Of a stretch of DNA of 64,000 nucleotides, positions 1-64,000 are shown in pieces (positions within the stretch are counted from its first letter, which is position 1; each line of letters opens with the position of its first letter). Below the pieces are notes generated by a model. It did no database searches. It was not told where the DNA came from and worked only from the letters and a program-made list of their open reading frames with translations. Location: positions 2,666,001 to 2,730,000 of the forward strand of contig NZ_CP047940.1 in NCBI RefSeq assembly GCF_014280235.1, written 5' to 3'. The DNA is from Cyanobium sp. NS01 (GTDB lineage: Bacteria; Cyanobacteriota; Cyanobacteriia; PCC-6307; Cyanobiaceae). The position numbers and the translations under genes are program-made.

Positions 1-179
1 ACCTCAGCTTCGCGGCGGCCATGGCCCGGCGCGCGGAGCTCCTGGGCAACCGTCCGGCGCTGCTGCTGCAACCGGGCTGGCAGTCGGCCCGGGGTGAGGC
101 CCTGGCCCTGGCCTTTGTGCGCGGCCAGCCCCGGTGGCGACTCAGCCTGCAGAGCCACAAGTGGCTCTCGATCCGCTGA
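1..179 (+). CDS. queE: 7-carboxy-7-deazaguanine synthase, C-terminal fragment (partial)
   Basis: The reading frame that begins at base 3 runs open from the window edge to TGA at 177-179 and gives about 58 residues. The tail ends in [14 protein letters not shown], preceded by LLLQPGWQS. This is the C-terminal signature I associate with cyanobacterial QueE, the radical SAM enzyme that converts carboxytetrahydropterin to 7-carboxy-7-deazaguanine in the queuosine/preQ0 pathway. The catalytic N-terminus lies outside the window. The next gene is queC, the following step of the same pathway, which supports the call. Confidence 0.75.
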
Positions 180-232
180 ACAGCCCAACAGCTGAACCAC
201 TGATCCCTCGCTCTCCCTCCCCACCTCGCTCC

Positions 233-946
233 ATGGCCAGCGCACCGCCCCCCGCCAGCGACCAGGGCACCTCCCACCAGCCGGCCACGGCGATCGCCCT
301 GCTCTCCGGCGGTCTTGATTCGGCCACCGCCGCCGCCCTGGCGATCGAGGCCGGTGAGCGGGTGATCGGCCTCTCCTTTGACTACGGCCAGCGCCACCGC
401 CGCGAGCTGCAGGCCGCCAGCCGCATCGCCGCCGCCCTCGGCCTGAGCGAGCACCACACCCTGGAGGTGAACCTGGCCGCCTGGGGCGGCTCGTCCCTCA
501 CCGATCCAGATCAGGCCATCCCCGGCGAAGGCGTGCTGGAGGGGGTGATCCCCAGCACCTACGTGCCGGGCCGCAACACCGTGTTCATCGCCCTGGGGCT
601 GAGCCTGGCCGAGGCCCGCGGCGCCCGGCGCCTGGTGCTGGGGGTCAATGCCGTGGACTTCTCCGGCTACCCCGACTGCCGACCGGACTACCTGGACGCC
701 TTTCAGAGCCTGGCGGATCTGGCCAGTCGGGCCGGGCGCCAGGGCCACGGCGTGAAGCTGTGGGCGCCGCTGGTGCAGTGGAGCAAGACCCGCATCGTGC
801 AGGAGGCCCTGCGGCTGGGGATACCGATCGCCAGCACCTGGAGCTGTTACCAGGGCGAGGCCGAGCCCTGCGGGGTGTGTGACAGCTGCAGGATCCGCGA
901 TGCCGCCCTGATCGAAGCCGGCCGCCCCGATCTGGCCGGGCGATGA
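233..946 (+). CDS. queC: 7-cyano-7-deazaguanine synthase QueC
   Basis: The product (237 aa) is the ATP-dependent enzyme that turns 7-carboxy-7-deazaguanine into preQ0. An N-type ATP pyrophosphatase P-loop SGGLDS lies at residues 25-30. The zinc-binding cysteines are at about residues 205, 213, 216 and 219 ([16 protein letters not shown]). The frame is open upstream to an ATG at 134, inside the queE tail, but that extension is low-complexity and Pro-rich. The ATG at 233 gives the usual family length, so I chose it. It sits just downstream of queE, and its last bases overlap pabB by ATGA, suggesting translational coupling. Confidence 0.93.
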
Positions 947-2304
947 CGACGCCCCCGCCGCCTGCTGGCTGGCAGCGGCGTGCCTTGCCCTGGCGGCCCC
1001 CCTGGGGCCTGGTGAACCAGCTGGCCTCCAGCCTGGGGGAGGCCGGGCTGGTGTGGCTCGATGGCGATGGCAGCCCCCTGGGCCGCTGGGCCACCCTGGC
1101 CGTGGAGCCCCTGGAGCAGCGCGAGTGCCGCGGCCTGCCCACAGAGCCCGGCAGCTCCGATCCCTTCGCCGCCTTCGCCGAGCTGCGGCGCCAGGGCGGC
1201 TGCTGGCTGGGCTGGCTGGGCTACGAGGCGGGGGCCTGGGTGGAGCCGGCGGACCACTGGCGATCCCCGGACATGGCGGTGCTCTGGGCCGGCCGCTACG
1301 ACCCGCTGCTGCGCTGGGATCTGCAGCAGCACAGGCTGTGGTTGGAGGGGAGCGATCGCCGCCGGCTGGCCGCCCTGGAAGCACTGATCCTGGCTCTCCC
1401 TCCGCAGCGGGCCGGAGCCGACGAGAACGCCGAAGACGGCGATCGCCAGGCCCCCCGGCTCGACCCCCACCGCTGGCACTGGCACACCGCGCCCGAAAGC
1501 TTTGCGAGCCAGGTGGCGGAGCTGCGGGAGCGGATCGCCCAGGGGGATCTGTTCCAGGCCAACCTCACCGCCTGCCGCGAGGCCCAGCTGCCCGCCGCAG
1601 CTTCCCCCTTAGCCCTCTACGGGCGGCTGCGGCGCCACTGCCCGGCGCCGTTCGCCGGCCTGGCGGTGCGCTCCCTAGGGCCCGGGGCCGAAGCGGTGCT
1701 GTCGGCCTCGCCGGAGCGCTTCCTGCAGCTCCAGGACGATGGGCGTGTGCAAACCCGGCCGATCAAGGGCACCCGCCCGCGCCATGCCGAGGCGGAGGCC
1801 GATGCCGACGCCGCGGCCGAGCTGATCACCAGCGCCAAGGACCGCGCCGAGAACGTGATGATCGTGGACCTGCTGCGCAACGACCTCGGCCGCGTCTGCC
1901 GGCCCGGCTCGATCCACGTGCCCCAGCTGGTGGGGCTGGAGAGCTACCGGCAGGTCCACCACCTCACCTCCGTGGTGGAGGGAGAGCTGCGCCCTGGCAC
2001 CAGCCTGGAGGAGCTGCTGCGGGCCTGCTGGCCGGGGGGTTCGATCACGGGCGCCCCCAAGCTGCGGGCCTGCCGCCGCCTGAACGGCCTCGAACCGGTG
2101 CCGCGGGGGCCCTACTGCGGCTCCCTGTTCCGGCTCGATGCCGCCGGCCGCTTCGACAGCAACATCCTGATCCGCAGCCTGATGCTGCGGGGCCAGCGGC
2201 TGCGGGCCCACGCCGGCTGCGGCATCGTGGCCGATTCCAGCCCCGCGGACGAGGCCAGGGAGCTGGCCTGGAAGCTCGACCCCCTGCTGGAGGCCCTGGC
2301 ATGA
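943..2304 (+). CDS. pabB: Para-aminobenzoate synthase component I (chorismate-binding)
   Basis: The 453-aa protein belongs to the anthranilate/PABA synthase component I family. It carries the chorismate-binding core in its C-terminal half: FQANLT near 204-209, PIKGT at 273-277 and the GSITGAPK motif followed by CGIVADS. The Lys in PIKGT is the residue that in PabB makes the covalent intermediate, which favours 4-amino-4-deoxychorismate synthesis over anthranilate synthesis. The start overlaps the queC stop by four bases and the stop overlaps the pabC start by four, so the three genes are probably one transcript. No glutaminase subunit (pabA) is in the window. Confidence 0.88.
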
Positions 2305-3143
2305 GCAGCGGCGCGGCGGCAGCGGCGGCGATCGCCTGGATCGATGGACCTGGCGGGGGCCGCTGGGGCGCTCCGGGGCAGCTGAGCGTGCCGCTGTCGG
2401 AGCGGGGGCTGAGCCTGGCCGATGGGCTGTTTGAAACGGTGCTGGTAGAGGGAGGCCGCCCGCACCTGCTGGAGGCCCATCTGCAGCGCTGGTGCCTGGG
2501 AGCGACGGTGCTGGGCCTGCCACCTCCGCCAGGGCTGGAGCGGGTGCTGGCCCTGGCGGCTGAGGCGATCAGCCGCAGCGGCATCCACACCGGAGCCCTG
2601 CGGCTCAACTGGAGCCGAGGCGATGGAGAGCGGGGCCTGGACCTGCCCGCGGCTGGGGCAGCCCGCTTCTGGCTGCAGCTGAGTCCATGCCGGCCCAGCT
2701 TTCACCCCGTTCGAGTGATCATCAGCCGCCTGGAGCGCCGCAATGCCAGCAGCGCGATCAGCGGCTGCAAGACCTTCGCCTATGGCGCCTCGGTGCTGGC
2801 CCGCCGCGAGGCCTGCGAGGCAGGCCAGGACGACGCCCTGCTGCTGAGCACAGCCGGAGGGCTCTGCTGCGGCACCACCGCCAACCTGCTCGTGCGCCAC
2901 CGGGAGCGCTGGCTGACCCCGCCGTTGGCGAGCGGCTGCCTGGCGGGGGTCATGCGCGCTCAGGCCCTGGCCCTCGGCCTGGCCGAGGAGGCCAGCGAGG
3001 CGATCGAGCCAGCCCAACTCCAGGCGGGGGCGCTGCTGCTCAACAGCCTCGGCTGCCGTCCGATCCGGAGCCTGGCGGGGCAGGAGCTGGGAGCGGTGCC
3101 GGAGGCTGAGCCGTTCTGGCGGCAGCTGCTGGGCGCAGGCTGA
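2301..3143 (+). CDS. pabC: Aminodeoxychorismate lyase (class IV aminotransferase fold)
   Basis: The 280-aa product has the class IV PLP-enzyme layout: SERGLSLADGLFETV near 33-47, and the PLP-binding Lys in GCKTFAYGAS (K157). The C-terminal part has the TTANL and LLNSLG motifs. The expected role is conversion of aminodeoxychorismate to para-aminobenzoate and pyruvate for folate. Its ATG overlaps the pabB stop, pairing the two consecutive steps. A branched-chain or D-amino-acid aminotransferase would share the fold, so the specific call rests on coupling to pabB. Confidence 0.85.
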   Translation: MSSGAAAAAAIAWIDGPGGGRWGAPGQLSVPLSERGLSLADGLFETVLVEGGRPHLLEAHLQRWCLGATVLGLPPPPGLERVLALAAEAISRSGIHTGALRLNWSRGDGERGLDLPAAGAARFWLQLSPCRPSFHPVRVIISRLERRNASSAISGCKTFAYGASVLARREACEAGQDDALLLSTAGGLCCGTTANLLVRHRERWLTPPLASGCLAGVMRAQALALGLAEEASEAIEPAQLQAGALLLNSLGCRPIRSLAGQELGAVPEAEPFWRQLLGAG

Positions 3144-3193
3144 GCAGGCTGGAGAAACCTGTCATAGGGTCTGCCCAACCATGGAGAGGCCAG

Positions 3194-3748
3194 GTGAGGG
3201 TTGGAGTGGCGCGTCGGGGCACGGACCCCAGCCCCCGCCCCAGGCAGAGGGGTCGCGCCAGGCTGGCTCTGCCGGGCCTCACCCTGCTGCTGGGGCTGGG
3301 GCTGGCCGCCTGCGGTGGCGGCAAGGAAGTCGCCATTCAGAACGCCAAGGCGGGAGACGCCCTGGTGCAAGTGGAGGGAACAAGGGTGGACCTGGCTCTG
3401 GACTTCCAACCCGGCGTGTCCAACGGCCTCTACAAGGGCGCCGTGCGCCTGTTCGGGCCAGACCAGCCCGAGGCGGGAAGCCTGCTGGCCGTCAACGCCG
3501 TCTGCAGCCTGGAGGACACGCCTGGCTGGCCCCCGTACGACAACCTCTACGGCAGGACCATCAAGGAACCGGCTGAGGCGCGCGACCTCAGCGGCCAATC
3601 GAACTGGCAGATTCTGTATTACTTCGACGGAAAAGTGGAAGCGAGCGGCACGATCGAACCCCAACCCTGGGCACAACGCCTGAAAGACAATCTCTGCCGC
3701 CGTGGCGACTTTGACGACAGCACTGCACGCGAAGACACGACCAACTGA
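3194..3748 (+). CDS. Hypothetical lipoprotein
   Basis: The frame begins with GTG and encodes 184 aa. An Arg-rich N-terminus is followed by a hydrophobic stretch (residues 25-38) and a lipobox LAAC with Cys at 40, so this should be an exported lipoprotein. The n-region is long for a signal peptide, so the true start may lie a little downstream. The mature part has no family I recognise. It contains two Cys that could pair and ends in an acidic tail. It lies alone between pabC and fmdA, on the same strand. Confidence 0.65.
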   Translation: MRVGVARRGTDPSPRPRQRGRARLALPGLTLLLGLGLAACGGGKEVAIQNAKAGDALVQVEGTRVDLALDFQPGVSNGLYKGAVRLFGPDQPEAGSLLAVNAVCSLEDTPGWPPYDNLYGRTIKEPAEARDLSGQSNWQILYYFDGKVEASGTIEPQPWAQRLKDNLCRRGDFDDSTAREDTTN

Positions 3749-3792
3749 ACTGCCACCTCTGTCCATGGGGACTGGGCCTCTGGAGAGATTTC

Positions 3793-3834
3793 GTAGCCAT
3801 TCACACTGTTCCTACGGACGGCCTCGCCTTTGAT
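3793..3834 (+). promoter_or_regulatory. NtcA-like promoter upstream of fmdA
   Basis: GTA at 3793-3795, eight bases, then CAC at 3804-3806 matches the NtcA consensus GTA-N8-TAC at five of six positions. A hexamer TTTGAT at 3829-3834 lies 22 bases further on, the spacing expected between an NtcA box and its -10 element. Transcription would begin near 3841, which rules out the in-frame ATG at 3833 as the fmdA start. One-mismatch boxes are common by chance, so the spacing carries most of the weight. Confidence 0.45.
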
Positions 3835-3865
3835 GCCAGCGAAACAGGAAAAAGGCTGCGTCTCC

Positions 3866-5071
3866 ATGCCCAAAACGCTCTTCAGTATTGACCTCACCAA
3901 GTCCATGGACCAGCAGGAGATGCCGGGCCATAACCGCTGGCATCCTGACATTCCCGCGGTCGCCTCCGTGAATCCTGGAGAGGTCTTCCGGATTGAATGC
4001 AAGGACTGGACCGATGGCCAGATCAGGAACAACGACGATCCCCAGGACGTCGCCGATGTCAACCTGGAGGTGGTGCATGTTCTGAGCGGTCCGATCTGGG
4101 TCAATGGCGCTCAGCCCGGCGATATTCTCGTGGTTGACATTCTCGATGTCGGCGCTCTTCAAGGCGATGAATGGGGATTCAACGGGATTTTTGCCAAGGA
4201 GAATGGGGGTGGTTTTCTCACAGACCACTTCCCGAAAGCCTGCAAGTCAATCTGGGATCTGGAGGGGATCTACACCAGCTCCCGCCACATTCCCGGCGTG
4301 CGCTTTGCCGGCATCACCCACCCTGGCCTGATCGGCTGCGCCCCATCCCATGAGCTGCTAAAGGAATGGAACCGGCGTGAAACGGAGCTGGTGAACACAG
4401 CCCCCGATCGCCGCACCTACGGCGCAGGGCTTTCCGGCAGCGAACCCGTGCTTGCGGCCCTGCCCAATCCCAACAGCGCCATCCTGGGCACCCTGCCTGC
4501 TGGCGACTTTGAGCGCGTGGCCAATGAGGCTGCCCGCACAGTGCCACCTCGGGAGCATGGCGGCAACTGCGACATCAAGAACCTCACCAAGGGCACCCGG
4601 ATTTACTTCCCCGTCTATGTGGAAGGCGCCAAGCTGTCGATGGGAGACATCCACTTCTCCCAGGGAGATGGTGAGATCTCCTTCTGTGGCGCCATCGAGA
4701 TGTCCGGCTATCTCGATCTGCATGTGGAAATCATCAAGGGTGGCGTAGAGAAGTATGGGATGGTGAACCCCATGTTCAAAACCAGTCCGGTGGAGCCCCA
4801 CTTCACCGACTATCTGGTGTTTGAAGGGATTTCAGTGGATGAATTTGATGGTAAACAGCACTACATGGATGTGCACATCGCCTACCGGAGAGCCTGCCTC
4901 AATGCCATTGAATACCTGAAGAAGTTTGGTTTCAGCGGCGAGCAGGCCTACATGCTGCTCAGCTGTGCTCCGGTGGAGGGTCGTGTCAGCGGCATTGTCG
5001 ACATTCCCAATGCCTGCTGCACGCTCGCGATTCCCACCTCCATCTTCGAGCAGGACATCCTGCCCTGTTGA
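3866..5071 (+). CDS. fmdA: Formamidase (acetamidase/formamidase family)
   Basis: The 401-aa protein matches the FmdA/AmdA family over its full length. It has the PGHNRWHPDIP segment near the N-terminus, ECKDWTDGQ, HVLSGPI, the GDIHFSQGDGE metal/active-site region, and a Cys-rich C-terminus. The expected reaction is hydrolysis of formamide (or another short amide) to ammonium and the acid. I start at MPKTLF because the frame-extending codons at 3830-3833 would precede the predicted transcription start. fmdB follows at once, and the urea transporter genes face it from the other strand, placing it in nitrogen scavenging. Substrate is inferred from the family only. Confidence 0.9.
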   Translation: MPKTLFSIDLTKSMDQQEMPGHNRWHPDIPAVASVNPGEVFRIECKDWTDGQIRNNDDPQDVADVNLEVVHVLSGPIWVNGAQPGDILVVDILDVGALQGDEWGFNGIFAKENGGGFLTDHFPKACKSIWDLEGIYTSSRHIPGVRFAGITHPGLIGCAPSHELLKEWNRRETELVNTAPDRRTYGAGLSGSEPVLAALPNPNSAILGTLPAGDFERVANEAARTVPPREHGGNCDIKNLTKGTRIYFPVYVEGAKLSMGDIHFSQGDGEISFCGAIEMSGYLDLHVEIIKGGVEKYGMVNPMFKTSPVEPHFTDYLVFEGISVDEFDGKQHYMDVHIAYRRACLNAIEYLKKFGFSGEQAYMLLSCAPVEGRVSGIVDIPNACCTLAIPTSIFEQDILPC

Positions 5072-5144
5072 TCCGTAGCCAGTTCAGGGGACTTGTGCCT
5101 CAACGGGTCCCCCCCGGCACCCAGACCACACGAAAAGACTGTCC

Positions 5145-5426
5145 ATGCCCGTCTATGAGTTCAGCTGCAGCGAAGGCTGCCAAGACTATGAGGTCTGGCG
5201 CAGCATTGAGTCGCGTCAGGTGAATACCGATTGCCCCGATTGCGGTGCCAAGGGTAGCCGCATCTTCAGTCCACCGATGACGCTCACGGGTTCCTTCCGG
5301 CTCAAGCAGGAAAGCAAGGAACCGCGCTTGGTGAGCGGCCAACAACAGGCCGAAAGGGCCGCTGAACGCAAACCTCGGCTGAGGCAAAGCAGCACCCGGC
5401 CCTGGATGGTCAACCGCGGCTGTTGA
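5145..5426 (+). CDS. fmdB: FmdB-family zinc ribbon protein
   Basis: The 93-aa product starts MPVYEFSC, typical of FmdB-type zinc ribbons, and has Cys residues arranged as C-x3-C ... CPDCG to hold zinc. The remainder is basic and low in structure. The family is named after a protein encoded beside formamidase in Methylophilus and is annotated as a putative regulator, but its function is not firmly known. It follows fmdA by about 70 bases on the same strand, so the pair is probably cotranscribed, and it ends 10 bases before the convergent urtE stop. Confidence 0.85.
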   Translation: MPVYEFSCSEGCQDYEVWRSIESRQVNTDCPDCGAKGSRIFSPPMTLTGSFRLKQESKEPRLVSGQQQAERAAERKPRLRQSSTRPWMVNRGC

Positions 5427-5436
5427 GTTAGGTCGC

Positions 5437-6153
5437 TCAGACAGTCAGGAATTCCTGGACCACAGCGTCAGACAGTTGGTCTGTAGGTCCGCTGGACACA
5501 ATGCCGCCGCGCTGCATGGCGTAGTAGTAATTGGATTGACGCACAAAGTGGAGATGCTGCTCCACCAGCAGCACACTGATTCCCGTTTCCTTCATGATGC
5601 GCTGCACGGCCCGCTCAATGTCCATGATGATGGAGGGCTGAATCCCCTCGGTGGGTTCATCAAGGAGCAGCAGCTTGGGCTTCCCCAGCAGAGCACGGGC
5701 GATGGCGAGTTGCTGTTGCTGACCCCCACTGAGATCACCACCCTTGCGACTCAGGAATTGCTCAAGGATGGGGAAGAGATCAAAGACCAGGGGATCAATG
5801 TGCCGATTCTTGCCCAGACCGCCCGGCAGGGCCTCCATGCCGAGCAGCAGATTCTCCTTGACCGTGACCTGGGGGATGATGTCGCGTCCCTGGGACACAT
5901 AACCAATGCCAGCACGGGCCCGCCGGTACGGAGCCTCTGAGAGCAGCTGCCGATCGCCATACTGGATCGAGCCTGATCGTTGCTGCAGCAGACCGATAAT
6001 GGTTTTAAGAAAGGTGGTTTTACCAACACCATTCCTGCCGATCAAGCACACCATTTCTCCTTCGGGAACAGACAGATCAACATCTCTGAGGATATGGCTC
6101 TGGCCATAGTAGACATTCAGATCTGAGACATGAAGAATGGGTTGAGCGGTCAT
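5437..6153 (-). CDS. urtE: Urea ABC transporter ATP-binding protein UrtE
   Basis: This LivF-type ATPase (238 aa) has Walker A GRNGVGKT (39-46), signature LSGGQQQQLA and Walker B LLLLDEP followed by TEGIQP. It energises urea uptake with UrtD and the permeases UrtB/UrtC. I chose the ATG at 6153 rather than the TTG at 6165, because MTAQPILHVSDLN begins at the usual family position. It is the last gene of the leftward urtABCDE operon and ends ten bases from the convergent fmdB. Confidence 0.92.
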   Translation of the reverse strand: MTAQPILHVSDLNVYYGQSHILRDVDLSVPEGEMVCLIGRNGVGKTTFLKTIIGLLQQRSGSIQYGDRQLLSEAPYRRARAGIGYVSQGRDIIPQVTVKENLLLGMEALPGGLGKNRHIDPLVFDLFPILEQFLSRKGGDLSGGQQQQLAIARALLGKPKLLLLDEPTEGIQPSIIMDIERAVQRIMKETGISVLLVEQHLHFVRQSNYYYAMQRGGIVSSGPTDQLSDAVVQEFLTV

Positions 6154-6194
6154 GGGTTTACGCAAAGCCTGGGGTTGGGTTGGATTGAATAGAA

Positions 6195-6941
6195 TTAGTC
6201 GTCAGACTGACCGAGATACACTTCAATCACACGCGGGTCTTGCTTGACCTTATCCAATGGGCCCTCCGTCAGGAGCTGCCCTTGGTGAAGAACAGTCACA
6301 GGGGCATTGAGATCACGAATGAACTCCATATCGTGCTCAATCACAACCACGGTGTGATCACCAGCCAACGACTTGATCAACTCGGCAGTGCGCACCGTTT
6401 CTTCGTCGGTGAGGCCCGCTACCGGTTCATCCAGCAGCAACACCTCGGGAGACTGGGCCACCAACATGCCAATGGCCAACCACTGCTTCTGGCCGTGGGA
6501 AAGGGAGCCCGCCTGATGGGTGGCAAAGGGTGCCAGGCCCACATAGTTCATGATGCGCTGCACTTCATCCTTCACGGATACAGGCAGGCGATCAACCAGC
6601 AAGTTCAACGCATTCTTGTGGGGTGAAGCAGAGAGCTCAAAGTTACGTTGAACCGTCAGGTTCTCAAACACGCGAGGAGTCTGAAACTTACGGCCAATGC
6701 CATCACGAGAGATCTGCTGCTCAGAAAGACCGATCAGGGATTGACCTCGAAAGCTCACCGTACCCTTGGTGGGGCGTACCTTGCCAGTGATGACATCAAG
6801 GAAGGTCGTCTTTCCTGCACCATTAGGTCCAATAATCGATTTAAGCTCTCCCTTCATCAAGGTGAGGCTTAGGTCTGTAAGCGCATAGAAGCCATCAAAG
6901 CTAACGCTCACATCCTTGAGTTCAAGGAGAGGTTTGGTCAT
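6195..6941 (-). CDS. urtD: Urea ABC transporter ATP-binding protein UrtD
   Basis: This LivG-type ATPase (248 aa) has Walker A GPNGAGKT, a divergent signature LSHGQKQWLAIG in place of LSGGQ, Walker B EVLLLDEPVAG and the H-loop IEHDMEF. The SHGQ variant is characteristic of UrtD proteins as I know them. It lies between urtC (60-base gap) and urtE (41-base gap) in one leftward operon, supplying the second nucleotide-binding subunit. Confidence 0.93.
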   Translation of the reverse strand: MTKPLLELKDVSVSFDGFYALTDLSLTLMKGELKSIIGPNGAGKTTFLDVITGKVRPTKGTVSFRGQSLIGLSEQQISRDGIGRKFQTPRVFENLTVQRNFELSASPHKNALNLLVDRLPVSVKDEVQRIMNYVGLAPFATHQAGSLSHGQKQWLAIGMLVAQSPEVLLLDEPVAGLTDEETVRTAELIKSLAGDHTVVVIEHDMEFIRDLNAPVTVLHQGQLLTEGPLDKVKQDPRVIEVYLGQSDD

Positions 6942-7001
6942 CGGCGGAAACGAGGATGGGGTGGGTGGATTCCTGACTGGATCGAATGGGAGTGCATGAA
7001 C

Positions 7002-8117
7002 TTAAGAGATATCTTCAAGAGCGGCCACCTCTTCATCGAGCTGCGGATAGGTACGCGCCATCGGTGCAATGCCGAACGCAGCCAAAAGGCGGCTGAAGCC
7101 ACCACCTGTAAACCATCCATAGATGCCATCAGGCATCAAGACCACCACAAAGATGAACAATCCACCTTGCACAAACAACCAGAACTCAGGAAGGGCTTCA
7201 CTCACCAGACTTCTCAGGTAATTAACCAGGATCGCCCCAATAATCGGACCCACTAAAGTTCCCCTGCCTCCGACGGCAACCCAGATGACCATCTCAATGG
7301 ACGTTGAAATGGTCATGAACTGGGGAGAAACGATCCCCGTCTGCACGGTGTAGAGCGCTCCTGAGACTCCACAGAGAGCACCAGCCACAACAAACACGAT
7401 GGTCTTGAAGGGTACCGGATTAAAGCCGCCAAATCTTAGTCTTTGCTCATCGTCTCGGATGGCAATCAACGCATCACCAAATCGGCCATTAGTGAAATAT
7501 CTGCAGATTAGGAAGGCAACAGGGATCAGGAGCACTGTGAGTCTGTAGAACAACAGCTGCATATCACTGGATCCCACCAGCTGTCCAAACAGCTCTGCAG
7601 TGCTTGTTTTCAAACCATTGGTGCCATTGATCAACTTCTGTTGACCATTAAAGAAGTGGAAGAATACCATCAACGCAGCCTGCGTGATGATTGAGAAGTA
7701 GACGCCCTTGATACGATTCCTGAAGATCAGATAACCAACAAAACCAGCGATGATGGCCGGTATCAGCCAAAGGGCGATCAGGGTAAAAACAGGAGACCAG
7801 AACGGCTGCCAGAAGAAGGGCAACTGATCAACACCATAGTTCTCAAAGAACTTTGGGATGCCATTGCCTCCTGCCTCACCCTCTGTGTTGAGGGTAAGAT
7901 ACATGGCAGCGGCATAACCACCTAGAGCAAAGAAGATGCCTTGGCCAAGGCTTAACAAGCCAGTGTATCCCCAGATCAGGTCAATGGCAAGGGCCGTGAT
8001 TGCCAGCGAGAAGTAGCGGCCAAACAGGTTGAGTCTGAAGTCACTCAGAATGGCAGGCAGAATAAAGAATGCCGTTGCCAGAAGGATCCAGGGCAGGAGT
8101 TTTCGGAAGATCTTCAT
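7002..8117 (-). CDS. urtC: Urea ABC transporter permease UrtC
   Basis: The 371-aa protein is a LivM-type permease with about nine or ten hydrophobic segments. It has the family loop DLIWGYTGLLSLGQG near residues 44-58 and the EAA-like region AIRDDEQRLRFGGFNP. UrtC forms the inner-membrane channel for urea with UrtB. A 60-base gap separates it from urtB upstream. The C-terminal tail is acidic. Confidence 0.93.
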   Translation of the reverse strand: MKIFRKLLPWILLATAFFILPAILSDFRLNLFGRYFSLAITALAIDLIWGYTGLLSLGQGIFFALGGYAAAMYLTLNTEGEAGGNGIPKFFENYGVDQLPFFWQPFWSPVFTLIALWLIPAIIAGFVGYLIFRNRIKGVYFSIITQAALMVFFHFFNGQQKLINGTNGLKTSTAELFGQLVGSSDMQLLFYRLTVLLIPVAFLICRYFTNGRFGDALIAIRDDEQRLRFGGFNPVPFKTIVFVVAGALCGVSGALYTVQTGIVSPQFMTISTSIEMVIWVAVGGRGTLVGPIIGAILVNYLRSLVSEALPEFWLFVQGGLFIFVVVLMPDGIYGWFTGGGFSRLLAAFGIAPMARTYPQLDEEVAALEDIS

Positions 8118-8177
8118 GGGTTGGACCTCCCGAAAGAGACGTGGTAGCAGTGGGCTGAGTGGTGTTGCATGGAAGGT

Positions 8178-9335
8178 TTAGGCATCAACCGAGCGCCCCT
8201 TCTGAGGGAACATCCCATTAGGCCGGAACTGCAGGAAGACAATGATGAAGATGAACACCAGAACCAACGACATGCTGGTGGTGGCAAAGAACTCCACAAC
8301 TCCCTTAGCAGCTGCAGGCATGTCTGGGAAAACAATCAGAAGCGAACCAGAGCCCACCACAGACTGAATGATGCCCAGCATCAAGGAGGCCAAAACGGTG
8401 CCGAGCAGATTGCCCACGCCTCCCAGTACAATCACCATGAAGCAGGACACGATGTAAGCAGCACCGAGATTGGGACCCACAGATCCCAGCAGGGTGATGG
8501 CACAACCCGCCACTCCGGCCAGACCAGATCCAAGGCCAAAGGTGATGCTGTCGACGCGGTCCGTCGGGATGCCCAGGCAATTGCTCATCTGGCGATTCTG
8601 CGTCACGGCACGAATACGCAGACCCCAGGCACTCTTGGTGAGGAACCAAACGGTGGCCAGCAACATCAAGGCAGAGAGGAGAATGATGAAGATCCTGAGG
8701 CCAGGGAGCTCAATCCCAGCAATTTCCCCCCAGCTTCCTTGCAGCCACTTCGGAGCGGTGACATCAATATTTCTGGGTCCAAACCAGGGGCTGGCAAGAG
8801 CACGGATCACAGAGAACTGATTCACTGAGACCAAACCGATGACAACAGCAGCTGTCCACAGGAGCCCTGTGATGTATGGCAAAAAGGGACGATCACCAAA
8901 CTTCGCAGTGAACATTCGGCTGGCAAAGTAGCCAATGGCAACAGCCAGAAGAATGCCCAGCAACATGGCCGTGGAGATGCTTCGAATAAGCTGAATCAGG
9001 ATCAGGCTCACCCCCCATGTGGCCAGCAGTGTTTCCAGGGGGCGTCCATAGAGCTTGCGGATCAGTGTCCGCTCCAGAAGCACACCCACAAGGGCCGTGA
9101 CAATAAAGGAAAATACGAGAGCAACTGGATAGTAGAGTTCAAAGACTAGGCCACCCATCGGCCTGAAAACCGATTGGACCACGTAGGTGACATAGGCACC
9201 AAGCATCATGAACTCGCCGTGGGCGAGATTAATCACACCCATCAAGCCAAAAACAATGGCCAGCCCAGTGGCCGCCAGCAACAGCACAGAGCCGATGCTT
9301 AGGCCATCTAGGATCTGAGAGAAGAAAAGTTCCAA
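8178..9335 (-). CDS. urtB: Urea ABC transporter permease UrtB
   Basis: This 385-aa LivH-type permease has FGLMGVINLAHGEFMMLGAY near residues 29-48, the hallmark of this permease class, and an EAA-like loop with VTQNRQMSNCLGI. It should be the partner of UrtC. The 229-base stretch between its start and the urtA stop (9336-9564) holds no gene that I can support; such a gap below a binding-protein gene is a common place for a processing site or partial terminator, but I see no clear hairpin with a T-run. Confidence 0.93.
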   Translation of the reverse strand: MELFFSQILDGLSIGSVLLLAATGLAIVFGLMGVINLAHGEFMMLGAYVTYVVQSVFRPMGGLVFELYYPVALVFSFIVTALVGVLLERTLIRKLYGRPLETLLATWGVSLILIQLIRSISTAMLLGILLAVAIGYFASRMFTAKFGDRPFLPYITGLLWTAAVVIGLVSVNQFSVIRALASPWFGPRNIDVTAPKWLQGSWGEIAGIELPGLRIFIILLSALMLLATVWFLTKSAWGLRIRAVTQNRQMSNCLGIPTDRVDSITFGLGSGLAGVAGCAITLLGSVGPNLGAAYIVSCFMVIVLGGVGNLLGTVLASLMLGIIQSVVGSGSLLIVFPDMPAAAKGVVEFFATTSMSLVLVFIFIIVFLQFRPNGMFPQKGRSVDA

Positions 9336-9564
9336 TGGAAGTAATGGCTGAACAATCGCAGGCCAGAACGTATCCAGACCTGATGGGTGGGTGATGGATT
9401 CTGCCGCTCAGACTCATAAAGGGATCAGGAGATCCAATTTTCTAGACAGCATGGCTATAACCTGCCAATGGCTTGGAAGGATCTGCAGGTGTGAAGACTG
9501 ACGACTCGTAGAAGTGGCGGCAGAATTTGGAGGGGGAAATCCCTGAAGACTTCCCCATCTTGAA

Positions 9565-10863
9565 TCACATCTGGAACTTTCCAGCGTCGGGACGATCCTG
9601 GGTCCAGTCGCAGGTGTAGCCCTTGGTTTCAGGCACGAACTGGTTCCAGGGCAGCGGGGGGATAGCCTTGCCACTGTCCTGCAGGATCTTGAACTGGCCA
9701 TCAGGCATGGCCTCGCCAATCAGCACACGCTCGGAGGTGTGGTGGTTGGGGAACATCTTGATCTCGCCCTGGGGAGCATCGAACGTGATGCCGATCATGG
9801 TCTCGCGGACCTTGTCGAGATCCTCGAAGGTGCCCGCCTTCTCAACAGCATTCTTCCAGAGGTAAACCATGTTGTAGGCCGACTCTGCAGGGTCGCCAAC
9901 AACCCGGTCTTCGCCATACATGGCCTGGAAGTCTTCGGTGAACTTCTTGGAGGCTGGAGTATCCAGACTCATGAAGTAGTTCCAGGTTGCGTAGGTGCCG
10001 GTGGTGTACTCGGGACCAATCTGACGAATCTCTTCCTCCGCAATGGAGAAGGACATGATTGGATACTTAGCCGGGTCAATGCCAGCGGCCTTGAACTGCT
10101 TGAAGAGGGCAACGTTGGAGTCACCATTCAAGGTGTTGATGATGATGCCTCCATCAGGGAACGCCTCCTTGATCTTGGCGATGATGGGAGCAACCTCCGT
10201 ATTGCCCAGGGGGATGTAATCCTCACCAACAACTTCACCGCCAAGAGCCTTCATCTGCTCCTTGATGATGGTGTTGGCCGTACGTGGATACACGTAGTCA
10301 GACCCAACAAGGTAGACCTTCTTGCCCAGCTCGTCGCCGTAGGTCTTCATCAGCCAGTCCACTGCAGGCTCAGCCTGCTGGTTCGGGACGGCACCGGTGT
10401 AGAAGATATTTCTGGAGCATTCCTGACCCTCATATTGAATGGGGTAGAAAAGCATATGATTCTTGGCCTCGTACACTGGCAGCATCGCCTTACGGCTGGC
10501 GGAGGTCCAGCCACCAAAGACAACGGCGACGTTGTCGGAGTCGATCAGCTTCTGCGATTTCTCAGCAAACGTGGGCCAGTCTGAGGCACCATCCTCGGAG
10601 ATGGCAACAATCTTGTAGGATTTATCTCCAACTTTGACGCCACCTGCGTCGTTGATTTCCTTGATTGCCATCTCTTCGACCTCTTTCAAGGTCGTTTCCG
10701 AGATGGCCATGGTCCCACTCAGAGAGTGAAGGATGCCGACTTTGACTTCTCCGTCAAAGTCCCCCGCCGAATCGCCGCCGCCACCGCCGCAGGCCACAAG
10801 CGTGACGCTGACCACTGAAGCGCCGATTCCGGCAAGCAACCGCCTTGAGATGTGCTGGACCAT
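9565..10863 (-). CDS. urtA: Urea ABC transporter substrate-binding lipoprotein UrtA
   Basis: The 432-aa product has a signal peptide ending in the lipobox LVAC (Cys25) with a Gly run after it, so it is anchored outside the plasma membrane. The body is a Leu/Ile/Val-binding-type protein with VGILHSLSGTMAISE at the start, FGGWTSASRKA, and a C-terminal GYTCDW motif. It captures urea for UrtBCDE. I chose the ATG at 10863; an in-frame ATG upstream at 10938 would place coding sequence across the predicted promoter. It heads the leftward urt operon. Confidence 0.94.
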   Translation of the reverse strand: MVQHISRRLLAGIGASVVSVTLVACGGGGGDSAGDFDGEVKVGILHSLSGTMAISETTLKEVEEMAIKEINDAGGVKVGDKSYKIVAISEDGASDWPTFAEKSQKLIDSDNVAVVFGGWTSASRKAMLPVYEAKNHMLFYPIQYEGQECSRNIFYTGAVPNQQAEPAVDWLMKTYGDELGKKVYLVGSDYVYPRTANTIIKEQMKALGGEVVGEDYIPLGNTEVAPIIAKIKEAFPDGGIIINTLNGDSNVALFKQFKAAGIDPAKYPIMSFSIAEEEIRQIGPEYTTGTYATWNYFMSLDTPASKKFTEDFQAMYGEDRVVGDPAESAYNMVYLWKNAVEKAGTFEDLDKVRETMIGITFDAPQGEIKMFPNHHTSERVLIGEAMPDGQFKILQDSGKAIPPLPWNQFVPETKGYTCDWTQDRPDAGKFQM

Positions 10864-10913
10864 GGGTGATTGATCAAGGTGTGGTGGATGCCGCGATATC
10901 AGCGGCATTTCGC

Positions 10914-10955
10914 AACCTACAGATCTGTTCATGGGCACTATGTATCCGATCGCAC
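10914..10955 (-). promoter_or_regulatory. NtcA-like promoter of urtA
   Basis: On the minus strand GTG-N8-TAC (plus-strand GTA at 10942-10944 and CAC at 10953-10955) matches the NtcA box with one mismatch. After exactly 22 bases comes TAGGTT (10914-10919), which fits the TAN3T -10 element of NtcA-activated promoters. Transcription would start near 10908, about 45 bases before the urtA ATG. NtcA control of urt genes is established in other cyanobacteria; the site here is inferred from sequence. Confidence 0.6.
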
Positions 10956-10971
10956 CGAAGGTGCTGGGCGC

Positions 10972-11622
10972 TCAGCCGGTGTGTGGATTTGCTCGTGCAA
11001 GCGATGGCGTGGATACCCGAAGTCCTTCCGGAAGCTGTTGCAGCAGAAACGACTCCACCTTGTCGAGTCCCTCGCCACTGCGCAGGTTGGCAAAGCACCA
11101 GGGGCGGCCCGGACGCATGCGCTCGGTATCCCGCTGCATCACCTCCAGGTCGGCACCCACCAGCGGCGCCAGGTCAATCTTGTTGATCACCAGCAGATCG
11201 GAACGGGTGATGCCCGGGCCACCCTTGCGCGGAATCTTGTCTCCAGCGGCCACATCAATCACGTAGATACACAGGTCCACCAGTTCCGGACTGAAGCTGG
11301 CCGCCAGGTTGTCGCCGCCACTTTCCACCAGCACCAGGTCGAGATCGGGGTAGAGCCTCTCCAGCTCCTCCACGGCGGCGCGGTTGATCGAGCAGTCCTC
11401 CCGGATGGCGGTGTGGGGACAGCCACCGGTCTCGACGCCGCGGATGCGCTCAGGCTCCAGCACACCCGCCCGGGTCAGGAACTGGGCGTCCTCCTGGGTG
11501 TAGATGTCATTGGTGACCACGGCGAGTTGCAGCTGCTGCCGCAGACGCCGGCAGAGAGCTTCCACCAGGGCCGTCTTGCCCGACCCGACGGGCCCTGCCA
11601 CCCCCACCCGCAGCCTGCTCAT
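10972..11622 (-). CDS. ureG: Urease accessory GTPase UreG
   Basis: This 216-aa SIMIBI-class GTPase has the P-loop GPVGSGKT (10-17), the nickel-site motif [26 protein letters not shown] and the guanine-specificity motif NKIDLAP. It delivers nickel to urease with UreF, UreD and UreE, using GTP. It follows ureF by eight bases and precedes urtA by about 108 bases on the same strand, so urt genes may receive some read-through from ureEFG. Confidence 0.95.
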
Positions 11623-11630
11623 CGGCTCCC

Positions 11631-12287
11631 TCAGCTCCGAAACAACCTGGAGTAGAGCTCAGCATGGCGCAATTGAGCCAGGGAGGCCCCAACTGCCCCT
11701 GTCCAGAGCTGATCTGGATCCGCCCCAACCAGGCTCTCAGCCCGCGCCGCAATCACCGGGGCCAGTCCCCACTGCACCGCCTGGGCCCGGGTCGGCCCCA
11801 GGGGCACCAGCCGCACCGCCGCGCTCAGCTGGTTGGCCACCCAGCCGTAGAGATAGGCCTCCACCAGCTCCTGGGCTGGAATGGCCAGGGCGCGGCCCGC
11901 CAGGGCAAAGGCCCCTGGCCAGGCCAGGTCGAGCGCCGGCGGCTCCAGGCCCAGGTCCGCCAGCAGCCGCAGCAGAGCCCCCCCCATCTGGCGCTGCTGG
12001 GCGCGCAGCTCCGGTGCCTCTCTCTGGGCCAGCAACCAGGCGTCCCGATCGCGCAGCTCCGGATCCAGGGCCAGCATCAGCCTGGGCAGCCAGGCGGCTT
12101 CGACGGTCACGGCTCCTCGCTGCAATTCGGCCCGCAGCCAGGCCTCCACCCCCGCAGCGTCCTGGAGCAGGCCTTGCTGCACAAGCACCTCAAGCCCCTC
12201 GGCGTAGCTGAATGCCCCCACCGGCAGAGCCGGGCTCACCAGCTGCAGCAGGGCCAGGCGGCCGCTGCCGGCCGACCTAGGCGCCAT
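11631..12287 (-). CDS. ureF: Urease accessory protein UreF
   Basis: The product (about 218 aa) is all-helical and has the UreF opening [22 protein letters not shown] and the [15 protein letters not shown] segment near the C-terminus. UreF joins UreG and UreD in the nickel insertion complex. The frame stays open to 12347; starts at 12287, 12293 and 12317 are all possible. I chose 12287, which overlaps the ureE stop by about 11 bases and gives the usual length. Confidence 0.9.
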
Positions 12288-12801
12288 GCCCATGGCCCCC
12301 GGGCTCTGAGCCGCCATGGGAGTGGCCCTGGCTGCTGGCGTAGGCACCGTGCTCAGGCAGAAAAGGGGCGCTGATCCGCGCCACCCCCAGGCGGCGGTGC
12401 TCCATCAGATGGGCCAGCACGGGATCCTCCGCCAGCCTCAGCTCTCCTGGCCGGATTTCCATGGCGACATGCCGGTTACCCAGGTGGTAGGCCGCCTGGA
12501 GCAACGCCAGGGGATCGGCTGCCGTGATCCGCAGCAGGGCCTCCGCCGCCGCCTCCACCCGCACCCAGGCCAGGCCCTCGCCATCGGCGAGCAGGTCACC
12601 GGGCTGCAGGGCCTCGCCGCGGGGCAGCTGGAGCAACAGCGGCTGGCCGCAGACGCTGTGGCGGCGTCCCCGCAGCCGGGTGCGCTCGTCAGCGCTGAGC
12701 TGGAGCACGAAGGGAGGGGTCTGGCCAGAGGGTCCGGAGAGCCGCTGGGTGAGCACCAGGGGCTGCGGCACTGGCCCTGGGACCGCGGAAGCGGGGATCA
12801 T
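12277..12801 (-). CDS. ureE: Urease accessory nickel chaperone UreE
   Basis: The protein (174 aa) has the UreE N-terminal fold with RLRGRRHSVCGQPLLLQLPRG and the conserved Ni-site segment AYHLGNRHVAMEI. A short His-rich tail (HSHGG ... HGHGA) could bind additional nickel. It binds nickel and passes it to UreG. The frame runs open to 12837, inside the divergent ureD, so I chose the ATG at 12801. That leaves only 14 bases between ureE and the divergent ureD. Confidence 0.9.
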   Translation of the reverse strand: MIPASAVPGPVPQPLVLTQRLSGPSGQTPPFVLQLSADERTRLRGRRHSVCGQPLLLQLPRGEALQPGDLLADGEGLAWVRVEAAAEALLRITAADPLALLQAAYHLGNRHVAMEIRPGELRLAEDPVLAHLMEHRRLGVARISAPFLPEHGAYASSQGHSHGGSEPGGHGHGA

Positions 12802-12815
12802 GGCGGCATGACGCT

Positions 12816-13748
12816 GTGCTGAGTATCTCCAAATCACGCGCCGCCGGCAGCTGGCACGGCCAGACCCAGCTGGTGTTCCGCCGTGGCGCCGGCGCCGATG
12901 CTGGCGACACCAGCTTCCAGGGCAGCGCCACAGCGCCGCTGAAACTGCAGCGCGCCTATCGGCACCAGGATGGCCGCTGCGAACTGCCGTTGCTGCACAC
13001 CGCCGGGGGGCTGGTGGGGGGCGATCAGCTCACGATCGAGGCGAGCCTGGAGGCGCGCAGTGAAGCCCTGCTCACCAGCGTGGCGGCCCAGAAGGTCTAC
13101 GGGTCGGTGGGCCGCCTCAGCCAGGCACCCGAGGGGCGGTGGGTGAACCAGCAGCTCCACTTCTGCCTCGCCGACGGCGCGGATCTGGAGTGGCTGCCCC
13201 AGGAGCTGGTGCTCTACGCCGACGGGCTGCTGGAGCAGCGCTGCCGGGTGGAGCTGGCCCCCCAGGCCTCCTACCTGGGCGTGGAGGTGGTGCGCCTGGG
13301 CCGCACCGCCGCCGGCGAAGACCTCGCTGCCGGCTGCTGGCGTTCGGCCCTCGACATCCATCGCAGCGGCAGCCGCGGCAACCCCTGGATGCTGGTGGAT
13401 CGCCTGGAGCTGGGCGGCGAGGCCCTGGCCGGGGAGCATGGCCTGGCCCGGCAGCCGGTGTACGGCTCGCTGGTGTGGGCCGCTCCGGAGCACTTCCCCG
13501 GGGCTGAGCTGGCCGGGCTGCTGGAGCTGTGCCGCCAGGATCGTGACGGGCTGGACGGCGCCATGGCCTGCGGCGCCCTGGAGCCCGGACTGGTGGCCCG
13601 CTACCGGGGCCCCTCCAGCCAGGCGGCCCGGTTCTGGTTCAGCCGCATCTGGGCCCGGATCCGGGCGGCCAGGGGCTTGCCCGCTCCGCAACTGCCGCGG
13701 GTCTGGCCCTTTCAGGAAGAACCCTGGCGCCCTGAAGGTTGCAGCTGA
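12816..13748 (+). CDS. ureD: Urease accessory protein UreD
   Basis: The 310-aa protein begins at GTG and has the UreD landmarks LPLLHTAGGLVGGDQL near residues 49-65 and LTSVAAQKVYGS. UreD is the scaffold that docks UreF/UreG on apo-urease. It starts 14 bases from the divergent ureE start, so any promoter for ureD must lie within ureE coding sequence and the reverse. It heads the ureDABC set, with about 70 bases before ureA. Confidence 0.92.
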   Translation: MLSISKSRAAGSWHGQTQLVFRRGAGADAGDTSFQGSATAPLKLQRAYRHQDGRCELPLLHTAGGLVGGDQLTIEASLEARSEALLTSVAAQKVYGSVGRLSQAPEGRWVNQQLHFCLADGADLEWLPQELVLYADGLLEQRCRVELAPQASYLGVEVVRLGRTAAGEDLAAGCWRSALDIHRSGSRGNPWMLVDRLELGGEALAGEHGLARQPVYGSLVWAAPEHFPGAELAGLLELCRQDRDGLDGAMACGALEPGLVARYRGPSSQAARFWFSRIWARIRAARGLPAPQLPRVWPFQEEPWRPEGCS

Positions 13749-13817
13749 ACCTGTCCACCCTCAGACCCCTGCCACAGTGCGGCGGGGTCTGGTCCATCCC
13801 TCCCCTCCCCAGCCACC

Positions 13818-14120
13818 ATGCACCTCACCCCCCAGGAGAAGGACAAGCTCCTGATCGTGACCGCCGCCCTGCTGGCGGAGCGGCGCCTCAACCGCGGCCT
13901 GAGGCTCAACTATCCCGAGGCTGTGGCCTGGCTGAGCTTCCAGGTGCTGGAGGGCGCCCGCGACGGCAAGACCGTGGCCGCCCTGATGGGCGAAGGCACC
14001 ACCTGGTTGAGCCGCGAGCAGGTGATGGAGGGGGTGCCGGAGCTGGTGCAGGAGGTGCAGATCGAGGCCGTCTTCCCCGATGGCACCAAGCTGGTGACCC
14101 TGCATGACCCCATCCGCTGA
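13818..14120 (+). CDS. ureA: Urease gamma subunit
   Basis: This 100-aa subunit opens [13 protein letters not shown] and ends [15 protein letters not shown], full length and typical for UreA. It contributes to the (alpha-beta-gamma)3 urease that splits urea to ammonium and carbamate. The frame ends 19 bases before ureB. Confidence 0.96.
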
Positions 14121-14139
14121 CCCCACCCGCCCTGCTGCC

Positions 14140-14457
14140 ATGGCCCCGTTGATCCCCGGCGAACTGATCCCCGAACCCGGAGAGATCGAACTCAACGCCG
14201 GCCGCCCCGTCACCACCCTGCTGGTAGCCAACAGCGGCGACCGGCCCGTGCAGGTGGGCTCCCACTTCCACTTCCAGGAGGCCAACGACGCCCTGCGCTT
14301 CGACAGGGACGCCGCCCGCGGCCTGCGGCTCGACATCCCCGCCGGCACGGCGATTCGCTTCGAACCGGGCGACAGCCGCGAGGTGAACCTGGTGCCCTTC
14401 GCCGGCCAGCGCCGGGTGATGGGCTTCAACGGCCTCGTCAATGGACCCCTCGACTGA
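14140..14457 (+). CDS. ureB: Urease beta subunit
   Basis: The 105-aa protein starts [19 protein letters not shown] and has the UreB motifs [21 protein letters not shown] and [20 protein letters not shown]. An in-frame ATG at 14104 within the end of ureA would add 12 residues not expected in UreB, so I prefer 14140. The gene is followed by ureC after six bases. Confidence 0.95.
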
Positions 14458-14463
14458 CCCGCC

Positions 14464-16182
<1,719 letters not shown>

Positions 16183-16224
16183 GAACTTCCCAGCGCCACC
16201 AACGGCACACGGGAGGGAGCTTTC

Positions 16225-16267
16225 GTAGCAATCCACACCGGCCAGCCCCTGGCCGGCTGCCCATGAT
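16225..16267 (+). promoter_or_regulatory. NtcA-like promoter upstream of the ATP-grasp operon
   Basis: GTA at 16225-16227, eight bases and CAC at 16236-16238 form a one-mismatch NtcA box. CATGAT at 16262-16267 lies 23 bases on and is close to TAN3T. The 18 bases from 16222 match those before fmdA (from 3790) at 16 positions, which is more than the box alone demands. The ATP-grasp ATG follows at 16291. Confidence 0.4.
16238..16256 (+). terminator. GC-rich hairpin after ureC
   Basis: A perfect 8-base-pair inverted repeat (CCGGCCAG, loop CCC, CTGGCCGG) lies 56 bases past the ureC stop. It has no T-run after it, so it may be a weak terminator, an mRNA 3' stabiliser, or a structure in the leader of the next operon. 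It lies inside the spacer of the NtcA-like promoter. Confidence 0.35.
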
Positions 16268-16290
16268 TAGGGGGAGCCAGCAGGGCAGGG

Positions 16291-17763
16291 ATGTTCACGG
16301 ACTACAAGCCCCACCGCGGCTACGACGAGTACTTCAGCGCCGCGGACGAACCCCGCAGAGCCCTCTCCCCCCTGCTCTCCTCCCTGGGACAGCTGGGCCT
16401 CGAAGAGCTCAACCGCAACCACGTGGCCGCGGGCATGCTGCTCAAGCGGCTTGGTGCCACCTTCCGTCTGAACGGCTCCGGCAACCGGGGGGTGGAACGG
16501 ATCCTGCCCTTCGACCCCCTGCCGCGGCTGATCGCCTCCGGCGAATGGCTGACCCTGGAGCGGGGCCTGGTGCAGCGGCTCGAAGCGATCGATCACTTCC
16601 TGGCGGACGTCTACGGCGACCAGCTGATCCTGCGGGACGGCATCGTGCCCCGGGAAGACCTGGAGACCTCCCAGGGCTGGCGGCCCCAGATGCAGGGATT
16701 CAAGCCGCCGCTCAACAAGTGGTGCCACATCTCCGGCCTGGATCTGATCCGTGATGGCCAGGGCACCTGGCGCGTGCTGGAAGACAACCTGCGCTGCCCT
16801 TCAGGCGTGGCGTATTTCCTGGAGAACCGCCGCGTCATGAAGCGGATGTTCCCCAGCCTCTTCTCCGGCCGCACCGTGCAGCCGATCGACGACTACCCCT
16901 CCCACCTGCTCCAGAGCCTGCGGGAGCTGGCGCCCTGGACGGAGCGCCCCACGGTGGTGCTGCTCACCCCCGGGGTGTTCAACAGTGCCTACTTCGAGCA
17001 CAGCTACCTGGCCCAGCAGATGGGCATCCAGCTGGTGGAGGGCCGCGACCTGGTCTGCCAGGACGACCGGGTGTGGATGCGCAGCACCGGCGGTCTGGAG
17101 CCGGTGGATGTGATCTATCGCCGCATCGACGATGACTTCCTCGATCCGGCCGTGTTCCGTTCCGATTCCATGCTGGGCGTGCGGGGGCTGATGCAGGCCT
17201 ACAGCGCCGGTCGGGTGGCGATCGCCAATGCCCCGGGCACGGGGGTGGCGGACGACAAGCTCATCTATGCCTATGTGCCCGAGATGATTCAGTACTACCT
17301 GGGGGAGGAGCCCATCATTGAGAACGTGCCCACCTACCTCTGCTCCCGCGACAAGGATCGGGCCTACGTGCTTGAGCACCTGAGCCAGTTGGTGGTGAAG
17401 GCGGTGGCTGAAGCGGGCGGTTACGGAATGATGATCGGCCCCCATGCCGGCCAGGAGGAGATCGACGACTTCGCCAAGCGCATCGAGGCCAACCCACGCA
17501 ACTACATCGCCCAACCCACCCTGGAGCTCTCCACCGTGCCCTCCCTGAGTGAGGGCGAGCTGTTCCCCTGCCATGTGGACCTGCGGCCCTACGTGCTGCG
17601 GGGCAAGGGCGCCTGGGTGAGCCCCGGCGGTCTGACCAGGGTGGCCCTGCGGCGCGGCTCCCTGGTGGTGAACTCCTCCCAGGGCGGGGGCTGCAAGGAC
17701 ACATGGATCGTCAGTGAGCGTGGCGATGGCCAGCTCCAACTGCAGGGCTCCAGCTCATGCTGA
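16291..17763 (+). CDS. Circularly permuted ATP-grasp protein (type 2)
   Basis: The 490-aa product belongs to the circularly permuted ATP-grasp family (former DUF404/DUF407). It has NKWCHISGLDLIRD, VLEDNLRCPSGVAYFLENR, VIYRRIDDDFLDP, and the closing HVDLRPYVLRGKGAWVSPGGLTRVA. The family is predicted to be an ATP-dependent amide (peptide) ligase; substrates are unknown. Its stop overlaps the start of the Alpha-E gene by seven bases and a transglutaminase follows, the classic gene trio for this family. A purine-rich SD-like stretch (cagggcaggg) precedes the ATG. Position after urease and before cyanase hints at a nitrogen link, which is inference. Confidence 0.9.
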   Translation: MFTDYKPHRGYDEYFSAADEPRRALSPLLSSLGQLGLEELNRNHVAAGMLLKRLGATFRLNGSGNRGVERILPFDPLPRLIASGEWLTLERGLVQRLEAIDHFLADVYGDQLILRDGIVPREDLETSQGWRPQMQGFKPPLNKWCHISGLDLIRDGQGTWRVLEDNLRCPSGVAYFLENRRVMKRMFPSLFSGRTVQPIDDYPSHLLQSLRELAPWTERPTVVLLTPGVFNSAYFEHSYLAQQMGIQLVEGRDLVCQDDRVWMRSTGGLEPVDVIYRRIDDDFLDPAVFRSDSMLGVRGLMQAYSAGRVAIANAPGTGVADDKLIYAYVPEMIQYYLGEEPIIENVPTYLCSRDKDRAYVLEHLSQLVVKAVAEAGGYGMMIGPHAGQEEIDDFAKRIEANPRNYIAQPTLELSTVPSLSEGELFPCHVDLRPYVLRGKGAWVSPGGLTRVALRRGSLVVNSSQGGGCKDTWIVSERGDGQLQLQGSSSC

Positions 17764-18740
17764 GCCGCGTCGCCGATTCGCTCTACTGGATCAACCGCTA
17801 TGTGGAGCGGGCTGAGAATATCTCCCGCTTCGTGGAGGTGAGCGAGGCGATGGCCCTCGATTGCCCCCCAGGCAGCGCCGAACCCTGGCTGCCCCTGATC
17901 GATGCCAGCGGCGAACGGGAACTCTTCGACAAGCTTTACACCAATGGCAGCCCCGACGATGTGATTGAGTTCCTGGTGCGGGCTGAGGAAAATCCCAACA
18001 GCGTGGCCAACTGCATCGCCATTGCCCGGGAGAACGCCCGTCAGATCCGCGAAGTGATCACCACCGAGATGTGGGAGCAGCTCAACGACATCTACTGGAC
18101 GCTGCAGGAGAATGAAAGCTTCTGGAAACAACCCCCCCAGGAGCAACTGCGCGACATCCGCCGGGCTTGCCAGCTCTTCTACGGCATCACCGACTCCACC
18201 CTGAGCCGCGATCTCTCCTGGCAATTCAGCCGGTTGGGACGCCTGCTGGAGCGGGCCGACAAGACCACCCGCATCCTCGATGTGAAGTACTTCCTGCTGC
18301 TGCCCTCCCCCGATGAGGTGGGCGGCGTCCTCGATGAGCTGCAGTGGATCTCGCTGCTGCGCAGTGCCGGGGCCTACCAGATGTTCCGCCAGGCGCGTCA
18401 ACAGGCGATCGAACCCCGCGCCGTGGCCGGCTTCCTGCTGCTCGACCCGATCTTTCCGCGCTCGGTGCGCTACTGCCTGGAGCGGATTCAGGACACCCTC
18501 AAGATCGTGCAGGGCCGCTCGGTGCCCGGGGCTCCAGATGAACTGGAATGCCTCAGCGGACTCACCCTGGCCCGCTGGAGCTACACCCGCATCGACGACC
18601 TGTTCGCGGTAGGCCTCCATGAGGCCATCGACGCCCTGCAGAGCGACCTCAACCGCCTGCACAACCTGATCGAGGGGCGCTACTTCGTGGCCACCAGCCT
18701 TGAGTCCCAGAGCGTGGATCCGGCATGCGTGCGCGCCTGA
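17757..18740 (+). CDS. Alpha-E domain protein
   Basis: The 327-aa, largely helical protein (former DUF403) opens MLSRVADSLYWINRYVERAENISRFV and contains LSWQFSRLGRLLERADKTTRILDVKYF, the family's repeated E-rich helices. It is always seen with cp-ATP-grasp proteins and is thought to be a partner in the same predicted peptide-ligation pathway; no activity is established. It overlaps both neighbours (7 and 16 bases), so the three proteins are probably made in fixed ratio. Confidence 0.92.
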   Translation: MLSRVADSLYWINRYVERAENISRFVEVSEAMALDCPPGSAEPWLPLIDASGERELFDKLYTNGSPDDVIEFLVRAEENPNSVANCIAIARENARQIREVITTEMWEQLNDIYWTLQENESFWKQPPQEQLRDIRRACQLFYGITDSTLSRDLSWQFSRLGRLLERADKTTRILDVKYFLLLPSPDEVGGVLDELQWISLLRSAGAYQMFRQARQQAIEPRAVAGFLLLDPIFPRSVRYCLERIQDTLKIVQGRSVPGAPDELECLSGLTLARWSYTRIDDLFAVGLHEAIDALQSDLNRLHNLIEGRYFVATSLESQSVDPACVRA

Positions 18741-19618
18741 AGCACACGTTCAGCTACCGGTACAGCGCGCCTGTTCTGCTCGGAGCCCATCGCTTCTGCC
18801 TCAAACCCCGGGGCCATGGATTTCAGACGTTGGTGGACTTCCAACTCACGATCGATCCTGAGCCCAACTCCCTGTTCCCTCTGATCGCCGCCAGTGGCGA
18901 TGAGATTCTGCGGGCCCGCTTCGGCGGCTCCTGTGACAGCTTCCGCGTCGAGGCCAGCAGCACGGTGGTCTCCCACACCCCACCGGATCTGCAGACCTGC
19001 CTGGAGGCCAACGAGCCGCTGTTGCCCTACCCCGTAGGCCACCTCAACGGCGACCTGCAGGGCTCCCTCGGCGGCTGGCTGCCCAATGGCCAGCACGACC
19101 CCGCCGCCGTGGACATGGCCCAGGAGGCCCTGATGGGCAGCGACCAGCGGGCCCTGATGTTTCTCGATCAGCTGGTGGAGATGATCCAGGACCGGGTGAA
19201 GTACACCCAGCGCCACGTGGGTCCCGCCTGGCCTGCCGGCCGCACCCTCAAGGAACGGGTGGGCTCCTGCCGTGACCTGGCCATGCTGATGGTTGAGGCC
19301 TGCCGCTGCGTGGGCCTGCCGGCCCGGTTCGTCAGCGGCTACCACCTGGTGGATCCCGCTCCCGAGCAGTACGACCTGCACGCCTGGACGGAGGTCTACC
19401 TGCCGGGAGCCGGCTGGCGCGGCTACGACCCCAGCGGCAAGGGTCCGGTCGACGATCGCTACATCACCCTGGCCACGTCCTCGAAGCCGGAACTCACCGC
19501 CGCCATCACCGGCTGCTTTTCAGGCCCAGCTGGGGTGAGCAGCAGCTTTGACTGGCTGATCGAAGCGGAGATTCTCGATCCCGTCGCCCCCCTGGAGGCC
19601 AGCCTGCCCCTGGGCTGA
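18725..19618 (+). CDS. Transglutaminase-like cysteine peptidase family protein
   Basis: The 297-aa protein has an N-terminal beta-rich domain (LKHTFSYRYSAPV) and a transglutaminase-like core. The catalytic triad is visible as Cys in ERVGSCRDLAMLMVEACR, His in DLHAWTEVYLPG and Asp in WRGYDPSGK. Relatives act as peptidases or amidases on isopeptide bonds. It is the third gene of the ATP-grasp/Alpha-E trio and may cleave or transfer the product made by the ligase; this is a prediction from the family context. Confidence 0.9.
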   Translation: MRARLKHTFSYRYSAPVLLGAHRFCLKPRGHGFQTLVDFQLTIDPEPNSLFPLIAASGDEILRARFGGSCDSFRVEASSTVVSHTPPDLQTCLEANEPLLPYPVGHLNGDLQGSLGGWLPNGQHDPAAVDMAQEALMGSDQRALMFLDQLVEMIQDRVKYTQRHVGPAWPAGRTLKERVGSCRDLAMLMVEACRCVGLPARFVSGYHLVDPAPEQYDLHAWTEVYLPGAGWRGYDPSGKGPVDDRYITLATSSKPELTAAITGCFSGPAGVSSSFDWLIEAEILDPVAPLEASLPLG

Positions 19619-19659
19619 TCGCGGCGGGGCTGGGTGGTCATCTTTTCAGCCAACACGGC

Positions 19660-20166
19660 TTACCAGTGCAGACCGTGCAGCTTGGGCAGCGGCGCGGTTT
19701 TGAAGGTGGTGGCGAACAGCCTTGGAATCCTCCGGCTGTTGTAGACGCGGAATTCCTGCACCAGGCTGACACCCGGTTCGCGCACAGCCTGGTTGAGCAC
19801 CACCGAGCCGTCAGGATCGGAAACGGAACGATGGAAGGTTCCCGGCGGAATCCTGAGGATGTCGCCGCCCGTATCGAGCCGCACGATGTGGAAGGGGTAG
19901 TTCCAGCCGAAGTTCACCAGATAGAAGGTGCGGCCGCCGTGCAGGGCGAGCAGATTGTCCTCCTGGTGGGGATGCAGGTAGAACTGCCAGGCTCCCGTGG
20001 CCGGATCGTCCGGAGGGGAGGTGGCGGGCCCCGAGTGGATCACCAGATCCCGGGCATTGGACGCGGCCACAGTGATGTCGAAGAAGCGCACTGCGGGGGT
20101 GTCGCGGAACTTCTCGTAGGGGATGAGCTCGAACATCGGCGCCGGTCTCGGCGTTGTGGCAGTCAT
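19660..20166 (-). CDS. Cupin-like hypothetical protein
   Basis: The protein (about 168 aa from the ATG at 20166; an ATG at 20136 is also possible) is beta-rich, with a cupin-like pattern: FYLHPHQEDNLLALHGGRTFYLVNFG, then GGDILRIPPGTFHRSVSDPDGS, and a run NQAVREPG near the end. His-x-His, Glu and a later His could form a metal site. I do not recognise the family beyond a cupin-like fold. It converges on the transglutaminase gene (41 bases between stops) and diverges from cynS. Confidence 0.65.
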   Translation of the reverse strand: MTATTPRPAPMFELIPYEKFRDTPAVRFFDITVAASNARDLVIHSGPATSPPDDPATGAWQFYLHPHQEDNLLALHGGRTFYLVNFGWNYPFHIVRLDTGGDILRIPPGTFHRSVSDPDGSVVLNQAVREPGVSLVQEFRVYNSRRIPRLFATTFKTAPLPKLHGLHW

Positions 20167-20467
20167 GGCAGTCGGTGTTGGGCGCGCACCGGTTGGGCGT
20201 GGTCCAGTGAACCCAACACCGTACCCCAGCAAGTGTGGCCGCCACTACCAAACGGCCGACCGCCTGGGCAGTTTCTGCACTGGGCCGCGGGGGAGTGGCA
20301 CGGGCCAGAAGGTGGCCGGCGCAGCAGGTTCAGTGCCTGGTCGTATCGACCAACACACGGGAATCACAGCCGTGACGACATCATGAAGGGGCTCCATCTT
20401 GCAGCACATCAAGCGGCAGAGGGCCCACAGATCAGCTGCTTGGCTGCCACATCAGATCTCAACTTTT
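20167..20467. other. Intergenic region between cupin-like gene and cynS
   Basis: This 301-base divergent region holds no gene that I can support. An NtcA-like site with a well-placed -10-like hexamer (20343-20384) points toward cynS. Nothing clear serves the leftward cupin-like gene. Confidence 0.5.
20343..20384 (+). promoter_or_regulatory. NtcA-like promoter of cynS
   Basis: GTA (20343-20345), eight bases and CAC (20354-20356) match the NtcA box with one mismatch. CATCAT (20379-20384) follows after 22 bases and fits TAN3T with one change. Transcription would start near 20391, about 77 bases before the cynS ATG. Cyanase genes are under NtcA control in other cyanobacteria; here it is inferred. 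Confidence 0.5.
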
Positions 20468-20935
20468 ATGACCATGTCATCAACACCTGGCTCCAGCGGA
20501 TCGCCCTTGACGGCCGCACTTCTGAAGGCCAAGAAAGCCAAAGGACTCAGCTTCTCCGAGCTGGGTGAGGCCCTTGGTCGCGATGAAGTGTGGGTCGCCT
20601 CATTGTTCTATGGCCAGGCCTGCGCCTCCAGCGACGAAGCCACAGCCCTGGCCGGTTTACTTGCCCTGGATGGCGACACCGAAGCCGCCCTGCAGACCTA
20701 CCCCACCAAGGGCAGCCTGGATCCGGTGATCCCCACCGATCCCCTGATCTACCGCTTCTACGAGATCATGCAGGTGTATGGCATGCCACTGAAGGATGTG
20801 ATTCAAGAGAAGTTCGGCGATGGCATCATGAGCGCCATCGACTTCACCTTGCATGTCGACAAAGAAGCCAACCCCACGGGAGACAGGGTGAAGATCACCA
20901 TGTGCGGCAAGTTCCTGCCCTACAAGAAGTGGTGA
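20468..20935 (+). CDS. cynS: Cyanate hydratase (cyanase)
   Basis: The enzyme converts cyanate and bicarbonate to ammonium and CO2. The N-terminal half is a helix-turn-helix-like domain ([24 protein letters not shown]) and the C-terminal half the catalytic domain. Starting at 20468 (155 aa), the catalytic residues are Arg96, Glu99 and Ser122, the same numbers as in the E. coli enzyme, which supports this start over one at 20399. An ATG two codons later (20474) is also possible. It lies between the urease block and the nitrite channel. Confidence 0.95.
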
Positions 20936-20953
20936 ACCACTCCTTGAACGCAT

Positions 20954-20983
20954 AAAAAAAGACCGGGCAGCGTTGCTGCCCGG
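20954..20983 (-). terminator. Intrinsic terminator of the nitrite channel gene
   Basis: A perfect 9-base-pair stem (CCGGGCAGC, loop of three, GCTGCCCGG at 20963-20983) is followed on the minus strand by seven T residues (A-run 20954-20960). It therefore ends leftward transcripts from 21063. It lies 18 bases past the cynS stop; as a hairpin it might also protect the cynS 3' end, but no T-run follows in that direction. Confidence 0.85.
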
Positions 20984-21062
20984 CACTTGTGACTGATAAG
21001 AAGAAGGCTGCGCCGATTCTCAAGATAGACGTTCAGCTGCGGTGGAATCCCATAGGCTGAAC

Positions 21063-21944
21063 TTAGCGCGCTCCCAGCTCGGCGGCGAGTTCCCTTTCGA
21101 GCTTTTCATCATGCCTGGTGGGCAACACATTGCTGATCGGAGAGCGATGGGTGCTGTAGAAGAGCATGCCGATAAACACCATGCCACCAACAATGTTGCC
21201 AAGTGTCACCGGCAGATAGTTCCAGAAAGCGATCTGAAGGAAACTCACGCCTGAACCCAGCAAGGGGCCGGTGGTGTGCAGGAACATGTTCACCACGATA
21301 TGCTCCATCCCCAGCGCCTGGAAGGCGGTGATGGGCAGCCAGCAGGCCAGGATCTTGCCAGGAACGCTCTTGCTGACTAGGGCCAGGGTGACTCCCAGGC
21401 AGACCAGCCAATTGGCAATCAGACCGCGCAGGAAGGCAAGAAAGAATCCAAGGGCTCCGAGGTTCTGATACTTGGCAATCACATTGGCTTTGTTGAGGCC
21501 GATGATCTTATTGGCCACGGCCACCCAGTCACCGGCCCCGGTGGCCAGATCTGCGGTTCCTCCACTGGTGAGGCTCATGGCAAAGAGGATGCCGACCAGG
21601 CCCGTGCCGAGGAAATTGCCGATCCACACCCACATCCAGTTGTGGAAGGTTTTCTTCCAGGTTGTCTTGCCGGCCCAGACCGCCATCGGCAGAAGGGCAA
21701 AATTACCGGTGACCAGTTCCATGCCAAACAGCACGATACTGGCGAAGCCAAAGGGGAAGATGAATGATCCAATCCAGGGAATGCCCGTCTGCACCATGAT
21801 GGTGAGGGCCAGACACAACGCCAGACCAAGCACGGATCCGGAGTAGAAGCCTCGCAGCAGAAGGTTCTTGACGCTGACGCTGGACTTCTTGCCTCCAGCG
21901 GCAATCATCCCATCGACGAGCTCATTAGGTAAGACGTAATCCAT
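21063..21944 (-). CDS. Formate/nitrite transporter family channel
   Basis: The 293-aa protein has six hydrophobic segments and the FNT signature: GMELVTGNFALLPMAVWAGK (residues about 74-93), NWMWVWIGNFLGTG, NWLVCLGVTLA and MEHIVVNMF with the central-pore His. In cyanobacteria members near nirA take up nitrite (FocA/NirC-like). The setting next to nirA, cobA and nrtP favours nitrite over formate, but formate released by FmdA makes that alternative worth keeping. A strong terminator follows it, and a perfect NtcA box lies some 600 bases upstream. Confidence 0.88.
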   Translation of the reverse strand: MDYVLPNELVDGMIAAGGKKSSVSVKNLLLRGFYSGSVLGLALCLALTIMVQTGIPWIGSFIFPFGFASIVLFGMELVTGNFALLPMAVWAGKTTWKKTFHNWMWVWIGNFLGTGLVGILFAMSLTSGGTADLATGAGDWVAVANKIIGLNKANVIAKYQNLGALGFFLAFLRGLIANWLVCLGVTLALVSKSVPGKILACWLPITAFQALGMEHIVVNMFLHTTGPLLGSGVSFLQIAFWNYLPVTLGNIVGGMVFIGMLFYSTHRSPISNVLPTRHDEKLERELAAELGAR

Positions 21945-22001
21945 GAAAGAGGAAAGATTGAAGTAACAGAGATCAGCTGGCCCTGGGGAGCTGGCTGGTG
22001 A

Positions 22002-22193
22002 TCAGCGACTGATGCGATTCATCAGTTGGCTGAAGGGATCCTTGGATGGGGTGGACCGCACAGGTTCGGAAGACTCAGCCCCAACGGAACTGAACCAGTT
22101 CACGAAGCGAGAGAAGGGATCTGTTCCGGAACCAGCGCCCTTGGGGGAAGGCGTTGTGGTTGGAGATGAAGCAGACGTGGGGAAGGGAGCCAT
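22002..22193 (-). CDS. Possible small protein upstream of the nitrite channel
   Basis: A 63-codon frame starts MAPFPTSASS. It is rich in Pro, Ser and Thr and has two related segments, DPFSRFVNWF and DPFSQLMNRISR, the second forming the C-terminus. No family is recognised. It stops 57 bases before the channel start and would lie on the transcript from the NtcA-type promoter at 22544-22585. Internal similarity of two segments argues for coding; the lack of a clear SD argues against. Confidence 0.35.
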   Translation of the reverse strand: MAPFPTSASSPTTTPSPKGAGSGTDPFSRFVNWFSSVGAESSEPVRSTPSKDPFSQLMNRISR

Positions 22194-22967
22194 GGGAGGG
22201 AGGGGAAGATCAAAAGCAATGCTGATGCCAACGTCGATCAAATCCGTCCACGAACTCGCCGCCACCGGTCCACGGGGGAAGGTGCTGCAGCAGGCCGACC
22301 GGACTGCTGGAGGAGCATGAGCCCGCGAGGCCGAGACCAGGCGGATTGAAGTTGACAAGCCAACAGCGACTCGGGCAGCCGGTGTAGAGGCGCCCAAGGC
22401 AGGGAGGTTGAACAGTTGTGGAGTCAGCGTCTGAAAATCTGAAGCCCGTGGGCTCCATAAAACGAAGCAATCAGAAGCTGCCTACACGTGCAATCCGAAA
22501 AACGGAGGCAGGAAATCGAACGAGCCGATCTCTGCGCCCAACCATTAAGCCACTGGATGATGTTCACTCCTGTAGCTCGTGTTACCAAACGAACCTTCGG
22601 CCAGGATTCGACAACATGGCTGGAGACGCTTTGCTCAGGTCTTGCGGCCGATCTCTCCCCACACCCGCACAGCGCCGGATCTGAGCATCTGCCACACCTG
22701 GGTCATGGCCACAAAATCCTGCCCCAGGGCGGAGCGGCGCTGGGGAGGGGGCTCACTCGCCCCACGGACGAAGGCAGCCCGCTGCGGAACCCGGACAGCC
22801 CCCCTGGCCTGGCCGCGATTGGAGCGTGGAATGGCACGGGGGACAGCACCGGGGGCCATGACATTCAGCGCACAGGATTCCACTGCACCAGAGGCGGGCG
22901 CGTCATCCTGTGTCAGCCACTACCGAAAGCCAGTCTCACGCCCCGTGGCGTGCTGCCGCTGGAGAGA
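22194..22967. other. Long region without a convincing gene (leader of the nitrite channel and 3' side of cobA)
   Basis: These 774 bases contain several overlapping short open frames on both strands, but none has the residue make-up of a real protein. The left half (22194-22537) would be 5' leader of a leftward transcript beginning at the NtcA-type promoter. The right half (about 22590-22967) lies downstream of cobA, and I see no clear terminator hairpin there. Confidence 0.5.
22544..22585 (-). promoter_or_regulatory. NtcA promoter directed toward the nitrite channel
   Basis: A perfect NtcA box GTA-N8-TAC spans 22572-22585 (palindromic halves). On the minus strand CTTAAT (22544-22549) follows after 22 bases and matches TATAAT at four of six positions. 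On the plus strand no -10-like hexamer occurs at that distance. Transcription would start near 22537 and run leftward through a leader of nearly 600 bases to the FNT channel. Confidence 0.6.
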
Positions 22968-23756
22968 TCAGAACGGAATCGGCATCTCGGCGTCCGCCGG
23001 CAGCGGAGCGCAGGCCTCCACCCGCTCGGCCACCATCGCCCCCACCACCACGATGGAGGGGGAGCTGAACCCCTCCGCGGCCACCTGATCCGCCAGGCCA
23101 CCCAGAGTCGCCACCAGGCTGCGCTGTCCCCGCACCGTGCCCTGCTGAATCACGGCGGCCGGGGTGGACGGATCCAGCCCGCCTGCCATCAGCTCCTGGC
23201 AGATCCTGGCCAGGTTGTGGAGGCCCATGTAGATCACCAGGCCGTCACTGCTGCGGGCCAGCCCCTGCCAGTCCACGCCCGGTCGGGCCTTGTCGATCTC
23301 CTCGTGCCCGGTCACGAAGGTGACGCTGGAGCCGGCGCTGCGGTGGGTCACGGGAATGCCGGCATAGGCCGGGGCCGCAATGCCGGAGGTCACGCCAGGC
23401 ACCACCTGCACGGGAATGCCATGGCTGACCAGGTGGGCGGCCTCTTCCCCACCGCGGCCGAACAGGAAGGGATCGCCGCCCTTCAGCCGCACGATCGTCT
23501 GGTGGCGGGCGGCCAGCTCGACCAGCACGGCGTTGGTGCTGGGCTGGGGCACCGAGTGATGACCGCGCCGCTTGCCCACGAAGTGCCGCTCGCAACCCAC
23601 GGGCACCAGGTCCAACAGGGCCTTCGGCACCAGAGAGTCGTACACCAGGGCACCGCAGTGGCGCAGCAACCGGTGGGCCTTGAGGGTGAGCAGCTCTGGA
23701 TCCCCGGGGCCAGCTCCCACCAGATACACCGTGCCGAGCGGCGGAACAGCGCTCAT
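22968..23756 (-). CDS. cobA: Uroporphyrinogen-III C-methyltransferase
   Basis: The 262-aa SAM-dependent methyltransferase has the family motifs GTVYLVGAGPGDPELLTLKA, YDSLV, VRLKGGDPFLFGRGGEE, GVTSGIAAPAYAGIPVTHR and FVTGHE. It makes precorrin-2, the precursor of siroheme, the nitrite reductase cofactor. The ATG at 23756 overlaps the stop of the CbiX-like gene (ATGA), so the two are coupled. The frame is open further upstream, but within the other gene. Confidence 0.94.
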   Translation of the reverse strand: MSAVPPLGTVYLVGAGPGDPELLTLKAHRLLRHCGALVYDSLVPKALLDLVPVGCERHFVGKRRGHHSVPQPSTNAVLVELAARHQTIVRLKGGDPFLFGRGGEEAAHLVSHGIPVQVVPGVTSGIAAPAYAGIPVTHRSAGSSVTFVTGHEEIDKARPGVDWQGLARSSDGLVIYMGLHNLARICQELMAGGLDPSTPAAVIQQGTVRGQRSLVATLGGLADQVAAEGFSSPSIVVVGAMVAERVEACAPLPADAEMPIPF

Positions 23757-25138
23757 GGCAGGGCCACGAGCAGATCCAGTAAGCCGTCGCGCAGGCGGGG
23801 GCGTTGCAGCAGCGGTGGTCCGCTCCAGGGCGAGAGGGCATCCGTCAACCGGTTCGCCGCCAGCACCAGCGGCAGCACCGGCGACCTGGATTCCGATCCC
23901 GCACTCTGGGCCCAACCGTTCGGCCGCGCCCCCTCTGGAGGTGGGCAGCTCGGGGCAGCCAACACCTGCACCAGCTCATCAGCAACCGTCGCAGTGTATG
24001 GAGTGGCGTGGCAGCGGGCTTGGCAGAAGCGTTCCAGGTGGGTCAGGTAGCGGCTCGCCAGGCCCTCCTGCAGGGGATGGTGGAGCAGCAGAGGGGTCGT
24101 GGCCGTGCCCTCTGCCGCCGCCCATGCCCTGGCCAGGGCCAGGAGCTCCAGGCGCAGGGCCCGTTGCCAGAGGGGCCACGCGCCCAGAAAGGGCAGCCGC
24201 AGCACCGGGCCGCTGCCGCGCCAGGCGGCACTGAGGGCCGGCACATCCCCCCGCACGTGGCCCCCCGGCAGGAGCAGCAGGGGCATCAGGGTGATCGGCC
24301 CCCCTGCCGCCGCCTGCCGCAGCGGTCCCACGGCCGGCCCCGCCGCGCCGGTGAGGCTCTGCAGCACCACCGGGGCTCGGCGCCGTCGCTCCACATCAGC
24401 CCGCAGCGCGTCCAGCTCCGCAGGGATCACGCCGCCGCCGCGGCCATGCACCACGAGCACGAGAGGGTTGGCCGGCAGGGCAGAGAGTCGCCGCTGCCGC
24501 CGCCGCTGCACGGCAGGATCCAGCCGCTCGGGCTCGACGCCGGCCAGGGCGAGACGGGGCTGGGGCAGCCGTGCCAGCAGATCCAGGGCGGTGGCCGCCA
24601 GGGAAGGATCGAGATCCGTGAGCAGTCGCCGCAACAGGCGGCGCAGGGGCGGCAGCGGCCAGATCGGCAGACCCACCGCCAGCCCCTCTAGGGCAGCGCG
24701 ACGGCAGGGCCCGGGCTGGGGTGAGGCCAACCAGCCCGCCAGCAGGGCGAAGTCGGCGGGGTCCCGCTGGTGGCCCACCAGGGGCAACAGCCACTGGGCC
24801 CGCTCCGCGGCCCAGGGCTCAGCCAGAGCGGCGCGCAGGCGGGCCGCCAGAGACGGGTGCCGCTGCTGGCCGATCACCTGCAGCAGGGCAGGATCGGCCC
24901 CGGCGTTGTGCAGCCACCACACCAGCAGCCGCTGGGCCGCCGCAGCGTCAAAGCGGCTGGCCAGGGCGGCGATCAGATCGGCGTCTGGCCGGAGCTCACC
25001 GGCTTCGATCGCCAGCAACCATGGCTCCAGCGGCAGCGCGGCACTGCGGCGCAGACACTGCAGCCAGAGCCAGCGCCCGGAATCTGTGGTGGCAGGCAGG
25101 TTCCGGGGAAGCAGAGGGGAGTCAGGGGGCCCTGCCAC
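23753..25138 (-). CDS. CbiX/SirB-like chelatase with N-terminal helical domain
   Basis: The C-terminal half (from about residue 225) is a CbiX-type chelatase: LVLVVHGRGGG with the metal-site His, LMPLLLLPGGHVRGDVP with the second His, and a second, more divergent half. The N-terminal 220 residues are Leu/Ala/Trp-rich helices resembling HEAT-like repeats. Coupled to cobA and close to nirA, it probably inserts iron into sirohydrochlorin to finish siroheme, or works on precorrin-2. No ATG gives a sensible start; the GTG at 25138 does and leaves the NtcA box outside the gene. The frame is open to 25459, so the start is uncertain. Confidence 0.78.
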   Translation of the reverse strand: MAGPPDSPLLPRNLPATTDSGRWLWLQCLRRSAALPLEPWLLAIEAGELRPDADLIAALASRFDAAAAQRLLVWWLHNAGADPALLQVIGQQRHPSLAARLRAALAEPWAAERAQWLLPLVGHQRDPADFALLAGWLASPQPGPCRRAALEGLAVGLPIWPLPPLRRLLRRLLTDLDPSLAATALDLLARLPQPRLALAGVEPERLDPAVQRRRQRRLSALPANPLVLVVHGRGGGVIPAELDALRADVERRRRAPVVLQSLTGAAGPAVGPLRQAAAGGPITLMPLLLLPGGHVRGDVPALSAAWRGSGPVLRLPFLGAWPLWQRALRLELLALARAWAAAEGTATTPLLLHHPLQEGLASRYLTHLERFCQARCHATPYTATVADELVQVLAAPSCPPPEGARPNGWAQSAGSESRSPVLPLVLAANRLTDALSPWSGPPLLQRPRLRDGLLDLLVALP

Positions 25139-25202
25139 AACGCCCTCCAGCCGACTGGGCCTCAAGAATGGCACCGGCGACGGGACAGGTGAGGACTCTT
25201 CT

Positions 25203-25216
25203 GTAGCCACCGATAC
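25203..25216. promoter_or_regulatory. Perfect NtcA box between CbiX-like gene and its divergent neighbour
   Basis: GTA (25203-25205), eight bases, TAC (25214-25216) is an exact NtcA consensus. It lies in the 149-base divergent region between the leftward CbiX-cobA pair and the rightward gene at 25288. I see no good -10 hexamer 22-23 bases away on either side, so the direction of control is unclear. Confidence 0.5.
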
Positions 25217-25287
25217 GTTTGATGTGGGACAAGAGCTGCCTTCAGGCACCCGCTGTATCACTGAACAAGGCAGAAAGGCAAAAGACC

Positions 25288-25701
25288 ATGGGCCGGAGTG
25301 CAATCGGCAGGTGCGTGACCCAGGAGCGAATTGACGGCGCCCGGCTGGCCGCCGTGAAGGAACAGCAGTTGCTGGTGAGCCTGGCCCAGCAGTTGGCTCA
25401 GGCCCAGTTCCGCCAGGGGGATCAACTGCGCAGCCGTCGTCTCTGGAAAGAAGCGGCACTGCTGGAGCTCGACCCTGAGCGGCTCACCCACCTGCTCTAC
25501 GCGGGTGTCGAGAGCAGCGATCGACAGGCCCTGGTGCAGCTCGACCAGAGCTGGTGTGGCAGCCAGGACAGCCGATCCGGGGGTGGATCGGTGCGCTCCT
25601 GGCTGCGGAAGAGGGTGTTCGGGCAGCGGCCCTCAGGCAGCCGCAGCCTTGCGCCGCGCACCGAAGCGGTCCACCAGCAGCTGCTCCATCACGTCCGGTA
25701 G
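25288..25701 (+). CDS. Hypothetical protein convergent with nirA
   Basis: The 137-aa product has a helical, Gln/Leu-rich middle (KEQQLLVSLAQQLAQAQFRQGDQLRSRRLWKEAALLELDPERLTHLLYAG) with normal protein composition, then a Ser/Arg-rich tail. An AGAAAGG stretch precedes the ATG. No family is recognised. Its last 69 bases overlap the 3' end of nirA in antisense, which is unusual; the overlapping part is the low-complexity tail, so the functional part may be only the first 95 residues. A frame extension upstream to 25219 is possible but less likely. Confidence 0.6.
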   Translation: MGRSAIGRCVTQERIDGARLAAVKEQQLLVSLAQQLAQAQFRQGDQLRSRRLWKEAALLELDPERLTHLLYAGVESSDRQALVQLDQSWCGSQDSRSGGGSVRSWLRKRVFGQRPSGSRSLAPRTEAVHQQLLHHVR

Positions 25702-27198
25702 GTCGCTGAGAGGCACACCCTTGTCATGCAGCTCAGCCAGCCTCGGGTCGGCGTCCATGGAGCCGCCGAGGAAGATCTTCACGGCTTCCACCATCTCGCC
25801 GTCCTTGCGGGTCTTGGCTCCCATCAGGCCGATCTGACCCATGTAGGGCTGGCCGCAGGCGTTGGGACAACCGGTCCAGTGGGTGCGCACCCCATGGGGC
25901 AGCTCCACCCGCCGCTCCAGCTCCTCCACCAGCTCCTGGGCCGTGCTCTTGGTGGGGATCAGGGCAAAACTGCAGTAGGCGTTGCCGGTGCAGCTCACAG
26001 CCTCGGCCTGCAGGTGGCCGGGATCGGGGCGGAAGCGCTGCAGCAGCGGCTCGGCCAGCAGCGCCTCCTGGCTGGCTTCCGGCACGTTGACGATCAGGGC
26101 GTTCTGGGCCTCGGTGAGCCGCAGTTCACCGCTGCCGTACTGCCGGGCCAGACCGGCCAGGGCCAGCATCCCTTCGGCATCGAGACGGCCCATCGGCACG
26201 TGCAGGCCCATCCAGCCGAGCCCCTCCTGGGCCTGGGCATTCCAGCCGAGGCCATCCCGGGGAGCCCGTGTCACCAGGTGCGTGCCGTCGTGGGGCTGGA
26301 GCGAGGCCATCGCCTCGCCGCCGGCCAACGCCCCATAGGCCGCCTTGATCGTGTCCCTGTAGGTCTCAAGCCCCAGTTCATCGATCAGATACATCAGCCG
26401 GCTCTTGTTGCGCAGCTTGCGATTGCCGTTCTGCTCGAAGTGCAACAGCACCGTGAGGGCAAAATCAGGCAGCTGATCAGCCCGCAGCCACAGGCCGAGC
26501 GGGATGGCGAGTTCGTTGCGCTGGGCTGAGAAGAAGCCGCCCACCATCACGGTGAAGCCGAGCTCGCCGGCGTGATGGGCGGGCAGGAAGGCGAGGTCGT
26601 TGTGGAGCAGGAAGCTGTCGGGAGCACCGCCGACGGCCACGTTGAACTTGCGCGGCAGGTTGCGGGGGCCATCCGGCTGGAACAGCCGCGCCTGAATCGC
26701 CTGCACGAGGGGACGCGTGTCGACGATCTCCTCGGGATCGATGCCGGCCAGGGGGTTGCCGGTGATGTTGCGCGGGTTGTCGTGTCCCGACTGGCGACTG
26801 GTCAGGCCCACCCGCTCCATGGCCTCCAACAGCGGCGCCATGTCCTCGAACAGCAGGCCCCGCAGCTGCAGGTTCTGGCGGGTGGTGATGTCGGCGCTGC
26901 CGTGCTCGCCGCAACGATCCACCGCCTCGGCGAGCAGCTCCAGCTGCTCAGCGCTGACCACGCCGTTCGGGAGTCGCAGCCGCAGCATGAAACGGCCGGG
27001 GGTGACGGGCCGGAAAAAGATGCCCATCCACTTCAGCCGGATGGTGAGGGTGGCCTCGTCGAGGCTGTCCCAGCCGGCAGCGGCCAGCTCGGCCAGCTGG
27101 GGTTGCAGATCGAGGCCGCAGAGATCGGCCTTGGCCTGCTCCACCTTGGTGAGGCCGGAGCTGGGAGTGGTCGCTTCAGGGGTCGTGGGAGTGCTCAT
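25633..27198 (-). CDS. nirA: Ferredoxin-nitrite reductase
   Basis: The 521-aa enzyme reduces nitrite to ammonium with six electrons from ferredoxin. The siroheme/4Fe-4S ligands are visible as C-x5-C (SCTGNAYCSF) and C-x3-C (TGCPNACGQ). N-terminal ferredoxin-like halves carry TIRLKWMGIFFRPVTPGRFMLRLR and DITTRQNLQLRG. I start at MSTPTTPEATTP (27198); the open frame runs to 27408 but the extension is non-conserved-looking. A one-mismatch NtcA box lies about 240 bases upstream. Confidence 0.95.
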   Translation of the reverse strand: MSTPTTPEATTPSSGLTKVEQAKADLCGLDLQPQLAELAAAGWDSLDEATLTIRLKWMGIFFRPVTPGRFMLRLRLPNGVVSAEQLELLAEAVDRCGEHGSADITTRQNLQLRGLLFEDMAPLLEAMERVGLTSRQSGHDNPRNITGNPLAGIDPEEIVDTRPLVQAIQARLFQPDGPRNLPRKFNVAVGGAPDSFLLHNDLAFLPAHHAGELGFTVMVGGFFSAQRNELAIPLGLWLRADQLPDFALTVLLHFEQNGNRKLRNKSRLMYLIDELGLETYRDTIKAAYGALAGGEAMASLQPHDGTHLVTRAPRDGLGWNAQAQEGLGWMGLHVPMGRLDAEGMLALAGLARQYGSGELRLTEAQNALIVNVPEASQEALLAEPLLQRFRPDPGHLQAEAVSCTGNAYCSFALIPTKSTAQELVEELERRVELPHGVRTHWTGCPNACGQPYMGQIGLMGAKTRKDGEMVEAVKIFLGGSMDADPRLAELHDKGVPLSDLPDVMEQLLVDRFGARRKAAAA

Positions 27199-27410
27199 GG
27201 AAGAGGGAAGCGGCGCACCGGAGGCACGCCCAGACAACGCGGCCGTGAACAGGACCCCACGGCACCACCACACCTCACCCCATCGGTCGGGAGGGGATGA
27301 GGCCGGTGAACGCCAATGAGGGATGCGTTGTCCGGAATGGGAGGGCAGCGCCATGGCGCTGCGTCTCCCCTTCGAGATGAGCTGGGATCTGCAATCACAG
27401 ACCTTCACTG

Positions 27411-27452
27411 ATCCTGCAGGCGCGGGGCAGGACCGGGTGTCGTGGTCGTTAC
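27411..27452 (-). promoter_or_regulatory. NtcA-like promoter of nirA
   Basis: On the minus strand GTA-N8-GAC (plus 27439-27452) is a one-mismatch NtcA box, followed after 22 bases by CAGGAT (27411-27416), close to TAN3T. The implied leader of about 205 bases to the nirA ATG is long. nirA is a classic NtcA target, which raises the prior. Confidence 0.4.
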
Positions 27453-27480
27453 GGATCTGTTATCCCTGACCTGGCTGGCC

Positions 27481-27687
27481 TCAGCGCTCCCCCAGGGCAC
27501 TCCAGAGGGTGGCGGGATGGGCCACCACCGAGGCGGCTCGCCCGGCGGAGGCGGCAGGCGCCGCGTCGCGTAGCAGACCGGCCAGCAGTTGAACCCCCAG
27601 GGACCCCACCACAAACATGCCGACGAAGGCGAGGGCGACGCCGAGGGGGGAGCTGGCGCTACGGGTGGCCTGCAGCGGAGTGGCCAT
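27481..27687 (-). CDS. Small single-span membrane protein (hypothetical)
   Basis: The 68-aa product starts MATPLQATRSASS and has one clear membrane segment, PLGVALAFVGMFVVGSLGVQL, followed by LLAGLLRD and an Ala-rich tail. No family is recognised. It lies just upstream of nirA on the same strand, with the putative nirA promoter in between. A slightly earlier start (27708) is possible. Confidence 0.5.
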   Translation of the reverse strand: MATPLQATRSASSPLGVALAFVGMFVVGSLGVQLLAGLLRDAAPAASAGRAASVVAHPATLWSALGER

Positions 27688-28133
27688 GGCGGAGCTGCCG
27701 AAGAACAAACTCCAGTATCGAAGCTGGATGAGGGGATTCAGAAGCCGGCGCCGGCTGGGGGGGCAGGGCTCCAGGCCCCCACCAGAGCTGATCCAGGCGC
27801 CTCAACGACGCTGTTGGGCCGCAGCTCAAGGCTCACCAGACCATGCAGGCATCCGAGCAGAAGCCCGCAGCAGGCAGCAAATCGCATCGGCGCACCCAGG
27901 TCTCAGGGTCGACTGTCTCCAGCCAGGGGGCCATCGGGATGCAGCGGTTGGTACCGAACCGAAGCCGCCTGGCCCCGGTGCCAATCTTCAGGATGTCTTC
28001 AGTGTCGGTTGATACTTTTTTCCGTTCTGGCCTTTGTTCGGTGGGGCACACGCTGGACGATCACTGGTGACAGCATGGAGTTCTCGACCATGCAGCCCGT
28101 GCGGCCCACGCTGCCCCCTCCCCTCAGCCCTTG
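27688..28133. other. Intergenic region between small membrane gene and TrpD-like gene
   Basis: This 446-base divergent region has short open frames on both strands without protein-like composition. Two minor features stand out: a GTG-N8-TAC sequence at 28002-28015 with no suitable -10, and a 19-codon frame at 28075-28134 whose TGA overlaps the ATG of the TrpD-like gene. Neither is strong. Confidence 0.45.
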
Positions 28134-29252
28134 ATGGCGCTCCCTTCCGGCACCCTGCCCAACGCCTCGCCTGAGACCGGACTGAACGGCCATGCCCCTG
28201 CTGTGGAGCTTCTGTCTGGCCGTGAGCGTTTCAAGCACTATCTGCAGAAGGTGGGCAGTGGCGAGCACACCAGCCGGGGGCTGAGCCGGGAGGAGGCCGG
28301 CCACGCGCTGGAACTGATGCTGCTCGAAGAGGCCACGCCGGCCCAGATCGGCGCCTTTCTGATCGCCCATCGGATCCGTCGGCCCGAGCCCCAGGAACTG
28401 GCCGGAATGCTGGATGTCTACCGGCGCCTGGGGCCGAGCCTGCGCAGTGCCGAGCCTGCCCTCTGCTTCGGCATGCCCTTTGACGGCCGCACCCGCACGG
28501 CCCCCATTTATCCGCTCACCGCCCTGGCCCTGAGTGCGGCCGGGCTGCCCGTGGTACTGCAGGGGGGGGGCCGCATGCCGGTGAAATATGGCGTGCCGGC
28601 CATCGAGCTGTTCGCCGCCCTGGGGCTGGAGCTGCAGGGGCTGGACCTGACCACGGTGCAGGCAGGGCTGACGCAGCACCGCCTGGCCCTGGTGCACCAA
28701 CCGGACCACTTCCCGCTGGCGGAGAGCCTCACGCCGATCCGCGACGACCTGGGCAAGCGCCCCCCCGTGGCCAGCCTCGAATTGCTCTGGACCGCCCATC
28801 AGGGCCCCCACCTGCTGGTGAGCGGCTTCGTGCATCCCCCCACCGAAAGCCGGGCCTGGAAGGCCCTGGAACTGGCCGGCGAGGCGATGGCCATCACGGT
28901 GAAAGGCCTCGAGGGCAGCACCGACCTGCCGATCAGCCGCGCCTGCATCACGGCCCGGGCCCAGGGAGGTGATGGGGAGCGCCTGATCCTTCACCCGCGC
29001 GACCACGGCTGTTACGACAACGATGCCCTCTGGCAGGATCTCGAGAGCTGGCGCGAGCAGGCCCTGGCCGCTCTCGGTGGCCAGGGGCCCCTGGCCACCG
29101 CCCTGATCTGGAATGCCGGGGCCTATCTCTGGTATGGCGGTGTCTGCCAGGATCTGGCTGCAGGCGTGGCCCGCGCCACAGATCTGGTCCAGAGCGGAGC
29201 GCTGCTGGATCAGCTGCGTGCCCTGATCCAGTGGAGACACGATGCTTCCTGA
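28134..29252 (+). CDS. Anthranilate phosphoribosyltransferase-like protein (TrpD2/YbiB type)
   Basis: The 372-aa protein has the TrpD/nucleoside-phosphorylase fold: N-terminal helices FKHYLQKVGSGEHTSRGLSREEAGHALELMLLEEATPAQIGAFLIAHRIR, then the catalytic domain. The Gly-rich PRPP loop of true TrpD (GTGGD) is replaced by GMPFDGRTRTAP, and the later RHG motif by LQGGGRMPVKYG, so it is unlikely to make tryptophan. E. coli YbiB, which binds nucleic acid, is a member of this class. Its stop overlaps narM by 11 bases, so it is part of the nitrate reductase neighbourhood; its role there is unknown. Confidence 0.8.
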   Translation: MALPSGTLPNASPETGLNGHAPAVELLSGRERFKHYLQKVGSGEHTSRGLSREEAGHALELMLLEEATPAQIGAFLIAHRIRRPEPQELAGMLDVYRRLGPSLRSAEPALCFGMPFDGRTRTAPIYPLTALALSAAGLPVVLQGGGRMPVKYGVPAIELFAALGLELQGLDLTTVQAGLTQHRLALVHQPDHFPLAESLTPIRDDLGKRPPVASLELLWTAHQGPHLLVSGFVHPPTESRAWKALELAGEAMAITVKGLEGSTDLPISRACITARAQGGDGERLILHPRDHGCYDNDALWQDLESWREQALAALGGQGPLATALIWNAGAYLWYGGVCQDLAAGVARATDLVQSGALLDQLRALIQWRHDAS

Positions 29253-29730
29253 AGGCTCCCATCCTTGCTCCCACTGCTTCGGCTTCGAGCGCGACTTCGT
29301 CGGGAACTGGCGCTGCATTCCCCTCTGCCTGCGCCGCAAGCTCGATCTCTGCGGTGTGAAACTGCGGCTCAACCACTGGCTGGCCCTCACGGGAAGCCAG
29401 CGGGATCAGCTCGTGCTCTGGCCTGACGGCCCCGACGACCTGGCGGCCCTGGCGGCCGAGCTGCGCCAGAGCACGGCGGCCATGGCGGACGGCGGGGTCA
29501 CCTCCCTGCCCATCCCCCGCGAAGCCCCCTGGCAACACCCTGGAGCGCCCCCCGCTGAAGTGAGCAGCTCAGCCGCAGAGCTGGGCTATGGGCTGGGGCC
29601 TGACCAGTGGAATGGTCTCTCGGAGCTGGAGCGGTTTGCTCTCTGCAAGCTGGCCCGCCCCGGCCACGACCATCACAACCTGCCAGCGGCGCTGGTGGAG
29701 CTGTTTGCCCCGACCGGGGCCTCCTCCTGA
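29242..29730 (+). CDS. narM: Nitrate reductase-associated protein NarM
   Basis: The 162-aa protein shows the family pattern FGFERDFVGNWRCIPLCLRRKLDLCGVKLRLNHW in its first 50 residues and ELERFALCKLARPGHDHHNL near the end. In Synechococcus elongatus NarM is needed for an active cyanobacterial nitrate reductase, probably for cofactor insertion or maturation. It is convergent with narB and the two stop regions overlap by 58 bases. Confidence 0.88.
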   Translation: MLPEGSHPCSHCFGFERDFVGNWRCIPLCLRRKLDLCGVKLRLNHWLALTGSQRDQLVLWPDGPDDLAALAAELRQSTAAMADGGVTSLPIPREAPWQHPGAPPAEVSSSAAELGYGLGPDQWNGLSELERFALCKLARPGHDHHNLPAALVELFAPTGASS

Positions 29731-31880
29731 ACCCTGGCGACGGCCACGGCGGCGGCCTTGAGTTCGGGCTGCCTGGAGATCGGGCAGGCCTGCTCGTGCA
29801 GCAGGGCGTTGGCCTCACAGGCCTGCTCCTGCATGAAGCCCCAGTGCATCGGCAGAAACACGGTGCCCGGTCGGATGCGCTCGGTCACCGTCGCCCGGGC
29901 CGTGATCGTGCCACGCAGGGAGCGGATCTCGGCCATGGCGCCATCCTCCAGGCCGAGGGGGCCGGCATCCTCGGGGTGAATCTCGAGCAGGGGCTCAGGA
30001 TGCAGGGCGTTGAGGCGAGGCACCTTGGCGGTGCGCGTCATGGTGTGCCACTGGCCCAGGTAACGGCCCACCGTGAGCACCAGAGGATACCTGTCGCTGG
30101 GAGGCTCCGCCAGGCCCATGGGCTGCTCGGCGATGAAGCGGGCCCGACCACTGGCGGTGGGGAAGTGGTGATCGGTGTACAGGCGCCGGGGCTCTTGGCT
30201 GGGAGCTGAGCCGCAGGGGAAGGGCCACTGCTGGGGACCCTCGCTGGCCAGCAGGGCGTGGCTGAGGCCGGAGTGATCGCAGAGCCGATCGGCGGTGAGG
30301 GCGGCCAGCTCGGCGTAGACCTCCGCCGCGGAGCCGTAGCTGAAGGCCTCAACGAAGCCCAGCCTGCGGCCCACCTCCGCGAACACCTGCCAATCGGGGC
30401 GGGCCTCTCCGGGGGGCGGCCGAAAGGCCGGACACAGGGTGACCCGCCGCTCTGAATTCACCATCACCCCGGGCTTTTCACTCCACTGGGCCGCAGGCAG
30501 CAGCAGGTGCGCGTACTGGGCGGTCTCGGTGTCGGCATAGGCATCGCTGAGCACCACCAACGGGCAGCGGCTCACGGCGGCCTTGACCCGCTCCAGGTTC
30601 GGCATGCTCACCAGGGGATTGGTGGCCGCCACCCACCAGAGATCAAGGGCACCAGACTCCATTGCCTCCACCTGCCGCCAGGCGTCGAGGCCAGGCGCGG
30701 GATCGATCGCGCCGGCCCCGAACCGCCAGGCCGCCTCCACCACGGCCCGGTGGGAGGGATCCACCACCGTGCGATAGCCCGGCAGCAGGTGGGCCAGCCC
30801 ACCGGCTTCGCGGCCGCCCATGGCATTGGGCTGGCCGGTGAGGGAGAAGGGCCCCGCTCCCACCTTGCCGATCTGGCCGGTGAGCAGGTGCAGGTTGATC
30901 AGGCCCGCCACCTTGGCGGTGCCCTCCACGCTCTGGTTGAGGCCCATCGACCAGAGGCTGAGCACGCTGGGGGCCTGGCCCCAGAGCTGGGCCAGCTGCC
31001 GCAGGGCCGCCTCAGAGATGCCGCACAGCCGGCTGACCCGCTCGGGGGTCCAGGCCTGCAGGAGTTCGGCATAGGCGGCGAAACCTTCGGTGGCCTCCTC
31101 GATGAACTCCACGTCGATCGTGAGCGCCTGCACCATCAGATGGGCCAGGCCGTGCATCAGCACCAGGTCGGTGCCGGGGCGAATCGCCAGGTGCAGGTCG
31201 GCCGCGTCGCTGGTGGCCGTCTGCCTGGGATCCACCACCACGATGGTGACGCTGCCGGGCTGGCGCCGTTTGCGCTTCAGCAGCCGCTGAAACAGCACCG
31301 GATGGCACTCCGCCGTGTTGGTGCCGATCAGGAAGGCCACGGCGCAGTGGTCGAGATCCTCGTAGCAGCAGGGGGGGCCATCGGAGCCGAGGCTGCGGGC
31401 ATAGCCCGCCACGGCCGAACTCATGCACAGGCGCGAGTTGGCATCGAAGTTGTTGGTGCCGATCGCCCCCTTGAGCAACTTCTGGGCGACGTAGTAGTCC
31501 TCGATGTGAAACTGGCCGGAGCCATACATGGCGATCGCTCCGGGGCCCTTGCTGGCCAGGGAGGTGCGGATCCGGGCCACGATGCGATCGATGGCCTGAT
31601 CCCAGCTGATCGGCTGGAAGGGCTCGTCCAGGCTGGCGCGAGCCAGCGGCTGGCTGAGCCGTCCGTGGCGCAGGGTGTCGCACACCGTGGCCCCCTTGAT
31701 GCACACCTGCCCAAGGCTGGAGGGATGGCGCCGATCCCCCCGGGTGCCCCAGAGGGGAAGGCCGTCGGCGTCGCGCCGGGTGGGCTGATTTTTGGCAGCA
31801 GGGGGAAGCAACTCCAGGCCACAGCCCACGCCGCAGTAGGGGCACTGGGAGCGCACCGAGCCTGGTGGGGAAGCAGCCAT
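29673..31880 (-). CDS. narB: Ferredoxin-dependent assimilatory nitrate reductase NarB
   Basis: The 735-aa molybdoenzyme reduces nitrate to nitrite. Its N-terminal 4Fe-4S cluster ligands are Cys13, Cys16, Cys20 and Cys60 (CPYCGVGC ... QVCIKG). Molybdopterin domains follow, with FDANSRLCMSSAVAGY (Mo-ligand Cys), FLIGTNTAECHPV, GTDLVLMHGLAH, and the C-terminal beta-barrel with HWGFM. It needs the Moco genes just downstream of nrtP. Its 3' end overlaps narM in antisense. A terminator-like hairpin separates it from nrtP. Confidence 0.95.
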   Translation of the reverse strand: MAASPPGSVRSQCPYCGVGCGLELLPPAAKNQPTRRDADGLPLWGTRGDRRHPSSLGQVCIKGATVCDTLRHGRLSQPLARASLDEPFQPISWDQAIDRIVARIRTSLASKGPGAIAMYGSGQFHIEDYYVAQKLLKGAIGTNNFDANSRLCMSSAVAGYARSLGSDGPPCCYEDLDHCAVAFLIGTNTAECHPVLFQRLLKRKRRQPGSVTIVVVDPRQTATSDAADLHLAIRPGTDLVLMHGLAHLMVQALTIDVEFIEEATEGFAAYAELLQAWTPERVSRLCGISEAALRQLAQLWGQAPSVLSLWSMGLNQSVEGTAKVAGLINLHLLTGQIGKVGAGPFSLTGQPNAMGGREAGGLAHLLPGYRTVVDPSHRAVVEAAWRFGAGAIDPAPGLDAWRQVEAMESGALDLWWVAATNPLVSMPNLERVKAAVSRCPLVVLSDAYADTETAQYAHLLLPAAQWSEKPGVMVNSERRVTLCPAFRPPPGEARPDWQVFAEVGRRLGFVEAFSYGSAAEVYAELAALTADRLCDHSGLSHALLASEGPQQWPFPCGSAPSQEPRRLYTDHHFPTASGRARFIAEQPMGLAEPPSDRYPLVLTVGRYLGQWHTMTRTAKVPRLNALHPEPLLEIHPEDAGPLGLEDGAMAEIRSLRGTITARATVTERIRPGTVFLPMHWGFMQEQACEANALLHEQACPISRQPELKAAAVAVARVQEEAPVGANSSTSAAGRL

Positions 31881-31902
31881 GGGGCTCAGAGAACAGGCGG
31901 AT

Positions 31903-31931
31903 AAAAAAGGGGCCGACCCAGGGCCTGCCCC
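31903..31931 (-). terminator. Terminator-like hairpin between nrtP and narB
   Basis: Read on the minus strand, GGGGC (31927-31931) pairs with GCCCC (31909-31913), with a largely paired inner arm, followed by six T residues (A-run 31903-31908). It lies 29 bases past the nrtP stop and 23 bases before narB. It would reduce read-through from nrtP into narB, making narB expression lower or separately controlled. Confidence 0.6.
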
Positions 31932-31959
31932 TCAGCAGCGATGCGGTTGAGGACCCGGA

Positions 31960-33525
31960 TCAGACCAGCGGCGCGGAAGCCACAGCCGTTTCTCCTTCGT
32001 GGAGCTCATCGAAGGATCCCTTGGGCTCCTTCAGCACGAAGTAGCAGAGGAAACCAACGATCAGACCAGCCACACCCAGAACCTGGAAGAAGGCACTGTT
32101 GGAGGCAGCCACCACGGCGGGGGTGGGTTCGGCATCGGCGGCGCCGGACAACCACAGCGGCAGCAGGCTGTAGATGGTGAGGTAGGCCACGGCACCCACG
32201 TTGCCGTAGGCGCCCACCATGCCGGCAATCTGGCCTGTGACCCGACGCTTCACCAACGGCACCATGGCGAACGTGGATCCTTCCCCTGCCTGCACAAAGA
32301 AGGAACACAGCATGGTGATCACCAGGGCCAGCAGGATGCCGGCGGAACCGACGAACGTTCCGGGCTTGATCATGCTCATCAGCAGATAGCCGAAACCAAG
32401 ACCAACCGTGAGGAAGCCCATCGTCGACTTGCGCGACCCGAGCTTGTCCGAGAGCAGGCCGCCGCCGGGACGTGCCACCAGGTTCACAAACGCGAAGGCC
32501 GAGGCCAGGATTCCCGCTGTGGCCTTGGGCAGGTCAAAGGTGGTTTCGAAGAAGGTGGGGAGCATGGACACCACGGCCAGCTCCGAGCCGAAGTTCACGA
32601 TGTAGGTGAGCTCGAGAATGGCCACCTGCTTGAACTCATAGCGATCCTCCTTGGGATACACCTTGGTTCCGGCGATCAACTCCTTGTTGGTGCGGATGAT
32701 GCCCCAGGTCTGGAACCCGAAGAACAGCAGCACCAGCACGATGGCGATGGCAAAGCCGGTGTCATCGAGAAACTTCACCTTCTGAAGGCGCCAGGCCAGC
32801 ACGGCCAGGATCACGCCGAAGGGCACGTTCATGCCGATCAGGCCCCAGAAGTCCCGCATGGAGGTCACCTCCAGGCCAGCCGTCCTGGCGGGGCGCTGGT
32901 AGGTGCGGCCAGGCGGGGTGTCTTCAACGTTGAGGTAGTAGAAGACGCCGTAGATGGCGGCGATGATGCCGGAGAGGGCAATGGCGCCGCGCCAGTTGAG
33001 CACCACGCCATCGACCGCGAAACCACCTCCGAAGGAGAGCCAGCCGGCCAGGGTGACCATGGTGAGGGCCGAGAAAGCGGAACCGAAGTTGCCCCAGCCG
33101 CCGTAGATGCCTTCAGCCAGGCCGATCTCCTTGGGCGGGAACCATTCAGCCACCATGCGAATGCCGATCACAAAGCCGGCGCCCACGATCGAAAGCAGCA
33201 GGCGGGCCACCACCAGCTGGTTGAAATCCTGAGCGAAGGCGAACAACAGGCAGGGGAAAGCCGAAAAAACCAGCAGCGCCGAGTAGGTGAGGCGGGGCCC
33301 GTACTTGTCGAGCAGCATTCCAATCAGGATGCGGGCCGGCACGGTGAGGGCCACGTTGCAGATTGCAACGGTGCGAATCTGGGGCACCGTGAGGCCCAGA
33401 TCAGCTTTGACGGTGGTCGCCAGCGGCGCCAGGTTGAACCAGACAACAAAAGTAAGAAAGAACGCAAACCAGGTGAGATGCAGCGTCTTGTATCTCCCCT
33501 GGAGAGACCAGAGTTCACCGAGCAT
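31960..33525 (-). CDS. nrtP: Nitrate/nitrite permease of the NNP family
   Basis: The 521-aa protein has about 12 membrane segments. It has NNP-type motifs: FFLTFVVWFNLAPL near residue 22, GFVIGIRMVAEWFPPKEIGLAEGIYGGWGNFG in the middle, and FVNLVARPGGGLLSDKLGSRKS with the MFS loop. The EGSTFAMVPLVKRRVTGQIAG segment is typical for the second nitrate signature. It brings nitrate (and nitrite) into the cell and is the alternative to the NrtABCD system, which is absent here. An NtcA-like promoter lies in front. Confidence 0.95.
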   Translation of the reverse strand: MLGELWSLQGRYKTLHLTWFAFFLTFVVWFNLAPLATTVKADLGLTVPQIRTVAICNVALTVPARILIGMLLDKYGPRLTYSALLVFSAFPCLLFAFAQDFNQLVVARLLLSIVGAGFVIGIRMVAEWFPPKEIGLAEGIYGGWGNFGSAFSALTMVTLAGWLSFGGGFAVDGVVLNWRGAIALSGIIAAIYGVFYYLNVEDTPPGRTYQRPARTAGLEVTSMRDFWGLIGMNVPFGVILAVLAWRLQKVKFLDDTGFAIAIVLVLLFFGFQTWGIIRTNKELIAGTKVYPKEDRYEFKQVAILELTYIVNFGSELAVVSMLPTFFETTFDLPKATAGILASAFAFVNLVARPGGGLLSDKLGSRKSTMGFLTVGLGFGYLLMSMIKPGTFVGSAGILLALVITMLCSFFVQAGEGSTFAMVPLVKRRVTGQIAGMVGAYGNVGAVAYLTIYSLLPLWLSGAADAEPTPAVVAASNSAFFQVLGVAGLIVGFLCYFVLKEPKGSFDELHEGETAVASAPLV

Positions 33526-33604
33526 GTCGAGGTGGAATTATGATCGAAGCTTCCGAACGCTGAGCCAGACCTGATGGGCGGCGCTTCATGCAAGCCGCTC
33601 GGCA

Positions 33605-33646
33605 ACTACACCAGAGCGTCTGATTCATTTCTGTGGTTGACGCTAC
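33605..33646 (-). promoter_or_regulatory. NtcA-like promoter of nrtP
   Basis: On the minus strand GTA-N8-CAC (plus TAC 33644-33646 and GTG 33633-33635) is a one-mismatch NtcA box. TGTAGT (33605-33610) follows after 22 bases and resembles TATAAT at four positions. The transcript would start near 33598, about 73 bases before the nrtP ATG. Because the box is palindromic it might also act on the divergent mobA. Confidence 0.55.
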
Positions 33647-34364
33647 CGAGATCAGCCGATGCTGTTCCACGCCATTGGATTCCACGCCATTGGAACTGAT
33701 CCCGCCCCAGGCCCCCCTGCGCTGCTGCCTGCTGAGTGGCGGCAGCAGCCGGCGCATGGGCCGGGACAAGGCCCTGCTGGACCATCCCGCCGGGGGGAGC
33801 TGGCTCAGCCACACCCTGGGGCTGCTGGCTGAGCTGGAGGCCCCGATCAGCCTCTGCAGCAATCACCCGAGCCATCGCCAGCTGGCAGAGCAGCTGCGCT
33901 GGTTCAGCCGGCTGGGCCAGGGCCTGCCCCTGGCTGCCTCCCTGCAGCTGATCGAGGAACCCATCCCCCCCCAGGGCCCCCTGCAGGCCCTGGGCCATCT
34001 GATGCACTGCCACCCCGGCGAGCGCCTTTTGCTCTGCCCGGTGGACATGCCCTGGCTGGATCGGCCCAGCCTCGACCAGCTGCAGCGCAGCGCCGAGGAA
34101 CGGCCCCGGCAACTATCTGTGGCCTGCGATGGAGCGCGCCTGCACCCCCTGCTGGGGATCTACCCCGCCAGTGAGGCCCTGCGCCGCGATCTGCACAGCT
34201 GGCTGGCCCAGGGGCACCGCAGCATGCACAGCTGGCTGGCCCGCCACACCATCCACCCCGTGCTGCTGCCCGCCAGCGCCCTGCACAACTGCAACCGCCC
34301 CGAAGACTGGCCGGGGCCCCGGCCCGCCGGGCTCGTCAGTCCGGCGCCCCGGGCGACAGGCTGA
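33633..34364 (+). CDS. mobA: Molybdenum cofactor guanylyltransferase
   Basis: MobA attaches GMP to molybdopterin. The nucleotide-binding motif CCLLSGGSSRRMGRDKALL is followed by LSHTLGLL, and LLLCPVDMPWLDRP holds the metal-binding Asp. From the first GTG (33633) the product is 243 aa, longer than usual. This GTG lies inside the NtcA-like box, so the true start is probably downstream, perhaps TTG at 33690. The extra N-terminus contains a perfect 15-base tandem duplication. It starts the Moco cluster, divergent from nrtP. Confidence 0.85.
   Translation: MVDATEISRCCSTPLDSTPLELIPPQAPLRCCLLSGGSSRRMGRDKALLDHPAGGSWLSHTLGLLAELEAPISLCSNHPSHRQLAEQLRWFSRLGQGLPLAASLQLIEEPIPPQGPLQALGHLMHCHPGERLLLCPVDMPWLDRPSLDQLQRSAEERPRQLSVACDGARLHPLLGIYPASEALRRDLHSWLAQGHRSMHSWLARHTIHPVLLPASALHNCNRPEDWPGPRPAGLVSPAPRATG
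33665..33694 (+). repeat. Perfect 15-base tandem duplication
   Basis: Two exact back-to-back copies of a 15-base unit (TTCCACGCCATTGGA at 33665-33679 and 33680-33694) lie at the start of mobA. If translated they give STPLD then STPLE. The length is a multiple of three, so it keeps the reading frame. Confidence 0.9.
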
Positions 34365-34393
34365 CGGCATCGTTCTCTGTGCGCTAAGCCGCC

Positions 34394-35428
34394 GTGGTTG
34401 CTGCCGTTCTCGACCAGCTGGGCCGGCGCCCCGGCGTGCTGCGCCTCTCCCTGACGGCCCGGTGCAACCTGGCCTGCCCCTACTGCTGCCCCGATGACCA
34501 CGACCCACCGGAGCTGCTGAGCCCTGGCGAGCGGCGCACGCTGATCGCCGTGGCCGCCGGCCTGGGCTTCTCGAGCCTGCGGCTCACCGGCGGCGAACCG
34601 CTGCTGCACCAGGAGCTGGAGGCCCTGATCGAGGCGGTGCAGGACCTGCGTCAACCTGCCGGCCTGCGCGAGGTCGCCCTCACCACCAACGGGGTGCTGC
34701 TCACGGCCGCGCGGGCCAGGGCCCTGCGGCAGGCGGGCCTCGATCGGATCACCATCAGCCTCGATGGCGCCGATGGCGCCAGCGTGGCGCTCATGAGCGG
34801 CCGGGCCCACCAGGGCGAGCTGTTGCTGGCCCGGGTGCTGGAAGGCGTCCGCCATGCCCGCGAGGCGGGCTTCGATCCCGGGCGCGGGCAACTCAAACTC
34901 AACGCGGTGATCGACCGGCGCCGCAACGCTGACCAGCTGTTGCCCCTGGCGCGCCTGGCCAGAGAGCTGGGGGTGGAGCTGCGCCTGATCGAGTTCATGG
35001 ATGTGGGCAACCGCAACGGCTGGAGCCCAGACCAGGTGCTCACCGCCGCCGAGATGGTTGAGCGGATCGGGAGCCGCTGGCCCCTGCAGCCCCAGGGCCG
35101 GGCCCACCACGGCACCGCCAGCCGCTGGCGCTACCTGGATCGCGACGACGACCTGCACCTGGCCGTGGTGGCATCGATCTCGGCGCCGTTCTGCGGCGAC
35201 TGCAACCGGCTGCGGGTGACGGCCGATGGCCAGGCCTACACCTGTCTGTTCGGCACCGCCGGCACCGACCTCAAGCCCTGGCTGCGGCCGCGGCCCGATG
35301 CGGCCGGTCTGCGCGCCCGGCTGCAGGCGCTGTGGGGCCAGCGCCACGATCGCTACAGCGAAGAGCGGGCCCACCTGCAGCCGGGAGCCTTCCTTCCCCA
35401 CGCCGAGATGGCCTACCTGGGCGGCTAG
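34394..35428 (+). CDS. moaA: GTP 3',8-cyclase MoaA
   Basis: This radical SAM enzyme (344 aa) begins molybdopterin synthesis. The first cluster motif C-x3-C-x2-C is at residues 24, 28 and 31 (CNLACPYC). The second cluster's cysteines are in FCGDCNRLRVTADGQAYTC near the C-terminus. RLTGGEPLLH and TISLDGAD are also as expected. The start is GTG. The usual C-terminal GG is present (YLGG). Its last four bases overlap the convergent moaB. Confidence 0.95.
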   Translation: MVAAVLDQLGRRPGVLRLSLTARCNLACPYCCPDDHDPPELLSPGERRTLIAVAAGLGFSSLRLTGGEPLLHQELEALIEAVQDLRQPAGLREVALTTNGVLLTAARARALRQAGLDRITISLDGADGASVALMSGRAHQGELLLARVLEGVRHAREAGFDPGRGQLKLNAVIDRRRNADQLLPLARLARELGVELRLIEFMDVGNRNGWSPDQVLTAAEMVERIGSRWPLQPQGRAHHGTASRWRYLDRDDDLHLAVVASISAPFCGDCNRLRVTADGQAYTCLFGTAGTDLKPWLRPRPDAAGLRARLQALWGQRHDRYSEERAHLQPGAFLPHAEMAYLGG

Positions 35429-35949
35429 TCGCCGCTGGGTTCCCCCAGGCGGGGCAGCAGCTGCACCAGGTTGCAGGGACGGGTCTCGGCGCTGAGCTGG
35501 GCCTGGATCAGCCGGTCCCAGGCGGTCTGCACCGCATCGAGCGAGCCTGGCAACACGAACACCACGGTGCCGTTGGCCACCCCCGCCAGGCAGCGGCTCT
35601 GCAGGGAGCTGGTGCCGATGGTCTCGAAGGACAGCACCCGGAACAGTTCACCGAAGCCGTCGATCGTCTTGTCCAGCAGCGGTGCCACGGCCTCGGGCGT
35701 GCCGTCGCGGCCGGTGAGCCCGGTGCCGCCGGAGCTGATCACCACCTGCACGGCGGGGTCGGCGATCCAGCTGCTCAGAACCGCGCGGATGCGGTAGCGG
35801 TTGTCGGGCACCAGCTGCCGATCGGCCAGCCGGTGGCCCGCGGCCTGCAGGCGCTCCAGCAGGGCAGCACCGGAGTGGTCGTCCGCCAGGGTGCGCGTGT
35901 CCGACACGGTGAGCAAGGCAATGGCAAGACCCACCCGAATCGGCTCCAA
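35425..35949 (-). CDS. moaB: Molybdopterin adenylyltransferase (MoaB/MogA family)
   Basis: The 174-aa protein has the MPT-binding motifs LLTVSDTRTLADDHSG and VISSGGTGLTGRDGTPEAV, then VFVLPGS. It adenylates or binds molybdopterin before metal insertion by MoeA. The longest frame starts with TTG at 35949; a GTG at 35934 is an alternative. It is convergent with moaA (4-base overlap) and divergent from moaD. Confidence 0.9.
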   Translation of the reverse strand: MEPIRVGLAIALLTVSDTRTLADDHSGAALLERLQAAGHRLADRQLVPDNRYRIRAVLSSWIADPAVQVVISSGGTGLTGRDGTPEAVAPLLDKTIDGFGELFRVLSFETIGTSSLQSRCLAGVANGTVVFVLPGSLDAVQTAWDRLIQAQLSAETRPCNLVQLLPRLGEPSGD

Positions 35950-36016
35950 AGCGCCATTGTGGGTCCATTGAACCCGGCTTCAGGCCCCTGCGCTGCAGGG
36001 CCCTCAGCCGCCAGCC

Positions 36017-36334
36017 ATGCCGAAGCCAGCCCTGGGTCAGAGCAACGCGGAGCAACCGCTGCGGGTGCTGCTGTTCGCCTCACTGCGGGAGCGGGCCGGC
36101 TGGAGCGAACGGCAACTGGCCCTGCCGGCACGGGAGCCGGTCACGGCCCTGGAGATCTGGGAGCAGCTGGGACTCGCTGAGCCGGAACAACCAGCCTCCA
36201 GAACCTCCACCCCTCTCCGCCGGGGCTGGCCGGCCGGTCTGCGCGTTGCCATCAACCAGCGCTTCGCCGCGGCGGAGCAGCCCCTGCAGGCGGGCGACGA
36301 GCTGGCCTTCCTGCCGCCGATCAGCGGAGGTTGA
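36017..36334 (+). CDS. moaD: Molybdopterin synthase sulfur carrier subunit MoaD
   Basis: The 105-aa ubiquitin-like protein ends in SGG, the C-terminal glycines that become the thiocarboxylate donating sulfur to precursor Z. It has RVLLFASLRERAGW near the start and GDELAFLPPISGG at the end. A short Pro/Arg-rich insert (near residues 57-72) makes it longer than most MoaD proteins. Its stop overlaps the moaE start region, pairing the two synthase subunits. Confidence 0.92.
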   Translation: MPKPALGQSNAEQPLRVLLFASLRERAGWSERQLALPAREPVTALEIWEQLGLAEPEQPASRTSTPLRRGWPAGLRVAINQRFAAAEQPLQAGDELAFLPPISGG

Positions 36335-36789
36335 GCGTGGAGCTGACCCTCGCGCTCCAGCCCCAGCCATTCGATCCGCTGCATCACCTGGAGGGCTGGC
36401 AGCGGGCGCAGGCCGATGGGCCACGTGGAGCCAGCGCCGCTGAAGCCTGGTTCATCGGCCGGGTGCGGGGCCACGACGGCCGGGGGGAGCCCCTGGAGGC
36501 CCTGGAGCTGGAGCACTATCCCGGCATGACGGAGCACTGCCTGCGCAGCCAGGCCGAGCAGCTGGGCCGGCACCATGGCGCCAGCGCCCTGCTGGTGCAG
36601 CACCGGGTGGGGCGGGTGCTGCCGGGCGAGGCGATCGTGCTGGTGGCCGTGGCCGCTGACCGGCGCGGGCCCGCCCAGCGCTGCTGTCAGGCCCTGCTGG
36701 AGGCCCTCAAGCACGACGCGCCGTTCTGGAAACGGGAGTGGCTGCGCAGCGGCGCAAGCCGCTGGGTGGAGGGCAACACCGCCTTCTGA
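36331..36789 (+). CDS. moaE: Molybdopterin synthase catalytic subunit MoaE
   Basis: The 152-aa subunit binds precursor Z and takes sulfur from MoaD. Landmarks are FIGRVRGHDGRG, LELEHYPGMTE, VQHRVGRVLPGEAIVLVAVAADRR and FWKREW. The longest start is TTG at 36331 (overlapping the moaD stop); a GTG at 36337 is equally plausible. It ends 20 bases before the convergent moeA stop. Confidence 0.93.
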   Translation: MSVELTLALQPQPFDPLHHLEGWQRAQADGPRGASAAEAWFIGRVRGHDGRGEPLEALELEHYPGMTEHCLRSQAEQLGRHHGASALLVQHRVGRVLPGEAIVLVAVAADRRGPAQRCCQALLEALKHDAPFWKREWLRSGASRWVEGNTAF

Positions 36790-36809
36790 GGCCCCAAGGG
36801 GCCGCCGCC

Positions 36810-38054
36810 CTAGAAGATCGGCAGCCGCAGCAGCTGGGCCCAGACGCTGGCCCCCGCCTCGAGGCCAGCGCAGTCGGCGGGGAGTTCCAGCAACAGGTCT
36901 GCCCCCTGCAACGAGCCGATCCGGGAAGAGGCCTGGCTGCCTTCCAACCGGGCCAGGAGCTGGCCCGCAGGCCCCACCTCCAGGCGGGCCCGGGCCAGCT
37001 CAGGCCGGCCCGGGGAACGCCGCAGGGGCGTGGCCAGCTGCACCTGCAGGCGCGGCAGCAGGGTCACCTCGGCGCCCTCCAGCCGCTGCAGGGCCGGCCA
37101 GAGCAGCTGCAGCGCCGTGATCGCCGCCGCCACCGGGTTGCCCGGCAGCCCGAAGAACGGCCGGCCCAGCACCGCCCCGAAGGCAAAGGGGCGGCCCGGC
37201 CTGAGGAGCAGCTTCCAGAACGCCACGGCGCCCAGCTCCTCCACCAGGGGACGGATCCAGTCGCTGTCGCCCGCCGACACCCCACCGGTGCTCACGACCA
37301 CATCGCAGCTGGCCGCGAGCTGCTCAAGGGACCGCCGCAGACTCTGCGGGTCATCGGCCACCACCAGGGGGGCCTGCACGCCGTAGCCCAGCCGCGCCAG
37401 CAGAGCCTCCAGCAGGGTGCCGTTGCTCTCCCAGATCGCCCCCGCTGGCCGCGGCTGCCCCACCGGCGTGAGCTCATCGCCGCTGATCAGCAGGCCCAGC
37501 CGCGGCTGCGGCCGCAGCGGCAGGCAGGCCACGCCGCAGCTGGCCAGCCGGGCCAGGTCGGCGGGCCCCAGGCGCTGGCCGGCCCCGATCAGCACCTGGC
37601 CGGGGGCAGCCTCCTCGTCGGCCGCCCGGATCCAGGGGTTGGCTCCAGCCTCGCGCTGCAACACCAGCTCGGTGCCGGCTGGATCGACCCCCGCCAGCTC
37701 CTGGGGCAGCACCCGCTCCGAGCCCTCAGGCACCGGAGCCCCCGTGAGAATGCGCAGGGCCTCGCCGGCCTGGAGCGGGCGCTCGAACGGGGCGCCGGGG
37801 GCGGAGCGTCCCACCAGCCGCCAGCGGCTGCCGAGGGGCGGCGGCGGCGCCGAGCCAGCCAGGGCGTAGCCATCCATGATCGAGGCACGGAACCCCGGCA
37901 CCGCCTGGGCCGCCACCACCGCCGCGGCCGTGACCCGGCCCAGCGCCGCGGCCAGGGGCAGCTCTTCCGAGCCGGGGAGGGGGTGGAGTGCCTCCAGCAC
38001 CTGGCGGCGGGCGACGTCCAGCGGCAGGCCCTCAGCGGGGAACGGTTCTGTCAT
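36810..38054 (-). CDS. moeA: Molybdopterin molybdenumtransferase MoeA
   Basis: The 414-aa protein has the MoeA domain order: N-terminal RQVLEALHPL, domain with SIMDGYALAG, LTGAPVPEG, LLISGDELTPVG, the MPT-binding VVSTGGVSAGDSDWI, FFGLPGNPVAAA, and a C-terminal beta domain. It inserts molybdate into adenylated molybdopterin. It lies six bases beyond the HAD-MoaC fusion, so both are surely in one leftward transcript. Confidence 0.94.
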   Translation of the reverse strand: MTEPFPAEGLPLDVARRQVLEALHPLPGSEELPLAAALGRVTAAAVVAAQAVPGFRASIMDGYALAGSAPPPPLGSRWRLVGRSAPGAPFERPLQAGEALRILTGAPVPEGSERVLPQELAGVDPAGTELVLQREAGANPWIRAADEEAAPGQVLIGAGQRLGPADLARLASCGVACLPLRPQPRLGLLISGDELTPVGQPRPAGAIWESNGTLLEALLARLGYGVQAPLVVADDPQSLRRSLEQLAASCDVVVSTGGVSAGDSDWIRPLVEELGAVAFWKLLLRPGRPFAFGAVLGRPFFGLPGNPVAAAITALQLLWPALQRLEGAEVTLLPRLQVQLATPLRRSPGRPELARARLEVGPAGQLLARLEGSQASSRIGSLQGADLLLELPADCAGLEAGASVWAQLLRLPIF

Positions 38055-38060
38055 GGCGGC

Positions 38061-39476
38061 TCAGACCTCCGCTTCGGGGCGGACCCAGGCCCCATTCCGC
38101 CCACCGTCCTTGCGCACCAGCCGCACCGGCCCGATGGTCATGGCGGGATCCCGGGACTTCACCATGTCGTACAGGGTGAGCAGACCCACCTGCACGGCCG
38201 TGAGCGCTTCCATCTCCACCCCGGTGGGGCCGGTGGTGCGGGCTGCCACCTCCACCCTGAGACCGGAGCGCTGCTGCGCCGGCTCGATCGTCACGTCCAG
38301 ACCGGTCAGGGCCAGGGGGTGGCAGAGGGGAATCAGCTCCGAGGTGCGCTTGGCCGCCTGGATCGCCGCCACCCTGGCCACGGCCAGCACATCCCCCTTG
38401 GCGGTGCGGCCCTCCAGCACCGCCGCCAGCAGCGCCGGGTCCATGCTGATGAAGCCCTCCGCCACGGCGCTGCGCAGGCTGGGGGGCCGCTCCCCCACCT
38501 CCACCATGCGGGCCTCGCCGCGGCTGTTCAGGTGGGTGAGCGCCGGTGCCTCCAACCAGGCCGCGGCGCCGGGGCAGTGGTGCACCACACCCTCCACCAC
38601 CCCGGCGGCGTAGTTGCCGTTCATGCCCATGAACTCCCCCTGGGCCAGATAGAGCTGCTGCCGGGCGGCAGCGGGCAGGCCCAGGGCCTGCTTCAACGCG
38701 GGATCGGCGTTGGCCACCAGGATCGAGCGCAGCTCGCTCTGGAGCACCGGCAGGTCGTTGCCGCTGTCACCGGCGAACAGGGTGTCGTCGCGGCCGAAGC
38801 CCAGCTGGGCCATCAGGAAGCGCACGGCGTGCAGCTTCGTGGCTGAAGCGGGCAGCACATCCAGCAGGCCCACGCCGGCGGGCTCATCCAGGCTGTGGAT
38901 CACGCTGGCCGCCACCCCCTCCTGCGCCAGCCGCGCCTCGATGCGGGCCCGCAGCGGTGCCACCTCCAGGGCCGGGTCCACATAGAAGCTCAGCTTGTGG
39001 AGGCTCTGGTGGCTGGGCTCCTGCAGCCGCAGCTCCGGCAGGTGCTCCAGCAGCGGCCACAGCGCCTCGCCGCTGCGGCCGCCCCAGTCGGCGGCGATCG
39101 CCCCATCCCAGCCCCGCTGCCGGATCCAGCCGGACGGCCCTACCTCCAGGATGGTGGTGCCCACATCGGCGACCACCCAGGCCGGCTCGGGCAGGGAGTA
39201 GCGCTCGATCGCCTCGGCCACCAGGGCCGGATCCCGGCCGGACACGTAGGCCAGGGTGACCTGGGGCCGCTGCACCAGGCGGGCGAACAGGCTCCGGGCT
39301 GCGCTGGATTCGCTCTGGTGGCCGTTCGGCACCAGGGTGCGGTCGAGATCACTGCAGAGCAGCAGCCGTGAGGGGGGCAGCGGCCGTTGGCCAGCCTGAG
39401 CTGGCGGTTGCAAAGCCGAGCGGGGATCGGAGGCCATCAGCCGAGGGGGCCCTCCCCACACGTCTACGCCCGACAA
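38061..39476 (-). CDS. moaC: Fusion of HAD (sucrose-phosphatase-like) domain and MoaC
   Basis: One uninterrupted 471-codon frame joins two known domains. Residues about 36-300 are a HAD-IIB phosphatase of the sucrose-6-phosphate phosphatase type: CSDLDRTLV (Asp43, Asp45), [16 protein letters not shown] (Lys) and AGDSGNDLP (237-241). Residues about 311-471 are a full MoaC (cyclic pyranopterin monophosphate synthase) with [34 protein letters not shown] and LYDMVKS (Asp437, Lys440, matching the catalytic pair of E. coli MoaC). No stop or obvious internal ATG separates them. An internal start for MoaC alone (such as a GTG near residue 297) cannot be excluded. It lies between sps and moeA. Confidence 0.88.
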
Positions 39477-39506
39477 GTCTGGCGCGGGGGGGCGCTGGTC
39501 CAGGGG

Positions 39507-41687
39507 CTAGAGGCTGAGGAAGTCGTAGTGGTCGATCGCCTCGAGAATGCCCCGGGCATGGGACTGGGAGGCCAGGTAGATGTGTTCCGTCTCGCCCAGG
39601 TTGGAGAGTTCCTCGCAATGGCGGTTGGCCACCACCACGCCGAGGGTGTTGCCGCGCAGCATGTCTTCATCGCCCCCTGAACCGCCGGTGACCAGGATTC
39701 GCTCCAGGGGGATCCGCCAGCGCTGGGCCGCGAAGCGCAGCGCCTGGCCCTTGGAGGCGCGGGCCGGCACCAGATCCAGATACTGGCCGAAGGACAGGGT
39801 GAGATTCACCGACAGCTCGTGCTGCCGCAGCAGGGCCCGCACCTCCTCCACCGCGGGAGCCAGAGCGCCGTCGTAGTGATACGACAACTTGAAGGTGCTC
39901 TGTTCGTTGCGCGCCTGGAGGTGCAGCCCAGGCAGTTCCCGCAGCAGCCGCCGGATCACCCACGGGGTCCACAGGTGGTTGATGTGGGAGGCCCAGGCCA
40001 GATCGGGCAACCAGTTCGGCGAGTAGTAGATCTCCGTGCCCAGGCTGGTGATCAGGATGTCCGGCAGGGGAATGGCGTACTCGCGGATGATGCCCAGCAC
40101 CGAATCGAGGCGGCGGCCGCTGGCGATGCCGAACAGCCAGTCGTTGCCGCGCTCCCTGAGCACGGCGCTGAGCTGGTCGAGGCCGGCCCGGTCGCCCAGC
40201 AGGGTGTTGTCCACCGCCGAGAACAGAGCCTTGCTGTGGCCGCGGGTGCTGCGCACCATCGGTGGTGCCGGCACGTCGAGACTGCCCTCCACCAGGTGGC
40301 GCAGTTTGCACAGGTAGGTCTCGGCATGGGCGTCCCAGGAGTAGTGGCGGGCCACCAGCCGGGCACCGTTACTGGAGAAGCTCTGCCAGCGGCGGGAGTC
40401 GGCCAGGATCGCCAGCAGAGCCTCGGCCATGGCCCCGGTGTTGAGGGGGTCCACCAGCAGGCCATTGCGGCAGTTGGCGATGATGTCCACCGGTCCACCG
40501 TTTTCGGTGGCCACCACGGGCAAGCCACTGGCGGCCGCCTCCAGCAGCGTGAGCCCGAACGGCTCGGTGAGGGCCGGATTGATGAACACCCCCCGCGAGG
40601 CCGCGGCCAGGCGGTAGATCATCGGCACCTGCTCGGCGCTGTGATGCTTGGGCAGCGCCACCCGGCCATGCAGCCCATGGCTGTCGATCGCCACCAACAG
40701 CTCGATGAACACGGCCTGCGGACCCTCATCGAGATCGCGGATGTCATCGCGGTTGCCGGCCACGATCACCAGGTTGGCCTGTTCCTGCAGGGGCAGGCTG
40801 GCGCCGTAGGCCTCCACCAGCGTGATCAGGTTCTTGCGCAGATCGGGCCGTGACAGGGCCAGGATGATCGGCTTCTGCGGCTGCTTCAGAAACCACGCCA
40901 GGCTGGCCTTGAACGACTCGGCAGCGGCGATGTCGTGATCAGACGAGCCGTTCGGGGCGGCCTCAGGCAGGTGGAACTGCTCGAGATCGGTGCCCGGCGG
41001 TATCACCACCATCTTGGCGGGGATGGAACCGTCATAGAGCCCGTATTGATCTTCGATCTCATTGCGGGTGCTGGTGATCACCAGGGAGGCCTGGGTGATC
41101 ACCTCTTCCTCGGCATCGATGCGGCGCGAGATGTTGTATCGGCTCTCGATCTGCTCCAGCGACAGCCCCATCGAGAGCAGCCGCCGGTACTTGTCCCGCC
41201 CCAGGGAGTGGCCGGTGTGCACCAGGGGCAGTCCAGTGCGGTGGGCCAGCCTCACTCCCACATAGCCGGCATCGGCGTAGTGGCTGTGCAGCACATCGGG
41301 CCGCTGGGGCTGGGCCTGGATCCAGGCCAGCAGGTTGTCGGTGAAGCTGTCGAGGTGGTCCCAGAGCTCCTCCTTGCGCAGGTACTCCGCCGGACCGGCC
41401 TCAATGCGCACGATCCGGGCCCCGGGCCCGAGCGGCTCCAGCGGCACGGCGTAGTCGGCGCTCACAGCCGGATCGGCCACCAGCCGGGTCACCAGATCCA
41501 CCCCCGCCACCTGGGGGTGGCGAGCCAGCGCCCGGGAGAGCTCCACCACATATTTGCTCTGGCCGCCCGTGTCGGCGTCGCGGCCCAGTTCCAGATCGTG
41601 GCCGCGGATGAGGCCATGCAGGCTGATCAGCAGCAGGCGCAGCGGCGCTGCGGAACCGCCGGGCTCAGACTCGGACTGGGCTGGCAA
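39507..41687 (-). CDS. sps: Sucrose-phosphate synthase with degenerate phosphatase-like domain
   Basis: The 726-aa protein has a GT4/GT-B glucosyltransferase (residues about 1-470): LISLHGLIRGHDLELGRDADTGGQSKYVVEL, HSHYADAGYVG, HTGHSLGRDK, and the donor-site motif FINPALTEPFGLTLLEAAASGLP. The C-terminal 240 residues resemble sucrose-phosphate phosphatase, but motif I reads FSAVDNT: Ala491 replaces the nucleophilic Asp while Asp493 remains, and motif IV reads GGSGGDEDML. The phosphatase activity is therefore probably lost. It makes sucrose-6-phosphate, a compatible-solute precursor. The start is TTG. A separate HAD domain with intact aspartates is encoded just downstream. Confidence 0.92.
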   Translation of the reverse strand: MPAQSESEPGGSAAPLRLLLISLHGLIRGHDLELGRDADTGGQSKYVVELSRALARHPQVAGVDLVTRLVADPAVSADYAVPLEPLGPGARIVRIEAGPAEYLRKEELWDHLDSFTDNLLAWIQAQPQRPDVLHSHYADAGYVGVRLAHRTGLPLVHTGHSLGRDKYRRLLSMGLSLEQIESRYNISRRIDAEEEVITQASLVITSTRNEIEDQYGLYDGSIPAKMVVIPPGTDLEQFHLPEAAPNGSSDHDIAAAESFKASLAWFLKQPQKPIILALSRPDLRKNLITLVEAYGASLPLQEQANLVIVAGNRDDIRDLDEGPQAVFIELLVAIDSHGLHGRVALPKHHSAEQVPMIYRLAAASRGVFINPALTEPFGLTLLEAAASGLPVVATENGGPVDIIANCRNGLLVDPLNTGAMAEALLAILADSRRWQSFSSNGARLVARHYSWDAHAETYLCKLRHLVEGSLDVPAPPMVRSTRGHSKALFSAVDNTLLGDRAGLDQLSAVLRERGNDWLFGIASGRRLDSVLGIIREYAIPLPDILITSLGTEIYYSPNWLPDLAWASHINHLWTPWVIRRLLRELPGLHLQARNEQSTFKLSYHYDGALAPAVEEVRALLRQHELSVNLTLSFGQYLDLVPARASKGQALRFAAQRWRIPLERILVTGGSGGDEDMLRGNTLGVVVANRHCEELSNLGETEHIYLASQSHARGILEAIDHYDFLSL

Positions 41688-41802
41688 CGGGATGGCGACA
41701 GGCAGCGGGGAGCCCCTCTAGCCTGATCGAAGACGACCCAGGGAGCAAGAAGGCGTCTGGCCGCCGGGGGAGACAGGAGCAGCGGCAGCGGGCCATGGGA
41801 GG

Positions 41803-43080
41803 GTGAGATCACGTTTCTCCGTGCCCGTGGCCCCTCCGCAGCGTTCGCGCACCTCCACCCTGGCCTGCGCCTTCCTCACGCTGCTCAACGACCGCCTCAG
41901 CGAGTCGCTGATCTTTCCGCTGCTGCCCTTTCTGCTGGCGGGGTTCAGCAGTGATGGCCGCATTCTCGGGCTGCTGGCCGGCAGCTATGCCCTGGCCCAG
42001 TTCAGCTTCACGCCGCTGATCGGCGCCCTCAGCGACCATCTCGGCCGCCGCCCCGTGATCGCGGGTTGCGTGGGCGGATCGGTGCTCGGCCTGGGCCTGT
42101 TCGCCCTCACCCTCTCGATCGACTGGAGCACGATTCCCTGGGCGGCCGGCAGTGCCCTGCCCCTGGGCCTGTTGTTCCTGGGACGGCTGGTGGACGGCGT
42201 CAGCGGCGGTACCGCCGCCACCGCCAGCGCCGCCCTGGCGGACATCACCCCGCCGGAGAAGCGGGCCAAGGCCTTCGGCCTGATCGGGGTGGCCTTCGGG
42301 CTCGGCTTCATCCTGGGGCCGGCCATGGGCGGACTGCTGGGCCGCATCAACGTGATCCTGCCGCTGATGATCGCCGTGGGCATCGCGGTGCTCAACCTGG
42401 TGCTGGTGCTGGCGGTGCTGCCGGAGACCCATCCCCCCGAGGCGCGCCTGCCCCTGCCGCGGCGCCGCGACCTGCAACCCTTCAGCCAGCTGGCAAGGGT
42501 GTTCAGCAACCCCCAGGTGCGCCGGCTCTGCGCCGCCTTCTTTCTGTTCTTTCTCGGCTTCAGCGGCTTCACCGCCGTGCTGGTGCTCTATTTCAAGCAG
42601 GCCTTCGACTGGGGCCCGGGCCTGGCCGGTGCCGCCTTCCTGGTGGTGGGCCTGGTCGCCACCGTGGTGCAGGGGGGGCTGATCGGTCCGCTGGTGAAGC
42701 GCTTCGGTGAGTGGCGGCTCAGCCTGGCCGGCCTCGGTTTCGTGATCGCAGGCTGCCTGCTGGTGGCCCTGGCAGACCGCGCCAACGCCACGACGCTGGT
42801 ATTCAACGGTGTGGGCCTGCTGGCCCTGGGCACCGGGTTGGTGACCCCCTGCCTGCGCTCCCTGGTGTCGCGCCGGCTCGACGATTCCGGCCAGGGGGCC
42901 GCCCTGGGCAGCCTGCAGGGACTGCAGAGTCTGGCGGGCTTCATCGGCCCGCCGCTGGGGGGCCTGGCCTTCGAGACCATCAGCTGGAGGAGCCCGCTGT
43001 GGCTCGGCATCGCCCTGATGCTGGGGGTCGTGGCGCTGGTGGCTGGAGGACTGCCGAACCGCTCCGTCAAGTCAGGCTGA
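41803..43080 (+). CDS. MFS transporter (TetA-like drug/metabolite efflux)
   Basis: The 425-aa protein has 12 hydrophobic segments and MFS motifs: LNDRLSESLIFPLLPFLL in helix 1, GALSDHLGRRPV in the 2-3 loop and GVAFGLGFILGPAMGG in helix 5. The pattern is that of the DHA1/TetA efflux branch. The substrate cannot be told from sequence. The start is GTG at 41803 (or 41821). It is divergent from sps and lies 38 bases before ppk. Confidence 0.85.
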   Translation: MRSRFSVPVAPPQRSRTSTLACAFLTLLNDRLSESLIFPLLPFLLAGFSSDGRILGLLAGSYALAQFSFTPLIGALSDHLGRRPVIAGCVGGSVLGLGLFALTLSIDWSTIPWAAGSALPLGLLFLGRLVDGVSGGTAATASAALADITPPEKRAKAFGLIGVAFGLGFILGPAMGGLLGRINVILPLMIAVGIAVLNLVLVLAVLPETHPPEARLPLPRRRDLQPFSQLARVFSNPQVRRLCAAFFLFFLGFSGFTAVLVLYFKQAFDWGPGLAGAAFLVVGLVATVVQGGLIGPLVKRFGEWRLSLAGLGFVIAGCLLVALADRANATTLVFNGVGLLALGTGLVTPCLRSLVSRRLDDSGQGAALGSLQGLQSLAGFIGPPLGGLAFETISWRSPLWLGIALMLGVVALVAGGLPNRSVKSG

Positions 43081-43118
43081 TACCCGAGCCGGCCCGACCC
43101 GATTGCTACCTTTCAACC

Positions 43119-45275
<2,157 letters not shown>

Positions 45276-45490
45276 AGGCTCCAGGCTTGACCTGAACGGG
45301 CCAGGCGGTAACCTCCCACCGAGAACAACTCAGGCAGCGAGGCAGGGCGGAGGACCCGGTTGAGACAAAGAAATGCATCGGTAGACACCAAAGCATGCAT
45401 TGGTGGGTCGCATTTCCGAAAGTCTTCGCAATTTACCCCTTGCCTTCAGGTCAGTAGTGCTACATTCCGCCCACATTCAATTTCGGAGGC

Positions 45491-46486
45491 ATGGGTGTGG
45501 GGACGCCTTTGCAATCCGGTTCGGACGTCAACTTGATTGACGTCAAAAAGCCGGCCGCATCAGCTTCAAAATCACGCACGCCAAGTGCACGGGCTTCGGG
45601 CCGCCTGAGTGCCGATTCCATCGGCTGGTATCTCAGCAACATTGGCCGTGTGCCACTTCTCACGCCGGCCGAAGAAATTGAGCTGGCCCATCACGTTCAG
45701 GCCGGCAAGCGTATGCAGGTTGTTCCTCTCGAGGAGCTCACGCCCAAGCAGACGCGCCAGATCCGCATGGCCCAGAGGGCGCGGGATCGCATGATGGCGG
45801 CCAACCTGCGCCTAGTGGTGAGCGTGGCCAAGAAGTACCAGAATCAGGGCCTGGAGCTGCTGGATCTGGTCCAGGAAGGGGCCATCGGCCTGGAGCGCGC
45901 CGTGGACAAGTTCGATCCGGCCATGGGCTACAAGTTCTCCACCTACGCCTACTGGTGGATTCGCCAGGGCATGACCCGGGCGATCGACAACAGCGCCCGC
46001 ACGATCCGCCTGCCGATCCACATCAGCGAGAAGCTCTCCAAGATGCGCCGCATCACCAGGGAGCTCTCCCATCGGCTCGGACGGCAACCCAACCGCCTGG
46101 AGCTGGCCCATGCCATGGACATGCGCCCCCAGGACCTGGAGGAGCTGATGGCCCAGAGCGCCCCCTGCGCCTCCCTCGATGCCCACGCCCGCGGCGAAGA
46201 GGATCGCAGCACCCTGGGCGAGCTGATCGCCGATCCGGCCAGCAACGAACACTTCGACTCGATGGATCGCCACATCCAGAAGGAGCACCTCGGCGCCTGG
46301 CTCTCCCAGCTCAACGAACGGGAGCAGAAGATCATCCGCTTGCGCTTCGGCCTGGAGGGCTCCGAGCCTCTCACCCTGGCCGAGATCGGACGTCTGATCA
46401 ACGTGTCCCGCGAGCGGGTGCGGCAGCTGGAGGCCAAGGCGATCATGAAGCTGCGGCTGATGAGCAACTACCAGCAGGCGGCCTGA
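45491..46486 (+). CDS. Group 2 (type II alternative) sigma-70 factor
   Basis: The 331-aa factor lacks region 1.1 and has region 1.2 (DSIGWYLSNIGRVPLLTPAEEIELA), region 2 with NLRLVVSVAKKYQNQGLELLDLVQEGAIGLERAVDKFDP and YWWIRQGMTRAI, region 3, and region 4 with LTLAEIGRLINVSRERVRQLEAKA. This is the pattern of cyanobacterial SigB/C/D/E-type factors. Which one cannot be decided here. The 215-base upstream region (45276-45490) is relatively AT-rich and holds TTGCCT and TACATT elements that may be its promoter. Confidence 0.9.
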   Translation: MGVGTPLQSGSDVNLIDVKKPAASASKSRTPSARASGRLSADSIGWYLSNIGRVPLLTPAEEIELAHHVQAGKRMQVVPLEELTPKQTRQIRMAQRARDRMMAANLRLVVSVAKKYQNQGLELLDLVQEGAIGLERAVDKFDPAMGYKFSTYAYWWIRQGMTRAIDNSARTIRLPIHISEKLSKMRRITRELSHRLGRQPNRLELAHAMDMRPQDLEELMAQSAPCASLDAHARGEEDRSTLGELIADPASNEHFDSMDRHIQKEHLGAWLSQLNEREQKIIRLRFGLEGSEPLTLAEIGRLINVSRERVRQLEAKAIMKLRLMSNYQQAA

Positions 46487-46508
46487 ACGCGATGGGGCGG
46501 CACTGAGC

Positions 46509-47186
46509 GTGCAGGGCTGGCAGCAGCAGCTGGTGGGGGTGCTGGCCGTGCTCTCCTGGCTGGCTGTGCTGGCCGCCGGGGCCACCCTGCTGCGGCGCCG
46601 CTGGGGCCAGGAAGCGGGCGAGGCACCACGGGAATGGAGCCGCAAGCTGGTGCACATCGGCACAGGCGCGGTCGTGCCGATCGCCTGGGGGCTGGGGATC
46701 GCGCGGGAGATCGCCGTGCCAGCAGCGGCCCTGGTGACTCTGCTGGCCGCCCTGAATCACCGCCTGCGCCTGCTGCCGGCGGTGGAGGATGTGGGCCGCC
46801 GCAGCTACGGCACGGTGGCCTACGGCGCCTCCATTGCCCTGCTGCTCTGGTGCTGTTGGCCCCAGCAACCGGCCACAGTGGCGGCGGGGGTGCTGGTGAT
46901 GGCCGTCGGGGACGGCCTGGCCGGATTGATCGGGCCGCTGCGCCCGTCGCCGAGCTGGCAGGTGCTGGGCCAGCGACGCTCCCTGCTGGGCACGGCGGTG
47001 ATGGCTCTGGCCAGCGCTGTCGTGCTGATCCTGCTGGCCAGCGTCGCTACGGGTCCCTCTCCTCTCTGGGTGCTGCCGATCGCCCTGGCCGCCACCGCCC
47101 TGGAACAGGTGGGGGTGGCAGGGATCGACAACCTCACCGTGCCGCTGGGGGTGGCCTGGCTGTGGCAAGCCCTGGGCCCCAGCTGA
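46509..47186 (+). CDS. Phytol/dolichol kinase family membrane protein
   Basis: The 225-aa protein has about six membrane segments and family motifs REWSRKLVHIGTGAVVP and VMAVGDGLAGLIG. In cyanobacteria this family (VTE5-like) phosphorylates phytol for tocopherol or chlorophyll recycling. The substrate is inferred from the organism type. GTG start, 23 bases after the sigma factor stop. Confidence 0.8.
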   Translation: MQGWQQQLVGVLAVLSWLAVLAAGATLLRRRWGQEAGEAPREWSRKLVHIGTGAVVPIAWGLGIAREIAVPAAALVTLLAALNHRLRLLPAVEDVGRRSYGTVAYGASIALLLWCCWPQQPATVAAGVLVMAVGDGLAGLIGPLRPSPSWQVLGQRRSLLGTAVMALASAVVLILLASVATGPSPLWVLPIALAATALEQVGVAGIDNLTVPLGVAWLWQALGPS

Positions 47187-47203
47187 GTCGGGCTGGCTGG
47201 GCG

Positions 47204-47527
47204 TCAGGCCCGAAACAGATCCTCGCAGCGCCGCTCCCAGTCGACGGAGGTGCCCAGAGCCGCCACCACCAGCCGGTCGCCTGACTCCTCCTTCAGCCGC
47301 AGCTGCCACTGGCGGATCAGGTCGGCCCGCTCCATCCAGGCCTGCATCACCGTGCGGTGAATCAGCGCGGCATCCCAGTGGCGCTGCTGACCGATGCCCT
47401 GGGCCCAGCCGAGCAGCTCATCGAGCTGGAACGGCCGGAAGCCGGCCACAGCCGGGCCCCTCGATTGCTCCAGGTAGAACACCTGCAATGGATCGCTGAG
47501 GCCACAGAACTGGAGAAGGTAAGTCAT
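47204..47527 (-). CDS. Hypothetical protein
   Basis: The 107-aa, soluble, Trp/Gln-rich protein (MTYLLQFCGLSDPLQVFYLEQS) has good codon and residue composition. No family is recognised. It converges on the phytol-kinase-like gene with 17 bases between stops. The 160-base AT-richer stretch beyond its start (47528-47687) contains a possible -35/-10 pair on the minus strand (TTGAGA, 17 bases, TGCAAT). Confidence 0.65.
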   Translation of the reverse strand: MTYLLQFCGLSDPLQVFYLEQSRGPAVAGFRPFQLDELLGWAQGIGQQRHWDAALIHRTVMQAWMERADLIRQWQLRLKEESGDRLVVAALGTSVDWERRCEDLFRA

Positions 47528-47687
47528 GACGGCTCCAACAACAGCCAGACAACCCTATGGAGAGCTCAATGGCAAGCTGTCCAGAGCGAACATTTCATTG
47601 CAATAGCAACAGGTAGCAGTCTCAAGTGTTGAGTGCTAAATCACTGCAACCTGGATGACTGCAGCCTCAATGGCTAAGCATGGGAGC

Positions 47688-48770
47688 TCAGGCGATGGCC
47701 AGGGGCCGCCGCTCTGAGGCCGCCGCGCGCACGGCGGCGGCCAGCTGATCCAGCACCTGTTCAGTGGTGTTGAGATCAATGCAGGCATCGGTGATGCTCT
47801 GGCCGTAGGTGAGCTGGCTCAGGTCGGCGGGGATCTTCTGCTGGCCCGGCACCAGGTGGCTCTCCAGCATCACGCCCATCAGGTGACAGCTGCCGCGCGC
47901 CACCTGCTCGGCCAGCTCGGCGGCCACATCGGCCTGGCGGCGGTAGTCCTTGTTGGAGTTGCCATGGCTGCAGTCCACCAGCAGCCGCGACGGCAGGCCG
48001 ACCGCCTCCAGGGCCCCGGCCGCCGCCTCGATAGCCTCGGGGTGGTAGTTGCTGCCGCCCTTGCCCCCCCGCAGCACCAGGTGACCATCGGGATTGCCCG
48101 TGGTGGTGACGATCGAGGCGCACCCCTCCTGATTGATGCCCAGGAAATGGTGCGGGCGGGCGGCGGCCTCCACGGCGTTGATGGCTGTGGCGATGGTGCC
48201 GTCCGTGCCGTTCTTGAAGCCGATCGGCATCGACAGCCCCGATGCCATCTCCCGGTGGGTCTGGCTCTCGGTGGTGCGGGCGCCGATGGCGGTCCAGCTG
48301 ATCAGGTCGGCGATGTACTGGGGCACCACCGGATCCAGCAGCTCCGTGGCGGCCGGGAGGCCCAGCTCGGTGACATGCAGCAGCAGCTCGCGGGCCAGGC
48401 GCAGGCCGGTGTTGATGTCGTAACTGCCGTCCAGGTGGGGGTCGTTGATCAGACCCTTCCAGCCCACGGTGGTGCGTGGCTTCTCGAAGTACACCCGCAT
48501 CACCACCTCCAGCTCGGCGGCGTGGCGCTGTCGGGCCTCCGCAATCAACCCTGCGTACTCCTTGGCGGCCGTGATGTCGTGCACGGAGCAGGGGCCCACG
48601 ATCACCAGCAGGCGGCTGTCACGGCCATGCAGGATCGACTGGATCCGCTGCCGGGCCCCCTGCACGGTGGCCGCCGCGGCCTCCCCCATGGGCAGCTCGC
48701 GATGCAGCAGGGCGGGAGCCACCAGGGGGCGGGTCTCCACCACATGGAGATCACTGGTGGTGGCGTGCAT
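47688..48770 (-). CDS. 3-deoxy-7-phosphoheptulonate (DAHP) synthase, class I
   Basis: The product (360 aa from ATG 48770; a GTG at 48803 is possible) has the AroF/G/H motifs VGPCSVHD, MRVYFEKPRTTVGWKGLINDP, WTAIGARTTESQTHREMASGLS, KNGTDG, GGKGGSNYHP, DCSHGNSNKD and MLESHLVPG. It catalyses the first step of the shikimate pathway from PEP and erythrose-4-phosphate. aroE of the same pathway is about 13 kb away. Confidence 0.94.
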   Translation of the reverse strand: MHATTSDLHVVETRPLVAPALLHRELPMGEAAAATVQGARQRIQSILHGRDSRLLVIVGPCSVHDITAAKEYAGLIAEARQRHAAELEVVMRVYFEKPRTTVGWKGLINDPHLDGSYDINTGLRLARELLLHVTELGLPAATELLDPVVPQYIADLISWTAIGARTTESQTHREMASGLSMPIGFKNGTDGTIATAINAVEAAARPHHFLGINQEGCASIVTTTGNPDGHLVLRGGKGGSNYHPEAIEAAAGALEAVGLPSRLLVDCSHGNSNKDYRRQADVAAELAEQVARGSCHLMGVMLESHLVPGQQKIPADLSQLTYGQSITDACIDLNTTEQVLDQLAAAVRAAASERRPLAIA

Positions 48771-48896
48771 GGGACGAAGCTGCAGCGGTGGGCTCTTGAC
48801 CACCCGACACCCTAGTCAGCGCCCATTTGCAGCAGCGCACACCAACAACTGGCGGCGCCGCGCTGAACAATGGAGGTCTGATCGACCGTTCCGGGC

Positions 48897-51512
48897 ATGG
48901 CTGCAGACACCTTCCTCACGCGTTATCGCGCAGCCGCCGCTGAGCGGCAGGCCTTGGGCGTGCCGGCCCTGCCGCTGACGGCGGAACAGGTTCAGGCCCT
49001 CACCGAATGGCTGCAGGCCCCTCCCCAGGGGGAGGAGGAGATGCTGCTGCACCTGCTCACGGAACGCATTCCGCCGGGAGTGGATGAGGCGGCCTACGTG
49101 AAGGCCAGCTGGCTCACGGCTGTGGCCAAGGGCACGGCCAGCAGCCCCCTGGTGACCCCGGTGCGGGCAGTGGAGCTGCTGGCCACCATGATCGGCGGCT
49201 ACAACGTGGGCTCCCTGATCGAGCTGCTCAGCAGCAGCGATGGGGCGATCGCCGAGGCCGCGGCCACGGGCCTCAGCCGCACCCTGCTCGTCTACGACTC
49301 CTTCCACGACGTGCTGGAGCTGGCCGAGACCAACCCCCAGGCCCGCCGGGTGGTGGAGAGCTGGGCCGCCGGAGAGTGGTTCACCGCCAAGCCCCCCCTG
49401 CCGGAGGCGATCACGGTGACGGTGTTCAAGGTGGAGGGTGAGACCAACACCGACGACCTCTCCCCCGCCACCCACGCCACCACCCGTCCCGACATCCCTC
49501 TGCACGCCATGGCGATACTGGAGACGCGCATGCCGGACGGCCTTGCCCTGATCGAACAGCTCAAGGCCAAGGGCCACCCCGTGGCCTACGTGGGCGACGT
49601 GGTGGGTACGGGCAGCTCCCGCAAGTCGGCGATCAACTCGGTGCTCTGGCACACGGGCTCCACCATCCCCCACGTGCCGAACAAGCGCGGCGGCGGCGTG
49701 CTGCTGGGCGGCAAGATCGCACCGATCTTCTTCAACACCGCCGAGGATTCGGGCGCCCTGCCGATCGAGTGCGACGTCAGCGCCCTGGCCTCCGGGGACG
49801 TGATCACGATCCGTCCCTTCGAAGGCACGATCGAGCGTGCCGCCGGTGAAGCCGACGCCGGCACGATCGTGGCCCGCTTCGAGCTCAAGCCCAGCACCAT
49901 CACCGACGAAGTGCGCGCCGGCGGCCGCATCCCCCTGATGATCGGCCGCTCACTCACCGACAAGGTGCGCGCGCAGCTGGGGCTGCCCCCCTCCGACCTG
50001 TTCATCCGCCCCAGTGCTCCCGCCGATACCGGCAAGGGCTTCACCCTGGCCCAGAAGATGGTGGGCAAGGCCTGCGGCCTCAGCGGCCTGCGACCCGGCA
50101 CCGCCTGCGAGCCGCTGATGACCACCGTGGGCAGTCAGGACACCACCGGGCCGATGACCCGCGATGAGATGAAGGAGCTGGCCTGCCTGGGCTTCAGCGC
50201 CGATCTGGTGATGCAGAGCTTCTGCCACACCGCCGCCTATCCCAAGCCGGTGGACCTCCAGACCCACGCCGAGCTGCCCGACTTCATGGCCTCCCGCGGT
50301 GGCGTGGCCCTGCAGCCGGGCGACGGCATCATCCACAGCTGGCTGAACCGCATGCTCCTGCCCGACACCGTGGGCACCGGCGGTGACAGCCACACCCGCT
50401 TCCCCCTCGGCATCTCCTTCCCGGCCGGCTCGGGCCTGGTGGCCTTCGCCGCCGCCATCGGCGCCATGCCGCTCGACATGCCTGAATCGGTGCTGGTGCG
50501 CTTCTCCGGCTCACTCCAGCCCGGGGTGACCCTGCGCGATGTGGTGAACGCGATCCCCTACGTGGCCATCCAGCAGGGGCTGCTCACCGTGGCCAAGGAG
50601 GGCAAGCAGAACGTGTTCAACGGCCGCATCATGGAGATCGAGGGGCTGCCGGATCTGAAGCTGGAGCAGGCCTTCGAGCTCACCGATGCCACCGCGGAGC
50701 GCTCCTGCGCCGGCAGCACCATCAAGCTCTCGGTGGACACCGTGAGTGAGTATCTGCGCAGCAACGTGGCGCTGCTCAAGAACATGATCGCCCGGGGCTA
50801 CGGCGATGCCCGCACCCTGGCGCGGCGGATCAAGGCGATGGAGGCCTGGCTGGCCGATCCGGTGCTGATGGAGGCCGACGCCGACGCCGAGTACGCCGCC
50901 GTGATCGAGATCGATCTCGCCGCCATCACCGAGCCGATCCTGGCCTGCCCCAACGACCCCGACAACGTCAAACCGCTCTCGGAGGTGGCCGGCGCCGCTG
51001 TGGACGAGGTGTTCATCGGCTCCTGCATGACCAACATCGGCCACTACCGCGCCGCCGCCAACGTGCTGGAGGGCCAGGGCCAGAACACCGCCCGCCTCTG
51101 GGTCTGCCCCCCCACCCGCATGGACGAGGAGAAGCTCAAGGAGGAGGGCTACTACGCCACCTTCGAGGCGGCCGGCTCGCGCATGGAGATGCCGGGCTGC
51201 TCCCTGTGCATGGGCAACCAGGCGCGGGTGGAGGACAACACCACCGTGTTCTCGACCAGCACCCGCAACTTCAACAACCGCCTCGGCAACGGCGCCCAGG
51301 TGTATCTGGGCAGCGCCGAGCTGGCGGCGGTGTGTGCCCAGCTGGGCCGCATCCCCAGCAAGCAGGAGTATCTGGCCATCGCCGCCGAGAAGATCGATCC
51401 CTACGGCGCCGAGCTCTACCGCTACCTCAACTTCGATCAGATCGAGGGCTTCGGCGACTCCGGCCGGGTGGTGAGCGCCGAGCGGGAGGCCCAGGTGCTG
51501 GCAGGGGTGTAG
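48897..51512 (+). CDS. acnB: Bifunctional aconitate hydratase B
   Basis: The 871-aa protein has the AcnB layout: an N-terminal HEAT-like helical domain, then the swivel domain ([34 protein letters not shown]), then the catalytic domains. Fe-S ligands appear as [13 protein letters not shown] and [27 protein letters not shown] and [23 protein letters not shown] are also characteristic. It interconverts citrate and isocitrate, supplying 2-oxoglutarate for ammonium assimilation. The CLC gene follows after 14 bases. Confidence 0.97.
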
Positions 51513-51526
51513 GGGAGGGCGACCCG

Positions 51527-53026
51527 ATGCTGGGTCGCCTCTGGCGCAGGCCGAAGAAGCAGAGAGGTCTGGGCCTGCCGCATCTGCAGCCGGTTCCCAG
51601 CTCCTCGATCCTGCGGCTGCTGCAGCACCGCTGGTTCGTGGTGGTGCTGGCCCTGATCATCACGGGCCTGGGGGCCACCACCGCAGCCGTGCTGTTTCGC
51701 AGCGGCCTGGAAGGCCTGGGGCGCTGGCGCATCCAGATGCAGGAGCTCGGACCGAACTGGCTGGTGCTGCCCGCCATCGGCGGCGGCGGTGGCCTGCTGG
51801 CCGGGCTGCTGGTGCAGACCCTGGCCCCGGCGGCCCAGGGCTCGGGCATCCCCCAGGTGATGCAGTTCCTGCGCCGCCAGTCGGTGCCGATGGGATTCCA
51901 GGTGGCGGCGGTGAAGCTGGTGGCCGGGATCGTGGCGATCGGCTGCGGCTTTCCCCTCGGCCCTTCGGGACCCTCGGTGCAGATGGGCAGCTCGGTGGGC
52001 TGGGAGATGGCCCGGCTGCTGCGGGCCCCCAACGCCTTCCGGCGCATGATCGTGGCCGCCGGCGGCGGCGCTGGGGTGGCCGCGGTGTTCCGCGCTCCGA
52101 TCGGGGGCTTTCTCTATGCCATTGAGGAACTGCTGCAGGGCGCCAGGCCGGTGGTGATGCTGCTGGTGCTGGTCACCACCTTCTGGGCCGACACCTGGGC
52201 CGACCTGCTCGGCCTGGCCCGCCTGGTGAACCTCGATCCGGACTCCACCGCCAGCCCATCCAACGCGATCTTCCAGCTGTCCCGCCAGGTGAACACCTTC
52301 GTGGTGGTGCGGCCGATCGACCTGCTGTGGCTGTTCGCCCTGGGGGCCGTGGTGGCCCTGGCGGCGGAGCTCTACTGCCGCTACGTGGTGGGGCTGCAGC
52401 GGTTGCGGCTGCGCTGGCAGGTTCCCCTGCCGGCCGCCATGGGCGTCACCGGTTGCCTGCTGGGGGTGGCCGATGCCTGGCTGCCAGCCGACTTCATCAA
52501 CCGGGCCGGGATCCGCCAGGCGATCGCCGAGGGCGACGTGGATCTCACCAAGGCTCTGGCGATCTTCCTGGTGGTGTTTCTCACCACCGGCATCGCCGCC
52601 GCCGCCGGCACCCCGGGCGGCCTGTTCGCGCCGATGCTCACCCTGGGCGGAGCGCTGGGGCTGGCGGGGGCGGCGCTGGTGGAACAGCTGGGCCCGGACG
52701 CGCCCAGCACCGCCGTGTTCGCCGGCATGGGGGCCTTCATGGCCGCCTGCGCCCGGGCGCCGATCAGCGCCACCTTTCTCACCTTCGCCGTGACCAAGAA
52801 TCTGCTGATCCTGCGGCCGGTGCTGATCGCCTGCCTGGGCAGCCTGGTGATGGCCCAGATGCTCCATCCCCAGTCGCTGTTCAAGCGGCTGATGGTGCCG
52901 GTGCAAACCAGCGGAGGGGAGGGGAGTTCCGGCTCGGAGAGCCTGCGGCTCAACACGGTGCCGCTGCGCCCTCGCCCCGTTCCCAGGACCAAGGGAGATC
53001 AAGACGTGCAAACGAAGCCGGAGTGA
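51527..53026 (+). CDS. CLC-family chloride channel/transporter with Ser at the gating position
   Basis: The 499-aa protein has the CLC fold motifs: GSGIP (105-109), GFPLGPSGPSVQMGSSVG (141-158), AAVFRAPIGGFLYAIEELL (185-203) and TPGGLFAPMLTLGGALG. In most CLC proteins the second motif reads GREGP; here it is GPSGP, with Ser147 in place of the external gating Glu, while the internal Glu pair (200-201) is kept. This suggests altered coupling, such as channel-like behaviour. A strong SD (AGGGGAGGG) precedes the ATG. It is probably cotranscribed with acnB. Confidence 0.9.
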   Translation: MLGRLWRRPKKQRGLGLPHLQPVPSSSILRLLQHRWFVVVLALIITGLGATTAAVLFRSGLEGLGRWRIQMQELGPNWLVLPAIGGGGGLLAGLLVQTLAPAAQGSGIPQVMQFLRRQSVPMGFQVAAVKLVAGIVAIGCGFPLGPSGPSVQMGSSVGWEMARLLRAPNAFRRMIVAAGGGAGVAAVFRAPIGGFLYAIEELLQGARPVVMLLVLVTTFWADTWADLLGLARLVNLDPDSTASPSNAIFQLSRQVNTFVVVRPIDLLWLFALGAVVALAAELYCRYVVGLQRLRLRWQVPLPAAMGVTGCLLGVADAWLPADFINRAGIRQAIAEGDVDLTKALAIFLVVFLTTGIAAAAGTPGGLFAPMLTLGGALGLAGAALVEQLGPDAPSTAVFAGMGAFMAACARAPISATFLTFAVTKNLLILRPVLIACLGSLVMAQMLHPQSLFKRLMVPVQTSGGEGSSGSESLRLNTVPLRPRPVPRTKGDQDVQTKPE

Positions 53027-53081
53027 TGTGGCCAGGCCGTTCCATCGCCAATACGTTCATAGAGAACGTTGCGATGCCCCC

Positions 53082-53504
53082 ATGGTCCGCCAGCCAGCCC
53101 TGCCGAAACTCGCCGCCGCAGCCCTGGCCGGGGGTTTGCTGCTGAGCGGCTGCCAGCAGGTGAGCCAGACCATGCCGGATGCCGTCAGGGACGCCGCCAC
53201 CGCCACCGGGCAAGCCGCCCTGACCCCCGCCGTAACCCCGGTGCTGGATCTGCTCAGCAAGGGCAAGACCGAGCTCAACAGCGGCAACCTCCAGTCGGCC
53301 CTGGCCACCCTGGGCGGTTTTTCAGCCCTGTGGCAGAAGGCCGCCCCGGTGATCCAGCCCCTGGCCGGGGACAAGTGGCCCATGATTGATCAGGGTGCCC
53401 AGCAATTGATCAGCACGGTGGACCAAAGCAACCCGACCGAGGGCGAAACTTCCTCAGCCATCTCCGGGCTGATGGGTCCGCTCTCAGCCCTGATCGGCAA
53501 GTGA
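53082..53504 (+). CDS. Hypothetical lipoprotein
   Basis: The 140-aa product has a signal peptide with lipobox LSGC (Cys24), then a helical body with LDLLSKGKTELNSGNLQSALATLGGF and QPLAGDKWPMIDQGAQQLIST. No family is recognised. I chose the ATG at 53082 since it gives a standard signal peptide; the open frame begins at 53028. Confidence 0.7.
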   Translation: MVRQPALPKLAAAALAGGLLLSGCQQVSQTMPDAVRDAATATGQAALTPAVTPVLDLLSKGKTELNSGNLQSALATLGGFSALWQKAAPVIQPLAGDKWPMIDQGAQQLISTVDQSNPTEGETSSAISGLMGPLSALIGK

Positions 53505-53506
53505 GG

Positions 53507-53529
53507 CAGGCGGGGGCAGCGCCCCCCTG
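53507..53529 (+). terminator. Hairpin after lipoprotein gene
   Basis: Immediately after the stop codon a GC-rich inverted repeat (GGGGGC, loop AGC, GCCCCC, extended by CAGG/CCTG) could form. No T-run follows, so it may be a factor-assisted or weak terminator. Confidence 0.4.
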
Positions 53530-53630
53530 CTCAGGGTGAGACGCTAGGGAGACCAAGGTCTCGCTTTCCCCTGCACCAGGAAACCCTGCTGTTTGAGCCG
53601 GCCCAGCCCGAGGCTGGCGCCCTGCGGGCC

Positions 53631-55268
53631 GTGCTGGCCTTCCCCAGCAGCTACAGCGTGGGGATCACCAGCCTCGGCTACCAGGTGGTGTGGGCCAGTC
53701 TGGCCCGCCGCACCGACGTGGACGTGCGCCGCCTGTTCACCGACCAGGGCGATCCGCCCCATGGCCGCAGCCGCGGCCGCGGGGCGGCCCTCGACCTGTT
53801 CGGCCTGTCGCTCAGCTGGGAGCTGGACGGGCCGGTGTTACTGGATCTGCTGGAGCAGGAGCGGATTCCGATCTGGGCCAGCGAGCGGGGCGACACCGAT
53901 CCGATCGTGTTCGGCGGCGGGCCGGTGCTCACGGCCAACCCCGAGCCCCTCGCCCCCTTCTTCGATGCCGTGCTGCTGGGCGACGGCGAACTGCTGCTGC
54001 CGGCGTTCATCGAGGCCCTGCAGGCCTGCCGACAGGCTCCCAGAGCCGAACGGCTGGCCAGGCTGGCCCAGGTGCCCGGGATCTATGTGCCGTCGCTCTA
54101 CCGGCCGGAGTACGCCCCCGACGGCACGTTGCTGGGGGTGAGGCCGCTGGCGCCGGGCCTGCCTGAGCGGGTGGCCAAACAGACCTGGCAGGGGAACACC
54201 CTGAGCCATTCGATGGTGGTCACCCCCGAGGCGGCCTGGCCCTCGATCCACATGGTGGAAGTGGTGCGCAGCTGCCCGGAGCTGTGCCGCTTCTGCCTGG
54301 CGAGCTACCTCACCCTTCCCTTCCGCACCCCCTCCCTGGACGACGGCCTGATCCCGGCGGTGGAGGCCGGCCTGGCCGTGACCCAGCGACTCGGGCTGCT
54401 GGGGGCCTCGGTGACCCAGCACCCCCAGTTCGCCGAGCTGCTGCAGTGGCTGGATGGCGATCGCTTCGAGGGCACCCGCGTCAGCGTGAGCTCGGTGCGG
54501 GCCGCCACGGTGACGCCGGAACTGGGCCGGATCCTGGCCAAGCGGGGCAGCAAATCGCTCACGATCGCCATCGAGAGCGGCAGCGAGCGCATGCGGGAGC
54601 TGGTGAACAAGAAACTCGCCACCGAGGAGATCTTCGCCGCGGCCCGCTATGCCCGCGAGGGAGGTCTCAGCGGCCTGAAGCTCTACGGCATGGCTGGCCT
54701 GCCCACGGAAACGGAAGCCGACATCGAGGCCACCGCCGATCTGCTGCTCCAGCTCAAGAAGGCCACCCCAGGCCTGAGGCTCAGCCTCGGCGTGAGCACC
54801 TTCGTGCCCAAGGCCCACACCCCCTTCCAGTGGCAGGGGGTGAGGCCTGAGGCCGAACAGCACCTCAAGCGGCTGGCCAAGCGGCTGCGGCCCAAGGGCG
54901 TCGAGCTGCGCCCCGAGAGCTACGGCTGGAGTGTGATCCAGGCCCTGCTCTCCCGCAGCGACCGGCGCCTGGCACCGGTGATCGCGGCGGCCCGGGGCAG
55001 CCACGAGAGCCTCGGGGGTTGGAAACGGGCCTACCGGGCCGTGCTGGCAGACACGGTGCAACGGCCCGTCGGCCTGCCGCTGCCACCCGCCTGGGACGCG
55101 GTGGTCCACGCCACCTGGGAGCCAGGGCGGGTGCTGCCCTGGGACCACCTCGATGGCCCCCTGAGCCAGGCGGTGCTGGCGGAGCACGCCCGCCGCAGCC
55201 TGCCGCAGCCGGCAGCAGCTGAGCCGCTGAAGCCCGCTCAGTCGAACACCGCCGTCCTGCCGCGGTAG
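53631..55268 (+). CDS. Radical SAM protein with B12-binding-like N-terminus
   Basis: The 545-aa protein has an N-terminal cobalamin-binding-like domain (SYSVGITSLGYQVVWASLA; VFGGGPVLTANPEP) and a radical SAM core with Cys215, Cys219 and Cys222 (SCPELCRFC). The target is unknown. GTG 53631 is the first ordinary start, but the frame is open and protein-like further up (LLFEPAQPEAGALRA), and an AGGA lies before a CTG at 53586. The true start may therefore be an unusual codon near there. Its 3' end overlaps purU by 31 bases in antisense. Confidence 0.82.
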   Translation: MLAFPSSYSVGITSLGYQVVWASLARRTDVDVRRLFTDQGDPPHGRSRGRGAALDLFGLSLSWELDGPVLLDLLEQERIPIWASERGDTDPIVFGGGPVLTANPEPLAPFFDAVLLGDGELLLPAFIEALQACRQAPRAERLARLAQVPGIYVPSLYRPEYAPDGTLLGVRPLAPGLPERVAKQTWQGNTLSHSMVVTPEAAWPSIHMVEVVRSCPELCRFCLASYLTLPFRTPSLDDGLIPAVEAGLAVTQRLGLLGASVTQHPQFAELLQWLDGDRFEGTRVSVSSVRAATVTPELGRILAKRGSKSLTIAIESGSERMRELVNKKLATEEIFAAARYAREGGLSGLKLYGMAGLPTETEADIEATADLLLQLKKATPGLRLSLGVSTFVPKAHTPFQWQGVRPEAEQHLKRLAKRLRPKGVELRPESYGWSVIQALLSRSDRRLAPVIAAARGSHESLGGWKRAYRAVLADTVQRPVGLPLPPAWDAVVHATWEPGRVLPWDHLDGPLSQAVLAEHARRSLPQPAAAEPLKPAQSNTAVLPR

Positions 55269-56104
55269 ACCATCACCTGGCGGCGCAGATGCAGACGCAC
55301 AGCCCTGGCCAGGGCGAGGCGCTCCGTATCGCGCCCCTTGCGGATCAGATCCTCCACCTCATCGCGGTGGCTCACGTGCACGGTGGCCTGCTCGATGATC
55401 GGACCGCCGTCCAGCTCCTCGGTCACGTAGTGGGCCGTGGCACCGATCAGCTTCACCCCCCGCTGCCAGGCGCGCTGGTAGGGCTGGGCCCCCTGGAAGG
55501 CGGGCAGAAAGGAGTGGTGGATGTTGATCACCTGGGCGGGCTCGCGGCCCAGGGCTTCCAGGAAGTCGGAGCTGAGCACCTGCATGTACTTGGCCAGCAC
55601 CACCAGCTCGATGCCGTGCTGGCGCAGCAGGGCCAGCTGGGCCGCTTCCGCCGCCTCCTTGTCCGCGGCGGCCACCGGCACGTGCACATAGGTCGCCCCG
55701 AAGCCCTCCGCCAGCTCCCGCAGGTCCGGATGGTTGGACACCACCAGGGGAACCTGCATGGGCAGCTCACCGGCGCGCACGCGCCAGAGCAGGTCCACCA
55801 GGCAGTGCTCCTGACGGCTCACGAAGATGGCCGCCCTGGGGATGGCATCGGAGAAGTGCAGCAGGCCCTCCCCGTCGAGTCGCCGGGCCAGGGCTGCCAC
55901 GGCCGGGGCGATGCTCAGCCGCGGCAGGCCGAAGCCCTCCAGGGCCCACTCGATCCGGCTCAGGAACAGTCCGGCGCCGAGATCGGTGTGGTGATCGGCA
56001 TGGCGAATATTGCCGCCATTGGCGGCCACCCAGCCGGAGAGTTCGCTCACCAGCCCCGGCCGGTCGGGGCAGATCAGCTGCAGGATCGCGCTCGGCACGC
56101 TCAT
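55238..56104 (-). CDS. purU: Formyltetrahydrofolate deformylase
   Basis: The 288-aa protein has an N-terminal ACT domain (LQLICPDRPGLVSELSGWVAANGGNI) and a C-terminal formyl-transferase-like domain with NHPDLRELAE, LAKYMQVLS, INIHHSFLPAFQGAQPYQRAWQRGVKLIGATAHYV and DEGP-like ELDGGPIIEQ. It releases formate from 10-formyl-THF. The start is ATG 56104; the frame extends to 56209 but lies across the psbQ upstream region. Convergent, overlapping with the radical SAM gene. Confidence 0.93.
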   Translation of the reverse strand: MSVPSAILQLICPDRPGLVSELSGWVAANGGNIRHADHHTDLGAGLFLSRIEWALEGFGLPRLSIAPAVAALARRLDGEGLLHFSDAIPRAAIFVSRQEHCLVDLLWRVRAGELPMQVPLVVSNHPDLRELAEGFGATYVHVPVAAADKEAAEAAQLALLRQHGIELVVLAKYMQVLSSDFLEALGREPAQVINIHHSFLPAFQGAQPYQRAWQRGVKLIGATAHYVTEELDGGPIIEQATVHVSHRDEVEDLIRKGRDTERLALARAVRLHLRRQVMVYRGRTAVFD

Positions 56105-56220
56105 CGGCCCTGGGCCCGGCACAGGGAGCATTGTGACGCCGGACCCCGCCGGTTCCGCCGCGGCCCCGGGTCTGCGTGGGGGGACCGACGTACAGTCAGC
56201 CCTGCCCAAGCTGCTCGCCC

Positions 56221-56715
56221 ATGGCCGCCCAGATGGTCTCCTCGCTTCGTGCCCTGCTGAAGCGTCTTGCCCTGGTGGCCCTGGTGGGAGTGCTCACCTT
56301 CGGTCTCAGCGCCTGCAGCGGCAGCCAGGCCAAGCCCCCCAGCCTCAGCGCCGAGGACATCGCCGTGATCGAGCGCCAGGCCGAGGGCTTCCTGGCCGCC
56401 AGGGATCGCCTGCCCGAACTGGCCACGTTGGTGGGGGATCGCGACTGGACCTTCACCCGCAATCTGCTGCGCGGACCCATGCAGGAGGTGGGGCGGCAGA
56501 TGAGCTACATCAACCAGCGTCTGCTGCCGGCCGATCGTCCTGAGGCCGAGAAGCTGGCCGCCCAGCTCAAGCAGTCCATGGCCCAGCTCGATGAGGCCGC
56601 CCGGCTCCAGGACGGCGAACAGCTGCGCAAGTCCTACATCAAGGTGGCCAGTGGCTTCGGCCGCTACGCCCAGATCCTCCCCGAGCAGGTGCAGGCCGAC
56701 CTCAAGCAGACCTGA
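56221..56715 (+). CDS. psbQ: Photosystem II lipoprotein PsbQ (CyanoQ)
   Basis: The 164-aa protein has a signal peptide with lipobox LSAC (Cys32) and a four-helix-type body: VIERQAEGFLAARDRLPELATLV, DWTFTRNLLRGPMQEVGRQMSYINQRLLP and SGFGRYAQILPEQV. It fits cyanobacterial PsbQ, a lumenal extrinsic protein that stabilises the oxygen-evolving complex. It starts divergently from purU. Confidence 0.88.
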   Translation: MAAQMVSSLRALLKRLALVALVGVLTFGLSACSGSQAKPPSLSAEDIAVIERQAEGFLAARDRLPELATLVGDRDWTFTRNLLRGPMQEVGRQMSYINQRLLPADRPEAEKLAAQLKQSMAQLDEAARLQDGEQLRKSYIKVASGFGRYAQILPEQVQADLKQT

Positions 56716-56768
56716 CGGCCCCCCTGGCTGACGCCGCCTCGCCAGCTTCCAGCAGGTCCACGCCGTCC

Positions 56769-57878
56769 GTGGCGGTGGTGGGGGCAGGCGTGGTGGGCCT
56801 GTGCTGCGCCTGGCTGCTGCAGCGCAAGGGCCACCGGGTGCTGCTGATCGACCCGTCGCTGGCTGCCCCCGGCCTCACCCAGAAGCACGCCTTGGCCGGC
56901 GGCAGCCAGCGCAGTGGCAGCGGCGCGGCCCTCGGGGTGCTGATGGCGCAGGTGTTCCACCGCAGCCGCGGCCGCGCCTGGAATCTGCGTCAGCAGAGCC
57001 TGGCCCTCTGGCACAGCTGGCTGCAGGAGCTGGCGGAGCGCGGGCAGCCGGTGTCCCGGCGCCAGGGGCTGCTGTGGCTGGCCGCCGAGCCTGAGGAATG
57101 GCAGCGGCAACAGGCGCTGGTGGCCGAGCGGCAGCAGCTGGGCCTGGCGCTGGAGCTGTGGGATCGCGAGCGGCTGTCCACGCTGCAGCCGGCCCTGCCC
57201 GCTGGGGCGATCGGGGCACTCCATTCGCCCTTGGATGGCCAGATCGATCCCCCTGCCGCCATGGCCGCCCTGCTCGCCGACGGCCGTGACAGCGGCTTGA
57301 CGACGGCGGGTCAGAGGGTGGGCGCCATTGAGCGCGACGGTCCGGGGCGCTGGCGGCTGCTGCTGGAGGGCGGCGAGGTGGTGGCTGGGCTGGCCCACGT
57401 GGTGCTGACCGCCGGTCTGGCCAGCCCTGCTCTGCTGCAGTCGCTGGGATCCAGCCTCGCGATGGAGCCGGTGCTCGGCCAGGCCCTCGCCCTGCGGCGC
57501 TCCGCCCCAGGCCCCTGGACCTGGCCCGGGGTGGCCGTGTGGCGCGGCCTCAACCTGGTGCCCCGGCCCGACCTGGGGGCTGAAGCGACCTTCTGGCTGG
57601 GCGCCACCCTGGAAGCAGGCAGCCGGGCCGATCCCGACCAGCAGGCACGGCTGCGCCACTGGGGCGACGCCGGCCTCGACTGGTTGGAGCAGGCCAGCGT
57701 GGTGGAGGCATGGCAGGGCTGCCGGGCCAGGCCCGTGGGCCGGCCAGCCCCGCTGCACGAGCAGCTGCAACCGGGCCTCTGGCTGGTGAGCGGCCACTAC
57801 CGCAACGGGGTGCTGCTGGCCCCGGCCTCGGCCGCCTGGGTGCTGGAGCAGATCGAGCAGACGACGCCTCGCCCTTAA
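56769..57878 (+). CDS. FAD-dependent oxidoreductase (DAO family)
   Basis: The 369-aa protein starts with the dinucleotide-binding motif VVGAGVVGLCCAWLLQRKGHRVLLID and ends with the second FAD segment LVSGHYRNGVLLAPASA. It resembles glycine/D-amino-acid oxidases (ThiO- or DadA-like). Substrate unknown. The start is GTG at 56769; the frame is open a little further upstream. Its stop codon lies inside the putative Pho box of pstS. Confidence 0.82.
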   Translation: MAVVGAGVVGLCCAWLLQRKGHRVLLIDPSLAAPGLTQKHALAGGSQRSGSGAALGVLMAQVFHRSRGRAWNLRQQSLALWHSWLQELAERGQPVSRRQGLLWLAAEPEEWQRQQALVAERQQLGLALELWDRERLSTLQPALPAGAIGALHSPLDGQIDPPAAMAALLADGRDSGLTTAGQRVGAIERDGPGRWRLLLEGGEVVAGLAHVVLTAGLASPALLQSLGSSLAMEPVLGQALALRRSAPGPWTWPGVAVWRGLNLVPRPDLGAEATFWLGATLEAGSRADPDQQARLRHWGDAGLDWLEQASVVEAWQGCRARPVGRPAPLHEQLQPGLWLVSGHYRNGVLLAPASAAWVLEQIEQTTPRP

Positions 57879-57892
57879 GAAGGCGTTAATCC
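57874..57892 (+). promoter_or_regulatory. Possible PHO box before pstS
   Basis: CTTAA (57874-57878) and GTTAA (57885-57889) are spaced by 11 bases, the repeat length of a PhoB-type box, and resemble the cyanobacterial PHO element. The first repeat includes the TAA stop of the preceding gene. pstS is a classic target. Two weak repeats only, so modest confidence. Confidence 0.4.
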
Positions 57893-57960
57893 CAGCGGGG
57901 CCAGACTTGCGTACGGTCAAAACGGTGACGTCGTTCCCTCTCTTCACCGCCACCGCAGTC

Positions 57961-58971
57961 ATGACCATGCTTCCCGGCCTGTTGCGCCGCTCCACCGCCG
58001 CTCTTGCCCTCTCGGGCCTCACCCTCTCTGTCGCTGCCTGCGGCGGCACCGGCGGAGGCGGGGGCGGCATCACCGGCACGCTCAACGGAGCCGGGGCCTC
58101 CTTCCCTTCGGCCATCTACCAGCGCTGGTTCAAGGACATGAGCGCCGATGGCGTCAACGTCAACTACCAGTCCGTGGGTTCCGGGGCCGGGGTACGCCAG
58201 TTCCTGGCTGAAACCGTGGATTTCGGCGCCTCCGACAAGCCGATGGGCGAGGAGGAGATCGCCAAGATGCCGCGCGGCGTGCTCCAGATCCCGATGACGG
58301 CCGGAGCCATCGCCGTGGCCTACAACAACCCCGGCTGCGAGCTCAAGCTCAGCCAACAGCAGCTGGCTGACATCTTCCTGGGCAAGATCACCAACTACAG
58401 CGAGCTGGGCTGCGACGACAAGACGATCACCATCGTGCACCGCTCCGACGGCTCGGGCACCACGTTCAACTTCACCAACCACCTGGCCGCCGTGAGCCCG
58501 GAGTGGAAGGCTGGCCCCGGCGCCGACAAGGCCGTGAACTGGCCCACCGGCGTGGGCGCCAAGGGCAATGAGGGTGTGGCGGCCCAGCTCACCCAGCTCG
58601 AAGGGGGCATCGGCTACGTGGAAGTGGCCTTCGTCAAGGATCCCCTCCAGTCCGCAGCGCTGGAAAACGGCTCCGGCGAGGTGGTGATGCCCACCAATGC
58701 CACCGAGAGCGAAGCCCTCGCCTCGATCGATCTGGGTGAGGATCTCACCGGCAGCAACCCCAATCCTGCCAAGGGTTACCCGATCGTCACCTTCACCTGG
58801 ATCCTGGCCTACAAGAGCGGCAACGGCGACAAGACCCCCCTGCTGCAGAAGGTGTTCAACACCATGCTCGCCGAACCGGCCCAGTCCCTGGCACCGGAGC
58901 TGGGCTATGTGACCCTGCCTCCCTCGGTTGTGGAGAAAGCCAAGGCGGCGGTGGCCATGATCTCGGAGTGA
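57961..58971 (+). CDS. pstS: Phosphate ABC transporter substrate-binding lipoprotein PstS
   Basis: The 336-aa protein has a lipobox VAAC (Cys27), a Gly-rich linker, and the PstS motifs LNGAGASFPSAIYQRWF, YQSVGSGAGVRQFL, DFGASDKPM and VHRSDGSGTTFNFTNHL with the phosphate-binding Arg/Asp/Ser. It captures phosphate in the periplasm. The start at 57961 (or 57967) gives a normal signal peptide. pstCAB genes are not adjacent. A strong terminator follows. Confidence 0.95.
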   Translation: MTMLPGLLRRSTAALALSGLTLSVAACGGTGGGGGGITGTLNGAGASFPSAIYQRWFKDMSADGVNVNYQSVGSGAGVRQFLAETVDFGASDKPMGEEEIAKMPRGVLQIPMTAGAIAVAYNNPGCELKLSQQQLADIFLGKITNYSELGCDDKTITIVHRSDGSGTTFNFTNHLAAVSPEWKAGPGADKAVNWPTGVGAKGNEGVAAQLTQLEGGIGYVEVAFVKDPLQSAALENGSGEVVMPTNATESEALASIDLGEDLTGSNPNPAKGYPIVTFTWILAYKSGNGDKTPLLQKVFNTMLAEPAQSLAPELGYVTLPPSVVEKAKAAVAMISE

Positions 58972-59050
58972 GCCCCTCGACCAGGTGAACCGGCGGGTGA
59001 GCCTGGTCCTCTCGCTCACACCTGGTCTTCTCTCTCATAGGTGCACCCAC

Positions 59051-59080
59051 AAAAAACTCCCCCAGATGGGGGAGTTTTTT
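59051..59080. terminator. Bidirectional intrinsic terminator (pstS / dnaK)
   Basis: A near-perfect palindrome: six A, CTCCCCCA, GA, TGGGGGAG, six T. It works as an intrinsic terminator in both directions, ending pstS from the left and dnaK from the right. Confidence 0.93.
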
Positions 59081-59131
59081 CATGGGGAGTTGGGAGAGGA
59101 GTCTCGGGGAGGGAGGACCTCCCCGGCCAGC

Positions 59132-61057
59132 TCACTTGCTCTCGGTGAATTCGGCGTCGATGACGTCGTCGCTGGAGGCACCGGCACCGGCACCGGCAGC
59201 GGCATCGGCGGACGTGCCATTGCCATTGGCGCCAGCCGCAGCCGCCTCAGCTCCTGCGGCCTGCTGATACACAGCGGCACCGGCCGCGTAGAGCGCCTGC
59301 TGCAGCACCTCAAGTTCAGACTTGATGGTGTCGAAGTCTTCCTTCTCCAGGGCCTCCTTGAGCTTGGCGGAGGAGGTCTCTACCTTGCTCTTGTCCTCGG
59401 CGCCCACCTTGTCGCCGAGTTCGCCGAGCTGCTTCTCGGCCTGATACACCAGGGTTTCGGCCTGGTTCTTGAGGTCGATGCGCTCGCGCTTCTCCTTGTC
59501 GGCGGCGGCATTGGATTCGGCATCCTTCACCATCTTCTCCACCTCATTGTCGCTGAGGGTGGAGGCACCGGTGATCGAGATGCTCTGCTCCTTGCCGCTG
59601 CCCTTGTCCTTGGCGGTCACGCTGAGGATGCCGTTGGCGTCGATGTCGAAGGTCACTTCGATCTGGGGCACGCCGCGGGGGGCGGGGGGGATGCCGTCGA
59701 GACGGAAGGTGCCGAGCGACTTGTTGTCGCTGGCCATCTCGCGCTCACCCTGCAGCACGTGGATCTCCACGTTGGTCTGGCCGTCCACCGCGGTGGAGTA
59801 CACCTCCGACTTCTTGGTGGGAACGGTGGTGTTGCGGGTGATCATCTTGGTCATCACCCCGCCGAGGGTCTCCACCCCGAGGGAGAGCGGGGTGACATCC
59901 AGCAGCAGGATGTCCTTCACCTCACCGGCGAGCACACCGCCCTGGATCGCAGCACCCACGGCCACCACCTCATCCGGGTTCACCGTCTGGTTGGGGGCCT
60001 TGCCGGTAACGCGCTTGACCAGCTCAAGCACGGCGGGGATGCGGGTGGACCCCCCCACCATCACCACCTCGTCGAGCTCGCTGCTGGAGAGCTTGGCGTC
60101 CTTGAGGGCCTGCTCCACCGGCACGCGGCAACGGTCGATCAGCTTGGAGGCCAGCTCCTCGAACTTGGCCCGGGTGAGGGTGAGATCGAGGTGCTTGGGG
60201 CCCTCGGGAGTGGCCGTGATGAAGGGCAGGTTGATCTCGCTCTGGGTGGCGCTGGAGAGCTCGATCTTGGCCTTCTCGGCCGCTTCGGTGAGGCGCTGCA
60301 GCGCCTGTTTGTCCTGGCGCAGGTCGATGCCTTCGTTGCTCTTGAAGCTGGAAGCCAGGTAATCGACGATCACCTTGTCGAAGTCATCGCCGCCCAGGTG
60401 GGTGTCACCGCTGGTGGAGAGCACCTCAAACACGCCATCACCCACCTCCAGCACCGACACGTCGAAGGTGCCGCCACCGAGGTCGAACACCAGGATGCGC
60501 TCATTGCTCTTCTTGTCGAGGCCGTAGGCCAGCGCCGCCGCCGTGGGCTCGTTGATGATCCGCAGCACTTCCAGGCCGGCGATCTTGCCGGCGTCCTTGG
60601 TGGCCTGGCGCTGGGAATCGTTGAAGTAGGCGGGCACGGTGATCACCGCCTGGGTGACCGTTTCACCGAGGTACTTGCCGGCGTCTTCTGCCAGCTTGCG
60701 CAGCACCTGGGCGCTCACCTCCTCCGGGGCGAACTGCTTGTTGAGCACCGGGCACTTCACCTTCACGTTGGAGCCGGCCTTCTCCACGCCATAGCTCACT
60801 TCTTTCGACTCTTCATTCACCTCATCCACCCGGCGGCCGATGAAGCGCTTCACCGAATAGAAGGTGTTTTCAGGGTTCATCACCGCCTGGCGCTTGGCGA
60901 TCTGCCCCACCAGCTGGTCCTGGTTCTTGGTGTACGCCACCACCGAAGGGGTGGTGCGGAAGCCCTCCGCATTGGCGATCACCGTGGGCTTGCCGCCCTC
61001 CATCACGGCGACGCAGCTGTTTGTGGTGCCGAGGTCAATACCAACAACCTTTCCCAT
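59132..61057 (-). CDS. dnaK: Chaperone DnaK (DnaK2-type)
   Basis: The 641-aa Hsp70 has the ATPase domain ([54 protein letters not shown]), the linker [13 protein letters not shown] and a substrate domain, then a Gly/Ala-rich tail ending near [12 protein letters not shown]. Length and tail fit the main cyanobacterial DnaK2. A good SD (GAGGAGGTGG) precedes the ATG. A long open frame on the opposite strand is a composition artefact. Confidence 0.97.
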
Positions 61058-61186
61058 GAATGTCCACCTCCTCAGTGGTTCGTTGTGCGTTCATGCATCC
61101 TCATCAGAGGGGACGGTGACAGGCGAGGTGTGGTTCCCGAACAGGCGCTTACGGTTTTGGGGCCGCCCCTGCCGCCCAAGCCCGTG

Positions 61187-62074
61187 ATGGCCCCGCCGAT
61201 CTCCGCGTCCACGGCCCTGGTGGGGGTGCTGGGCGATCCGGTGCGGCACTCGCTCTCGCCGGCGATGCACAACGCCGCCCTGGCCGCCCTGGGGCTCGAC
61301 TGGATCTACCTGGCCCTGCCCACCCCGGCCGAGAGCCTGGCCGCCGTGGTCGGCGCCCTGGAGGCCCTCGACTGCCGCGGCCTCAACGTGACCCTGCCCC
61401 ACAAGCAGGCCGTGGCACCGCTCTGCGCCGAACTCAGCCCCCTGGCCGCCAGGGTGGGGGCCGTGAACACCCTGGTGCGCCGCAGCCAGGGGGGCTGGCT
61501 GGGCACCAACACCGATGTGGAGGGCTTCCTGGCGCCGCTGCGGCAGGCCGGCAGCTGGCAGGGCAGCGGGGCGCTGGTGCTGGGCTGCGGCGGCAGCGCC
61601 CGGGCCGTGGTGGCGGGCCTGGTGGAGCTCGGCTGCGCCTCGATCCAGGTGGTGGGCCGCCGTGCCGCGGGGCGGCAGGCCTTGCTGGAGGCCTGCCGCA
61701 GCTGGGCACCCCAGCTCGGAGGGAGCAGCTGGGAGGAGCTGCCGGCCCTGCTGCCGGCCAGCCAGCTGGTGGTGAACACCACGCCGGTGGGCATGGCCTC
61801 GCCCGGCCAGCCAGCCGCCGCCCTGGCCTGCCCGCTGGAGGCCGCAGCCCTCGCTGGCCTGGGCAGCGGCTGTTGGGTCTACGACCTGATCTACACGCCC
61901 CGCCCCAGCGCCCTGCTGCGGGCCGCCGCCGAACGCGGCTGCCATGGCATCGATGGGCTGGAGATGCTGGTGCAGCAGGGGGCGGAGGCGCTGCGGCTGT
62001 GGAGCGGCCGCGAGGCGGTGCCGGTGGAGGCAATGCGCGCCGCGGCGGAACGCGCCCTGGCCCGCACTCCCTAG
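61187..62074 (+). CDS. aroE: Shikimate dehydrogenase
   Basis: The 295-aa enzyme reduces 3-dehydroshikimate with NADPH. Motifs are VLGDPVRHSLSPAMHNAAL, GLNVTLPHKQAV (catalytic Lys), GTNTDVEGF, the nucleotide loop VLGCGGSARAV, and VYDLIYTPRPSALL. The ATG at 61187 gives normal length; a GTG three bases earlier is possible. It is divergent from dnaK. Confidence 0.95.
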   Translation: MAPPISASTALVGVLGDPVRHSLSPAMHNAALAALGLDWIYLALPTPAESLAAVVGALEALDCRGLNVTLPHKQAVAPLCAELSPLAARVGAVNTLVRRSQGGWLGTNTDVEGFLAPLRQAGSWQGSGALVLGCGGSARAVVAGLVELGCASIQVVGRRAAGRQALLEACRSWAPQLGGSSWEELPALLPASQLVVNTTPVGMASPGQPAAALACPLEAAALAGLGSGCWVYDLIYTPRPSALLRAAAERGCHGIDGLEMLVQQGAEALRLWSGREAVPVEAMRAAAERALARTP

Positions 62075-62102
62075 CCTGCGCTGATCCGTTGTGCGTTCCA
62101 CC

Positions 62103-62570
62103 ATGCAAGGCGCCCCGCTGTGGCAGCGACTGCTGGCCGCCCTGGCCTATCTCCTGCCCTGGGCAGATGCCTTGCCATTCGGGCGCAGCCTCTTCGCCAT
62201 GTTTCCGCTGCTGCAGTGGCTCGCTGCGCCGGCCCTGCCGGTGGCCCTGCTGCAGCAGGCGGTGCCCTTCGGCGGCTTCCTGGTGTTCCTGGTGCTGTTC
62301 CTGGCGGTGGTGCGCAACCAGCGTGTGCCCTACCTGATCCGCTTCAGCGTGCTGCAGGCCATTCTGATCGACATCGTGCTGGTGCTGGTGTCGCTGGTGT
62401 TCAGCATCCTGCTGGCGCCCCTGGGGGCTGGCTTCGCCCTGCGCACCCTCAGCAACACGGTGTTCCTGGGGGCCCTGGTGCTGGTGGCCTTCGGGATCGT
62501 GCAGAGCCTGCGGGGCGAGGAGGCCGACCTGCCCGCCGTGTCAGCCGCCGTGCGTATGCAGCTCTACTGA
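62103..62570 (+). CDS. Tic20-like membrane protein
   Basis: The 155-aa protein has four membrane segments, with [17 protein letters not shown] at the start and [22 protein letters not shown] in the middle, the pattern of the Tic20/HP-Tic20-like family. In plants this is a protein import channel; its role in cyanobacteria is unclear. ATG 62103 is preferred to GTG 62091. Confidence 0.8.
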
Positions 62571-62680
62571 GTGGGCCCTGCGGCTGCGCTGATAGGTTGG
62601 GCAGTCCGTCGCTGATGGCCTCTCGCCATCGGCCACCGCCCTCCTCCTGCCCCGCGCGGCTTTCCCGACACGGCGACCCC

Positions 62681-63040
62681 ATGACGCAGCCTTATTACGA
62701 AACGATGTACATCCTTCGTCCGGACATCCCGGAGGAAGAGGTGGAGAGCCACATCACCAAATACCGCGATCTGGTCGTGGAGGCCGGCGCTGAGGTGCTC
62801 GACTGCCAGATGCGTGGCAAGCGCCGCCTGGCCTACACGATCAACAAGCACCGCGAAGGGGTCTACGTCCAGCTGAACCACAACGGTGACGGCCAGCAGG
62901 TTGCCCTGCTGGAGCGTGCCATGCGCCTCTCAGAAGATGTGATCCGCTACCTCACCGTCAAGCAGGACGGCCCCATGCCGGCTCCCCGGGTCGCGCCCGG
63001 TGCCGCCAGCGAGGGCTCCCCTCAGCCGGTCTCGGCCTGA
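62681..63040 (+). CDS. rpsF: 30S ribosomal protein bS6
   Basis: The 119-aa protein has the S6 pattern [40 protein letters not shown] and [10 protein letters not shown], with a Pro/Ala-rich C-terminal tail usual in cyanobacteria. Confidence 0.96.
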
Positions 63041-63101
63041 GCCAGTTCCCACCGTCTCCTCAGCCCGGGTGCGCTGAACAGTGCACCCACGGATCGCGAC
63101 A

Positions 63102-63470
63102 ATGGGTCAAGGAAAATCCCCCCAGCCTCACAACAAAGCTGCCCAGGCTGACCAGCTCAACCAGAGGTTGAGCTCTTTGCAGCAGCAGCTCGATGCCATC
63201 AGGGAGCAGCTGGACGCCCATCGAGGCCTGCTTGAGAGCCTGCCGGAAATCTTCGAGCAGCGCTTTGAACAGCGGCTGAAGCCGATGCTGGGTCACCGCG
63301 AACGGCTGCTGGCTGAAAACACGCTGCTGCGGCAGCAGCAGCTGCAGGCACCTGCCCCCCCCGATGCCGAAGCCCCGGCTCTGGCCCCGCTGGAGGCCGC
63401 TCCGCCGGCCCGAGAGGGTCTCGGCGGGGCTCTGCGCCACGCCCTCGGGCTGGGCCCTGCCCCCCCCTGA
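63102..63470 (+). CDS. Hypothetical coiled-coil protein
   Basis: The 122-aa product (from the ATG at 63102) has a Leu/Gln-heptad region DQLNQRLSSLQQQLDAIREQLDAHRGLLESLPEIFEQRFEQRL that should form a coiled coil, then a Pro/Ala-rich tail. No family is recognised. It lies between rpsF and the convergent argG. Confidence 0.7.
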   Translation: MGQGKSPQPHNKAAQADQLNQRLSSLQQQLDAIREQLDAHRGLLESLPEIFEQRFEQRLKPMLGHRERLLAENTLLRQQQLQAPAPPDAEAPALAPLEAAPPAREGLGGALRHALGLGPAPP

Positions 63471-63507
63471 GCCTGGGGCCGCTGACCTGCAGCCAGGTCG
63501 GCGCTCG

Positions 63508-64000
63508 TCAGGGGCTGGTCCTGTGACGGGCGGCCCAGAGCCTGGTGGGCAGACCCCACACGTAGATGAACCCCTCGGCAGCCCGGTGATCGAACAGGTC
63601 TTCGGCGCCATAGGTGGCCATGTCCGGCACGTAGAGGCTGTCGTTGGCGCTGCTGCGCCCCACGACGATCGCATTGCCCTTGTGCAGCCTCACCCGCACG
63701 GAGCCGTTCACCCCCCGCTGCGTGCGCTCGAAGAAGCCATCGAGGGCGTCCTTGAGCGGGCCGAACCAGAGGCCCTGATACACCAGATCGGCCCACTGCT
63801 GCTCCAGCTGACGCTTGGTGCGCAGCACGTCGGCCGCCAGAGTGAGGCTCTCGAGCTCCTGGTGGGCGCGGATCAGCAGCAGCAATCCAGGGGTTTCGTA
63901 GATCTCGCGGCTCTTGATGCCCACCACCCGGTTCTCCATGATGTCCAGCCGCCCGAAGCCATGCAGGCCGGCCAGGGCATTGGCGCGGCGGATCAGGCTC
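63508..64000 (-). CDS. argG: Argininosuccinate synthase, C-terminal part (partial)
   Basis: The frame is open to the window edge and its last about 163 residues read [37 protein letters not shown], then [18 protein letters not shown] and [19 protein letters not shown], matching the ArgG C-terminus. The enzyme joins citrulline and aspartate in arginine synthesis. The start lies outside the window. Confidence 0.95.

Follow-up and report, generated by a model that had tools for sequence, protein, structure and literature searches.

The stretch of DNA that we analysed, hereafter the window, comprises 64,000 nucleotides of the Cyanobium sp. NS01 genome, which is a single contig of 2.75 Mb. On the minus strand of the window lies a gene whose product joins an N-terminal HAD-IIB domain of the sucrose-6-phosphate phosphatase (SPP) kind to a C-terminal MoaC, flanked by a gene for sucrose-phosphate synthase (SPS) and by genes for synthesis of the molybdenum cofactor (Moco; Table 1). 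The Moco genes in turn adjoin a nitrate-assimilation island of probable nirA, narB and nrtP (window 25633-33525, minus strand; names taken from the translations). An earlier, sequence-only reading of this region had reported one stop-free frame running from a HAD domain into a complete MoaC, with each half next to its own pathway, and had not stated its strand. Our analysis bears out this description in full and adds that the strand is minus: Pfam places S6PP (PF05116) at residues 37-299 (1.8e-48; 165.7 bits against a gathering score of 20.3) and MoaC at residues 324-459 (4.5e-50), both above their cut-offs, and the fused gene is closely spaced on both sides, with sps ending 30 bases before its TTG and moeA starting 6 bases past its stop. 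An in-frame ATG at 39437 (residue 14), giving a protein of 458 residues, is likely to be the start in preference to this TTG; the conserved part of the protein begins near residue 36.

Table 1. Features of the SPP-MoaC locus in window coordinates
Feature	Position	Strand	Remarks
Molybdopterin oxidoreductase, probably nitrate reductase narB (Moco user)	29673..31880	-	PF00384 at window 30366-31661
Other Moco genes (mobA, moaA, moaB, moaD, moaE)	33633..36789		Labels read from translations; matches in relatives
moeA	36810..38054	-	Starts 6 bases past the fusion stop
spp-moaC fusion gene	38061..39476	-	One uninterrupted frame, 471 aa from TTG 39476
MoaC half	38064..38543	-	Residues 312-471; K360, H386, D437, K440
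Internal ATG (Met324)	38505..38507	-	Preceded by GAGG at a distance of five bases; Pfam MoaC match begins at this residue
Junction	38532..38558	-	Residues 307-315 (WLEAPALTH); SPP end directly abuts MoaC start, without stop or spacer gene
HAD-IIB / sucrose-6-phosphate phosphatase half	38550..39437	-	Residues 14-309; D43, D45, Q152, K161, K214, D237, N240, D241
sps, sucrose-phosphate synthase	39507..41687	-	C-terminal phosphatase-like domain, nucleophile Asp replaced by Ala

The same reading had proposed a search of related genomes for the same domain pair, and this search proved decisive. The fusion is present in three of the 13 genomes of the genus (the window genome, G000, together with G099 and G072) and absent from the other ten. 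The two further fused proteins share 72% and 71% identity with that of the window over the aligned part, corresponding to about 28% protein divergence, and are encoded by frames of 549 and 525 amino acids from stop to stop, with no stop inside, in genomes of one and two contigs. Among the matches listed from 400 genomes drawn from the family, only these three align across both halves; the query covered the HAD half and the beginning of MoaC, and as the matches were ranked, fusions were expected at the head of the list. In 386 genomes drawn from the phylum, both halves were aligned in G000 only, and G099 and G072 are absent from the genomes with a match in that sample and hence had not been drawn.

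At the joint itself dN is below dS. In all three genes the end of SPP (..WLE) passes in frame into the start of MoaC (..HLN) over an interval of one to three residues plus a conserved leucine, and a 6-base insertion or deletion in one genome preserves the frame. Over the 39-41 codons of the junction, dN/dS by the Nei-Gojobori method is about 0.33 (0.12/0.37), 0.37 (0.19/0.52) and 0.11 (0.06/0.54) for the three pairs. No stop is retained at the joint of the fused genes, and where moaC would normally start there is neither ATG nor GTG; the window's copy has a TTG at that place, which corresponds to an SPP codon. That two separate genes were joined by a sequencing or assembly artefact is so improbable as to be negligible, and we reject it, given that one and the same junction, diverging codon-wise and with an in-frame indel, recurs in three genomes, each assembled into one or two contigs. 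SPP-MoaC is thus a real, inherited fusion of two known enzymes.

The length of the open frame was not used as a criterion of fusion, since in GC-rich DNA a long open frame by itself is weak proof. When ten other MoaC loci were fetched and nine of their frames scanned with Pfam (L160 was left out), eight of these nine long MoaC frames held no second Pfam domain; the remaining one is a MoaC-MoeA fusion. Five weaker matches from the genome searches that extend to the joint or close to it (G329, G323, G048, G509 and G103), one with an internal TGA and one with an internal TAG, were likewise set aside, as none has a HAD domain.

The MoaC half has the features of a complete enzyme. It passes the TIGR00581 moaC equivalog cut-off (183.4 against 141.5 bits), and in a phmmer alignment residues 312-464 match E. 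coli MoaC (1ekr) over its full length and without gaps. Residues K51, H77, D128 and K131 of the E. coli protein, which we take to be its catalytic Lys, His, Asp and Lys, align to K360, H386, D437 and K440, so that Asp437 and Lys440 had been correctly picked out as catalytic in the earlier reading, as had the intact DLDRT and GDSGND motifs of the HAD half. MoaC is a hexamer that makes cyclic pyranopterin monophosphate (cPMP). The fused copy is the only MoaC found in the window genome, G099 and G072 give one match each, and all three fused genomes carry a molybdopterin oxidoreductase gene; with a single MoaC and molybdoenzyme genes present, it is unlikely that this MoaC is dispensable.

The HAD half aligns in phmmer to the sucrose-phosphatase of Synechocystis (1s2o) and retains its catalytic positions (D43, D45, K214, D237 and D241). 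According to PMC9971976, SPPs are set apart from SPP-like proteins by a DLDx[T] motif with leucine second and no glycine in fourth place, by a tyrosine in motif II and by SGN in motif III; the HAD half reads DLDRT, AYVSGR and GDSGND at these three motifs. The same review assigns binding of the glucose ring of sucrose-6-phosphate (S6P) to Q107, K116 and N189 of the Synechocystis enzyme, and these align to Q152, K161 and N240 here.

The adjoining SPS provides a second line of evidence. Its C-terminal phosphatase-like domain lacks the nucleophile, and in PMC9971976 an Asp-to-Ala change at this residue is described as abolishing S6P dephosphorylation by the S. elongatus enzyme. Across 41 SPS proteins, of which one (G194) has a broken frame and was unreadable, the first aspartate of DxDx[ST] is replaced in 31 of 31 that have such a HAD adjoining (by Ala in 23 and Ser in 8) and kept in nine of nine that do not, a comparison that sets two SPS clades against one another, with all nine of the latter from this genus, and so represents few events and not 40 independent cases. 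Motif III is also degenerate (..SQQGD..) in the nine that keep the nucleophile, so the activity of their phosphatase domains is not certain. In the window genome the fused HAD half is the only S6PP match that keeps the nucleophile. Collectively, the retention of SPP residues, the loss of the SPS nucleophile and the lack of another such S6PP match make this half the most likely S6P phosphatase of the cell. A 2023 review (PMC9971976) poses as an open question the co-evolution of bidomain SPS that have and that lack phosphatase activity, and loss of the SPS nucleophile alongside a separate SPP bears on it, as a contrast between two clades and not as independent events.

Gene order indicates how the two halves may have met. 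In all 29 unfused loci that we mapped, a GH13 gene follows spp (order sps-spp-GH13), compared with none of the three fused loci. These 29 comprise eight non-cyanobacterial contigs (five Sideroxydans or Gallionella, two labelled Gammaproteobacteria and one Desulforhopalus), the genomes G221, G023 and G069, and 18 further genomes of the family; the GH13 gene is in pieces in G221 and cut by the contig end in G142. At least about 35 unfused genomes with this HAD appeared in the family search, and surroundings were mapped for 21 of them; more distant HADs of G030 and G203 (33% and 30%) were not counted as this kind. For the GH13 product, Pfam supports an alpha-amylase domain and nothing more specific, with no NCBIfam match above cut-off; it may, by analogy, be an amylosucrase, an enzyme present in sucrose clusters according to PMC4390843. 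The eight non-cyanobacterial loci (L034-L041; Sideroxydans, Gallionella and other metagenome-assembled genomes) carry the same sps-spp-GH13 cassette, with SPPs 54-58% identical in seven of the eight, which suggests that the cassette has passed between cyanobacteria and other bacteria.

Unfused relatives within the genus (G121, G030 and G140) have the order moeA-moaC-(gap)-MFS-ppk, where MFS and ppk are our own labels, and a different SPS elsewhere. In the fused genomes moaC and the MFS gene are separated by an sps-spp pair, with moaC and moeA following spp. The sister group (G023 and G069) instead carries the cassette on the opposite side, flanked by moeA and moaE and unfused, together with its GH13 gene. 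The GH13 gene of the G023/G069 type has no close match in the three fused genomes (at best 35-36%, partial), nor in G121, an unfused genome of the genus (33%), so the cassette may have arrived without this gene and not lost it here. In the family, the cassette lies near Moco genes, at varied positions, in nine of the 21 unfused loci mapped; several genera show this neighbourhood, with the cassette between moeA and moaE in L122 and L123 and 3-4 kb from moaB in L075, L124, L125, L127, L134 and L138.

Phylogenetic trees of the two halves agree on a common group. The three fused HAD halves cluster with moderate support (89/86), with the unfused G023 and G069 HADs as their sister (100/99), in a tree of 29 of 32 sequences (G194, G077 and G037 were lost to the motif filter), and the three fused MoaC halves form one group (100/99) in a tree of 27 of 32 (G121, G149, G091, G134 and G084 lost to the filter). 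The trees fit a single origin of the fusion. Its simplest account would be one event that removed the end of the cassette, the spp stop and the moaC start, and arrival of a cassette that was already shortened is a possible alternative.

Based on these observations, we put at roughly 70% the probability that the gene encodes one bifunctional SPP-MoaC polypeptide with two independent active sites. In this protein the N-terminal half would hydrolyse S6P delivered by the adjoining SPS, in which the phosphatase-like domain has no nucleophile, and the C-terminal half, the only MoaC found, would make cPMP for the Moco of nitrate reductase. The fusion would have arisen once, in the ancestor of the three species, as moaC came to adjoin the end of the sucrose cassette: with the spp stop and the moaC start gone and the GH13 gene missing, presumably by deletion, the frames were joined without a spacer. 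The genes sps, spp-moaC and moeA lie close together on one strand as a single block and are probably co-transcribed, and the product would remain uncleaved, oligomerise through its MoaC half and represent a fusion that was tolerated rather than selected. An AlphaFold2 model built from a 10-row alignment was weak, with a mean pLDDT of 61.4 and values below 50 at the junction, and gives no information on the mutual placement of the halves.

The rival that fares best holds that the genes are fused in DNA and yet give also, or mainly, two proteins, with a separate MoaC translated from an internal ATG by translational overlap. For such a product Met324 is the most plausible start as judged from the sequence: the ATG with GAGG five bases upstream is present in all three fused genes, the methionine opens the Pfam MoaC match, and the match to one PDB MoaC chain, 2ohd_A, begins only at query residue 321. 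Pairing energies with the anti-Shine-Dalgarno sequence, for which one of 30 loci gave no match, average -9.3 in the fused genes (-6.5 in the window, -8.8 and, in G072, -12.6, the strongest of all 29) and -7.7 in the 26 unfused genes (range -3.0 to -12.3). The fused genes therefore span the range of the unfused ones, and the value for the window falls on the weak side of the unfused mean. Moreover, the site comes from conserved G-E-x-x-M codons that are found in unfused genes too, and a MoaC beginning at Met324 would be without the HLN stretch that all three fusions keep. We consider a separate MoaC unlikely on balance, while regarding it as a serious contender.

A further question is whether the single bifunctional protein was favoured by selection. 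The sequence-only reading had offered two alternatives, a passive merger of adjacent genes and a coupling of Moco supply to sucrose metabolism. The first gains from the trees, from the occurrence in three of 13 genomes and from the position of moaC where the GH13 gene would stand, and for the second we found nothing that shows it. A selected fusion, in which one transcript and one protein tie the supply of cofactor for nitrate reductase to the sucrose operon, could draw on the placement of moaC and moeA behind sps in one tight block, on the recurrence of Moco genes near the sucrose cassette in the unfused family loci (at positions that differ) and on retention of the fusion through the divergence of the three proteins. 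Yet the trees fit one origin, no further fusion appeared beyond this genus among the matches listed from the family or in the phylum sample, 29 of the 32 mapped HAD loci (the window counted) are unfused, and in all three fused genomes the region between sps and the MFS gene contains no NtcA-type GTAN8TAC. Selection for coupling is thus distinctly unlikely. The window's four GTAN8TAC sites, compared with 0.35 expected by chance, lie elsewhere (4851, 22572, 25203 and 62554).

Passive origin is clearly the more likely, given the single origin by trees, the narrow spread, the predominance of unfused HAD loci and an unrelated MoaC-MoeA fusion in G084, and regulatory side effects are possible. The only coupling that the anatomy suggests is a putative shared transcript. 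More speculatively, a MoaC oligomer could be a scaffold presenting several SPP domains, through which SPS with its inactive phosphatase-like domain would dock, and the sps promoter would set the Moco supply for nitrate assimilation. We regard this as very improbable; were it true, a sucrose-synthesis assembly would carry cPMP synthesis, and salt or carbon status would control nitrate use. Two enzymes of unrelated pathways in one chain, each the only evident copy, provide a test of how reliable the rule 'fused means functionally linked' is.

The assignment of the HAD half might also be mistaken, with this domain being an SPP-like HAD for another substrate, or inactive. The half scores below the NCBIfam TIGR01485 SPP equivalog cut-off (94.8 against 183.65 bits) and below that of TIGR01482, and the nine SPS of the genus that keep the nucleophile without such a HAD adjoining indicate that a separate SPP is not universal. 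All three unfused HAD relatives that were scored likewise lie below the TIGR01485 cut-off (90.1, 116.1 and 96.6). Against another substrate stand the motif features, which are of the SPP kind as set out in PMC9971976, and the status of this half as the genome's sole S6PP match with its nucleophile kept. We therefore judge another substrate, or inactivity, to be quite improbable, and favour an active SPP within the bifunctional chain.

Cleavage of the translated fusion into SPP and MoaC by a protease is the least probable of the biological alternatives, on a par with the scaffold. It has a precedent in human MOCS1AB, in which MoaC has a natural N-terminal partner and is cut to release MOCS1B, as PMC9607355 describes. 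Here, by contrast, the domain ends are separated by about one to three residues and hence by no linker, which argues against cleavage.

SPP-MoaC combines two known enzymes in a domain pairing that is new. Among the papers searched, none names MoaC together with sucrose-phosphate phosphatase or sucrose phosphatase, and none of those that mention cyclic pyranopterin monophosphate synthase and sucrose is relevant by its title. Models of known MoaC fusions match the MoaC part only and remain below their curated cut-offs: PRK03604 (MoaC/MoaB) at 169.5 against 285 bits, PRK14499 (MoaC/MOSC) at 152.2 against 457 and PRK14500 (MoaC/MobA) at 106.1 against 606. A MoaC-MoeA fusion of separate kind, an open frame of 590 amino acids at L152:2204-3973 (G084:C7), occurs in another genus of the family, where moaC has thus joined another neighbour. 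In G180, a truncated moaC overlaps the last part of moeA (L092:11238-11654, G180:C109), apparently as a deletion remnant, and a full-length MoaC match lies on a different contig.

Compared with known systems, each half is close to its free counterpart. Like SPP (PF05116; slr0953, 1s2o), the fused HAD is by sequence of class HAD-IIB, with the DLD motif, the motif II tyrosine, the lysine, GDSGND and the Gln/Lys/Asn set; it differs in belonging to a subgroup encoded in sps-spp-GH13 cassettes, in lying below TIGR01485 and in carrying a C-terminal MoaC. Like MoaC (TIGR00581; E. coli 1ekr), the second half is full length with its catalytic positions kept, whereas, unlike a free MoaC, it has no ATG or GTG of its own at the usual place and its N-terminus is attached to SPP. 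PRK03604, PRK14499, PRK14500 and human MOCS1AB are likewise longer proteins of which MoaC makes up one half, but their partners are Moco-related or MOSC, where here the N-terminal partner is from sucrose synthesis. The bidomain SPS of cyanobacteria (GTD-PHD), of which the adjoining SPS is an example whose PHD has no nucleophile, is also a fusion with an SPP-type domain; in it, unlike in SPP-MoaC, the phosphatase domain and its fusion partner serve one pathway.
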